Below, in pieces: positions 1-41,543 of a stretch of 41,543 bases of DNA. The position numbers and the translations under genes were made by a program. The first letter of the stretch is position 1. Every line of letters begins with the position of its first letter. The notes under the pieces were generated by a model. That model did no database searches. It was not told the DNA's origin and saw only the letters and a list, made by a program, of their open reading frames with translations. The stretch is from an uncultured Porphyromonadaceae bacterium (GTDB lineage: Bacteria > Bacteroidota > Bacteroidia > Bacteroidales > Muribaculaceae): assembly GCA_947175205.1 (NCBI GenBank), contig CAMWLS010000019.1, positions 1 to 41,543 on the forward strand, given 5' to 3'.

Positions 1-2
1 TA

Positions 3-425
3 TTAACGCTGACACCACTTGTAGGTTGTGATGATGACAAAAATTCGATCAACTTAGAAAATGAATATTATAAAGACATCTATAAAGAAAATTTAGAAAA
101 TTTAAATAATAGTTTAAAAAAAGCAGATTCTCCAATTTTACATTTAATTAGAATTGCACATGATTTGCACACAAGCGATGATTATAATGATAAAGCGACC
201 TGTGAATTTACAATAACTGACTTTCAACAAACTATAAGACATGAATTGGAGTGTACAGACATTGATAGTATTAACTCTCGGAAAGACGATACTCTTATAA
301 AGGTATATAATACTTTCAAAACTCCAGATGGCTTTCACGAACTTCTTGACTGGACAAGATATTATATAAATACTTCTGGAGGCTGGGAAATTATTTGTAC
401 GACATTACCCGAAAGATTGTCATAA
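3..425 (+). CDS. Partial lipoprotein of unknown function (5' end outside window)
   Basis: The frame is open from the first bases of the window and begins LTLTPLVGCDDDKNS, which reads as the end of a type II signal peptide with lipobox LVGC followed by acidic residues. In Bacteroidota, acidic residues after the lipid-bearing cysteine are typical of surface-exported lipoproteins. The mature part is about 130 residues, rich in Asp, Asn and Lys, with a Trp/Tyr-rich end (GFHELLDWTRYY, GGWEIICTTLP). I do not recognise the family. The DNA is much more AT-rich than the rest of the window, suggesting recent acquisition. A shorter call starting at the TTG at 165 would cut off the lipobox. Only the first few residues of the signal peptide are missing. 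An immunity protein for a secreted toxin encoded upstream is possible but unproven. Confidence 0.65.
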   Translation, partial: LTLTPLVGCDDDKNSINLENEYYKDIYKENLENLNNSLKKADSPILHLIRIAHDLHTSDDYNDKATCEFTITDFQQTIRHELECTDIDSINSRKDDTLIKVYNTFKTPDGFHELLDWTRYYINTSGGWEIICTTLPERLS

Positions 426-480
426 AGAAAAACTAATATATATAAATGCGGCTATTTTTATTGATGTAATATCAAGACCT

Positions 481-714
481 ATGTATGAAAACCTTACCAA
501 TCCAATATCAAGGTTAGCGCCAAATAATGATAACAGATTGTGCAAAGATAAGCTGGCAGCTGATTTAGCAGTTTTGGGGGTTCAAATTCAAGCTGATGAA
601 TTTATTGACGCAATGGCAGCTGGCTCTACCACACTTATTGAAGGAAGTGTGTTGGCTATTGAATTAGTCACAATCTGGTTAGAATATGAAGCCTGTAATG
701 GGCGTTTTCATTAA
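481..714 (+). CDS. Small hypothetical protein, possibly the tail of a longer broken gene
   Basis: This encodes 77 residues from the ATG at 481. The same frame stays open upstream to a stop at 367-369, so about 37 more residues (including NAAIFIDVISRP) could be coding. That makes this either a short gene or the 3' remnant of a larger one. The C-terminal half (LAADLAVLGVQIQADEF, TTLIEGSVLAIELVTIWLEY) looks like amphipathic helices of a compact soluble domain. I recognise no family. It follows the lipoprotein by 55 bp and precedes the membrane protein by 19 bp on the same strand. The AT-rich start becomes more balanced toward the 3' end. There is no clear ribosome-binding site at 481, which is common in Bacteroidota and not evidence against the start. 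Confidence 0.45.
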   Translation: MYENLTNPISRLAPNNDNRLCKDKLAADLAVLGVQIQADEFIDAMAAGSTTLIEGSVLAIELVTIWLEYEACNGRFH

Positions 715-733
715 TTAACAGGAGGAAGGCAGT

Positions 734-1009
734 ATGAATGAGATTAAAAACCCATCTGTAAATAAATTGAGCTGGTTTCTGTTGCCGCTGTTTTTGGTTA
801 TACTCTATGATCTCATAACCAGGACCATACCGTTATGGAGCATTATTATCGGCAGCATTTCTTTGGTTCTGTTCCTGATAATTTTTACCGGTAATGCCGT
901 CCGGCAGAGATGCTATGCGCAGATGTTCAGGATATATGCCATTCTTGCTATGTTTGCAGCATTTATGGTGTACTCTCTCATATATCTGCCATCCAAGTTC
1001 CCGGCTTGA
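734..1009 (+). CDS. Small three-helix inner-membrane protein, unknown function
   Basis: This 91-residue protein has three predicted membrane segments: about 14-30 (WFLLPLFLVILYDLI), 34-52 (LWSIIIGSISLVLFLIIF) and 66-85 (FRIYAILAMFAAFMVYSLIY). They are separated by short charged turns including NAVRQRCYAQ. A strong purine-rich ribosome-binding site, AGGAGGAAGG at 720-729, lies directly upstream of the ATG and supports this start. It sits 19 bp after the preceding small gene, so the two are probably co-transcribed. There is no signal-peptide cleavage site and no motif that suggests a reaction. Small membrane proteins beside orphan lipoproteins often belong to toxin/immunity or phage-defence remnants, but nothing in this sequence proves that. 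Confidence 0.6.
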   Translation: MNEIKNPSVNKLSWFLLPLFLVILYDLITRTIPLWSIIIGSISLVLFLIIFTGNAVRQRCYAQMFRIYAILAMFAAFMVYSLIYLPSKFPA

Positions 1010-1020
1010 GATGACGCTAA

Positions 1021-1173
1021 GAGCCCGCTCCCCCAATATTTGATAAAAACAGGGTTTAAGGAGCGCAGTCTCATCTGAACGGTGTGCTGCCAAAAAGAAA
1101 GCCCGTTCCCCCATTAATTTATTCCGGGGAACGGGCTCAGACCATGTTTTTATCAAAAATTTGGGAACAGGCT
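1021..1173. repeat. Nested palindromic intergenic repeat (MITE/REP-like)
   Basis: Outer arms at 1021-1050 and 1145-1173 are imperfect inverted copies that share TTGATAAAAACA and a CCCnCTCCC/CCTGTTCCC block. They enclose the perfect hairpin at 1100-1137. The 12-mer CCCCAATATTTG at 1031-1042 recurs in reverse complement at 40621-40632, also beside GGGGAAC palindromes. I infer a dispersed non-coding repeat family. No transposase is visible. Confidence 0.6.
1100..1137. terminator. Hairpin between convergent genes, probable bidirectional terminator
   Basis: A perfect 12-bp stem, AGCCCGTTCCCC (1100-1111) with GGGGAACGGGCT (1126-1137), has a 14-nt AT-rich loop. It lies between the plus-strand membrane-protein gene and the end of the minus-strand aminotransferase gene, where terminators are expected. 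There is no clean U-run, so a role purely as part of the repeat is also possible. Confidence 0.5.
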
Positions 1174-1208
1174 TTAATAAATTAGAGGTAGCTCTGTATT
1201 ATCAGCTC

Positions 1209-2405
1209 TTATTTCAGGGCGGCGAGGGCGGCGCTTATGCGGCGCATGGCTTCGCGGAGGTTGTCATCTGAGGTGGCATAGCTCAGGCGGATGTAACCCG
1301 GTGTCCCGAAGGCAGCGCCGTCAACAGTGGCCACATGGCCTTCTTCCAGCAGGTACATGGCCAGGGCTCCGGAATCAGTGATTACACGCTCTCCAAAGTG
1401 CTTTCCTATGTACGCACTCACCTCCGGGAACAGATAAAAGGCACCCTGGGGCTCATTCACCACCAGACCCGGAATCTGACGGGCCATCTCCACCACCAGG
1501 TCACGGCGGCGGCGGAAAGCCTGACACATCTCAGCCACACACTCCTGAGGACCGTCATATGCGGCCTCAGCAGCCTTCTGTGCTATGGAAGAGGCTCCGG
1601 AGGTGTACTGTCCCTGAAGTTTGGTGACAGCCTTTGCCACGGCCACGGGAGCGGCACAGTAACCTATACGCCAGCCGGTCATGGCATACGCCTTGGAAAC
1701 GCCGTTTATCACCACGGTGCGTTCAGCTATCTCCGGGAATGAAGCCAGTGAGGTGAACTCTCCGGTATAAATGATATGCTCATAAATCTCATCAGCCAGC
1801 ACCATTACCTGCGGATGGCGTGCCAGCACATCCACCAGAGCCTGCAGCTCATCCCGGGTATAGACGCTGCCCGTGGGATTGGACGGCGAGCACAGCATAA
1901 CCATGCGCGTGCGCGGCGTGATGGCGCTCTCTAACTGGGCGGGAGTAATCTTGAAATCAGCCTCGATGGAAGTGGGCACGGCAACTCCTACACCCTCCGC
2001 CAGCTTCACCATCTCAAAGTAACTCACCCACGCCGGAACGGGAATCACCACCTCGTCACCGGGATTGACCGTGGCAAGAATCACATTGCACAGGGCCTGC
2101 TTGGCACCGTTTCCCACCACTATCTGCTCAGGAGTGTAGTCCAGCCCGTTCTCTGACTTAAGCTTGCCGCATATGGCCTTACGCAGACTCAGATAGCCGG
2201 GCACAGGGGGATAAAAGGTAAAATTCTCTTCTATAGCCTTCACGGCAGCATCCTTTATGTGTTGCGGAGTGCTGAAATCAGGCTCTCCCACAGAGAGGTT
2301 TATGACATCCACACCTGCGGCACGCAGCTCGCTGCTCTTCTGTGACATGGCCAGTGTCTGTGACGCGGCCAGATTCTTGATACGGTCTGAAATCTGTACT
2401 TCCAT
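1209..2405 (-). CDS. aspC: PLP-dependent aspartate aminotransferase (class I/II)
   Basis: This 398-residue cytosolic aminotransferase interconverts aspartate and 2-oxoglutarate with oxaloacetate and glutamate. Fold-type I landmarks are all visible: substrate-loop region NLSVGEPDF (36-44), YPPVPGYLSLR (65-75), cofactor-binding SPSNPTG with Asn176, ADEIYEHI with Asp205 and Tyr208, and the Schiff-base lysine Lys238 in GVSKAYAMTGWRIGY. The end contains the carboxylate-binding Arg in YIRLSYA. Length and motifs match the AspC/AatA subgroup I-gamma family common in Bacteroidota. Related specificities such as prephenate or aromatic amino acids cannot be excluded by eye. It is the last gene of a minus-strand run after pldA and the glycosidase-like gene (41 bp gap), and it ends in the repeat-rich convergent region. 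Confidence 0.9.
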   Translation of the reverse strand: MEVQISDRIKNLAASQTLAMSQKSSELRAAGVDVINLSVGEPDFSTPQHIKDAAVKAIEENFTFYPPVPGYLSLRKAICGKLKSENGLDYTPEQIVVGNGAKQALCNVILATVNPGDEVVIPVPAWVSYFEMVKLAEGVGVAVPTSIEADFKITPAQLESAITPRTRMVMLCSPSNPTGSVYTRDELQALVDVLARHPQVMVLADEIYEHIIYTGEFTSLASFPEIAERTVVINGVSKAYAMTGWRIGYCAAPVAVAKAVTKLQGQYTSGASSIAQKAAEAAYDGPQECVAEMCQAFRRRRDLVVEMARQIPGLVVNEPQGAFYLFPEVSAYIGKHFGERVITDSGALAMYLLEEGHVATVDGAAFGTPGYIRLSYATSDDNLREAMRRISAALAALK

Positions 2406-2446
2406 ATTGCTTGGTATTGAGGTGATTATACTCTTGGGGATTATGC

Positions 2447-4714
2447 TTATTCTCTTATTATCATGGCATCAACCAGGGCGTGATTGGTATCAATGTTCAT
2501 GTTGTTGTTCTCCGGCTCAAAGCTGATGGTGACTGTATGTTCACCGGGCTCCAGGAACACACTCAGTACATTGGTGCTGCCCCAGTCATACCAGTTGCCC
2601 GTTCCGCGGTGCGGCATCACTATGGTACCGGCCTTCTTACCGTCAACGCTTACGGTGCGTACGGCGCACTTGTTCTCAGTGTTCACGGGGCCGTTGCCGT
2701 TGGCATATATAAAACTGATGTACTTTTCTCCCGGAGTGTCAGTGCTGAATTTGATATCCACGGCGGGACTCCGGCGGTCAAGTTCCACAAAGCCGGCTCC
2801 GCTGTAGCCGCTTATGGCGCCGGTCAGGGGCTCATATGAAACTTCACCGGACTTCATTACTGTCACCTCCTCAGGTAACTGAATTACGGTGGTCTTGAGA
2901 TATTCCACAGGCTCTGAGGCAAATGACTCCACACCTGCCTCACTCACTCCGGTGACCTGATACTCACCCGGCTCAGTGAGCTCAAACGCGGTGCTGCGGG
3001 TCTGCGCCACCGGCTTGCCGTCACGGTACACGCGGTAGCCGCCTATGTATTCAATGGGGTTCCACCTGAGCACCGCGCCGTCAAGGCGTGTCAGCGGTGT
3101 CAGCGGAGCTTTCACATTCTCCGTCAGGTTCACCGCCACGGGTGCTATGGGTTTGTTATCCATCTGAATCACCACTGTCAGAGGCTTTCCTGACTTTGCA
3201 GCCTTGGCTGCCTGAGCCGGGGTTATAAGAGGACTCTGTTCCTTGCCGTTTACAGTGAAAGAGGCCACGGCTGAGCCGTAACCGTTCACTGTTATATCCA
3301 GCTTTGCTCCCCGGTAACTGAAATTTTCCAGAGTGCGGGACTCACCCAGTGCTTCAGGCACAAAAGGCTTGAACGCCAGACCCTTCTCAGTGAAGTCAAG
3401 CCCAAAGAGTATCTTATGCGTCAGCGCAATGTTGCCTGACAGGCACCACAGCATGTTGGAAGAGTTCAGCTCAGTGGCAATGTCTCCGTTATCCAGATTA
3501 AGGTTCTCCTTATTTGTGGCAAACAGCGCCGCCGGGCGGAACACAGAGCCTATACCCTGAAGCACACCCTGCTCATTTGCCGTCTTGGCGCTGGCGAGCG
3601 TCCACCATGATGCCACCCAGGGCCACAGCGCGTTATTGTGATACGCCGGCATGTCAGAAATCTGAGGAAAGAACACCGGAGGACCATACTTGGTCACAGG
3701 GGTGGAAGCGCTTACCTGCGCCTGCTTCTCAGCCGGAGTCACATCCCACATAATGCCCAGAGCTTCACCAAGGACATCCGTACGGGGCAGATTCATAAGA
3801 TGATTGCGCCCGTAGCGGTACATGTCATGCTGGCCGCGCTCTGCGTTCCACAGCATGCTGTCTATGGCCTTCTCCTGTTCCCTGGCGCGGCGCTCATATT
3901 CCCGTGCCTCATTCTTATATCCCAGGTCTGCGGCCATGCGGCTCATCAGTTCCATGGCTCGTGCATGCACCACAGAGGTACTCAGGGCCTCGCTGCGGTA
4001 GATGTCAGCGGTCTGCATCCACTTGGGGTAAGACTGCTCACGCCAGTCAATGAAAGAAGTCTCACCGTGTACAAGGCCGTCAGGAGCGTAAGCCACCTGC
4101 AGGTCATCCTCCAGAGAACGTTTTATGATGGGATAAATATATTCCAGCCAGCTGTGGTCACCGGTCACCAGATAAACCTCATAAGCAGCCACTGCCCAGA
4201 TGATGCGGTCAGTGCTCACAGGCCAGGCACCTCCTGAACCGGTGTCCTGAATAATGCGGCCCATGGGATCCACCTTCTTCATCAGCGAAATACGCGCTGC
4301 CTCAGGCTGCATGTAAGCCATGGACAGCAGAATGGAATAAGACACATCACGCGTCCACACTCCGGCCCATTCCTTGCCGGTGCGCAGCGTGGTGTCAGGC
4401 TCCACGGCGTTCACCATCTCATCCAGCGCCATGTTATAAACGGCAGTATGCAGCTTGTTAGGCGTCTTAAGGCGGGGATAGGATGATATGTCATTCTTCA
4501 GGTGCCACTCCTGCTCAACGGGCATAAAATAAGCAGGCTGGGCATGATAAGTGGAGATTATGGTGTTGCCGTCAGGAGCCGTGGCCATAAACTTTCCCTG
4601 AGTAATGGTGTCACCGTGCCAGCTGTAAGCGTCAGTGGACACTATCTGCCGGGCCGCACAGGGCGTTACCGCCGCTGCACCGGCAGCCATGAGTATGATG
4701 ATTTTACTGTTCAT
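2447..4714 (-). CDS. Secreted six-hairpin glycosidase-like protein with C-terminal Fn3- and CBM-like domains
   Basis: This encodes 755 residues with an N-terminal signal peptide (MNSKIIILMAAGAAAVTPCAA). Residues about 80-480 look like an (alpha/alpha)6 barrel of the GH37/GH63/GH78/GDE type. KEWAGVWTRDVSYS (114-127) resembles the conserved acid-bearing segment of glycogen-debranching-like and GH63-like enzymes, and GETSFIDWREQSYPKWM and YHNNALWPWVASWW are further conserved-looking blocks. Residues about 535-600 resemble an Fn3 domain (GGYRVYRDGKPV). Residues about 620-755 look like a carbohydrate-binding beta-sandwich (GTGNWYDWGSTN, EPGEHTVTISFEPE). It probably acts on an oligosaccharide in the periplasm or at the cell surface. 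The family number and substrate cannot be fixed by eye. It lies between pldA (52 bp upstream) and aspC (41 bp downstream), probably in one transcript, although no susC/susD partners are present. Confidence 0.75.
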   Translation of the reverse strand: MNSKIIILMAAGAAAVTPCAARQIVSTDAYSWHGDTITQGKFMATAPDGNTIISTYHAQPAYFMPVEQEWHLKNDISSYPRLKTPNKLHTAVYNMALDEMVNAVEPDTTLRTGKEWAGVWTRDVSYSILLSMAYMQPEAARISLMKKVDPMGRIIQDTGSGGAWPVSTDRIIWAVAAYEVYLVTGDHSWLEYIYPIIKRSLEDDLQVAYAPDGLVHGETSFIDWREQSYPKWMQTADIYRSEALSTSVVHARAMELMSRMAADLGYKNEAREYERRAREQEKAIDSMLWNAERGQHDMYRYGRNHLMNLPRTDVLGEALGIMWDVTPAEKQAQVSASTPVTKYGPPVFFPQISDMPAYHNNALWPWVASWWTLASAKTANEQGVLQGIGSVFRPAALFATNKENLNLDNGDIATELNSSNMLWCLSGNIALTHKILFGLDFTEKGLAFKPFVPEALGESRTLENFSYRGAKLDITVNGYGSAVASFTVNGKEQSPLITPAQAAKAAKSGKPLTVVIQMDNKPIAPVAVNLTENVKAPLTPLTRLDGAVLRWNPIEYIGGYRVYRDGKPVAQTRSTAFELTEPGEYQVTGVSEAGVESFASEPVEYLKTTVIQLPEEVTVMKSGEVSYEPLTGAISGYSGAGFVELDRRSPAVDIKFSTDTPGEKYISFIYANGNGPVNTENKCAVRTVSVDGKKAGTIVMPHRGTGNWYDWGSTNVLSVFLEPGEHTVTISFEPENNNMNIDTNHALVDAMIIRE

Positions 4715-4766
4715 GATATTGTGTTTTAAAGCCTGTTTCTTTCATATACAATTAAAAAGCAACCCG

Positions 4767-5612
4767 TCAGAAGTCACTGAACAAGCGCGGGCGTATGACT
4801 ATGCCCACACGCAGCTCAGAGTGGAACTGCTTATACTCCAGCAGTCCCTCTCCGTAACCGTTATAATATTGGAGATAAATATACTGGTTGTCACGCCGGA
4901 AAATACGGTATGCAAGATCCACCACCGTATTGTAATTCAGGTTCCAGCCCTTGCGTTTCACCAGTGTCACGCCACCGGTAAAACGGCGGTTATTGGACAT
5001 CACCTGGACACCCACCTGATAAATTCCGCAGTACTTAAGTATGTCACGGTTATTCTCACCGTCCACTATGGGTATCCATACCTTTCCGTGAACCATTAGG
5101 TTCCGGTCCAGAATAATATTTGCCGCTAATGAAATCTTATTCCATGAGCGCGACCAGATGGAGTCACGGCCGTTACTTTCATGCTCAGCCATCAGTGTGA
5201 GCTTTCCCACAAACCGGTTCTGCACAAACAGCGGTTTGGTCAGACCTATACCGGGATTGAAATTCAGGTCAGTCATGGGCATGGAATCCTCCAGAACATT
5301 CCAGAAACACTTCTGTGAATAAAACAGATACAGGTAAGTGCCCAGCGGAAGTGTGCTGCGGGTAAGACGCTGCGCTATGGAAATCTGAAACTTGATGTTG
5401 GTATTCTGACGCGTGATACGCGGTCCTATGGACGTACCGAATATAAAATAATTGTCTTTATAAAGTCCAAAGTACGGCCCGCGGTCAAAACTACGCCTGA
5501 CCGAGTCTGTGTCAAGTACCGTACTGTCATCCGTAACTATCTGAGCGGCAACCGGCGTCACCACAAAAAAAGATATGCACATCAGCAGCAGTATACGTAA
5601 TGGAAATTTCAT
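4767..5612 (-). CDS. pldA: Outer-membrane phospholipase A (OMPLA)
   Basis: This 281-residue protein has a signal peptide ending near VAAQ (20-24), followed by alternating beta-strands consistent with the 12-stranded OMPLA barrel. The catalytic signature is present: HESNG at 144-148 supplies the active-site His144 and Ser146, and Asn158 in SRSWNKI completes the His-Ser-Asn triad (E. coli His142, Ser144, Asn156). In this family the enzyme is calcium-dependent, dimerises in the outer membrane and hydrolyses misplaced phospholipid in the outer leaflet. The chain ends in a Phe (RLFSDF), typical of BAM substrates. A good Bacteroidota promoter lies 30-60 bp upstream. It is the first gene of a run that continues into the glycosidase-like gene and aspC. 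Confidence 0.9.
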   Translation of the reverse strand: MKFPLRILLLMCISFFVVTPVAAQIVTDDSTVLDTDSVRRSFDRGPYFGLYKDNYFIFGTSIGPRITRQNTNIKFQISIAQRLTRSTLPLGTYLYLFYSQKCFWNVLEDSMPMTDLNFNPGIGLTKPLFVQNRFVGKLTLMAEHESNGRDSIWSRSWNKISLAANIILDRNLMVHGKVWIPIVDGENNRDILKYCGIYQVGVQVMSNNRRFTGGVTLVKRKGWNLNYNTVVDLAYRIFRRDNQYIYLQYYNGYGEGLLEYKQFHSELRVGIVIRPRLFSDF

Positions 5613-5642
5613 AGAAAAAGTTATGCACAGAATTTATAACTG

Positions 5643-5672
5643 CAAAGATAACTAATACAGAAAAAAAACCAA
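5643..5672 (-). promoter_or_regulatory. Promoter of the pldA run
   Basis: Read on the minus strand, TTG (5670-5672) is followed after 19 bp by TATCTTTG (5643-5650). This is close to the Bacteroidota primary sigma-factor consensus (TTTG, about 20 bp, TAnnTTTG). It predicts a start of transcription near 5637 and a leader of about 25 nt before pldA. Confidence 0.65.
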
Positions 5673-5713
5673 GTTTCAACACGGGTCATAATCTTAAAAA
5701 GCGAATTTTTACG

Positions 5714-5721
5714 TATCTTTG
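5714..5721 (+). promoter_or_regulatory. -7 element for the AraC-type regulator
   Basis: TATCTTTG is a perfect TAnnTTTG -7 element and ends 17 bp before the ATG. No TTTG is present at the right distance upstream, so the promoter may be weak or activator-dependent. It is arranged back-to-back with the pldA promoter in a 126-bp divergent intergenic region. Confidence 0.5.
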
Positions 5722-5738
5722 TCCACAAAAATATACTG

Positions 5739-6683
5739 ATGAAACAGAGCGCCACTGAAAATACACCACAACTTATGCTTAATCTGGAGCAGATGACACG
5801 GCTGGAAAACTATGCCTCTGAATTTGCGCGCATGGACAACAGTCTGGTGATAGCCCGCTCAGCCAACACCCTTGAGAGCAGCATTGCCGGTGAGCCGTTC
5901 AAACTTAACGGCCTGGCCATAATGCTGATAGAGAAAGGGACCCTGGAGATAGACCTTGATGACAACCGTTATACCGCTGAAGGGCCCTCTTTGCTGGTGC
6001 TGGACCCCGTGGCTACAGTGCGCCTGTCATCCCCCAAATGGGAGGACGTGGAGATATTCTCCCTCTTCTGTACCTCAGATTTCCTCAACGGCCTGAACGT
6101 GAATCTGTCAGCCCTGCATCTTCCGGATATTGCAGAGAAAGCTGCACGCACCCTGCCCCTTTCAGAGAGTGACACCCTCCTGCTGCAGTCTTACTTCCAG
6201 CTGCTGATGCGCGCCCTGCGCAGTTTCACCGGCACACCCATTGACCATCACATAGCATCCTCGCTGGTGGCCTCCGTGCTGTATCTGGTGGTACAGCTCC
6301 ACTATAAGTCACTGAATGTGGAGAGCATAGCCCGCCCCTCGGCCACAGGACCCCGCCCCAGACGCTCCAGCTACGTGCGTGACTTCCTGCGCCTGGTGCA
6401 TGTGGACTACGTGCGCCACCGTGACCTGGAATATTACGCCACCCGCCTGTGCATTTCACAGAAATACCTGTCAGTGCTGGTGAAAAACGCCACCGGCAAG
6501 ACTGCCTCACGCTGGATAGATGACTTTGTTATCATGGAGGCCAAGAACCTGCTCAGATACTCTGACAAAAACGTACAGCAGGTTGCCTATGCCCTGAACT
6601 TTGTAAACCAGAGTGCTTTTGGCAAATACTTCAAGCACCTCACAGGCATGTCCCCCTCTCAGTATCAGAAATCAGCAAAATAA
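5739..6683 (+). CDS. AraC-family transcriptional regulator
   Basis: This 314-residue DNA-binding regulator has an N-terminal cupin-like sensor region (about 40-110; GLAIMLIEKGTLEIDLDD, GPSLLVLDP). A helical linker leads to a C-terminal double helix-turn-helix (about 213-314). The AraC signature is clear: LEYYATRLCISQKYLSVLVKN for the first HTH, and VQQVAYALNFVNQSAFGKYFK then TGMSPSQYQ for the second. Family members usually activate nearby transport, stress or glycan genes. Its ligand is unknown. It is divergent from the pldA run and 49 bp upstream of the DUF4254/glycosyltransferase run, so either neighbour could be its target. It is intact and similar in base composition to its neighbours. 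Confidence 0.85.
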   Translation: MKQSATENTPQLMLNLEQMTRLENYASEFARMDNSLVIARSANTLESSIAGEPFKLNGLAIMLIEKGTLEIDLDDNRYTAEGPSLLVLDPVATVRLSSPKWEDVEIFSLFCTSDFLNGLNVNLSALHLPDIAEKAARTLPLSESDTLLLQSYFQLLMRALRSFTGTPIDHHIASSLVASVLYLVVQLHYKSLNVESIARPSATGPRPRRSSYVRDFLRLVHVDYVRHRDLEYYATRLCISQKYLSVLVKNATGKTASRWIDDFVIMEAKNLLRYSDKNVQQVAYALNFVNQSAFGKYFKHLTGMSPSQYQKSAK

Positions 6684-6732
6684 TAACATCCTCACATACA
6701 CACTACCCACGCATTAAAACCATCACAACACC

Positions 6733-7347
6733 ATGAGTTTCGCACAAGACTGCTTCAACGTGTTCAGCCGTGCAACAGCTGACTATCATATTGCTGACAA
6801 CGTGGACGTCAGCACCCCTAATCCTTATCAGGAAAACAAACTCGAGCACACACTGTATGCCAAGAACTACATTGACGCCGTACAGTGGCATCTGGAAGAC
6901 ATAATACGTGACCCCATGATTGACCCCGTGGCCGCACTGCAGCTCAAGAGACGCATAGACCGCAGCAACCAGGACCGTACTGACATGGTGGAACGCATTG
7001 ATGATTACTTCATGCAGCGTTACGCCGGAGTAAACGTACTCCCTGACGCCACCATAAACACGGAAACTCCCGCCTGGGCTCTGGACCGCCTCTCCATTCT
7101 GGCACTTAAAATATACCACATGCAGGCTGAGGCTGAGCGTCCTGATGCTGATGAGGCCCACCGCCGCCGCTGTGCCGCCAAGCTGGAAGTACTCCTGCAG
7201 CAGCGCTCTGACCTTATGGCCGCCATTGACCGCCTTATGGACGATATTGCCGCCGGACGAAAGTACATGAAACTGTACCGCCAGATGAAAATGTATAATG
7301 ACACGGACACTAACCCCGTGCTTTATGGTGCAGCAAAAGGAAAATAA
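6733..7347 (+). CDS. DUF4254 family protein
   Basis: This encodes a 204-residue, largely alpha-helical, charged cytosolic protein with no signal peptide or membrane segment. Recognisable stretches are LEHTLYAKNYIDAVQWHLED near 37-56, with a Trp and acidic cluster, and PADEAHRR-like helices further on. The family is Bacteroidota-specific, of unknown biochemical function, and typically lies directly before a GT9 glycosyltransferase, as here. The next gene overlaps its end by 23 bp if that gene starts at 7325, which implies translational coupling. From context I infer a role in envelope glycan or LPS-core assembly, perhaps as a partner of the GT9 enzyme. The family assignment is from memory of sequence and context, not a search. 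Confidence 0.75.
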   Translation: MSFAQDCFNVFSRATADYHIADNVDVSTPNPYQENKLEHTLYAKNYIDAVQWHLEDIIRDPMIDPVAALQLKRRIDRSNQDRTDMVERIDDYFMQRYAGVNVLPDATINTETPAWALDRLSILALKIYHMQAEAERPDADEAHRRRCAAKLEVLLQQRSDLMAAIDRLMDDIAAGRKYMKLYRQMKMYNDTDTNPVLYGAAKGK

Positions 7348-8404
7348 AAAAACACGCACCGTGGCTGTGGTACGCTTCTCCGCTCTGGGAGACGTGGCCA
7401 TGGCCATACCCGTACTTTACCGCGCCTGCAAGGCACATCCTGACACACAGTTCATCATGGTAACCGCCGGTGCCCGCCGGAAAATGTTTCTGAATCCCCC
7501 GCATAACCTCAGCATTTTACCCGTGGATGTCCACGCTTATCCCTGGAAAGGTCCTCTGGGTATGGTACGCCTTATGCGGCGGCTCAAGACAGAATTTGGT
7601 GTCACTGACCTGCTGGACATTCACAACGTCCTGCGTACCCGCATACTGCGCCTTACAGCACGCGCACTGGGCATTAAAGTGAGTACCCTCCACAAAGACC
7701 GCGCCGGCCGCCGGGCACTCACACGCCCCAAGAACAAGGTCATGCGCCCCCTGGAAAACTCCGCCGCACGCTACGCTGATGTGTTCCGCAGCGGCGGCTT
7801 TGAGGCGCAAGGGACCTTTGACGGCCTTTTCAGCGGACGCAGAACCGCACCGTGGCCTTTCCCAGGAGCCAAGCCGGAAATAAGAATAGGTATTGCGCCA
7901 TTTGCTGCCCATCAGGGAAAGATTTACCCCGCTGAACAGATACTCCGGGTGCTTCAGCTCATAGAACAGCAGTATCCTACGGCCACTGTTTACCTTTTTG
8001 GCGGCGGTGCCAGAGAGGAAGCCATATTCAGTCAGTGGCGTCTGCACCACCCCACAGCCGTTAGTGTCCCAGAACAGCTGCATGGCCTGGCAGATGAGCT
8101 GGCTCTGATGAACCACCTTGACGTCATGCTGACCATGGACAGCGGAAACATGCACCTGGCGGCTCTGGCTGGCACTCCGGTGGTGAGTATCTGGGGAGCC
8201 ACCCACCCTTACTGCGGTTTCACGCCGCTGAACACCGTAACTGATGACATAATACAGCAGCAGATGCCATGCCGTCCCTGCTCAGTGTACGGCAACAGAC
8301 CCTGCCTCCGTACTGACTACGCATGCCTCTCAGGAATTTCTCCTGAAAAGGTTATGGAACATCTCAAAAAGTATATCCACGCCCATGAGCAAGAAAAAAA
8401 ATAA
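7325..8404 (+). CDS. Glycosyltransferase family 9 (heptosyltransferase-like)
   Basis: This encodes 359 residues from the ATG at 7325. I chose this start over 7298 because the conserved beta-strand [19 protein letters not shown] follows shortly after it and the longer start would overlap DUF4254 more. GT9 enzymes transfer heptose or related sugars to the LPS inner core at the inner face of the inner membrane. The GT-B fold shows in the N-terminal Rossmann start (RFSALGDV), and in the C-terminal donor domain with [12 protein letters not shown] and the family hallmark [25 protein letters not shown] Cys-rich tail ([16 protein letters not shown]) resembles the late segment of other heptosyltransferases. 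It overlaps DUF4254 and ruvB (20 bp), so it lies inside a tight operon. The sugar specificity is unknown. Confidence 0.88.
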
Positions 8405-9449
8405 TGACGCGGCTGAACAGCTGCAACCTGATGACTTTGACATACGCAGCGCCGGAGGTGCCGCGGCTTCCGAGCGCGATATAGAGAAAGCTCTGCGCCC
8501 GGGGACCTTTGAGTCATTCAGCGGACAGGAGAAGATTGTGGAAAACCTGCGCATCTTTGTCCGCGCAGCTGTCATGCGCGGAGAGGCCCTGGACCACATC
8601 CTGCTTTTCGGCCCTCCGGGATTGGGAAAAACCACCCTTTCCGGTATTATAGCAAATGAACTGGGGGTGGGTCTTAAAATCACTTCCGGACCGGTGCTGG
8701 ACAAACCCGGTGACCTGGCCGGCATCCTCACCTCCCTGGAGGAGAATGATGTCCTGTTCATAGATGAGATTCACCGTCTCAGCCCCGTGGTGGAGGAGTA
8801 TCTTTATTCAGCCATGGAAGATTACCGGATAGATATAATGATAGACAAGGGTCCCGGAGCGCGCAGCGTACAGCTTTCCCTGAGCCCGTTCACCCTGGTG
8901 GGGGCCACCACACGCAGCGGCCTGCTCACCAGCCCCCTGAGGGCACGTTTCGGCATCAACTGTCATCTGGAATATTATGACCACCAGGTGCTACGCGGCA
9001 TCATAGAACGCTCAGCACGCCTGCTGCGCGTTCAGATAAGTCATGAGGCGGCCATGGAGATAGCTCTGCGCAGCCGCGGCACACCCCGTATTGCTAACGC
9101 CCTGCTCCGCCGCGTGCGTGATTTCGCTCAGGTAAAAGGCTCAGGTGCCATTGATACGGAAATTGCACGTTATGCCCTGGAGGCCCTGAACATTGACCGC
9201 TACGGCCTGGATGAGATTGATAACAAGCTCCTTAACACCATCATTACCAAATTCAAAGGCGGTCCGGTGGGACTCACCACCATTGCCACCGCTCTGGGTG
9301 AAGACCCCGGTACCATTGAGGAAGTATATGAGCCATATCTTATTAAGGAAGGGTTCATTAAACGCACCCCCAGAGGCCGCGAGGTCACTGAACTGGCTTA
9401 CAAACACCTGGGACGCCCGAGAATAGATGATTTCGGACTCTTCGGATAA
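8385..9449 (+). CDS. ruvB: Holliday junction branch-migration ATPase RuvB
   Basis: This 354-residue AAA+ motor forms hexamers that, with RuvA, drive branch migration of Holliday junctions during recombinational repair. Visible landmarks are an N-terminal [11 protein letters not shown], Walker A GPPGLGKT (76-83), Walker B LFIDEIH (124-130), sensor 1 GATTRSG (173-179), arginine-finger region SPLRARFG (183-190), and a C-terminal winged helix with [17 protein letters not shown]. Length is normal for RuvB. It starts inside the end of the GT9 gene and is followed after 24 bp by a flippase, so a DNA-repair gene is carried in a glycan operon. I recall this neighbourhood from other Bacteroidota, so it is probably ancestral rather than a new insertion. 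Confidence 0.97.
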
Positions 9450-9473
9450 AAAAGACATTTATCACCCCACCCC

Positions 9474-10961
9474 ATGGCAGGATTAACAAGTCTCTTTAAA
9501 GATACCGTGGTTTACGGCATCAGCTCCATCTTGGGACGCTTTCTGAACTGGTGCCTGGTGCCCCTGTACACTTACACCTTTGCCCCCGCGGAGAACGGTA
9601 TTATCACCATGATGTACGCCGTGGTGGCTTTCCTGATAGTGGCCCTGACATACGGAATGGAAACGGGCTTCTTCCGGTTTGCCAACCGCTGGCCGCAGCC
9701 CATGGCCGTGTACAGCACCGCACTTATCTCGCTTATGTGCACCTCCACGGCTTTTGTGCTGCTGGTGCTGTGTTTCCTGCAGCCGGTGACACTGTGGATG
9801 GGCTGCGCAGGACATCCTGAATATGTGATGATTATGGCTGTCTGTGTGGCCATGGACGCCTTTGTCTCGCTACCCTTTGCTTACCTCAGATACACCAAGC
9901 GCCCCATACGCTTTGCCACAGTGAAAATGATAAACATAGGCTTCAACATAGGCTTCAATCTCTTTTTCCTGTGTCTGTGCCCGCTGCTGGCTCATCACAT
10001 GCCATATACCGTCAACTGGTTCTATGACCCGCAGTTTGGCGTGGGCTATATATTCCTTGCCAACCTCCTGGCCACCTTCAGCATGTTCATTCTGCTGCTG
10101 CCTGAGCTGCGGGGGTTCCGCTGGACCTTTGACGGCGCCCTGCTGCGCCGCATGCTGCGTTACTCCGTGCCTCTGCTGGTGCTGGGACTGGCGGGAATCA
10201 TGAACAGCACCGTGGATAAAATCATTTACCGTTTTTTAGTGCCGGGCCCGGAAGGAGAGGCACAGTTAGGTATCTACGGCGCTTGCTTCAAGATTGCAGT
10301 GGTGATGGTGATGTTCACACAGGCTTTCCGCTTTGCTTACGAGCCTTTCATCTTTGCCCGCGCACGTGAGTGCAAAGACCCCGCCGCCAACAAGCGCACT
10401 TACAGTGACGCCATGAAGTACTCTTACCTGCTGTCTCTGTTCATATTCCTTACGGTGATGTATTATCTGAACATCATAAAATACTTTGTGGCCCCGGCTT
10501 ACTTTGCCGGTCTGGTGGTGGTGCCGGTGGTATTGGTGGCAGAGTTAGGTGCCGGTGTTTATTATAATCTCACAGTGTGGTATAAACTCACTGACCGCAC
10601 CCACTGGGGAATATGGTTCACGCTCATAGGTCTGGCCGTGACACTGGCCCTGAACATCATACTTGTACCACAGATAGGTTACATGGGCTGCGCCATTGCC
10701 GCCGCTGCAAGTGCCGGAGCCATGGTGCTGAGCTGTTACATGGTGGGGAGGCACTATTTCCCCATTGACTATCAGCTGCCCCGCCTGGGCGTCTACACCT
10801 TGGTGGCAGGAGCGCTGTACGTACTGGGGCTCTACATTCTGGTAACTGACAGCGAGTGGCTGAATTATGCCATACGCACCGGCCTGCTGCTGCTGTTCCT
10901 GATTTTTGCCCTGCGCCTTGAGCATTTCCCCTTACCTCACAGACGTCAACCGGCCGGATGA
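9474..10961 (+). CDS. Polysaccharide flippase-like membrane protein (MOP superfamily)
   Basis: This 495-residue integral membrane protein has about 12-14 hydrophobic helices and opens with MAGLTSLFKDTVVYGISSILGRFLNW, the usual start of Bacteroidota Wzx/RfbX-like 'lipopolysaccharide biosynthesis' proteins. It probably flips lipid-linked sugar intermediates across the inner membrane. Further family-like segments are PLYTYTFAPAENGIITMMYA, MLRYSVPLLVLGLAGIMNS and the repeated aromatic helices toward the C-terminus. There is no catalytic motif. It follows ruvB by 24 bp, and its last codons overlap the GT4 gene (ATGA at 10958-10961), so the flippase and glycosyltransferase are translationally coupled. 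The substrate (O-antigen, capsule or other glycan) is unknown. Confidence 0.85.
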   Translation: MAGLTSLFKDTVVYGISSILGRFLNWCLVPLYTYTFAPAENGIITMMYAVVAFLIVALTYGMETGFFRFANRWPQPMAVYSTALISLMCTSTAFVLLVLCFLQPVTLWMGCAGHPEYVMIMAVCVAMDAFVSLPFAYLRYTKRPIRFATVKMINIGFNIGFNLFFLCLCPLLAHHMPYTVNWFYDPQFGVGYIFLANLLATFSMFILLLPELRGFRWTFDGALLRRMLRYSVPLLVLGLAGIMNSTVDKIIYRFLVPGPEGEAQLGIYGACFKIAVVMVMFTQAFRFAYEPFIFARARECKDPAANKRTYSDAMKYSYLLSLFIFLTVMYYLNIIKYFVAPAYFAGLVVVPVVLVAELGAGVYYNLTVWYKLTDRTHWGIWFTLIGLAVTLALNIILVPQIGYMGCAIAAAASAGAMVLSCYMVGRHYFPIDYQLPRLGVYTLVAGALYVLGLYILVTDSEWLNYAIRTGLLLLFLIFALRLEHFPLPHRRQPAG

Positions 10962-12223
10962 AAGCGCTGAAGATAGTCATAATAAGTCACAGTGACCGGC
11001 GCGGCGGCGCCGCCGTGGTAAGCATGCGGCTGATGAAGGCCCTGTGTGATGCCGGGGCTGACGCATCCATGCTTGTGGCAGAGAAACTAAGCTCTGACCC
11101 CCGGGTCCACACCGTGAATCAGACCCGGCTTAAGGCCGCCTTCCTTGCTGAGCACGCTGAGAACCTGGTGGCTGACGGCTTTCTCTATAAAAACGTTTTC
11201 AAGGTCTCCAATGCCCGCTACGGCTGCGGAGTGGCCCGTCATCCGGCCGTTGTTCAGGCTGATGTGGTCATCTGCGGCTGGATAAACCAGGGCCTGCTGT
11301 CACTGCGTGACGCCGCCCGCATAGCTAAGGCCAAACCTCTGATATGGATAATGCATGACATGTGGTCCATGACCGGCGTGTGTCATCATGCAGGAAACTG
11401 TACCCGCTTCAGGCAGAACTGCGGACACTGCCCGCTGCTGTGGGGCGGAAAGATGGGTCACGATATGTCCCGGGATACCTTCAGGCGCAAGCTCCGCCTG
11501 TATGACAGTCTGGGGAAAAGCATGGCCTGGGTGTGTGTCAGTGGCTGGCTTAATAAACTCGCGGCTTCTGCCACACTTCTGCGCGGACGTAACCTTCACA
11601 CCATCCCTAATCCTTTCCCTGACACTGAATTCACCACACGCCCCACCCTGGACCGCAAGAGCGCCGGCCTCCCTGCAGACGGACCCTTAGTGGTGATGGG
11701 AGCCGCCAGACTGGATGACCCCGTCAAGGATCTGGACGCAGCGGTGGAAGCCCTGAACAAGGCCCACGTGATGATGCCTGAGCTCAGCGCCGTCTTCTTT
11801 GGAAACATCCGTGACAACTCCATTCTGGAGCGCCTGGAAATGCCCCACGTCCACACCGGTCCGGTGTCTGACCCTGAGCTGATAAAAAATATTTATGCCC
11901 ACGCCGCCGTGGTGCTGTCCTCATCTTCCTATGAAACCCTTCCCGGAACGCTTATTGAAGGTCTGGCCTGCGGCGCCATGGCTGTGAGCTTTGACCGCGG
12001 AGGGCAGCCGGACATCATCACTCCCGGCTTTAACGGCACCATGGTGCCTTACCGTGATACCTCAGCACTGGCTCAGGCCATAGTGGATGCCGCGCGTCAC
12101 CCCGCCCCCCGCCTGCAGCTGCATGATGACATTGCACGGCGTTTTGGAAGCACTGCCGTGGCTGATAAAATTCTAAAGCTATGCACTGACATGTATAACC
12201 GCTTCAAAGAAAACAACAAATGA
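10958..12223 (+). CDS. Glycosyltransferase family 4
   Basis: This 421-residue GT-B enzyme uses a nucleotide-sugar to extend a surface glycan at the cytoplasmic face. The N-terminal domain begins with IVIISHSDRRGGAAVVSMRL, the glycine-rich acceptor-side loop. A Cys-rich insertion (about 140-165: CHHAGNCTRFRQNCGHCP) is typical of the GT4 subset that opens with MHDMWSMTG. The C-terminal donor domain contains VVMGAARLDDPVKDLDAAVEAL and the family EX7E-like block ETLPGTLIEGLACG. Four to five Cys/His residues in the insertion may bind a metal (inference). It is coupled by ATGA overlaps to both the flippase upstream and the lipoprotein downstream. Donor and acceptor sugars cannot be told from sequence. 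Confidence 0.87.
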   Translation: MKALKIVIISHSDRRGGAAVVSMRLMKALCDAGADASMLVAEKLSSDPRVHTVNQTRLKAAFLAEHAENLVADGFLYKNVFKVSNARYGCGVARHPAVVQADVVICGWINQGLLSLRDAARIAKAKPLIWIMHDMWSMTGVCHHAGNCTRFRQNCGHCPLLWGGKMGHDMSRDTFRRKLRLYDSLGKSMAWVCVSGWLNKLAASATLLRGRNLHTIPNPFPDTEFTTRPTLDRKSAGLPADGPLVVMGAARLDDPVKDLDAAVEALNKAHVMMPELSAVFFGNIRDNSILERLEMPHVHTGPVSDPELIKNIYAHAAVVLSSSSYETLPGTLIEGLACGAMAVSFDRGGQPDIITPGFNGTMVPYRDTSALAQAIVDAARHPAPRLQLHDDIARRFGSTAVADKILKLCTDMYNRFKENNK

Positions 12224-13263
12224 CCAAGTTCTCACATCTCATCATACTGACCGCCGTGACCATTCTCACACTGATGGCCTGCGGCTGCTCACATAAGGAT
12301 AAACCGGCACGCATAAGCGGCACCATACAGGGTAAACCCACCATGAACCTGCGCTACACTTACATCACCCCCGGGGGACTGCTGCAGGGTGTGACCGCGG
12401 CCCGTAACGGAGATTTTGGCTTTGCCGTGGAACTGGAGAATCCCGTGGTGGTGGAGATTTTTGACAATGATTTTCATCTTCTGGGACGCCTGCTGACAGA
12501 TAAAAATGAGGAAGCGGAATGTAACCTTGACCCTACAAACCCTTACAAGAGTACCTTCAAGGGAAAACTTTCAGACACCCAGCAGCGATGGCAGCAAGTG
12601 AATAATGAGAATGCTGAAGCCTTTGATAACGCTGATACGGAAAAAGCCTGTACCATAATTGAAAAGTACGTGAAAGAGCATCCTGATGACATGGTGAGCA
12701 CCCTCCTGCTGGTTTACACCTATGACAGCGCCAGACATCCTGATACAGCGGCGGCGCTTCTGGAACTCATAACGCCTCAGGCACGTCCCGCATGGCTCAC
12801 TGAGGCCTTTGCATTCAGCTTGGGAAACGCCACCTTTGAAAAAGACCCTCAGCCCGTGATGCCCATGAATTACATAGGCCACGGCGGACATCTGACACGC
12901 TTCCGCACTGACAGCGCACGCCTTTCACTCATAGCTTTTACAAACCGTGAGACACGCCTGCGTGACTCCATAGTTCCCGCCTTACGCCGAAGCGCCGCCC
13001 TCAAAGGGGTTCAGGTGCTGGAACTGTCACTGGACCAGGACACTATAACCTGGCATAATGCCGTGCGTGCTGACAGCGCCACATGGCGTCAAGGGTGGGT
13101 GGCCGGTTCCATTGGCGCTCCCTCTGTGAGCCACCTGCATGTGAGCACCATACCTTATTTCATTGTGGCTGACTCAGCCGGTCATCAGCTGTACCGCGGC
13201 GTGGACATTACTGAGGCGCAGAAGCTTCTCAGCGGAAAAGCAGCGGCTCAGGCCCGGTTATAA
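12220..13263 (+). CDS. Lipoprotein with DUF4369-like and degenerate thioredoxin-like domains
   Basis: This encodes 347 residues with a type II signal peptide (lipobox region LTLMACGCS, about 17-25). Residues about 30-115 resemble DUF4369 (ARISGTIQGKPTMNLRYTY, GDFGFAVELENPVVVEIF). Residues about 230-340 resemble an AhpC/ResA-type thioredoxin fold (LSLIAFTNRETRLRDSIVPALR, then TIPYFIVADSAGHQLYRG with the cis-Pro). At the position where family members carry WCxxC, this protein has TNRETRL, so the redox cysteines are gone. It is therefore unlikely to be an active oxidoreductase. The start overlaps the GT4 stop (ATGA at 12220-12223), placing it at the end of the glycan operon. Its 3' end overlaps the convergent pyrC gene by 35 bp. 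Confidence 0.75.
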   Translation: MTKFSHLIILTAVTILTLMACGCSHKDKPARISGTIQGKPTMNLRYTYITPGGLLQGVTAARNGDFGFAVELENPVVVEIFDNDFHLLGRLLTDKNEEAECNLDPTNPYKSTFKGKLSDTQQRWQQVNNENAEAFDNADTEKACTIIEKYVKEHPDDMVSTLLLVYTYDSARHPDTAAALLELITPQARPAWLTEAFAFSLGNATFEKDPQPVMPMNYIGHGGHLTRFRTDSARLSLIAFTNRETRLRDSIVPALRRSAALKGVQVLELSLDQDTITWHNAVRADSATWRQGWVAGSIGAPSVSHLHVSTIPYFIVADSAGHQLYRGVDITEAQKLLSGKAAAQARL

Positions 13264-14512
13264 AAGTCTGTTTCACGCGCCAGTAAAGCCTTACTCCGGC
13301 CAGAGGAGTCCAGCCGCACTTACTCAGCACATCAGCATCCGTGACTGTATAACCCTCAGGAACCTGCTCCATAAGCATCATATCTGCCTTATAACCGGGC
13401 GCTATGCACCCCCGCTCACGGATTGCAAACACCTCACGGACCTTGGATGACATTACCTGTGATACCGTCTCAGGCCCGAAAAGGCCGGCAGTAACTGCAG
13501 TGGAGAACTGCACCATGGGGGCACCGCTGACGGCTTTGAGGGCTCCCCCCTCTTTTTCCGTGAGCAGATGCGGGGCATGGTCAGTGGCCACAATGTCTAT
13601 CCTGCCGCTGAGAACCCCCTGACGCAGCGCCTGACGGTCACGCTCACTCTTAACTGACGGATTCATTTTTATGCGCGCCCCTCGCTCTTTATAATCATCA
13701 GTACAGAACATGAGATGATGTGGCGATACCTCAGCCGTGATAAGCTTTCCCTCCACCGGACCCGGCGAAAGCAGAGAAAGCTCCTCTGCCGTACTCACAT
13801 GCGCAATATGCAGCCGCGTGCCATAACGCTGGGCAAGTTCCATGGCATGCTCCGTGGCTTTCACACAGGCCAGGGAATCCCTTATAATACTATGATAGTA
13901 TACTTCCGGGTCCTTGCCTGCAAAAGCCTCTATACGCGCCCTGTTAAGGGCTATCACGGCATCATCCTCAGCATGTACCACCACCGGTACCTGAGCTGTC
14001 TCAAAAATCTCAGCCAGGGCACGCTCATCACCCACAGCCATACGCCCCGTACTGGAGCCCATGAATAATTTTATTCCCGGAATACGGCTGTAATCCGCAC
14101 GGCGCAACTGATTCATATTATCAGCCGTTGCACCTATGAAAAAAGCATAATTTGCCACAGAACTGCGTTCAGCCAGACGCATCTTTTCCTCCCACGCCTC
14201 CACGCTCACGGTGGGAGGAACGGTATTGGGCATATCCATGAAGGAAGTGACACCTCCTGCAAGAGCCGCAGCACTCTCTGACGCTATGGTGGCCTTATGC
14301 GTCAGTCCGGGTTCACGGAAATGGACATGGGCGTCAATGGCTCCGGGCAGCAGCCACGCACCACCGGCATCCACGGCGCACGTACGGTGCGCGTCCTGTT
14401 CCTGCAGGGTGGGGGACCCGCCAGATACTTTACTTATTACTCCGTTTTCTGTTACAACATACCCCGAAAGGCGGCCCTCCGGGGTACATATTATGGCATT
14501 ATATATCAGCAT
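13229..14512 (-). CDS. pyrC: Dihydroorotase
   Basis: This 427-residue amidohydrolase cyclises N-carbamoyl-L-aspartate to dihydroorotate in pyrimidine synthesis. Metal-site motifs are visible: DAHVHFREPG (60-69) with the HxH pair, the substrate-loop MPNTVPP, IKLFMGSSTG, VVHAEDDAVI, LHIAHVSTAEEL and ATDHAPHL with the catalytic Asp. Length and motifs fit class I dihydroorotases. It starts 16 bp after the GT2 gene and is probably co-transcribed with it, although the pathways are unrelated. Its last 35 bp overlap the convergent lipoprotein gene, so the C-terminal residues after about 415 (FITGPEPLLFR) are shared with antisense coding sequence. Confidence 0.93.
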   Translation of the reverse strand: MLIYNAIICTPEGRLSGYVVTENGVISKVSGGSPTLQEQDAHRTCAVDAGGAWLLPGAIDAHVHFREPGLTHKATIASESAAALAGGVTSFMDMPNTVPPTVSVEAWEEKMRLAERSSVANYAFFIGATADNMNQLRRADYSRIPGIKLFMGSSTGRMAVGDERALAEIFETAQVPVVVHAEDDAVIALNRARIEAFAGKDPEVYYHSIIRDSLACVKATEHAMELAQRYGTRLHIAHVSTAEELSLLSPGPVEGKLITAEVSPHHLMFCTDDYKERGARIKMNPSVKSERDRQALRQGVLSGRIDIVATDHAPHLLTEKEGGALKAVSGAPMVQFSTAVTAGLFGPETVSQVMSSKVREVFAIRERGCIAPGYKADMMLMEQVPEGYTVTDADVLSKCGWTPLAGVRLYWRVKQTFITGPEPLLFR

Positions 14513-14528
14513 CTGTATATGCTTATGA

Positions 14529-15308
14529 TTATTCCTTTATTTCTCTCTTATACTTCTTGCCGTTCACCAGACTGTTCCACTTGAGGCGTATCACTCCAAA
14601 TACAGCCTCTCCAAAAATTCCGGAACTCATCTTACTGGTTCCCAACACGCGGTTTACAAAGATAATGGGCACTTCCACAATCTTGAAGCCCAGACAGCGG
14701 GCCGTAAACTTCATCTCTATCTGGAAAGCGTAACCCTTGAACTTTATGGCATCCAGATCCATGGTGGCCAGCACACGGCGCTTGTAACATACAAAACCGG
14801 CCGTGGTGTCACGCACCTTCATACCGGTAACCGTGCGCACATAAGCTGAGGCATAATAAGACATCAGCACACGTCCCATGGGCCAGTTCACCACATTCAC
14901 GCCCGTTACATAACGTGAACCCACGGCAACATCAGCCCCGTCCACACAGGCCTGACGCAGCGGCAGAAGATCTTTGGGGTTATGACTGAAGTCCGCGTCC
15001 ATCTCTATGATATACTCATAGCCGCGCGCCAGTGAATCCTTGAAACCTGTGATATAAGCCGTTCCCAAGCCCAGTTTTCCCTCACGCTCTATGATGCTCA
15101 CGCGCCCGGGATACTCTTTCATCTTCTCCTTTACTATGGCGGCCGTGCCGTCAGGAGAATTATCATCTATCACCAGAATATCAAAAGAGTGGGGGAGCGC
15201 CAGCACCGCGTCAATTATGGCCGCGGCATTCTCACGCTCATTATACATAGGGATAATCACCACGCTGTCACTGCAGCGGGTCATTTTGTCTGAGTCTCTC
15301 ATGGGCAA
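14529..15308 (-). CDS. Polyprenol-phosphate mannosyltransferase-like GT2 (Dpm1-like)
   Basis: This 259-residue GT-A enzyme transfers a hexose, typically mannose, from a nucleotide-sugar to polyprenyl phosphate. Motifs are VVIIPMYNERENAAAIIDAV at the nucleotide site, VIDDNSPDGT, GLGTAYITGFKDSLARG, the metal-binding EMDADFSHNPKDL (DxD-type), and TAGFVCYKRRVL followed by YAFQIEMKFTARCLGFKIVEVPI. There is no C-terminal membrane domain beyond the catalytic part, so it resembles the short soluble or peripheral Dpm1 form. Later in-frame ATGs (residues 3 and 9) are possible starts, because conserved sequence begins at about residue 15. It is the first gene of a pair with pyrC, and a -7 element lies 15 bp upstream. 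Confidence 0.88.
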   Translation of the reverse strand: MPMRDSDKMTRCSDSVVIIPMYNERENAAAIIDAVLALPHSFDILVIDDNSPDGTAAIVKEKMKEYPGRVSIIEREGKLGLGTAYITGFKDSLARGYEYIIEMDADFSHNPKDLLPLRQACVDGADVAVGSRYVTGVNVVNWPMGRVLMSYYASAYVRTVTGMKVRDTTAGFVCYKRRVLATMDLDAIKFKGYAFQIEMKFTARCLGFKIVEVPIIFVNRVLGTSKMSSGIFGEAVFGVIRLKWNSLVNGKKYKREIKE

Positions 15309-15322
15309 TTCATTTTAAGCCA

Positions 15323-15330
15323 CAAAGATA
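15323..15330 (-). promoter_or_regulatory. -7 element for the GT2/pyrC pair
   Basis: CAAAGATA on the plus strand reads TATCTTTG on the minus strand, a perfect -7 element 14 bp before the GT2 start codon. No TTTG is found at the usual -33 spacing. It is arranged divergently to the LOG-gene promoter about 100 bp away. Confidence 0.5.
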
Positions 15331-15426
15331 ATACAATCTCACAAAGAATTATGTTTCTCCGGTTACCTTTTAATTAAATTTTGATATTGGAAGCCTGATG
15401 TCATTCTTTGCGGAGGTATTTTTCAC

Positions 15427-15434
15427 TATCTTTG
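15427..15434 (+). promoter_or_regulatory. -7 element for the LOG-family gene
   Basis: TATCTTTG lies 24 bp before the ATG at 15459. TTTG at 15407-15410 is only 16 bp upstream, shorter than the usual spacing, so the -33 part is uncertain. The element lies inside a longer reading frame beginning at 15408, which argues for the later ATG as the true start. Confidence 0.5.
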
Positions 15435-15458
15435 CAGAAGATTGGAAACAAAAATAAA

Positions 15459-16043
15459 ATGAATAAGACTGAGATAAAATTTGTCACTGTATTCTGTGCC
15501 TCCTCCCCTGATGTGGCACAGGAATATAAAGACGCTGCAGCAGCGGTGGGTAACCTTCTTGCCACCGCCGGAGCCGGTGTGATTACCGGAGCCGGAAACA
15601 TGGGTCTGATGGGCTGCGTGAATAACGCTGCCATAGCCGCCGGCGGTTACACCCTGGGCATCATACCGCAGTTTATGATAGACCGCGGCTGGCACCACAC
15701 CGGGCTCCGCAAGCTCATCTCCGTTGATAACATGCACATGCGCAAGAGTATGATGGCCGCCCGCAGTGTGGCATCCATTGCGCTTCCGGGTGGAATAGGC
15801 ACTCTGGAGGAACTCCTGGAAATCATCACCTGGAGACAGCTGGGACTGTATGAGGGTAATGTGGTAATCCTGAATATTAACGGTTACTATGACCACCTGC
15901 TCCAGATGCTGGACACAGCTGTGGAACGCCGCTTCATGCGTCCTGACCACCGCAGCCTCTGGACTGTAGCCACTACCCCTGAGGAAGCCGTCAAGGCTGC
16001 TCTGGCTCCGGCTTACAAACTTAATCTCTCACCCAAGTTCTGA
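15459..16043 (+). CDS. LOG-family nucleotide 5'-monophosphate phosphoribohydrolase-like protein
   Basis: This encodes 194 residues from the ATG at 15459. I preferred it to an upstream in-frame start at 15408 because the promoter element lies inside that extension and conserved sequence starts at FVTVFCASS. LOG proteins cleave the N-glycosidic bond of nucleoside 5'-monophosphates (cytokinin activation in plants, purine-nucleotide housekeeping in bacteria). Motifs are GAGNMGLMG, the catalytic-region MHMRK and the family hallmark PGGIGTLEELLEIITWRQLG. The protein is cytosolic and of normal length. It is followed after 4 bp by the DUF4271 gene and heads a plus-strand run through hemD, rnpA and yidD. 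The substrate in this organism is not known; older annotations call it lysine decarboxylase-like. Confidence 0.88.
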   Translation: MNKTEIKFVTVFCASSPDVAQEYKDAAAAVGNLLATAGAGVITGAGNMGLMGCVNNAAIAAGGYTLGIIPQFMIDRGWHHTGLRKLISVDNMHMRKSMMAARSVASIALPGGIGTLEELLEIITWRQLGLYEGNVVILNINGYYDHLLQMLDTAVERRFMRPDHRSLWTVATTPEEAVKAALAPAYKLNLSPKF

Positions 16044-16047
16044 AATT

Positions 16048-16908
16048 GTGCCGCAGCAGTTAAGTGACAGCATACACACATTGACGGCTGACTCCGCAGC
16101 TTTAACACCCTCTGACAGCCTTAACCTCTGTGACAGCCTCCTCTGTGCTGACACCCTGGCTGTGACCGCTGCCACTGTTATTCCGGCAGCTCCGGAACCT
16201 CCGGCTTGGCTCAGCGGCATGGAAGGCACACAGCGCCCATGGCGCGTGGCGGATAATTCAGGACTGCTGGCACTGATAACACTGCTGATAGTGCTTGTGG
16301 CCATGTCATTCCGCTACTGCCGCCGCGTGCTGGCCGGTTACGCCCAGGAGATGCTCACCGTCCGCAGACGCCAGAACGTCTTTGATGAGCATACCTCCGG
16401 TGAGTCACAGGCCGTAATACTGCTGGTGATACAGTTTGTGGTGTACACCGGCATTACACTCTACGGAGCCGTCCACGGACGTTCCATGCTTCCTCCAGGC
16501 CCCACTCTGACCCTCACCATGAGCATGATAGCCCTTACTGCGGCTTATTACCTTTTCCAGTACACCGCATACAGCGTGGTGGGTTACACCTTCACCACCG
16601 CTGAGCTACGCCGCCAGTGGCTGCGCGGCTTTAACGCCACTCAGAGTTATGCCGGACTGTTCATGGGTATTCCGGCACTGACCCTCACTTTCTACCCCTC
16701 AGCCGCTACTGCCGCCCTATTTCTGGGTGCGCTCATTTATATCACGGCGCGTATACTGTTCATTTATAAGGGATTTCGTATTTTTTACACTGATTACACC
16801 TCTTGTCTCTATTTTATTTTGTACCTTTGCACCCTGGAAATTATACCGCTTGCCGCGGTATATTCCGCTGCAAAGTACATTAACGCTAACCTCTTTAATC
16901 TCATATAG
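16048..16908 (+). CDS. DUF4271 membrane protein
   Basis: This 286-residue protein starts at GTG 16048, four bases after the LOG stop codon. The N-terminal ~70 residues are Ser/Thr/Asp/Leu-rich with repeating DSLxLCDSLL-like units. About six to seven hydrophobic segments follow from residue ~74 (LLALITLLIVLVAMSF) to the end (YFILYLCTLEIIPLAAVY). DUF4271 is a Bacteroidota-specific membrane family that usually sits directly upstream of uroporphyrinogen-III synthase, as it does here. Its function is unknown. The strict linkage to hemD hints at a link with tetrapyrrole or envelope homeostasis, but that is only inference. No cleavable signal peptide is obvious. Confidence 0.75.
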   Translation: MPQQLSDSIHTLTADSAALTPSDSLNLCDSLLCADTLAVTAATVIPAAPEPPAWLSGMEGTQRPWRVADNSGLLALITLLIVLVAMSFRYCRRVLAGYAQEMLTVRRRQNVFDEHTSGESQAVILLVIQFVVYTGITLYGAVHGRSMLPPGPTLTLTMSMIALTAAYYLFQYTAYSVVGYTFTTAELRRQWLRGFNATQSYAGLFMGIPALTLTFYPSAATAALFLGALIYITARILFIYKGFRIFYTDYTSCLYFILYLCTLEIIPLAAVYSAAKYINANLFNLI

Positions 16909-16972
16909 CTCTCATGTGCCTTATGGCTTCAGCTATATCAGGCGGCTTTGAGACCTATACATCCCGTGAATA

Positions 16973-17743
16973 ATGAGCTTTAATATATCCAAAATTCTGG
17001 TATCTCAGCCACAGCCCACTTCTGAAAAATCACCATATTTTGACATTGCTGCGCGTCACGGCGTTGAAATTGTATTCCGCCCATTCATAAAGGTGGAAGG
17101 TCTTTCAGCCCGTGAATTCCGTAATCAGAAAGTGGCCATTCTGGACTTCACCGCCATTATTTTTACAGCACGTACGGCCATAGACCACTTCTTCCGCCTG
17201 TGTGAGGAAATGCGCGTCAATATACCGGATGACATGAAATATTTCTGCACCAGTGAAACCATTGCCAATTATCTGCAGAAATATATAATTTACCGCAAAC
17301 GCAAAATCACATTCTCCAAGACCGGCAAATTTGCTGACCTCATTCCCCAGATGCTGCGCCATAAGACAGAAAAATATCTCCTGGCCATGTCTGATGTGAA
17401 TTCCGGTTCAGAACTGGAGCTGCTACAGAGCCATAACCTCAATGTAACCCCTGCTGTCATGTACCGTACAGTCAGCAATGACTTCACTCCGGATGAACCG
17501 TTTGACTATGACATGCTGGTTTTCTTCAGCCCCCAGGGTATAGAGTCACTGAAACGCAACTTCCCCGTTTTCAATCAGGAAAACATAGTCATAGCCACCT
17601 TTGGTCCCAGCACCGCACAGGCCGCTAAAGACGCCGGATTACGAGTGGACATAGAAGTTCCCAAGCCCAACGCCCCTTCCATGTCTGGTGCCATAGATAA
17701 TTTTCTTAAGGAACACAAAAGCGCCGGTGACCGCGCTGAATAA
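16973..17743 (+). CDS. hemD: Uroporphyrinogen-III synthase
   Basis: This 256-residue cytosolic enzyme closes the linear tetrapyrrole hydroxymethylbilane with inversion of ring D. HemD is weakly conserved. The two-domain alpha/beta pattern is visible: first-domain IEVxF-like PFIKVEGLSAREF then VAILDFTAIIFTARTAIDHFF, and second-domain ELLQSHNLNVTPAVMYRTV, DYDMLVFFSPQGIESLKRNF and the conserved IVIATFGPSTAQAAKDAGL. The end is DNFLKEHKSA. It lies between DUF4271 and rnpA, a gene order typical of Bacteroidales. The other heme genes are not in this window. Heme synthesis is patchy in gut Bacteroidales, so an isolated hemD may serve only part of the pathway. Confidence 0.85.
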   Translation: MSFNISKILVSQPQPTSEKSPYFDIAARHGVEIVFRPFIKVEGLSAREFRNQKVAILDFTAIIFTARTAIDHFFRLCEEMRVNIPDDMKYFCTSETIANYLQKYIIYRKRKITFSKTGKFADLIPQMLRHKTEKYLLAMSDVNSGSELELLQSHNLNVTPAVMYRTVSNDFTPDEPFDYDMLVFFSPQGIESLKRNFPVFNQENIVIATFGPSTAQAAKDAGLRVDIEVPKPNAPSMSGAIDNFLKEHKSAGDRAE

Positions 17744-17760
17744 AAACCGCTGAGCGGAAT

Positions 17761-18162
17761 ATGCAGGGTCTGAGGCTGTATAAAAAAGAGAAATTATGCT
17801 CTGTGACAGCCATAGAGCGGCTTTTCTCACACCACACAGCCACTGACACACCTGCTCCCCGTTCAGCCATTGCATACCCCCTCCGCGCCGTGTGGGCGCC
17901 TGCCAGACGTTCTTCTGATGCCCCCCTGGCCTTTCTCATCTCAGTGCCCAAAAGACGTCTGCGCCACGCTGTACAGCGCGTTCTCATGCGCCGCCGCATA
18001 CGTGAGGCATACCGCCTTAACCGCCACACATACACCGCTGAAATGGACTGCAACACCAGGCTGGATGTGGCCTTTATTTACGTTGCCTCTGAGACACTTC
18101 CTTACAGCACCGTGGAAAAAGCCATGATTAAACTTCTGAAAAACATCTCCCATGATTCGTAA
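17761..18162 (+). CDS. rnpA: Ribonuclease P protein component
   Basis: This encodes a 133-residue basic protein that binds RNase P RNA and helps position pre-tRNA 5' leaders. The fold order is as expected: [18 protein letters not shown] at the start, a beta-strand segment [15 protein letters not shown], then the arginine-rich helix [18 protein letters not shown] and a final LDVAFIYVA with closing helix [11 protein letters not shown]. The usual RNRxKR signature of the RNR helix reads RVLMRRR here, keeping the positive charge but losing the Asn. It starts 17 bp after hemD and overlaps yidD by 11 bp, the classic rnpA-yidD pair. Confidence 0.9.
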
Positions 18163-18376
18163 AAGTCTCACATGGCTCATGTGCCTGCCCATACTGTTTT
18201 ACCGTGCCTGCATCTCTCCCATGTTTCCTGCCGCATGCCGTTTCACCCCCACATGCAGCGCTTACGCCCTGGAAGCCCTGCGCCGTCACGGACCGTGGAA
18301 AGGCAGTATCCTGGCCCTAAAACGCATTCTGCGCTGTCATCCCTGGGGCGGTAGTGGATATGACCCCGTACCATGA
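18152..18376 (+). CDS. yidD: Membrane protein insertion efficiency factor YidD
   Basis: This 74-residue peripheral inner-membrane protein assists YidC-dependent insertion. It has the characteristic N-terminal amphipathic/hydrophobic stretch ([20 protein letters not shown]) and the invariant block [19 protein letters not shown], followed by [24 protein letters not shown]. All conserved Cys residues are present. It overlaps the end of rnpA by 11 bp and the start of the TatD gene by 4 bp (ATGA at 18373-18376), so the three are translationally coupled. Confidence 0.95.
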
Positions 18377-18912
18377 CAAGACCACTGGACACATTCACTG
18401 ACATCCACACCCACACTCCAGGAAAGGCCCGGAGCATTTACAGCCTCAGCCCGGGAGAAACCCCTGACAGCGTCCCTGACGCTGAAGGAATGGCTTTCAG
18501 CGCCGGCATACACCCATGGGACACTGAAGACCCTGACCTTTACCGCCGCCTGGACACCGTACGCGCCATGGCTGCTGACCCACGGGTGGTGGCCATAGGG
18601 GAGTGCGGCCTTGATGCCCTGCGTGGGGCGCCTCTTGACCTTCAGGAAGAAATATTCATAAAACAGGCTCTAATTGCAGAAGAATGTGGCAAACCCCTCA
18701 TTATCCACTGCGTACGTGCCACAGAACGCCTGCTGCGGCTGCACAGCACGCTGCGGCCGCGCAGCCTGTGGATTATCCACGGCTTCCGCGGAAAACCTCA
18801 GACAGCCGCGCAGCTCACCCGCAAAGGCATAGCACTCAGCCTGGGTCCGCTCCACAACCATGACGTCCCTCACACCATCCCCACACACATGCTATATCAC
18901 GAAACAGACTGA
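18373..18912 (+). CDS. TatD-family metal-dependent hydrolase, unusually short
   Basis: This encodes a 179-residue TIM-barrel amidohydrolase-fold protein related to TatD DNases. Metal ligands are visible: DIHTHT (HxH, about 10-15), [14 protein letters not shown] with the Glu ligand, IIHCVRA and IIHGFRG for the later His ligands, and a final ETD whose Asp is the last conserved metal or catalytic residue. The stop codon comes immediately after that ETD, so the usual ~30 C-terminal residues are absent. The family is normally about 200-265 residues. The following bases do not continue the protein in another frame and lead straight into the dnaX promoter, so this is a short form rather than a frameshift visible here. 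It is coupled to yidD by ATGA. Confidence 0.8.
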
Positions 18913-18940
18913 CCTCATAACTTATACTAAAACTTTTTCT

Positions 18941-18948
18941 TATATTTG
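18941..18948 (+). promoter_or_regulatory. -7 element immediately before dnaX
   Basis: TATATTTG fits TAnnTTTG and ends only 5 bp before the dnaX ATG at 18954. Transcription would start at or within a few bases of the start codon, giving a leaderless or nearly leaderless mRNA. There is no TTTG at the -33 distance, so the assignment is moderate. A GTG at 18948 lies inside the element and is rejected as a start. Confidence 0.45.
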
Positions 18949-18953
18949 TGCCT

Positions 18954-20741
18954 ATGGAAAACTACATTGTATCAGCGCGTAAGTACCGCCCGGCCACCTT
19001 TGCCTCCGTTGTGGGGCAAAAGGCGCTGACAGGTACACTGAAAAACGCCATCGCTGCTGACCGCCTTGCCCATGCTTACCTCTTCTGCGGCTCTCGCGGC
19101 GTGGGAAAGACCTCCTGCGCCAGAATATTTGCCAAGACCATAAACTGCACACACCGCACACCGGACGGTGAAGCTTGTAATGAGTGTGAATCATGCCGCC
19201 TGTTCAATGAGGGACGCTCTCTGAACATTGTTGAGCTGGACGCCGCCTCACATAATGGAATAGATGATATCAAAAACCTTATAGACCAGGTTCAGATTCC
19301 TCCCACCACCGGACGTTACCGCGTTTTCATCATTGATGAGGTACACATGCTCACCGCCGCCGCCTTCAACGCCTTCCTCAAGACTCTGGAAGAACCGCCG
19401 GCTTACGTAATCTTCATTCTTGCCACCACTGAAAAACACAAAATCATTCCCACCATCCTCTCACGCTGTCAGATTTATGACTTCTCACGTATCACAATTG
19501 AGGACATGGTGAGCCATCTTCAGTACGTGGCGGCTCAGGAAGGCATGACTGCTGAGGAAAGCGCCCTGCATGTAATAGCGCGTAAGGCTGACGGTGCCAT
19601 GCGTGACGCCCTGTCCATCTTTGATCAGGTGGCTGCGGCATCACGCGGTAACATAACCTACCACAGCGCCATAGATAATCTTAACGTCCTGGACCAGACA
19701 TATTACGGACGGCTGGTTAACTGCTTCATGAAAAATGACGTTCCTGGTGCGCTGCTGATTTATAAAGAGATTCGTGACCGCGGTTTTGACTCCCTCTTCT
19801 TCATCACCGGACTGGGACAATACCTGCGTGACCTCACCGTGGCCTCAGACCCCTCCACACTTGTACTGCTGGAAGCCTCAGATGACATCCGCAAGGCAAT
19901 GGCCGCACAGGCCGCCAAACTCACCCCGCAGTTCCTTTACCGCGCCCTGGCACTGTGTAATGACACTGACCTCAATTACCGCCAGTCATCAAACAAACAG
20001 CTCCTGGTGGAACTCACACTCATAAAACTGTGCCAACCGGAAAGCTCCTCACTTGATGATGCCGGGAGTGAGGAGCTGGAACCACTGACGGCGCCGCAAG
20101 GCCCCGTACCGGCTCATAATGCGTCTGAATCCGCACATAACGCTAATAATATAACCCCGGAACCTGCCCCAGCTCTGGCCCCTGAAAGCACAGTACACGC
20201 GCCTGTACACCCTCAGGTGATGCAACAGCCCACTGCGGCCCGCACACCCGCTGAGCGCCCCCATGCGGCACCCACGGGTCGCGGTTTGCGTGCTCCCGGC
20301 CTATCTCTGCGTCAGGACCGCAACAACAGCAAGCCTGAAGCAGCAACCGCCACACAACAGCACAATACCACTCTTGCACCCACACCCCTGGAAGAGACCA
20401 TAATTAAAGACCTCCGTAATAACTTCATTCACAGCCATCAGGAACACAAACTGCTGGTGAACGTCATGCGCTCAGCCATCATCAGCGCGGCCACCCCCAC
20501 GGTAATGGAAATAAAAGTGGCTAACTCCACCCAGGCTGACATCCTCCGCTTTAATTCCCAACTCCTTGAAAACTGGTTGCGCTCCACGCTTAACAACCAC
20601 CTCATCACTGTCAGAGTGATGATTAGCGCTGAGGCAGAAACCCCTGACGCACTCACTGACCGCGAACTCCTGGCCAAGATGTGTGAACAGCATAAAGACC
20701 TTAAAAACTTCATGGATGAATTCCAACTGCGCATGGAATAA
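18954..20741 (+). CDS. dnaX: DNA polymerase III subunit gamma/tau
   Basis: This encodes 595 residues from the ATG at 18954 (MENYIVSARKYRP). It is the AAA+ clamp-loader ATPase that loads the sliding clamp. Walker A is GSRGVGKT (46-53), zinc-binding cysteines are Cys65, 75, 78 and 81, Walker B is VFIIDEVHML, and sensor 1 and SRC motifs appear in ILATTEKHK and ILSRCQIYDF. Domain III follows to about 370. Residues about 370-470 form a Pro/Ala/Thr-rich linker (VPAHNASESAHNANN, PAPALAPES), and the end is a compact Bacteroidota-type C-terminal domain. No slippery frameshift sequence like that of E. coli stood out. It lies downstream of the short TatD gene with its own -7 element. Confidence 0.95.
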   Translation: MENYIVSARKYRPATFASVVGQKALTGTLKNAIAADRLAHAYLFCGSRGVGKTSCARIFAKTINCTHRTPDGEACNECESCRLFNEGRSLNIVELDAASHNGIDDIKNLIDQVQIPPTTGRYRVFIIDEVHMLTAAAFNAFLKTLEEPPAYVIFILATTEKHKIIPTILSRCQIYDFSRITIEDMVSHLQYVAAQEGMTAEESALHVIARKADGAMRDALSIFDQVAAASRGNITYHSAIDNLNVLDQTYYGRLVNCFMKNDVPGALLIYKEIRDRGFDSLFFITGLGQYLRDLTVASDPSTLVLLEASDDIRKAMAAQAAKLTPQFLYRALALCNDTDLNYRQSSNKQLLVELTLIKLCQPESSSLDDAGSEELEPLTAPQGPVPAHNASESAHNANNITPEPAPALAPESTVHAPVHPQVMQQPTAARTPAERPHAAPTGRGLRAPGLSLRQDRNNSKPEAATATQQHNTTLAPTPLEETIIKDLRNNFIHSHQEHKLLVNVMRSAIISAATPTVMEIKVANSTQADILRFNSQLLENWLRSTLNNHLITVRVMISAEAETPDALTDRELLAKMCEQHKDLKNFMDEFQLRME

Positions 20742-20825
20742 GAGCCGGCCACATAATCCTAAATGTTAAAAAATATCACCGCAGTTAATTTTTGCGCACA
20801 AACCTGCTACAATCCTGTTACTGGC

Positions 20826-20856
20826 TTTCACCCTCCCGCATTATTTATTATTTTTG
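20826..20856 (+). promoter_or_regulatory. Promoter of the response regulator gene
   Basis: TATTTTTG (20849-20856) matches the TAnnTTTG -7 element and TTTC (20826-20829), 19 bp upstream, is one mismatch from TTTG. The predicted transcript starts near 20862, which gives a 30-nt leader to the ATG at 20892 and excludes the upstream in-frame start at 20763. Confidence 0.5.
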
Positions 20857-20891
20857 TATTGCACCTACATCAAAAGACTGCAATATATACA

Positions 20892-21587
20892 ATGGCTTAC
20901 ACCTCAAGTTTAGGCAAAATATACGTTGTGGATGAAGACTCCAACATCCTTGACCTGCTGCTCACTAACCTGGACAGCGAGGGCTACAGTGTTGAAGGCT
21001 TCAGCAAAGCCGCAGACATAATGAGCCAGGACCTTGGAGACGTATCCCTGATAATTGTAGATGCCATGCAGCAGAAATTCAACGGTCTGCACCTGATAGC
21101 CCAGCTGAAGGCAAACCCCCTCACAGCTCACACATCCATCATTCTTTTTACTGCTAACGCCTCAGAACGCATCCTCATTGAAGCCCTTGACCTTGGTGCG
21201 GATGATTTCATAATGAAACCGTTCTCACTACGCGAGCTGGTGGCACGCGTGCGCACAGTGTTACGCCGTACTTCACGCCCTGCTGTGAAAGCACCGGGCC
21301 AAAACCTCAGCTACAGCACCCTGAATCTGGACCTTATGACTGGTAAAGTTACTGATGACGGCATGGAACTCCCCGTAACCAAAACAGAATTTGCCATCCT
21401 CAAGCTTCTGCTGCGCAATGTGGGCACTCCCATTTCACGCATTGAGATTTACCGCAGCATCTGGCAGGATGACTCATCAGGTAATGACCGCATTGTGGAC
21501 ACCAACATCTCACGCCTGCGTAAGAAACTGGGAGAACTCAGCACCTCCCTGGTAAACCGCTCAGGCCTGGGATACATGTTTGTCTGA
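20892..21587 (+). CDS. OmpR/PhoB-family response regulator (orphan)
   Basis: This encodes 231 residues from the ATG at 20892, with an N-terminal receiver and C-terminal winged-helix DNA-binding domain. The receiver has the acidic pair Asp14-Glu15, phospho-acceptor Asp57 (LIIVDAMQQKFNG), Thr88 (FTAN) and Lys109 (IMKPFS), so it can probably be phosphorylated. The output domain (about 135-231) shows LPVTKTEFAILKLLLRN, TPISRIEIYRSIW, the recognition helix DRIVDTNISRLRKKLG and the wing GLGYMFV. No histidine kinase is encoded nearby, so its partner lies elsewhere. An in-frame start at 20763 would place the promoter within coding sequence and adds a non-conserved stretch, so I rejected it. Targets are unknown. 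Confidence 0.88.
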   Translation: MAYTSSLGKIYVVDEDSNILDLLLTNLDSEGYSVEGFSKAADIMSQDLGDVSLIIVDAMQQKFNGLHLIAQLKANPLTAHTSIILFTANASERILIEALDLGADDFIMKPFSLRELVARVRTVLRRTSRPAVKAPGQNLSYSTLNLDLMTGKVTDDGMELPVTKTEFAILKLLLRNVGTPISRIEIYRSIWQDDSSGNDRIVDTNISRLRKKLGELSTSLVNRSGLGYMFV

Positions 21588-21600
21588 TTTCCGGCTCTTA

Positions 21601-21668
21601 TAAAATTTATAACTCATATACGTCTTATAAGTATTATACGTCATATAAGACTTATAAAACTTATAACC
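21601..21668. repeat. Degenerate TTATAA-rich repeat after the response regulator gene
   Basis: Short units such as CTTATAAG, CATATAAG and ACTTATAA recur about every 9-12 bp. One, CGTCATATAAGAC, closely resembles the ATATAAGTC unit repeated at the right edge of the window (41489-41543). Function is unknown. The remainder of this 338-bp gene-free stretch holds a terminator and the tRNA gene. Confidence 0.5.
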
Positions 21669-21671
21669 CCA

Positions 21672-21695
21672 TCACTAATAACTAATAACTAACAC
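21672..21695. repeat. CTAATAA heptad repeat
   Basis: Consecutive CTAATAA units (reverse complement TTATTAG) recur at 26668-26686, where they encode the end of the 132-residue protein, and in shorter form at 29079-29091. This suggests a small dispersed intergenic repeat. Confidence 0.4.
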
Positions 21696-21707
21696 ATAGT
21701 ACCTAAG

Positions 21708-21748
21708 AAAAAACCGGCAAAACAGATACTCTGTTCATGCCGGTTTTT
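21708..21748. terminator. Bidirectional intrinsic terminator between response regulator and tRNA-Arg
   Basis: AAAAACCGGCA (21709-21719) pairs with TGCCGGTTTTT (21738-21748), with an inner CAGA/TCTG pairing. It ends in a T-run on the plus strand and, read the other way, in a T-run on the minus strand. It can therefore terminate both the plus-strand response-regulator transcript and the minus-strand tRNA transcript. Confidence 0.75.
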
Positions 21749-21751
21749 CTG

Positions 21752-21823
21752 TACCCCGGAGCGGAATCGAACCGCTATCTAAAGTTTAGGAAACTTCTAT
21801 TCTATCCGTTGAACTACCAGGGC
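21752..21823 (-). tRNA. tRNA-Arg (anticodon CCT)
   Basis: On the minus strand the 72-nt sequence folds as a cloverleaf. Acceptor GCCCTGG pairs with CCGGGGT (G-U pairs included), D stem GTTC/GAAT, anticodon stem GAAGT/ACTTT around the loop TTCCTAA (anticodon CCT, reading AGG), T arm AGCGG-TTCGATT-CCGCT. CCA is not encoded. A consensus promoter lies upstream and a terminator immediately downstream. tRNA-Arg genes are frequent integration sites for mobile elements, but I see no duplicated 3' end in this window. Confidence 0.9.
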
Positions 21824-21847
21824 CGCTGTTTTTTCATTTAAACGCTA

Positions 21848-21879
21848 CAAAGATAGCAAAAAATGACTACCGTACCAAA
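21848..21879 (-). promoter_or_regulatory. Promoter of tRNA-Arg(CCT)
   Basis: On the minus strand TTTG (21876-21879), exactly 20 bp, TATCTTTG (21848-21855): a full Bacteroidota consensus. It predicts a start near 21843, about 20 nt upstream of the mature tRNA 5' end. Confidence 0.75.
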
Positions 21880-21925
21880 ATATAATATTGCTCACACGGA
21901 CAGCAACTCTTTAGTACTTCACTCA

Positions 21926-24685
21926 TCAGTGCGCCTCCAGCCAGTTTGTAGCCGTCCCTGAAGACACCGTTAACGGTACTCGTCCCTTATAGGCGCCCTC
22001 CATCTCACGCACCACCAGCTGCTGTAACTCTGCCAGTTCCTGCGGTTTCACGTTAAAGATAAGTTCATCATGAACCTGCATTATCATGGTACTCTTCATG
22101 GCACGTTCTTCCATGACCCTGGCTATACGCACCATGGCCAGCTTTATTATATCAGCGGCCGAGCCCTGCAGAGGAGCGTTAATGGCGTTACGCTCAGCAT
22201 AACCGCGTACCACACTGTTACGTGAGTTTATATCCGGAAGCATTCTCCGTCTTCCCATTACCGTACTTACATAGCCTCTGCCACGTGCTCCCTCTATACT
22301 TTCCTGCATGTACTGCTGCACCCGCGGGTAAGTCTTCAGATAAGTTTCTATAAGCTCCTTAGCCTCTCCACGAGGTATTCCCAACCGCTCAGAAAGCCCA
22401 AAGGCAGATATACCGTATATGATACCAAAATTTGCAGTCTTGGCATTACGGCGTTGAGTATCGCTCACCTCATCTTCCGCCACATGATATATTTTTGCTG
22501 CGGTGGCGCGGTGTATATCCGCACCACTCAAAAATGCGTTTATCATTTCACTATCTCCGGAAATATCAGCCATCAGACGCAGTTCTATCTGAGAATAGTC
22601 AGCGCTCAATATCAGATCACCGTCATCAGCTATAAAAGCACGTCTTATCTCGCGCCCATCCTCCGTCCGTACAGGTATGTTCTGCAGATTAGGGTTAGTG
22701 GATGACAGACGCCCTGTGGCGGTTACTGTCTGTTTGAAAGTGGTATGTAGCTTCCCGGTCACGGGATTTATCAGCCGTGGCAAAGCATCCACATACGTTG
22801 CCAGCAGTTTCTTTAACCCGCGTATTTCCAGAATAAGATTAATTATAGGGTGACGGCTGCGGTATTTCTCCAGAATTTCTTCAGTTGTTGACCACGCTCC
22901 GCTCTTGGTTTTTTTAGCTTTTGGATCTATAGCCAGACGTTCAAAAAGTATCTCGCCCACCTGTGCCGGAGAACCCACATTGAAAGTCTTTCCGGCCATC
23001 TCATATACTTCCTGTTCCAGACAATGAAGCCGCTCTGTCAGCCGGCGCGAAATGGCAGCCAACTCATTCACATCTATGCGCACCCCGTTCCACTCCATTT
23101 GAGCCAAAACACGCACCATAGGCTGCTCAATCTCTTTATTTAGATGCTCCAGTTGTTCTGACTTCAATATCTTATTCAGGGGCTCATAAAGCTTCACACA
23201 CAGTTCTGCCTGCTCACACACGGCCTGCTGCTGCTCAAATCCTTCTTTCTCATAAAATTTCTTTCGCTGAAGCGCCACCATATCCGCATCCACAGTCTTA
23301 TATCCGGCCACAGCCATGGCCATGGCACTCATCTCATGTGAGCTTTCAGGCGATACAAGATAGTGCGCCACAGCCACATCATAATATGGTGCCGTCCACT
23401 CCACACCATATCTGCGTAGCACCAGCATACTGCGCTTTACATCAGTGCTGCATATGGTCACATGCGGTGCAGCAAACAGCGGAGCCAGAAGCGCACTCAC
23501 TTCCGGCTGCTCTGTTGGCATCACCGGATAAGCAATATATGCAGTCTTTCCGTCAGGCCGGCTTACTGCCACTCCGCGCAGCACGGCACTCATGGCCTCT
23601 TCTCCGGTGGCATGCACACTCACTCCGCACAGTCCTTTTTCTATACCTGTTAGCGGCTCAATAAATCTTGAAATTTCTTCTATGCTTTCCAGGCGCTCAT
23701 AATTTTGCTCACCCTTGGATGCAATATTAATTGACTCACCGCTTTCTTCCACGCTGTCAAACAGTGACCCCATGGACACATTTTTTTCTGTGGCTTTTTC
23801 TGTTTCAGCTTCCGGCTGCATACGTGACAGAAGACTCCGGAACCCAAGGCGTTTATAAATATCTCGCAGGGCCTCCACGTCAGGTTCTCGCCTTACTAAA
23901 TCTTCCGGCTGTATTTCCAGCGGCACACTGGTGCAGATTGTCACCAGCTCTTTTGAAAACTCTATCTGACGCGCATTATCTTCTATCTTCTTTCTCAGCG
24001 CCCCCTTGAGTTCTCCCGTATTTTTTATCAGATTTTCCACGCTTCCAAACTCTTTAATAAGCTTGGACGCCGTCTTCTCTCCCACTCCGGGACAGCCGGG
24101 TATATTGTCACTGGCATCGCCTTCCAGCGCTAACAGGTCTATCACCTGAAGGGGATTCTCTATATCATAACGCTCACACACCTGCTGCGGACCGCGTATC
24201 TCAAAACCCTTGTTCTGAAGTGCCGGACGGTACATGAAAACTCTTTCATTCACTAACTGCCCGTAATCTTTATCCAGCGTCATCATATAAGTGGTGAAGC
24301 CTTCAGCCGCTGCCCGCACGGAGAGAGTACCTATTATATCATCAGCCTCATAACCTTCTTTTTCCAGCACCTCTATACGCATGGCCTTCAATATATCCTT
24401 TATATAGGGTACGGAAAGGGTGATATCTTCCGGCTGCTTGTCTCGCTGGGCCTTATACTCGGGATACTGTTGGTGACGGAATGTCTTTCCGCCCGCAGGA
24501 TCAAAACACACCGCCATATAGCCCGGATTCTCTTTCTTTATAACGTCTTCTATGGCCGTACAGAAACCGTAAATAGCTGACGTATTAAGCCCGTCGGCAC
24601 TCATCCGCGGACTGCGCAGCAGCGCATAGTAAGCACGGTATATAAGTCCGTAGGCGTCTATTAGAAACAGTTTTTTATCTTCCAT
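21926..24685 (-). CDS. polA: DNA polymerase I, proofreading domain inactive
   Basis: This 919-residue protein is used in Okazaki-fragment maturation and repair. The 5' nuclease (1 to ~290) has its acidic metal sites (LIDAYGLIYRAY, YEADDIIGT, TLDKDYGQL, LEGDASDNIPG). The polymerase domain (about 550-919) is intact: TATGRLSSTNPNLQNIPVR, motif A LSADYSQIELR, motif B RRNAKTANFGIIYG and motif C MQVHDELIF. The middle 3'-5' exonuclease fold remains, but all catalytic acids have changed. E. coli Asp355 and Glu357 correspond to Ser356 and His358 (CGVSVHATG), Asp424 to Ser419 (DVKRSML), and Asp501 to Gln492 (VCEQAE). It is therefore predicted to polymerise without proofreading, as Taq-type enzymes do. 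It lies 74 bp downstream of nadA on the same strand and may share its transcript. Confidence 0.95.
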   Translation of the reverse strand: MEDKKLFLIDAYGLIYRAYYALLRSPRMSADGLNTSAIYGFCTAIEDVIKKENPGYMAVCFDPAGGKTFRHQQYPEYKAQRDKQPEDITLSVPYIKDILKAMRIEVLEKEGYEADDIIGTLSVRAAAEGFTTYMMTLDKDYGQLVNERVFMYRPALQNKGFEIRGPQQVCERYDIENPLQVIDLLALEGDASDNIPGCPGVGEKTASKLIKEFGSVENLIKNTGELKGALRKKIEDNARQIEFSKELVTICTSVPLEIQPEDLVRREPDVEALRDIYKRLGFRSLLSRMQPEAETEKATEKNVSMGSLFDSVEESGESINIASKGEQNYERLESIEEISRFIEPLTGIEKGLCGVSVHATGEEAMSAVLRGVAVSRPDGKTAYIAYPVMPTEQPEVSALLAPLFAAPHVTICSTDVKRSMLVLRRYGVEWTAPYYDVAVAHYLVSPESSHEMSAMAMAVAGYKTVDADMVALQRKKFYEKEGFEQQQAVCEQAELCVKLYEPLNKILKSEQLEHLNKEIEQPMVRVLAQMEWNGVRIDVNELAAISRRLTERLHCLEQEVYEMAGKTFNVGSPAQVGEILFERLAIDPKAKKTKSGAWSTTEEILEKYRSRHPIINLILEIRGLKKLLATYVDALPRLINPVTGKLHTTFKQTVTATGRLSSTNPNLQNIPVRTEDGREIRRAFIADDGDLILSADYSQIELRLMADISGDSEMINAFLSGADIHRATAAKIYHVAEDEVSDTQRRNAKTANFGIIYGISAFGLSERLGIPRGEAKELIETYLKTYPRVQQYMQESIEGARGRGYVSTVMGRRRMLPDINSRNSVVRGYAERNAINAPLQGSAADIIKLAMVRIARVMEERAMKSTMIMQVHDELIFNVKPQELAELQQLVVREMEGAYKGRVPLTVSSGTATNWLEAH

Positions 24686-24759
24686 GGCGTTTTCTCTGCT
24701 GTGTTTTTTTCTTTTTCTCTTTATTCTTAATTAATATAGAGTAACAAGCCTCTTATTAA

Positions 24760-25701
24760 TCAACTCAGCTCCAGCATCCGCTGAATGGGTCGCAGTGCCT
24801 TACGCGCTAATTCTTCATCCACCACTATCTCCGGACTCTCTTCCTCCAGACAGCGGTAAACTTTCTCCAGAGTGTTAAGCTTCATGTAATTACATTCTTT
24901 ACATCCGCAGCCGTTCTCCTCCGGAGGCGCTGGTATAAAAGTCTTGTCCGGACACTCTTTCTGCATCTGGTGAAGTATACCGCTCTCGGTAACCACTATG
25001 AATTCACGCGCGTCACTTTCTTTTGCATACTTGAGCAGTACCGCTGTACTGCCCACTACATCAGCCATCATCTGCAGAGGACGCTTACACTCCGGATGCA
25101 CCAGCACCTTGGCCTCAGGATGACTGCGCTTAAGTTCCATAAGTTTCTCACCGGAAAACTGCTCATGCACATGGCACGCACCATCCCAAAGTAACATCTC
25201 ACGTCCTGTTATTCTGTTTATATAGTCTCCTAAATTGCGGTCAGGCCCGAATATCAGCTTAGCATCCTTGGGAAAACTTTCCACTATCTTGCGGGCGTTT
25301 CCTGATGTTACCAGTACATCTGTCAGAGCCTTCACACCTAAGGAGGTATTGACATAGGAGATTACCGTATGGTCTGGATGCGCCGCTATAAATTCTGCAA
25401 ACTTATCTGCCGGACAGCTGTCAGCCAGTGAACATCCTGCCTCCATGTCGGGAATAAGCACCTTCTTGTCTGGACACAGCACCTTGGCGGTCTCACCCAT
25501 AAAGTGTACTCCGCACAGAACTATTATTTCCACATCCTTTAATCCAGATGCTATCTGTGCCAGCGCCAGGGAATCGCCTATATAATCCGCCACATCCTGT
25601 ATGGCGCCACGCTGGTAGTAATGGGCTAAGATAACAGCCTTCTTCTTTTTCTTGAGTTCTTTTATCTTGTCCTCAAGTTCTGACTGGTTGCTGACACTCA
25701 T
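24760..25701 (-). CDS. nadA: Quinolinate synthase
   Basis: This 313-residue cytosolic iron-sulfur enzyme condenses iminoaspartate with dihydroxyacetone phosphate to quinolinate for de novo NAD synthesis. Motifs are AVILAHYYQRGAIQDVADYIGDSLALA (22-48), CGVHFMGETAKVL and PDMEAGCSLADSC with probable cluster ligand Cys90. HPECKRP contains Cys205, and the C-terminal ENGCGCKECNYMKLN contains the third ligand among Cys265, 267 and 270. Length fits the NadA family. nadB and nadC are not adjacent. A palindromic operator-like site overlaps the predicted start of transcription about 200 bp upstream, which suggests control by an NAD-responsive or other repressor. Confidence 0.95.
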   Translation of the reverse strand: MSVSNQSELEDKIKELKKKKKAVILAHYYQRGAIQDVADYIGDSLALAQIASGLKDVEIIVLCGVHFMGETAKVLCPDKKVLIPDMEAGCSLADSCPADKFAEFIAAHPDHTVISYVNTSLGVKALTDVLVTSGNARKIVESFPKDAKLIFGPDRNLGDYINRITGREMLLWDGACHVHEQFSGEKLMELKRSHPEAKVLVHPECKRPLQMMADVVGSTAVLLKYAKESDAREFIVVTESGILHQMQKECPDKTFIPAPPEENGCGCKECNYMKLNTLEKVYRCLEEESPEIVVDEELARKALRPIQRMLELS

Positions 25702-25880
25702 TTTATCTTTATTAGTTTATTTAATTTTTTAATTCTTTGTTTAAAGAAGAATAAGGGATGTCAATATGTTTGATAACTTTTTGGCTCTTTTCTTGCTTTT
25801 TTCACTTATTGAACTCTGACTTATGGTTATTGACACATTACTAACACCATTATTCTCTATAAATCAGTTATTTACAAAAG

Positions 25881-25901
25881 TTATTGACACTGTGTCAATA
25901 A
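25881..25901. promoter_or_regulatory. Perfect palindromic operator-like site upstream of nadA
   Basis: Ten-base arms TTATTGACAC and GTGTCAATAA flank one central base. A single arm, TTATTGACAC, is repeated at 25828-25837, and TGTCAATA occurs at 25759-25766. The palindrome sits directly downstream of the predicted nadA -7 element, where a dimeric repressor would block initiation. The regulator is not in the window. NrtR- or NiaR-like NAD repressors are candidates only by function of the target. Confidence 0.6.
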
Positions 25902-25905
25902 TGTG

Positions 25906-25913
25906 CAAAGTTA
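25906..25913 (-). promoter_or_regulatory. Probable nadA -7 element
   Basis: Read on the minus strand this is TAACTTTG (TAnnTTTG). TTG at 25937-25939 is 23 bp upstream, slightly longer than usual. The predicted start of transcription (about 25900) falls in the palindromic site, leaving a leader of about 200 nt. Confidence 0.45.
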
Positions 25914-26184
25914 ATAAATTAATTCTTTAAATGTTTCAATAACTGTACATAAAGCTGTTGATATTATCTCATTATCTTTTATCCCGTTCTCTTGCATCTG
26001 TGCTTTGAGCGCTTATATGGATTTTTTATCCACTTTTCCAAAAATATTTCATAACAACTTGTTGACATCTTATCAACACCTTATCAACACCCCTTTTTTC
26101 TCTTCTTTATATATACCATCTCACACCTCCTTTCTTCTCTCATTTTCCACCTCTGAGATAAACCACAGGCTTTGCTTTTATATA

Positions 26185-26625
26185 TCAAAAGAACTCTCTT
26201 ATTCTCCACCGGCTGGTCTGAACAGCATTTATTATAAACATACAGTTAACTTCTGCTATGTCTTCATATTTCTTTGCCACTGCGCGGTCACAGCCACCTG
26301 ACAGCCAGATACGGTTTATAGCCTCAGCTGCCGTGGCACGCCGTAAGTAAATACTAAGGGTATCAGAATTGGATCCGTCCGGCAAAATTGCGGTAAAATA
26401 CTGTGATTCCTCATCCATCACCTCACTCACTTTAAAATCCACCAGGCCGCCTAATTTCCCCATTATGTAAACAAAACTATCTGCCACCAGACGCCTCAGT
26501 AATATTTCATTCTCCTGACCCAAGATTCCCGGAACATTCTCTTTATTCCTGCCGCAAAGCTCACTCACAGCGCTCTCAGCCATAATCTCATTTATTATAT
26601 CATTAACATCAATCCTTGTTTCCAT
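26185..26625 (-). CDS. Hypothetical protein, last gene of the virion-like cassette
   Basis: This 146-residue protein has no recognised family, signal peptide or membrane segment. It opens METRIDVNDIINEIMAE and has a helical N-terminal half (ENEILLRRLVADSFVYIMGKLG). A beta-rich middle (VDFKVSEVMDEESQYFTAILPDG) is followed by LRRATAAEAINRIWLSGGCDRAV and a basic tail SRWRIREFF. An AGAGGA ribosome-binding site precedes the ATG. Together with the upstream 132-residue gene (41 bp gap), it appears to be transcribed from the promoter at 27145-27175 rather than from the capsid promoter. Its size and place after the portal-like gene are compatible with a head-tail completion protein, but that is inference only. 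Confidence 0.6.
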   Translation of the reverse strand: METRIDVNDIINEIMAESAVSELCGRNKENVPGILGQENEILLRRLVADSFVYIMGKLGGLVDFKVSEVMDEESQYFTAILPDGSNSDTLSIYLRRATAAEAINRIWLSGGCDRAVAKKYEDIAEVNCMFIINAVQTSRWRIREFF

Positions 26626-26666
26626 AGTATTCCTCTCTTCTTATTATATATTAAAAAATATGATAC

Positions 26667-27065
26667 CTAACAACTAATAACTAAATTAACTCTGCAGTAC
26701 TTCTTTATCAGATTCAGCGCCCGCAGTGGCTCTATGAAATAGCGTCCCGGATGCTGATATGCTAATACATAACTCAGCGCCGCACTCAAACTCAATCCCG
26801 GTCTCTGCTGCTGCCGGGCCTGAACCTTCTCCAGAAGCTCGGCCCAAAACATGTCACGTTCTGTTTCTCGCGGAACTGTATCCTTCTTACGCAATGATAA
26901 AAGCCGTTTATATGCATGCTCATAATCCACATAATACTCCCGCGGACCTCGCTTCAAGGCTTCAGTCACCACCTGACTCACACTTCCGTAATGTCCGCTT
27001 TCACTCAGTTGCACACATGTTTTCAGAAAACTCATGTTGCGCTCTTTGATAAAGGTCTTTTCCAT
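26667..27065 (-). CDS. Hypothetical protein with an internal duplicated motif
   Basis: This 132-residue soluble, basic and helical protein is of no recognised family. Two segments look like copies of one ~33-residue unit. Residues 28-58 contain SVSQVVTEALKRGPREYYVD then AYKRLLSL. Residues 91-122 contain LSLSAALSYVLAYQHPGRYF then ALNLIKKY. The shared pattern is S-hydrophobic-S, a helix, P, two aromatics, an acidic residue and a second helix. The last residues (NLVISC) are encoded by a heptad repeat also found in non-coding DNA at 21672-21695, so the natural C-terminus may have been replaced. The start has an AGAGGA ribosome-binding site; an in-frame ATG at residue 11 is an alternative. A strong promoter lies about 80 bp upstream. 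Confidence 0.6.
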   Translation of the reverse strand: MEKTFIKERNMSFLKTCVQLSESGHYGSVSQVVTEALKRGPREYYVDYEHAYKRLLSLRKKDTVPRETERDMFWAELLEKVQARQQQRPGLSLSAALSYVLAYQHPGRYFIEPLRALNLIKKYCRVNLVISC

Positions 27066-27144
27066 AATCCTCTTTTTATTTTATACTCTATAAAATTTCT
27101 TCCCCGATATTTATTTTAAATACTATTAAATACTTTTGTGTTGG

Positions 27145-27175
27145 CAAAGATATTTTTAAAAATTGAATTATGCAA
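27145..27175 (-). promoter_or_regulatory. Strong promoter for the two small cassette genes
   Basis: On the minus strand TTG (27173-27175, within CTTG), 20 bp, TATCTTTG (27145-27152). It lies in the AT-rich 140-bp gap after the portal-like gene and predicts a start near 27138 with a leader of about 70 nt. Confidence 0.65.
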
Positions 27176-27205
27176 GTAAATTATTGAATATATACAATAT
27201 TTATT

Positions 27206-28477
27206 TCACTTAATCTTGACCATCTTCCTCTTACGCTCATTTATAAAACTTCTGAAAGTCAGTAGAAGGTCACTTAGCGCAATGGTGGCATTACGTGTCT
27301 GCTGCTCATACATAGCCGCTCCCTGATTCATGCTCACCTTACCCGTCAGCGCCTCTGTCACACCGGAAATATCATCAAACATTTTCATCTGCAGTGTCAG
27401 CAGGCGGAAAGCGCCGTCAGCTCCGGCAGGAGTCACCACCTGCTGAGGAAGATACTGACCGCGGCCCGTGATGGGTATAACACCGTCAGTCTGCGCCCAT
27501 GCCTCACACACGCGGTCCCAGCCGTAATCTTTAGGCAACTGGTCCGTAGGAAAGAGAAGCACACCCTTGGCCGCTGAACTCACTATCCTGTCCATAACCG
27601 CTATAAGCCTGTTTATATACCTCTGCTGGTCTATCACATCCTCCACAAAACTGTGGACCTCCCCGTCAGTAAGAGGATAAAACTTTACCGTAAAGGGATG
27701 TTCCTCACACGGACTCTCTTCCTTAAGCACCGTTCCGTCCGGAGCCAGCCATCGGCACACCCACTGCATTACCACTTCGCCGCTCTCACGTTTTATGCTG
27801 GCCTCATGTTTCCACACCTCCACCACACGGCAGCGCCCCGCTGCGCCTCTGTAAAAATTCTCCTCGCGGCTCCCGCCTAATAGCGGGCTCCCCTCATCTG
27901 CACTGCAAAGACTCTTGTAAAGGTTACGCAGCCACTCCATTCTCCTAACTTCACGCTTACCCATGCTCTTGAGAAGCTGAGGCATAGACAAATCATGACA
28001 CTGGCCTATCAGTTCTATATCGCGTCCCAGCGGGTCCCGGTAGGCATTTACAAAAAACATGGGAATATTTACATTGCTCACCGCTGTAGCTCCCTTTTCA
28101 TCCGCACCGGGCAGCGCTCTCAGATACTGCACCGCGCCGCCTGATATGAGAAATTCCTCTAACATTCTGCAGTCCAGTTCAAATAAGGCCTCATCCGCTG
28201 CACTGTTTCCATAATACTTCTTTTCCTCATTATCAGCCCGGTATCTGCCCACCACAGTCTTCACCATGCGCCTAATCAGATTATTGGTGAAAGGAGGCCG
28301 CCCGTCTCTTGACACAAGATATTCCTCACGCACTGCACGGTTATTATGGTCGTAGACTATATCGCTCCACTGATCTCCGTATGTATATTTCTTATATCGC
28401 CTGCGCCGCTTTCTGAATTCAGCGCCTTCCATCCAGGTCCGGCACGCTGTCTGAAGCAGTTCTATATCCTTTTTCAT
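27206..28477 (-). CDS. Phage portal-like protein, probably C-terminally shortened
   Basis: This 423-residue protein resembles P22-type portal proteins, which form the dodecameric DNA-entry ring of the capsid. The family-like start is RKRRRRYKKYTYGDQWSDIV (22-41), then RPPFTNNLIRRMVKTVVGRYRADN (60-83), matching the usual 'GxQW' and 'NxIxxxVxxxxGxxR' pattern. The middle has an alpha/beta clip-like region. Late motifs are DVIDQQRYINRLIAVMDRIV and GAAMYEQQTRNATIALSDLL. The chain stops at INERKRKMVKIK, where relatives usually continue for a further ~100 or more residues of stem and crown, and AT-rich DNA with a new promoter follows. An AAAGGAGAAG ribosome-binding site precedes the ATG. It is downstream of the connector-like gene (41 bp). 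No terminase gene is present. Confidence 0.75.
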   Translation of the reverse strand: MKKDIELLQTACRTWMEGAEFRKRRRRYKKYTYGDQWSDIVYDHNNRAVREEYLVSRDGRPPFTNNLIRRMVKTVVGRYRADNEEKKYYGNSAADEALFELDCRMLEEFLISGGAVQYLRALPGADEKGATAVSNVNIPMFFVNAYRDPLGRDIELIGQCHDLSMPQLLKSMGKREVRRMEWLRNLYKSLCSADEGSPLLGGSREENFYRGAAGRCRVVEVWKHEASIKRESGEVVMQWVCRWLAPDGTVLKEESPCEEHPFTVKFYPLTDGEVHSFVEDVIDQQRYINRLIAVMDRIVSSAAKGVLLFPTDQLPKDYGWDRVCEAWAQTDGVIPITGRGQYLPQQVVTPAGADGAFRLLTLQMKMFDDISGVTEALTGKVSMNQGAAMYEQQTRNATIALSDLLLTFRSFINERKRKMVKIK

Positions 28478-28518
28478 CTTCTTCTCCTTTTTTCATCTTC
28501 ATTTTCCACCTTTACGCT

Positions 28519-29052
28519 CTAAAATACATTTATATCCGCAAGTACACCGTCATCCACTCGGTAAAGCTCCGGGCCCGTATCTGTGGTTACCATAACCTCC
28601 TCAGGAATTCCAAAATCAGGGTTGGCGGCCGGAAAACACAGATAATAATTCTGGAAACTCAGCACTCGCGGATGCAGACTGTCAGCCCGGCAGTAAGGAT
28701 TGCCTTCTCGTGCAAGCAGTGCCGTGGTACCCTCCTCAGGAGCTGCCGCCCGTTTCCATCCCGGAAGACGGCAGCTTATCAGCTTCCGGGTCATTAGCGG
28801 CACACTGAGCTTGGTACACCCGCCGGAGTAGGGCTCTGTATGACAACTGGCATACACATCTTCAACATCCGTTACCCTTTGGTCTCCGCGGTCCAGCAGT
28901 TCCAGATACCAGCGCCGCATACGTTGTTCCAGAAATTGGTTCACATCCATTCCATCATAAACCTCCACATTGCAGCTCTCCTCTGCAGTCTCAAATCCCG
29001 CGCGCTTACGCCATATCTCCAGCATCTCACTGCGGCTATAGTCCCTTATCAT
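28519..29052 (-). CDS. Hypothetical protein between capsid- and portal-like genes (connector-like by position)
   Basis: This 177-residue soluble protein has no recognised domain. It begins MIRDYSRSEMLEIWRKRAGF, with helices to about residue 65 (DVNQFLEQRMRRWYLELLDRG). A beta-rich second half follows, with SVPLMTRKLISCRLPGWKRA, a segment VLSFQNYYLCFPAANPDFGIP and ending EVMVTTDTGPELYRVDDG. It lies between the capsid-like gene (113 bp upstream) and the portal-like gene (41 bp downstream) on the same strand. Such a place suits a head-tail adaptor or scaffold partner, but this is positional inference. Cysteines (26, 69, 79, 93, 118, 138) are more frequent than in the neighbours. Confidence 0.55.
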   Translation of the reverse strand: MIRDYSRSEMLEIWRKRAGFETAEESCNVEVYDGMDVNQFLEQRMRRWYLELLDRGDQRVTDVEDVYASCHTEPYSGGCTKLSVPLMTRKLISCRLPGWKRAAAPEEGTTALLAREGNPYCRADSLHPRVLSFQNYYLCFPAANPDFGIPEEVMVTTDTGPELYRVDDGVLADINVF

Positions 29053-29078
29053 GATATGTAATTTTTTAATCCCTATTC

Positions 29079-29160
29079 TTAATAACTAATACTCATACTC
29101 AGTCACATATCCCACCCACTTACCCATCAACACTCATCACTTAATCACTCATCACTAACA
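29079..29160. repeat. Short direct repeats in the capsid-connector gap
   Basis: CACTCATCACT occurs at 29131-29141 and 29146-29156, preceded by degenerate ACTCA units and an AATAACTAAT heptad fragment (29081-29090). The 113-bp gap otherwise holds nothing recognisable. Confidence 0.4.
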
Positions 29161-29165
29161 CTTGA

Positions 29166-30443
29166 CTAAATTTCCAGGCCACAAACCCTCAGGTGAGCGT
29201 CAGGATATCTCAGTACCAGACAGGATGCCTCAGTAAGCACCACCGCGTCAGTATTACGCTGACCGCTCTTGCGTAGGTCCAGAGTCTCTATCTGGAAAGG
29301 TATATGAACATACTTGGTTACATACTCAGGGTCTATAATCATACCGTCTTTCTCATGTCCGCACTGGTCAAATATCTCTGAATGGACCACATACAGACTT
29401 CCAAAATTGCTGCGGATTTCCTTGAACTCTATACCCCACTTGCACATGGTATCCCCGGCACTGATAACCTTGGTGTAATTAATCTTGCTCAGAGATTCTA
29501 TCAGCTTGGTACCACCCACCAGAATCTTATGCTTGGAACCGGCATTCTTGGTGAACGCCGTGCCGCACAGCTCTATCAGGTCCTTTTCATCCGTTGACGT
29601 CAGCGGATACTCATGTTTGCGTGTAGTCTGGGTCCAGATACCGCCGGTCAGATAAACAGGCTCTTTCTTGTTATAATCATAAACCTTGGCCGGAATTCCA
29701 AAAAGGAAATTCTTTTCCATACCCATACGCATGTCTATTATCGCAGCCTCTTCCTGGTCTGAAAAACTCCAGTCAGCCTCTTTCTCCGCTATCTTGGTAA
29801 GCGTGCTCTCCTCCACCTGCATTTTGAAAATCTGACAGTAATTGCCTGACTTACGCGGCAGCGCCGCAAACTGCGGACTCTGTACATCCAGTTCCGTGGC
29901 TGCACGGCCCATACGCACCACCTTGGTACCCGCGCTGGTAGCCGGAATACGCATCACTGGCTCACCATCCTCCTCATCCTTGATTCCGTTAACCGGGCAT
30001 ATGGTAACCTTTCCGTTATTCTCCGCCTCAAGAACATAACCCACCAGAGGTACCTCATCCTTTCCGTGCTTAACCATCAGATCAGGGAACAGCACAGTCT
30101 CACTGACATCAAAAATGTTATTATCCTCCGTTCGCATGGCTATACACGGGGTATCTCCGCGATACTCGGCATACTCATCCATGGCTGACGTCAGCACAGT
30201 CTCTGTCTTCTTGGTATCCACACTGTAATACTCCACGCGCATGGCTCCCGCGTGGCGGCTCGTGCCGCAGCGGCTAAGCTGCTCTATGGGCGTGGACATG
30301 GGCCGCACCTTTACTATCCTTTCATCTATACTGTTCAACAGCAGCCCTTCAGCATGCTCATTTAACAGTTCTGTGCTCACTGCGCCGCCTGATACCTGGG
30401 TTCCGCCGGCTGCACCGGTACTGATTTTTACATTGTTTTCCAT
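29166..30443 (-). CDS. Phage major capsid protein-like (SU10/HK97-fold type)
   Basis: This 425-residue protein has no signal peptide or membrane segment. The first ~60 residues are low-complexity then helical (GAAGGTQVSGGAVSTELLNE, NSIDERIVKVRPMSTPIEQL), as in SU10-type capsid proteins. The middle has RMGRAATELDVQSPQFAALP and EADWSFSDQEEAAIIDMRMGMEKNFLFG. The C-terminal half carries GGIWTQTTRKHEYPL, DLIELCGTAFTKNAGSKHKILVGG and SNFGSLYVVHSEIFDQCG, a pattern typical of the HK97-fold axial domain of this family. It should self-assemble into a shell. No protease or scaffold gene is adjacent. It is the first gene of the cassette, with a -7 element (30551-30558) 107 bp upstream. The assignment rests on pattern and on the portal-like neighbour. 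Confidence 0.7.
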   Translation of the reverse strand: MENNVKISTGAAGGTQVSGGAVSTELLNEHAEGLLLNSIDERIVKVRPMSTPIEQLSRCGTSRHAGAMRVEYYSVDTKKTETVLTSAMDEYAEYRGDTPCIAMRTEDNNIFDVSETVLFPDLMVKHGKDEVPLVGYVLEAENNGKVTICPVNGIKDEEDGEPVMRIPATSAGTKVVRMGRAATELDVQSPQFAALPRKSGNYCQIFKMQVEESTLTKIAEKEADWSFSDQEEAAIIDMRMGMEKNFLFGIPAKVYDYNKKEPVYLTGGIWTQTTRKHEYPLTSTDEKDLIELCGTAFTKNAGSKHKILVGGTKLIESLSKINYTKVISAGDTMCKWGIEFKEIRSNFGSLYVVHSEIFDQCGHEKDGMIIDPEYVTKYVHIPFQIETLDLRKSGQRNTDAVVLTEASCLVLRYPDAHLRVCGLEI

Positions 30444-30550
30444 AGCTTTTGTGTTTTTAATTGATTAAATAATTGAAAATAAAATAGTTAAACTTAGTAT
30501 TGTATTATGTTATGAAAACTGGTTTCTTAGCTTCCTCGCCGTTTCTGATG

Positions 30551-30558
30551 CAAAATTA
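30551..30558 (-). promoter_or_regulatory. -7 element upstream of the capsid-like gene
   Basis: Read on the minus strand this is TAATTTTG (TAnnTTTG). No TTTG is found at the -33 distance. The predicted leader is about 100 nt and AT-rich. The element lies in the divergent gap shared with the DUF4836-like genes. Confidence 0.4.
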
Positions 30559-30623
30559 CCATCCCTCGCAAGCCATAATTATCCCTTTACGTTTTTTCCA
30601 CTCCTTTTGTCATACCTTTTTTA

Positions 30624-30655
30624 TTTGATTAATTGAGTATAAAAAATTACCTTTG
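30624..30655 (+). promoter_or_regulatory. Promoter of the DUF4836-like pair
   Basis: TTTG (30624-30627), exactly 20 bp, TACCTTTG (30648-30655): a full Bacteroidota consensus. It predicts a start near 30661 and a leader of about 44 nt before the ATG at 30705. Confidence 0.8.
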
Positions 30656-30704
30656 TAACGTATCTTACTGTACACTTGTGCTTTATTTTACCAAGTAACC
30701 AAAA

Positions 30705-32294
30705 ATGAAAAAAAACATAATCTGGATACTCTCCACCATTCTTTTAGCTGCTGCCGTGGTCTGTGGCATCTGGTTTTACAGTCGCAATCAGCGTCAGCAG
30801 GACCCGCGCAGATACCTTCTCTCTTTTGTACCGGATAAAACGCCTTTCATTGCTGTTATTAATGGAAATGACCTTCTTAAAAATGCCGGATACACTGATT
30901 ATCAGCCCGGTATACCTGTTGATTTACCCATTCCTCTTTCCTCTCTTAAAACCATGATAGGCAGTTCTGATGCGGAATTTCTTAACAGTCTTGCTGCAGC
31001 GGAGGGTATTAACCTCAACGCCATGGTTTTAGCCACATGGTATCGTGAGGATGATTGGTTGCATCCTCTCCTCATGGCCTCGGTCACTGACCATGACAAA
31101 CTTACCGCCTCTTTGAACGGAATTGATGAACTTGAAGCCACTTCAGGCTCTCAGGGAAAAATATGGTCCGTGAATGGTAACTATATTTTTTATATCCCTG
31201 ATAATGAAGATGTTTTATTCATGACTGAAGCCATGTGGGTGGAGAAATCAAATGGTGATTACAGTTGGGAAGACCCGGAGGATGCGGTCGCGTCCATGGT
31301 TAAATTCATTAAATCTTCTGAGTCCTCACACCTCGCTTCCTGGAAAACTGATTATCTTGTACGGCCGGAACTCAGCGCTTCCGCCCTGCTGGATAAAAAA
31401 AATTTGGAATCAGGTATGCGCCCTAAGGATGCAGAATATTTCAAACAATACTTGGATTTAATGGACGCCTCATGGCAGTATTTGGGCCTCCAGGCTAATC
31501 TTGATAATCAGACTCTTAAGGCTGTTGTTAACGCTCTGGACGCGCAAGGTCGTTTCACTGACCTTACCAATATGGAAGTCTCTTGTAAGCGTACTCCCAC
31601 ACCCACTGATAATTCTGTGGGATTATTCCTGCCGGTAAGGCAGTTCTGCTCATCTGAAGATTTCCGTTATGAGTTTGCTCACTTCCTGGGGGATATGCTG
31701 TACAGCGGTTCTGAAAGAAATGATTATTGGAGTAGTAATTATTCATCTGACACTACGGCCGTTAATCAGTCTCCGCGTTTCACGGAGGACCAGGTATTTA
31801 TTTACCGGTCTCTTAAAGACAATCTGATGAATCTCAACAGCTTTGCCTGGAGAATGAATTTTTATGATTCATCCTTTGATGTTCAGGAGCAGCTGCAGTT
31901 TACTTATGAACGTGATGCCTTGAATTTTTATAACACGCTGTATAATAACCCTGTACCGTATTTTAGAAAAGATTTTTCAGGCCTTAAGATATATAACCCG
32001 GAAATATATGGAAATAAGGTTGACCTCACCATGACGCAGAATGATACTTATGTCTGGTTCGGGCAGCCCATGGAGGATCATTTACAGCTTCATCCTCTGG
32101 CATTTGCTTTTGCTAATCTCTCCCGCAGTGACCTCTCCGCTCTTGCACAGGGCTTTTCTCCCAAATTCGGTATCAAGGCCTCATGTGATGTCACTCAGCG
32201 CGCAGCTGTTTTAAAACTCACGCTCACGGAAACGGATAAGACTCTGCTGGAAAACATCTTTGACACTCTTAAACTTATGTCCAGCATCCTTTAA
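30705..32294 (+). CDS. Membrane-anchored DUF4836-like envelope protein
   Basis: This encodes 529 residues with an N-terminal signal anchor (IIWILSTILLAAAVVCGIWFY, about 5-25). There is no good lipobox, since Val precedes the Cys. The exported part begins YLLSFVPDKTPFIAVINGNDLLKNAGY, paralogous to the start of the next gene (MINLVPDNADFVMAGN). It continues as a large alpha/beta domain with NGNYIFYIPDNEDVLFM, repeated aromatic residues and no catalytic signature. DUF4836/DUF3352-like proteins are abundant Bacteroidota envelope proteins of unknown role. Codon use is more T-rich than in the glycan genes. It has a consensus promoter and is followed after 31 bp by its lipoprotein paralogue, so the two likely act together at the inner membrane and periplasm. 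Confidence 0.65.
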   Translation: MKKNIIWILSTILLAAAVVCGIWFYSRNQRQQDPRRYLLSFVPDKTPFIAVINGNDLLKNAGYTDYQPGIPVDLPIPLSSLKTMIGSSDAEFLNSLAAAEGINLNAMVLATWYREDDWLHPLLMASVTDHDKLTASLNGIDELEATSGSQGKIWSVNGNYIFYIPDNEDVLFMTEAMWVEKSNGDYSWEDPEDAVASMVKFIKSSESSHLASWKTDYLVRPELSASALLDKKNLESGMRPKDAEYFKQYLDLMDASWQYLGLQANLDNQTLKAVVNALDAQGRFTDLTNMEVSCKRTPTPTDNSVGLFLPVRQFCSSEDFRYEFAHFLGDMLYSGSERNDYWSSNYSSDTTAVNQSPRFTEDQVFIYRSLKDNLMNLNSFAWRMNFYDSSFDVQEQLQFTYERDALNFYNTLYNNPVPYFRKDFSGLKIYNPEIYGNKVDLTMTQNDTYVWFGQPMEDHLQLHPLAFAFANLSRSDLSALAQGFSPKFGIKASCDVTQRAAVLKLTLTETDKTLLENIFDTLKLMSSIL

Positions 32295-32325
32295 ATCACA
32301 GATTTATTATTTTAAATTTACACAT

Positions 32326-33747
32326 ATGAAACTTAAATTTAAAGTTGCCTCTCTGGCACTCTTTGCGCTTGCGCTCTTTGTAAGTTCATGTTCCAAGTCT
32401 GAATTGACTCCGGAAGAAGCTGCTGCAGCAATGATTAATCTTGTTCCTGATAACGCTGACTTTGTGATGGCTGGAAACCCGGAAGTATTCCTAAACTCCG
32501 CCGGAGTAGTTTGGGAGGATAATCATTTCTCCGTCTCATCTGAGAATCCCTACAAATCACGCATTGAAAAGAAAATTGAACGCCTGGATGAGGTGGGTGC
32601 CTTCCTTGACCTCTCTAATGTGGTGATTTACGGAAAATACACCTCCGTGGATGATGTTAACGCCTTAGCTTATGTTACTGATGCTGAGGGATGTAAGAAA
32701 TACATCAAGACTGAAGAAAGCCTCAAGGAAGAAGATGGCTACTTTGGCTTTGTAAAAGATAATTTTGCTCTGGTGGTGGATAAAAAACATATTGCCCACC
32801 TCCTGTCTGCCTCTAACTTCACTTCTGCTGTCCGCTCTGTGGAAAAAGCTGTAAAAGCCGCTGAAGAGGAAAAGGATAATAAGGCGGCATGGAAAAGTGA
32901 CCTCCTCAAAAACGGTTCTGAAGGTCTGGTAGCTCTCATTAATCTCAAGAGCATACCCGTTGACATTTTCGCCCTTACCGGACAGCAGAATTCACGCAAA
33001 TTCTTTAACTCTGACGTGGAATATCTCAGCGCCACAGCTAAGCTGGACGGTGCCACAGCCTCTGTTTCCATCAAGACACTGGATAAGGACGGCAACAACA
33101 TTGAATACACAGCCGCTGATTACCGCTCTTATTCTTCACCCGCCGCTGCCCTAAAGCGTCTCCCCGCAGGTCTCCAGGCTGTCTGTGCCACAGGCATGGT
33201 TACAAATCTTGCCAATATGCCGCTGCCTGATGCAGTCCCCGCTGAATTTCATCAGCTCATACGCACCCTCCAGCAGTCAGGAAACGCCCTGGCTTTGGGT
33301 GTGAACTTTGATTTCAACTCACCCGCTGACGCCATGGTTTCTGTCTTTGCCGCCATGGAATGTAAGCCCGGTACTGCTCAGGAGGCTTATGAGGCTCTTA
33401 AACAGGCCATGAATGATTTTGGTTTGCCAGCCTCTGCAGGACAGTTTGACGGCAAGGACGCTCAGATAATCCCGGAATTTGAAAACCTCAGGTCTCTGGC
33501 TCTTTACGTTGACGGTGACTTTGTTATGTTATCACCCGTTGGCTCAGCTCTGGCCCCGGCCGGAAGTGATTACGGCATTAATTCACTGGGTGGTTACGCC
33601 ATTGATATTGACACCTTCCCCGGAAAGTCTGATTTCAAGGGAATAAAGGGTGTGCTGAACGTTACCATGACAGGTGCTGACGCCACCGTGACTCTCCCCG
33701 GTCAGGAAAAATTCATCCTCGGCCTCATGCAGATGGCCGGACGCTGA
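32326..33747 (+). CDS. DUF4836-like lipoprotein, paralogue of the preceding gene
   Basis: This encodes 473 residues from the ATG at 32326 (MKLKFKVASLALFALALFV), with lipobox FVSSC and mature start CSKSELTPEE. An in-frame start at 32260 overlaps the upstream gene and would spoil the signal peptide, so I rejected it. Family-like segments are NLVPDNADFVMAGNPEVFLN, YGKYTSVDDVNALAYVTD and FVKDNFALVVDKKHIAHLL, a middle SLKxIPVDIFAL-like stretch and an Ala/Pro-rich second half repeating the same domain pattern (ADYRSYSSPAAALKRLP, AVCATGMVTNLANM). I see no catalytic residues. It is probably an envelope-located binding or scaffold protein. A hairpin terminator follows the stop. Confidence 0.75.
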   Translation: MKLKFKVASLALFALALFVSSCSKSELTPEEAAAAMINLVPDNADFVMAGNPEVFLNSAGVVWEDNHFSVSSENPYKSRIEKKIERLDEVGAFLDLSNVVIYGKYTSVDDVNALAYVTDAEGCKKYIKTEESLKEEDGYFGFVKDNFALVVDKKHIAHLLSASNFTSAVRSVEKAVKAAEEEKDNKAAWKSDLLKNGSEGLVALINLKSIPVDIFALTGQQNSRKFFNSDVEYLSATAKLDGATASVSIKTLDKDGNNIEYTAADYRSYSSPAAALKRLPAGLQAVCATGMVTNLANMPLPDAVPAEFHQLIRTLQQSGNALALGVNFDFNSPADAMVSVFAAMECKPGTAQEAYEALKQAMNDFGLPASAGQFDGKDAQIIPEFENLRSLALYVDGDFVMLSPVGSALAPAGSDYGINSLGGYAIDIDTFPGKSDFKGIKGVLNVTMTGADATVTLPGQEKFILGLMQMAGR

Positions 33748-33763
33748 TAAAATCCTTATCTCT

Positions 33764-33792
33764 CGGGAGTACTCCGTGCAAGGGTACTCCCG
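33764..33792 (+). terminator. Hairpin terminator after the DUF4836-like pair
   Basis: CGGGAGTAC (33764-33772) and GTACTCCCG (33784-33792) form a perfect 9-bp stem with an 11-nt loop, 16 bp after the stop codon. The downstream run is only moderately T-rich (ATTCTTTAT), so termination may be partial. Confidence 0.6.
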
Positions 33793-33918
33793 GGGGTATT
33801 CTTTATCATAACCCCCCATTTTTCATAGACTCTCTTCTTCTACTCATACTTTCAACTTTAACACACATTCTCCTCCGCACCGCTCGTCAGGCACTCTAAT
33901 TAGTTTTATATCAGGCAC

Positions 33919-34584
33919 ATGCAACGCATTGATTCCATCTCTTTCCGCAATGTCCTCCCTCAGGTCTTCCGTGAGGTCAGTGACAGCACAGCCATAACGG
34001 ACAGTCAGGTATGGCTTGCTGATTTCTCCCTCAAAAGGCCCGGGCAGTACATCATTGAGGCCGCCTCCGGTACCGGTAAATCCAGCCTCTGCAGCTTCAT
34101 GTACGGGAACCGCCATGATTATGACGGCCACATCCTCTTTAATCAGACTGACATACGCTCATTCTCCATGGAGGACTGGTGCCGCATAAGACGTTCACAC
34201 CTGGCCCTGCTGCCACAGGAAATGCGCCTCTTTCCGGAACTTACCGCCGGTGAGAATATCTTGCTCAAGAACAGACTCACTGACTTCATGACAGAGGAGC
34301 GCATACACCGTCTGCTGGAAGTCTTTGAACTGGATCACAAATACAACGTCCCGGCCGGACGTCTTTCCATTGGCCAGCAGCAGCGCGTGGCACTCATCAG
34401 GACTCTGTGTCAGCCTTTTGACTTCATCCTTCTGGATGAGCCTGTCAGCCACCTTGATGCTGCAAATAATGCCCTGGCGGCTCAGATGATTCTGCACGAA
34501 GCCGCTGCACAGCAAGCCGGTATTATTGTCACCTCTGTGGGTAATCCCTTGCTAATCACTGATTACACACCTGTAACCCTATGA
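33919..34584 (+). CDS. ABC transporter ATPase (LolD/MacB-like), H-loop histidine missing
   Basis: This 221-residue cytosolic ATPase subunit has Walker A ASGTGKSS, Q-loop LLPQEMRLFPELTAGENILL, signature RLSIGQQQRVALIRTL, Walker B FILLDEP and D-loop SHLDAANN. The C-terminal strand reads GIIVTSVGNPLLI where relatives have a TH(D) switch, so the H-loop His that positions the gamma-phosphate is replaced by Ser. Hydrolysis may be slow or need a partner. The N-terminal ~35 residues (SFRNVLPQVFREVSDSTAIT) are unusual and carry an insertion before the first strand. It pairs with the FtsX-like permease that follows with essentially no gap. Lipoprotein release or mechanotransmission is likely; the substrate is unknown. 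Confidence 0.8.
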   Translation: MQRIDSISFRNVLPQVFREVSDSTAITDSQVWLADFSLKRPGQYIIEAASGTGKSSLCSFMYGNRHDYDGHILFNQTDIRSFSMEDWCRIRRSHLALLPQEMRLFPELTAGENILLKNRLTDFMTEERIHRLLEVFELDHKYNVPAGRLSIGQQQRVALIRTLCQPFDFILLDEPVSHLDAANNALAAQMILHEAAAQQAGIIVTSVGNPLLITDYTPVTL

Positions 34585-34594
34585 TTTGCTTACC

Positions 34595-35785
34595 ATGGTC
34601 TGGAATTTATTAAAAAAGAATATCAGCGCCCCGCAGATTACCGGCTATGCCGTGGCCAATCTCATAGGTCTGGCAATTGTCCTCACTGCTGTCAAATTTT
34701 ACACTGACATTCACAGCACTTGGACTGCCGGTGACTCCTTTGTCAGTACTGACTATCTTGTTGTATCCAAGCCGGTGCCTCTGATTGCAACCGGTGCCGC
34801 TAACTCCGCCACCACATTCTCTGACGCTGAGATTGAAGACCTCCGCGCACAGCCCTGGGCGCAGCAGGTGGGAGTTTTCACAGGTTCTGATTATAATGTC
34901 AGTGCGCATCTTGAACTGGGCGGACGCCATATGTCCACAGCACTCTTCTTTGAGTCCATTCCTGATGAATTTTATGATATCACCCCTGCCGGATGGGACT
35001 GGACACCGGACACCTGCAACCTCCCCGTAGTACCCATAGTGATGTCCAAGGATTACCTGGCACTGTATAATTACGGCTTTGCTCCAGCACGCGGAATGCC
35101 ACAGATTTCTGAAAATATAATAGGACGCGTGCCGCTTACTGTGGCTCTGGCCGGTAACGGCCACTATGACCGCTACCCCGCTAAAATTGTGGGCTTCTCC
35201 TCACGCCTGAACACCATTGCTGTCCCCCAGACCTTTATGGAATGGGCCAATGAGCGTTACCGTGACTCCCTCACTCCCCATGAGCCGCCGGGCCGTCTCA
35301 TTATCAAGGTCAACTCTCCCGGTGACCCTGCCATTACAGAATATTTTGAAGAAAACGGTATAGAAGTGGGAGGTGACAAAGCCGGCTCAGGACGTGCCGT
35401 TTATCTCATGTCCGTGGTCACGGCGGTAGTGGTGGTGGTGGGTATAATCATCACTGTGCTGGCTGTCTTCATTCTCATGCTCAGCATTTTCCTGCTAATG
35501 CAGAAAAACCGTGAGAAACTCCGTGACCTCATGCTCCTGGGTTACTCACCGCACCAGATTTGCGTGTACTATTACCGTCTGGTGGGATTTGTTAATCTTG
35601 CCATACTCGTTGGTGCTCTGCTGTTTATGTTCATTGCCTCATCCCTGTGGCAGAAACCGCTCAGAGCGCTGGACATCGCAGGCAGCTCTCCGCTGTGGGC
35701 CATTTTATCCGGTGTGCTCATTATTTCCCTTATCACAGCACTTAACTTCTTTACAATACGCCGCCTGGTACGCCGTTATTTTTAA
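34595..35785 (+). CDS. FtsX-like ABC permease
   Basis: This encodes 396 residues from the ATG at 34595. A TTG at 34586 could also serve, as it follows the ATPase stop at once. One N-terminal membrane helix (about 16-34; ITGYAVANLIGLAIVLTAV) is followed by a ~230-residue periplasmic domain. Three C-terminal helices then follow (SVVTAVVVVVGIIITVLAVFI, LVGFVNLAILVGALLFMFIA, WAILSGVLIISLITALNFF), the topology of type VII ABC transporters. The segment KNREKLRDLMLLGYSPHQI is the family coupling-helix region. It acts with the upstream ATPase. The operon continues 21 bp later into a TPR protein and an outer-membrane barrel, which may be the transporter's partners or simply co-regulated. Confidence 0.82.
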   Translation: MVWNLLKKNISAPQITGYAVANLIGLAIVLTAVKFYTDIHSTWTAGDSFVSTDYLVVSKPVPLIATGAANSATTFSDAEIEDLRAQPWAQQVGVFTGSDYNVSAHLELGGRHMSTALFFESIPDEFYDITPAGWDWTPDTCNLPVVPIVMSKDYLALYNYGFAPARGMPQISENIIGRVPLTVALAGNGHYDRYPAKIVGFSSRLNTIAVPQTFMEWANERYRDSLTPHEPPGRLIIKVNSPGDPAITEYFEENGIEVGGDKAGSGRAVYLMSVVTAVVVVVGIIITVLAVFILMLSIFLLMQKNREKLRDLMLLGYSPHQICVYYYRLVGFVNLAILVGALLFMFIASSLWQKPLRALDIAGSSPLWAILSGVLIISLITALNFFTIRRLVRRYF

Positions 35786-35806
35786 TAATGTAATTTCTTA
35801 CTCATA

Positions 35807-38800
35807 ATGAAACTGATATCTTCACGCAAAATCATTATTACAGCCGCACTGGCCTCTGCTTCTGTATCAGCGTCAGCTCAGATAAACAATAACTCTGCCG
35901 GTGGTTACCTGGCAAGAGCTAACCGTCTGTACCTCAACGCTGATTATTCCGGAACCGCTGACCAGGCACGGCGCGCACTCAGCCTTGATGCCTCTTCAGT
36001 TACCCTTACTTATGAAGAGCGCATGCAGGCACGTTATCTGGAGTGTGTGGCCGCTTATCATCTCAGGGGAACACAGGCCCTCCCGGCTCTCAGGGCTTTC
36101 ATCGCTGACTATCCCGCCTCACTCAGCTGCTCACATGTAGCTCTTCTCATTGGTAACTGCATGATGGAAGATTCCTATGCTGAAGCTCTCCGCCAGTATC
36201 TCACCATTAATCCTGACAGCCTTACCCCTGACCTCCGGGACAGCCTCTATTATAAGACCGCTTACTGTTACATGATGCTGGGTGAACCAGACAAGGCACG
36301 GAATTATTTCAGTAAACTTCTCAGCGGTACTGACTTTGCACCAGCCGCCCGTTTCTATACCGGATACCTTGATTACCTGGCCGGAAACTTCTCTGATGCG
36401 GAAAAGATGTTCACCTCAGTGAACTCCACCACCGCCCCCGGAAATATGGCTGACTATTATCTGGCACAGATATATTTTTACCGCCACGATTGGCAGAAGG
36501 CCCTTTCCACCGCCCGTAAGGTCCTGCGTCACAGTGATGTTAACTCTGAATTCACCGCTGAGGCTAACCGCCTTGCCGGTGAGTCACTTTACCATATGGG
36601 AGATGCTGACGCAGCCATCCCCTATCTCCGCAGCTATGTACAGGCTGTGGAAGTGGCACAGCCCTCATCTCTTTATGTACTGGGTCTGAGTGAGTATCAG
36701 AACGGACAGTACACACGCGCCGTGGAAACCCTCAGCCGTGTCTCTGAACTGGATGACGCCATGGGCCAGAGCGCTTCTCTCTACATTGGCCAGGCCCTGC
36801 TGCGCACTGATAACCTTGACGGCGCACTCATGGCCTTTGACAAAGCCCTTCACCAGAGCCACGATGCCAAGGTTCAGGAAGCAGCCTTCTATAATTATGC
36901 CGTCACCAAGTACCGCGGCGGTAACATACCTTTCGGCTCTGCCGTTGACACCTTTGAGGAGTTCCTGCGCCGTTATCCTGAAAGCACTTATGCACCTGAC
37001 GTACAGGAATATCTGGTCACAGGATACATGACAGAAAATGATTTTGAAGGAGCGCTCAACTCCATAAACCGCATGAGCCACCCCTCTAAGAAAGTACTGG
37101 CTGCCAAGCAGCAGGTGCTCTACACTCTGGGAGGCCGTGCCCTGGCCACCTCTGATGCGCCGGGTGCACTTAAACTCCTGCGTCAGGCACGTGAACTGGC
37201 AGCCTATGACAGCGCTGTGGACCTGGAGACTTCTCTCCTGATGGGTGAGGCTCTTTATCTCACTTCTGACTATGAAGAAGCCAGGAAGGAGCTGCAGAGA
37301 TACACCTCCGCACGTAATCCGCGCAACCTCAGTGTGGGACTTTATGATCTGGGTTACACTGAATTTGCCCTGAAGAATTATCCGCAGGCCCGCGCTGCAT
37401 TTGAAAAACTTCTGGAGCAGCCTGAGTTGAATAACGCCATTGCAGCTGATGCCACAGCACGCATTGCTGACATCCTATATTATAATGTGGAAATTCAGCC
37501 CGCGCTGGAAATGTACGCCCGCGCTTATGAGCTGGCTCCCGCTGCCGGTGACTATCCTCTCTTCCAGCAGGCCATGATGAAAGGTCTGGCAGGGGACAAC
37601 AAGGCCAAGCAGCAGCTCATGCTGAATATGATTGCTGAGTTCCCGGGTTCCGCACTTGTCCCGGAAGCTTACCTTGAACTCTCTGACTGTTACGTCCAGG
37701 CCGGTGATAATAATATGGCCGGTGAGATTTACACCCGCCTGATGAATGACTATCCCGGAACTGAGCAGGGACGTACCGCTTTCCTCCGCATGGCCATGCA
37801 GCAGATGAATGGAGGCAACAACCTGCGCGCTGAAGAAATCTTCCGTGACCTCATCCGCCGTTATCCCACCTCTGAACAGGCCCGCGTGGCCACTGATTAC
37901 CTCAAGCGCACTTCCGCCTCTGCCGGTACGCTGGATGAATTCCAGGCCTTCCTGAGCTCCGTGGATAATGCTCCTGAGCTGGATGTGGCTGAGGCTGAAA
38001 ACCTGACATTCTCCGCCGCTGAGGAAGCTTATGAGGACCGCCAGGACACTTCTCTGCTCACAACTTACCTTAACTCTTATCCCTCAGGTACTTATGCGCC
38101 CGCTGCCTTAGGTTACCTCCTGGACAGCGCTCTGGCTGCCGCTGATGATGACAAGGCATACACTTATGCCTCTGAGCTGATTGAGAAATTCCCTGATAAC
38201 TCCCGCACTGAAAACGCACTGCTGATAGCCGCGGATATAGACTATAACGCCGGACGCGGAAATGCAGCCCTCACCAAGTACCGCACACTGGAAGAGAAAG
38301 CATCACAGGCCGCAACCCTGAACGCCGCCCGTGCCGGACTCATGCGCGTAAGCCGTGACATGGGTGACTACCCCGCCGTAAAGGCTGCCGCTGAGGCTCT
38401 GCTGAGTTCTTCCACCTTAGGTGCGGAGGACAAGACTGAAGCCCTCTTCTCACGCGGTCTTGCAGCTGAAGGCATGGGAGACAATGACGCCGCCCGCGCT
38501 GACTGGAGCCGCATTGCATCCCTTACTGATGACCTTTACGGTGCCAAGAGCGCCTTCTATCTGGCCCAGAATTATTTTGACAACGGTGATTTTGCTTCCG
38601 CACGCACCACAGTGGAAGCACTTAACGGCTCACGTACACCTCACCAGTACTGGCTGGGACGCGGCTTCATTCTCCTGAGTGACATTCTGGCTCAGGAAGG
38701 ACGTAACTTTGAGGCTGCAGAGTATCTGCGCGCGTTGCGGAAAAATTACCCCGGTCAGGAAAGCGATATATTCCAGAAAATAGACACACGCCTGAGCGCA

Positions 38801-38812
38801 TTGGAACAATAA
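35807..38812 (+). CDS. Large exported TPR-repeat protein
   Basis: This encodes 1001 residues with a signal peptide cleaved near ASVSASAQ (about 17-24). The mature protein is almost entirely tetratricopeptide-like helical hairpins. Clear examples are AARFYTGYLDYLAGNFSDAE, YYKTAYCYMMLGEPDKARNY and LYDLGYTEFALKNYPQARAA. The recurrent 'xxYPxSxxAxxA' turn (RRYPESTYAPD, NDYPGTEQGRT, RRYPTSEQARV, NSYPSGTYAPA) is typical of YbgF/BamD-like periplasmic TPR proteins. It probably scaffolds protein complexes in the periplasm. It starts 21 bp after the permease and ends 17 bp before the beta-barrel gene, so it likely supports assembly or function of that barrel. It contains no catalytic domain. Confidence 0.85.
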   Translation: MKLISSRKIIITAALASASVSASAQINNNSAGGYLARANRLYLNADYSGTADQARRALSLDASSVTLTYEERMQARYLECVAAYHLRGTQALPALRAFIADYPASLSCSHVALLIGNCMMEDSYAEALRQYLTINPDSLTPDLRDSLYYKTAYCYMMLGEPDKARNYFSKLLSGTDFAPAARFYTGYLDYLAGNFSDAEKMFTSVNSTTAPGNMADYYLAQIYFYRHDWQKALSTARKVLRHSDVNSEFTAEANRLAGESLYHMGDADAAIPYLRSYVQAVEVAQPSSLYVLGLSEYQNGQYTRAVETLSRVSELDDAMGQSASLYIGQALLRTDNLDGALMAFDKALHQSHDAKVQEAAFYNYAVTKYRGGNIPFGSAVDTFEEFLRRYPESTYAPDVQEYLVTGYMTENDFEGALNSINRMSHPSKKVLAAKQQVLYTLGGRALATSDAPGALKLLRQARELAAYDSAVDLETSLLMGEALYLTSDYEEARKELQRYTSARNPRNLSVGLYDLGYTEFALKNYPQARAAFEKLLEQPELNNAIAADATARIADILYYNVEIQPALEMYARAYELAPAAGDYPLFQQAMMKGLAGDNKAKQQLMLNMIAEFPGSALVPEAYLELSDCYVQAGDNNMAGEIYTRLMNDYPGTEQGRTAFLRMAMQQMNGGNNLRAEEIFRDLIRRYPTSEQARVATDYLKRTSASAGTLDEFQAFLSSVDNAPELDVAEAENLTFSAAEEAYEDRQDTSLLTTYLNSYPSGTYAPAALGYLLDSALAAADDDKAYTYASELIEKFPDNSRTENALLIAADIDYNAGRGNAALTKYRTLEEKASQAATLNAARAGLMRVSRDMGDYPAVKAAAEALLSSSTLGAEDKTEALFSRGLAAEGMGDNDAARADWSRIASLTDDLYGAKSAFYLAQNYFDNGDFASARTTVEALNGSRTPHQYWLGRGFILLSDILAQEGRNFEAAEYLRALRKNYPGQESDIFQKIDTRLSALEQ

Positions 38813-38829
38813 TTTTCATCTTAAGCATT

Positions 38830-40599
38830 ATGATTACAGATAATAAATACATACTCTCCGCTGCCATCTTCTCTGCCGCTGCCTTTGCCACCCCTGCGGC
38901 TGTGGCGCAGAGTGCCACCTCTGTTATAAATATTGACCGCACCATTGTGCCTGAGCAGCGTGCCGCCACTCGCATGGGTTCTTTCAATCCCACCATTTTT
39001 GTGCCGGAAACTGAGAAACGCACCCTCAGTGTCACGGAGTACACGGGCACCGCACCTCTTACTCCCATGCTCACACGGCTGAGTCCGGCCCGCTATGATG
39101 ACACCGTGGCCCTTTACAAATACAGAGGATACGCCCTGGCAGGTTATTTCCCGCTGGCTGAGACCGCTGTTGCCGCCGGATACCGTTTCCTTGATAATTC
39201 AACCTCCACCGTGGGCGCATGGCTGAATTATGACGGAAGCGCTTACAAGACCCATGACTTCAAATTTAATGACCAGAACGTGGCGCTGGACCTTTACGGC
39301 ACCCACTCATTCAAATGGGGTACCTTCAGTGCCGCCCTGAATTATACGTACCGCCACGCAGGTGTGAAATCAGATGAGTTCACGGCCGGAAAGCTTGCTG
39401 ACCCCGCCGGACTCAACACCTTTGACGTGACACTGGGCTTCACCTCTGAACGTGGACGCAAGATAATCTGGGACGCAGCCGTAAAATATGACATGAACCG
39501 CTACAGCTCAGCCGTGTACGGGCGCGGCTTAAATTATGAAGTTGTTGACTGGATGAACCAGGGCAAAGGTGCCCTCTCTGACCTTTTCAACTTTAGCGGT
39601 TCCGTGGCCTTCGGGGCTCAGAATAACCGTCCCCGGGGCGGTATAGACGCTGAGATAAGTTATTTCAGAAGCCGTGGCCTTAATATCCCTGACATCCCAC
39701 ATCTGACGCTTCCCGGAGGATGGAATATTTATCCGGTTGTGGACCATCACCTGACAGAGTATGCGCTGACACCTTTTGTGAATTTTAGCTCAGGCAGTTT
39801 CACCGCACACGTGGGCATACGTTTCATGCTTCATGAAGGCTGGGATGAGTCTTTCCATGTTGCTCCTGACATTAACCTGGCATGGAAGCCCTCAGGTACT
39901 TTTGCCATCTTTGCTGACTTTGACGGAGGCACCGTCATGAACACTCTGGCCTCAGCCACTGACTATACTCCTTATATCCCCTCATCCATGGCCTACACAC
40001 CCTCTGACCTTGACATCACAGGTCGCGTGGGCTTCAGGGTAGGGCCCTTCAAGGGTGCCGCACTGGAGGCTTACGGTGCTTACGCACATGTATCTCAGTG
40101 GCTCATGCCCTCAGTTTATGAGCATTTCCAGTCACACGGAACGGCTTACCTCTCTGAACTTCCTCAGGGAGTACTCTGTAACCGTGACCTCCACGGCTTC
40201 ATGTTCGGAGCGCGCCTGACATATTCTTATCGCCATAACCAGCGCGCGTACCTGAGTTATGAGCACGCCCCTGTCTCAGTTGACAAAGGCTGGTACCAGT
40301 GGCGCGACCACGCATCCACCGTGCTTCACGCCGGAGTGGAATACAGCCCGCTAAAACCGCTCATGCTGTCACTGGATTATGAAATGCGTCGCGGTCGCCG
40401 TGCTTATCTCATTGGTGGCACCTCATTCGAGGAGTTAGGCCATGTGGATAACCTCAACTTGCGCGGCACGTATGCCGTGAACTCACAGCTCAGTGTATTT
40501 GTAAACGCTGAAAATCTCCTGTGCAAGCGTTATCTTTATCTCCCCGGCATTTACAGCCGCGGCCTCCACGGCCTCTTAGGCGTCACTTACAAATTCTAA
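38830..40599 (+). CDS. Outer-membrane beta-barrel protein (TonB-receptor-like barrel without a plug)
   Basis: This encodes 589 residues with a signal peptide ending near AAVAQ (about 23-27). After a ~75-residue N-terminal segment the sequence alternates beta-strands rich in aromatic residues (YALAGYFPLAETAVAAGYRF, FSAALNYTYRHAGV). It ends NAENLLCKRYLYLPGIYSRG then LLGVTYKF, the closing strands and terminal Phe of TonB-dependent receptor barrels. No plug domain or TonB box is visible in the first 100 residues, and the chain is shorter than typical receptors. It may therefore be a porin-like or structural barrel. It immediately follows the TPR gene (17 bp) and ends the ABC-FtsX-TPR-barrel run. 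Confidence 0.75.
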   Translation: MITDNKYILSAAIFSAAAFATPAAVAQSATSVINIDRTIVPEQRAATRMGSFNPTIFVPETEKRTLSVTEYTGTAPLTPMLTRLSPARYDDTVALYKYRGYALAGYFPLAETAVAAGYRFLDNSTSTVGAWLNYDGSAYKTHDFKFNDQNVALDLYGTHSFKWGTFSAALNYTYRHAGVKSDEFTAGKLADPAGLNTFDVTLGFTSERGRKIIWDAAVKYDMNRYSSAVYGRGLNYEVVDWMNQGKGALSDLFNFSGSVAFGAQNNRPRGGIDAEISYFRSRGLNIPDIPHLTLPGGWNIYPVVDHHLTEYALTPFVNFSSGSFTAHVGIRFMLHEGWDESFHVAPDINLAWKPSGTFAIFADFDGGTVMNTLASATDYTPYIPSSMAYTPSDLDITGRVGFRVGPFKGAALEAYGAYAHVSQWLMPSVYEHFQSHGTAYLSELPQGVLCNRDLHGFMFGARLTYSYRHNQRAYLSYEHAPVSVDKGWYQWRDHASTVLHAGVEYSPLKPLMLSLDYEMRRGRRAYLIGGTSFEELGHVDNLNLRGTYAVNSQLSVFVNAENLLCKRYLYLPGIYSRGLHGLLGVTYKF

Positions 40600-40604
40600 T
40601 ACCA

Positions 40605-40636
40605 GGTTCCCCGGCGTTAACAAATATTGGGGAACG
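40605..40636. repeat. Copy of the GGGGAAC palindromic repeat
   Basis: GTTCCCC (40606-40612) and GGGGAAC (40629-40635) form a 7-bp stem. CAAATATTGGGG (40621-40632) is the exact reverse complement of 1031-1042 in the left-edge repeat. It lies just after the barrel gene and may add to termination. Confidence 0.55.
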
Positions 40637-40696
40637 GGGTCTAAAGTCCCACGCAATCTCATGGCGTTTATCTTCATGACGCCCTTGTAAACTCAC

Positions 40697-40742
40697 AACC
40701 CGCATATAAGAGAGATGCAGAGCATCTGATTATATACGGGTT
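40697..40742 (+). terminator. Two-tier hairpin, probable terminator of the envelope operon
   Basis: AACCCGCATATAA (40697-40709) pairs with TTATATACGGGTT (40730-40742) with one mismatch, and inside it AGATGC pairs with GCATCT around a 3-nt loop. TTTT follows the CGGG. This gives a long composite stem about 100 bp after the barrel gene. Confidence 0.65.
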
Positions 40743-40756
40743 TTAACATTTATTAA

Positions 40757-40765
40757 GGGGGGGGG
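40757..40765 (+). repeat. G9 homopolymer upstream of the last gene
   Basis: Nine consecutive G residues lie 27 bp before the -7 element of the next gene. Such tracts slip during replication and can vary promoter strength between cells. No -33 element is present, and the tract sits near where it would be. Confidence 0.5.
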
Positions 40766-40792
40766 TACGGATAAATATAATTTGTTATCTCA

Positions 40793-40800
40793 TATCTTTG
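40793..40800 (+). promoter_or_regulatory. -7 element for the small secreted/membrane protein gene
   Basis: TATCTTTG is a perfect -7 element. The predicted leader to the ATG at 40886 is about 80 nt and AT-rich. No TTTG occurs at the -33 spacing; that area holds the end of the G tract and TACGGATAAA. Confidence 0.5.
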
Positions 40801-40885
40801 CCACAGATAATAATTTTAAAGCATGCGTGATTGAAAACTGAGCAGATAATATATTAGCCTATAAAAATATAAAGAGTATAGAAAA

Positions 40886-41479
40886 ATGAAAGCGTGGTTA
40901 TTACTTATATTATTATCTCTGGTGGTGCCTGGTACGCACGCCCGTCTGAGCGTGGAACCCGGTAATATTCACAAAGAACCCGCCGTGAGTGGTCCGGCGC
41001 TTAATGAAACCGCGGTTGACAGTATATTTTTTGCAGAGAAGATTAAGGTCAGAGGGGCGGAGCCGGTTGATTCAGGGACCTCTGATGCCGTGGCAGATGA
41101 TAATGTTGCGGCTACAGTAAAGGTCTCTGAGAAAGATGTGAAGGAGGCCGGCATGGCCCGGGTGAAGAAACTCAGAATGTGGGGAGGTATTATGGCCGGC
41201 GGCAGCGCGGTTTGTATTGCCGGGGGAGTCTGTGGAGGATTGTTCGGTCTGGCAGATTTATGCATGACCTCTGGAGACGCAGATTGGTTAGGTATTGCAG
41301 GATTAATAGCTTGCCCCGTCCTTGTAAGCGTCGGTATAGCATTGGGAATACTGTCATATAAGACGTTCAGGAAAGCCAATGAGCTGAAGCTGAGTCTTAA
41401 GCCGTCACAGATTACTGACCTCTCTTTCACGGGCAAAAACCGGGTCACCCCCGCCCTTACCATATCCCTGAATTTTTAA
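40886..41479 (+). CDS. Hypothetical exported membrane protein
   Basis: This encodes 197 residues with a signal peptide (KAWLLLILLSLVVPGTHA, about 2-19). A polar linker of ~75 residues follows, rich in Val, Asp, Glu and Ala. Two glycine-rich membrane segments then appear, about 99-121 (GGIMAGGSAVCIAGGVCGGLFG) and 134-155 (LGIAGLIACPVLVSVGIALG). The tail is basic and then beta-like (KLSLKPSQITDLSF, TPALTISLNF) and ends in Phe. I recognise no family. Glycine-rich paired helices near a signal peptide are seen in some small Bacteroidota envelope proteins. It has its own -7 element and lies between the two-tier terminator and a tandem repeat, so it is a single-gene transcript. Confidence 0.55.
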   Translation: MKAWLLLILLSLVVPGTHARLSVEPGNIHKEPAVSGPALNETAVDSIFFAEKIKVRGAEPVDSGTSDAVADDNVAATVKVSEKDVKEAGMARVKKLRMWGGIMAGGSAVCIAGGVCGGLFGLADLCMTSGDADWLGIAGLIACPVLVSVGIALGILSYKTFRKANELKLSLKPSQITDLSFTGKNRVTPALTISLNF

Positions 41480-41488
41480 TAATTATTT

Positions 41489-41543
41489 ATATAAGTCATA
41501 TAAGTCATATAAGTCATATAAGTCATATAAGTCATATAAGTCA
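41489..41543. repeat. 9-bp tandem repeat (ATATAAGTC) running off the window
   Basis: Six complete, identical 9-bp units ATATAAGTC are followed by the first base of another, truncated by the window end, so the true copy number is unknown. Related units occur at 21601-21668. It starts 10 bp after the last stop codon. Function is unknown. Confidence 0.85.

Follow-up and report, generated by a model that had tools for sequence, protein, structure and literature searches.

FpGTA of Faecalibacterium, as described in PMC12946183, keeps its head and packaging genes together in a single operon of 10.5 kb and has been shown to form particles holding about 8.4-9 kb of DNA. RcGTA of Rhodobacter is described as a siphovirus-like system with a 17-gene head-tail cluster (PMC11409702), and PBSX of Bacillus subtilis, also a gene cluster, is presented as packaging random host DNA and as bacteriocin-like rather than DNA-transferring (PMC7667829). 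The same source reports host-DNA coverage in virus-like particles from the mouse gut, in which Bacteroidetes supplied more contigs than any other class and roughly one pattern in four went unexplained (PMC7667829). Here, we present an analysis of a five-gene cassette in a 41,543-nucleotide stretch of DNA (hereafter the window) from an uncultured member of the Muribaculaceae, together with its relatives in genomes of the same family, in sister families and in phages. Judging from sequence, the cassette is probably (at a rough probability of 0.6) part of an ancient, scattered and domesticated podovirus-type packaging system, most likely GTA-like, in a clade that includes Muribaculaceae, Barnesiella and Coprobacter. 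As far as our literature searches show, such a system would be the first in Bacteroidota.

The cassette consists of five open reading frames (ORFs), all on the minus strand, spanning positions 26185-30443, with intergenic gaps of 113, 41, 140 and 41 bp counted from the capsid end. An ORF check of the window gave exactly the five-gene, one-strand layout and the capsid-first order recorded in a first-pass annotation, whose capsid and portal identities are backed by Pfam and PHROG. Base composition was also roughly as described, i.e. near that of the neighbours, with GC of 44-49% in 2-kb steps of the cassette and 42-57% in the whole window. Of the flanks, which had been taken for ordinary host genes, PolA, NadA and ABC/FtsX are host genes according to Pfam, while the DUF4836-like pair had no Pfam match. 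Pfam and PHROG scans of a part of the window ORFs, namely the five cassette proteins and six neighbours, recognised no terminase, but the same genome has a large terminase (TerL) on another contig (G000:C49:4714-6294), so the cassette is "without terminase", as far as tested, in the window and not in the organism. Among the subset of ORFs scanned around the cassette and TerL, no integrase or replication gene was found (PolA being the host's), and host genes surround both loci where scanned. With the two on different contigs, the contiguous terminase, head, tail, lysis and recombinase genes of an intact prophage are not present.

The first gene encodes a major capsid protein (MCP) of the SU10/HK97 type (425 aa; 30443-29166, minus strand), which matched SU10_MCP in Pfam (E 5.1e-48) and, in PHROG, phrog_26635 (8.7e-77) and the major head protein family phrog_1328 (6.6e-8). 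Comparison with solved structures likewise returned a capsid match, the MCP family profile hitting the major capsid protein of PDB entry 9in6 (E 3e-10). An N-terminal hydrophobic segment is seen in the capsid proteins of some relatives, phage relatives included. Of 75 family MCP loci, 54 have a short scaffold-like ORF upstream of the gene, compared to 0/58 for TerL, 1/36 for the portal, 0/61 for the 177-aa cassette gene and 0/26 for X843, a tail-like protein of about 843 aa, counting loci with at least 150 bases upstream. The scaffold of the relatives is shortened, no scaffold ORF stands beside the window MCP, and a full-length scaffold query found matches in 22 of 196 genomes, the window's genome not among them. 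A k-mer enriched upstream of MCP was considered as a regulatory motif and rejected, being really the coding end of the scaffold-like ORF, and a search for a common upstream motif (promoter or regulator) of MCP and X843 gave none.

The second gene encodes a 177-aa connector/adaptor-like protein (29052-28519, minus strand), homologous to a gene of approximately 210 aa that follows MCP in phages (phrog_22135). The window protein itself had no Pfam or PHROG match; the likeness to the phage family comes from profile-profile comparison (probability 98.7, E 4e-16) and from a longer family homologue that matches phrog_22135 at 2.4e-4, and a sequence search of the adaptor family against solved structures gave nothing credible. 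The adaptor role is putative and taken from its position, PHROG assigning no function to phrog_22135. Position likewise makes the fourth gene (132 aa; 27065-26667, minus strand) a putative small terminase (TerS): its own PHROG match is weak (E 0.017), profile-profile comparison relates it to the phrog_27246 family (probability 99.05, E 2e-18), and its family comprises the 125-172-aa genes near TerL in most related prophages. The fifth gene (146 aa; 26625-26185, minus strand) is fast-evolving and follows the TerS-like gene, with no Pfam match and only chance-level PHROG matches. A gene of 142-164 aa occupies this place in seven relatives plus the window, out of 17 genomes with a recognised TerS-like gene, in some of which the stretch ended before the next gene. 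The phmmer matches were weak (best E 0.001), and for most of these following genes homology is not established.

The third gene encodes a portal protein (423 aa; 28477-27206, minus strand) that matched P22_portal in Pfam (E 5.5e-20) and the portal family phrog_156 in PHROG (E 3.6e-30). Its AlphaFold model (pLDDT 76) resembles solved portals, and the match sought by structure search was found with Foldseek, where the best 50 of 79 matches at E <=0.001 were all portals or portal-containing phage complexes (best E 2.2e-13). We take the model to comprise a stem helix (residues 277-302), a clip-like element (303-350), a second stem helix (354-370), a tunnel-loop region and a long helix (388-422), after which the protein ends. 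Loss of the portal clip was considered and dropped, as the stem and clip-like elements are kept in the model. What the window portal lacks is roughly 130 C-terminal profile positions of phage portals, presumably the crown. The cut is common to the family: after setting aside 24 of the 58 portals inspected, which were cut by the end of the stretch, 32 of the 34 uncut ones terminate at profile positions 521-527 of 655, the exceptions being G070 (480, with a TAG inside the portal) and G031 (377, with a frameshift). Sister families retain the full-length portal. The same cut in nearly all family portals is what a dominant-negative form might show, and full-length related prophages are present in some genomes of the family, both of which would suit anti-phage interference, with altered portal, capsid and terminase poisoning the assembly of related temperate phages that infect the group. 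We regard this as improbable, since the catalytic residues of TerL are kept and the parallel conservation of several separate genes exceeds the needs of a decoy.

In the window's genome, TerL is adjoined by a phage-derived, tail-like gene. The motor and nuclease residues of TerL are invariant or have at most one exception among 31 sequences, domesticated and phage. X843 is fast-evolving, with about 20-38% identity among family matches. The X843 fold model is poor (pLDDT 52), a sequence search against solved structures returned nothing credible, and a fold search with a homologue was weak, mixing phage tail proteins with unrelated beta-propellers. Judged by homology, phage-derived head and packaging genes (MCP, portal, TerS-like, TerL, adaptor-like and tail-like) are resident in this host genome. 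The suggestion of a domesticated shell-forming module is supported as to domestication but too narrow as to the shell, because TerL and the TerS-like, adaptor-like and tail-like genes are kept as well; together with the intact catalytic motifs of TerL, their retention suggests a machine that packages DNA and not an empty shell. A capsid-only, encapsulin-like compartment that stores material or houses enzymes, in which portal and terminase are passengers, would agree with the HK97-type shell protein being the most conserved piece by sequence and with the N-terminal segment noted above. It is nonetheless very improbable, as encapsulins combine shell and cargo without portal or terminase, and here the portal and the catalytically preserved TerL are conserved in the family about as widely as MCP, no cargo enzyme stood out next to the window MCP, and the hydrophobic segment is shared with phage relatives.

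Of 117 family genomes, 101 have an MCP homologue, with strong matches in 98 and weaker ones in three (G015, G077 and G114; E 1.7e-8 to 1.4e-5), and identity to the window copy inside the family is 46-62%. Portal and TerL homologues were found in 105 and 106 of the 117 genomes, counts that set a ceiling for the domesticated genes because the TerL match is a prophage copy in at least G004, G075, G077, G109 and G114, as are some portal matches; the 177-aa gene is present in 90 and X843 in 75. Seven genomes have MCP without TerL and 15 have TerL without a strong MCP, some of these being incomplete assemblies. Among the 91 genomes in which MCP matched strongly and TerL was also found (three with prophage TerL only), the two genes lie within 10 kb in six, at least 14 kb apart on one contig in eight, and on different contigs in 77, these last being draft assemblies in which the real distance could be short or long. 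In genomes of 1-3 contigs, the MCP-TerL distance is 2.5 Mb along the contig in G102 (or, should that contig be a circle, about 0.75 Mb in the opposite direction), 31 kb in G405 and 32 kb in G372, where the gene set spans about 49 kb, a length that a large head could hold. One of 18 genomes examined alongside, G379, yielded a portal fragment only. The genes are spread over loci, with the six genomes within 10 kb as exceptions; as one head is unlikely to hold all the scattered genes, the particle would serve the host and could not copy itself.

The genes are inherited vertically and held by purifying selection, as expected of domestication. The nearest relative comes from the same genus for 69 of 76 MCP, 45 of 55 TerL and 28 of 31 portal sequences. 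The gene trees need 24 genus changes, the minimum possible, compared to means of 53.2 (MCP) and 49.9 (TerL) for shuffled trees, of which 0/200 were as low as observed; a few genera do not form single groups (g1 and g14 for MCP; g5, g8 and g24 for TerL). MCP and TerL distances are correlated (r 0.58), and the distances of portal and TerL agree less (r 0.44, 0.32 within the family), in each case with 0/2000 permutations as high. The dN/dS comparison across relatives that had been proposed indicated purifying selection, with values of 0.07-0.13 for MCP, 0.09-0.18 for TerL and 0.12-0.19 for the portal among listed pairs with defined dS (at most eight per gene, of 36, 11, 5, 14 and 2); these values are rough, as dS approaches saturation and only pairs with a defined dS were retained. 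The decayed prophage of the first-pass annotation is thus contradicted by frames that are nearly always open in about 100 species, by trees that follow host genera and by purifying selection; broken genes, relaxed selection and patchiness are not the pattern seen, although single decayed copies exist. Among these, the portal of G031 is frameshifted, its TerL gave no match and its X843 is reduced to a 469-aa open frame, and single copies elsewhere are interrupted by one in-frame stop (MCP in G032, portal in G070, TerL in G067, X843 in G034, G045 and G062). Such losses, and the shortening of portal and scaffold, are what would be left if one ancient prophage were slowly decaying and its open frames had survived by chance, but the breadth of open frames, the MCP identity, the dN/dS of 0.07-0.19 and the parallel trees make this explanation strongly disfavoured.

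Among the 80 best of 392 phage loci, selected by portal, 73 have TerL in the portal flank, versus TerL near MCP in 0 of 80 named bacterial loci (those of 347 whose MCP is most like one from a sister family), the two sets being picked on different genes and some loci in both being cut by contig ends. In the searched collection, the phage records matched by MCP at E 1e-5 were limited to the Bacteroides phages BS-TP4 (PQ571277), BKO1-TP3 (PQ571269) and BF1-TP2 (PQ571263), whose MCPs are 35-37% identical to that of the window and whose portals are 47-88% identical to the portal of a related prophage, L062. These phages have genomes of 64-68 kb, with their head genes packed into one module and a full-length portal (BS-TP4 and BF1-TP2 regions), in contrast to the scattered genes and shortened portal here. 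Spread by present-day phages was rejected, MCP identity to the named phages being lower than inside the family, and a one-off or recently mobile element was ruled out, because gene neighbours differ between the genera compared while the gene trees follow genera. Synteny across relatives varied between the genera compared, and host neighbourhoods were shared in the sister families. There, Barnesiella included, the capsid island adjoins fumarase in 7 of 8 MCP loci, suf genes are no more than 9 kb from the portal at 5 of the 8 portal loci, and tRNA synthetases and other housekeeping genes separate the islands. Fumarase was not beside MCP at the 24 named loci of Muribaculaceae, 23 of which extend 3.5 kb or more upstream, nor was it seen at 78 family MCP loci, a weak result as nine of these have at least 5 kb on both sides. 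As the sister families keep intermediate steps (fumarase and suf islands, full-length portal), it should be possible to trace how a prophage was broken up and became a machine of the host.

In the mechanism that we propose, the separate loci would be expressed together to supply the parts of one particle. The capsid protein, with the shortened scaffold in most relatives, would form a head on the portal, TerS and TerL would thread host DNA into it and then cut, and the adaptor-like and tail-like proteins would close a short-tailed particle that may then be released and transfer its DNA. We give roughly even odds, from the gene record, to a working Bacteroidota GTA that is older than the divergence of seven or more families, has capsid, portal and terminase in single- or few-gene loci and bears a portal shorn at its C-terminus. 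Counted against the GTA-like reading were the shortening of portal and scaffold, the fast evolution of X843, a scattering that is not absolute, the weaker agreement of portal and TerL distances, the loss of parts, the absence of a common upstream motif, and a list of recognised parts with no lysis or receptor-binding gene in it. A domesticated DNA-packaging particle without transfer, be it a phage-derived killer like PBSX of Bacillus or another use of the head, would keep the same gene set, and it would fit both the altered portal C-terminus and the recognised parts, which include no receptor-binding or DNA-delivery gene (lysis and receptor genes being outside the search). Killing particles normally need a conserved tail and lysis module, and the one tail-like gene found is fast-evolving; we hold this alternative to be unlikely.

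If DNA is packaged by the proposed GTA-like system, a major group of gut bacteria has built-in gene exchange that would tend to be missed by prophage finders seeking clusters, and the Muribaculaceae and Barnesiella of mammalian guts could have an unseen route of DNA exchange. We speculate that a scattered system might account for some of the host-DNA coverage in mouse-gut virus-like particles. Among the known systems as their sources describe them, PBSX shares the origin as a domesticated prophage, and its genes form one cluster, unlike those analysed here. RcGTA is likewise a domesticated prophage kept by its host with genes dispersed over several loci (PMC11409702, PMC7947584), and differs in its head-tail cluster, of which no counterpart was seen in the family outside prophages, the relatives here being of the podovirus type. 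FpGTA, to which the system is likened by description, belongs to another phylum, and differs in its operon, since even MCP, portal and TerL are separated in the present system, which is predicted from its genes; in common with FpGTA, it is found in a gut bacterium, is podovirus-like, has TerS, TerL, portal, scaffold and MCP, and occupies more than one locus (PMC12946183).

The five open reading frames that the first-pass annotation had placed on one strand at 26185-30443 are confirmed, and in order along the minus strand (30443 to 26185) they encode a major capsid protein (MCP; 425 aa, Pfam SU10_MCP, 5.1e-48), a 177-aa protein, a portal (423 aa, Pfam P22_portal, 5.5e-20) and two genes of 132 and 146 aa, separated from the MCP onwards by 113, 41, 140 and 41 bp. 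The capsid and portal are also clear by PHROGs, and a Foldseek search with the AlphaFold model of the portal (pLDDT 76) returned 79 matches at E ≤ 0.001, the 50 listed all being portals or portal-containing phage complexes, including those of KHP30, Pan3, GP4, crAss001, T7, SU10 and P22. The flanks, namely PolA, NadA, an ABC transporter and FtsX, proved to be host genes. A tRNA-Arg (cct) is located at 21751-21823, downstream of polA and not adjacent to the cassette.

Within the window, the five cassette genes and six scanned neighbours include no recognised terminase, but the organism has one elsewhere. Using the large terminase (TerL) of the related viral contig L033 (phrog_2) as query, one TerL was found in the same genome (G000:C49:4714-6294, open frame of 657 aa), on a 16.8-kb contig where four further genes were scanned: three had Pfam domains of host type (GH57, an MscS channel, a signal peptidase) and the fourth had none. 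What we take to be the motor and nuclease motifs of TerL are kept with at most one exception per site in an alignment of 31 sequences, which extends from the window's genome to those of phages. Directly upstream of terL lies an 843-aa gene, here X843, which itself matched neither Pfam nor PHROGs; its family aligns over 764 columns (probability 100, E 3.7e-45) with a phage family having phrog_32516-matching members. The fold of an 866-aa homologue was poorly predicted (pLDDT 52), and its best phage matches, tail proteins of SU10, cyanophage A4, Pa223, VP1 and P22, were mixed with unrelated beta-propellers, so we call X843 putatively tail-like and nothing further.

These genes are widespread among 196 relatives surveyed, of which 117 belong to the window's family, Muribaculaceae (f1): the portal was found in 105 of the 117, TerL in 106, the MCP in 101 (98 strong), the 177-aa gene in 90 and X843 in 75. 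A strong MCP and a TerL match occur together in 91, including three whose TerL is a prophage copy (G004, G075, G109). Elsewhere in the order, MCP, portal and TerL co-occur in one genome each of families f20, f22, f28, f60 and f68, those of f20 (G135) belonging to a prophage. Of 295 genomes sampled across the whole order, f1 included, 22 carry TerL at E 1e-20 (f1, f22, f28, f60, f68, f88, f109 and the f20 prophage). All 18 genomes tested next, 17 from six sister families and G102 of f1, matched MCP and portal, one portal being a fragment (G379). A one-genome-per-species scan gave 347 loci encoding MCP, the best 80 bearing titles that include Muribaculaceae, Barnesiella, Coprobacter, Ca. Gallibacteroides and Ca. 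Caccoplasma.

Whereas related phage contigs have TerL in the fetched portal flank (73/80, median gap 397 bp), the best 80 of the 347 bacterial MCP loci, with flanks of up to 8 kb, show TerL in none and a portal in five, the phage set being chosen on the portal and the bacterial set on the MCP. Among the 91 f1 genomes, TerL lies within 10 kb of the MCP in six (G018, G067, G069, G089, G096 and, as a fragment, G001), at least 14 kb away on the same contig in eight, and on a separate contig, which gives no true distance, in 77. The MCP is 2.5 Mb from TerL along the contig in G102, and 31 kb from TerL and about 245 kb from the portal in G405, while the one-contig genome G372 holds all three within about 49 kb. 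The portal is apart from the MCP in G068, for example, as are portal and 177-aa gene in G070 and G086. Two large genomes (4.1-4.5 Mb) that share a genus code (G006:C155, G013:C32) lack the family MCP and are arranged differently: a scaffold-like remnant and a portal frame of 555-579 aa lie together with TerL in a stretch of about 8 kb. In G019, two MCP-177-portal cassettes (C10, C58) have identical scores, which may reflect a duplication or a doubling in the assembly.

None of 81 stretches around f1 MCPs, of which many are short, carries fumarase. In the sister families, a scaffold-MCP-131-aa-(208-aa)-tail island adjoins fumarase in 7/8 fetched MCP loci, in 5/8 portal loci the distance from the full-length portal to suf genes is 2.7-8.8 kb, and the X gene adjoins the portal in 6/8; lysyl-/alanyl-tRNA synthetase, phosphofructokinase, Suf proteins and further host genes separate the islands. 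Fumarase is within 5 kb of the MCP in 15 of the best 80 loci (Barnesiella 5/6, 'Muribaculaceae' without genus 0/24). We infer a history in which host genes split open the site of an ancestral prophage, whose pieces were then dispersed further within the family.

Despite separation, the genes share a history. The MCP and TerL trees sort by host genus with 24 changes each, the minimum possible (shuffled-label means 53.2 and 49.9), and distance matrices correlate for MCP-TerL (r 0.58), MCP-portal (r 0.71) and portal-TerL (r 0.44; 0.32 inside the family), each with 0/2000 permutations as high. The proposed dN/dS comparison gave 0.066-0.194 across the three: among listed pairs with a defined dS, 0.066-0.132 for MCP, 0.09-0.175 for TerL and 0.124-0.194 for portal, with 0.16-0.44 for the 177-aa gene and about 0.25 for X843; dS values are high.

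Phage portals measure 627-682 aa (one 567). Of 58 family portals, 24 cut at the stretch end were set aside, and 32 of the remaining 34 end between positions 521 and 527 of the 655-position profile, the exceptions being G070 (480) and G031 (377, frameshift); sister-family portals reach 624-652 (4/4). Stem helices and a clip-like element are still present in the model, whose last feature is a long helix; the portion that is lacking probably corresponds to the crown. The f1 scaffold is only a short open reading frame whose end resembles that of the sister scaffold; such a frame precedes the MCP in 54/75 f1 loci against 0-1 in control sets, and none was found upstream of the window's MCP. MCPs of sister families, several f1 genera and related prophages (L046, L049, L050, L052, L033, L032, L042, L044, L069, L071) begin with a hydrophobic signal- or membrane-like segment, some including LSGC, a lipobox-like sequence; the segment occurs in 0/28 of the window's genus.

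Prophages of the same kind are present in several of these genomes. Among the named phages of the searched collection, Bacteroides phages BS-TP4, BKO1-TP3 and BF1-TP2 come closest. In BS-TP4, L335:20340-22436 is labelled 'tail spike protein', the record's structural note indicates a terminase, and the position matches TerL. In the prophages of this kind from f1 genomes and G135 (L054-L061), the head genes adjoin giant open frames, roughly 2,800-5,800 aa long. The IMG/VR contig L032 carries the same genes in mirror image (298-3815, 6292-9809), probably an assembly artefact, and its cassette, with a 478-aa portal, looks bacterial rather than phage.

Judged from gene content, the kept set (TerS-like, TerL, portal, capsid, adaptor-like and tail-like genes, and in most a short scaffold) is what a short-tailed DNA-packaging particle would need, and it has almost certainly been domesticated for some use. 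A different use is given room by the shortened portal, the short or missing scaffold and the lack of a recognised lysis or receptor part among the genes scanned, as by the six genomes with TerL near the MCP, the failure to find a shared upstream motif, and partial loss. TerL and X843 persist without MCP, portal and 177-aa gene in G007, G024, G026 and G044, and G031 has a frameshifted portal, no TerL match and X843 only in a 469-aa frame. The latter, 99% complete, is a natural case of decay (L034, 10167-11464).

In the open-access literature searched, partly in excerpt (GTAs or domesticated prophages in Bacteroidetes/Bacteroidota/Bacteroidales; Muribaculaceae and Barnesiella prophage capsids), neither a comparable set in Bacteroidota nor any full text linking Muribaculaceae with a gene transfer agent (GTA) was found, although such a set may still have been published elsewhere. 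As the loci are separate, one head is unlikely to enclose the whole set. PMC12946183, which reports that GTAs are active in Oscillospiraceae and Ruminococcaceae and that Bacteroides shows lateral transduction, describes GTAs as dispersed operons that do not replicate themselves; given this description, the kept packaging genes and their separated loci would be best explained by a GTA-like packaging system (probability roughly 0.6).
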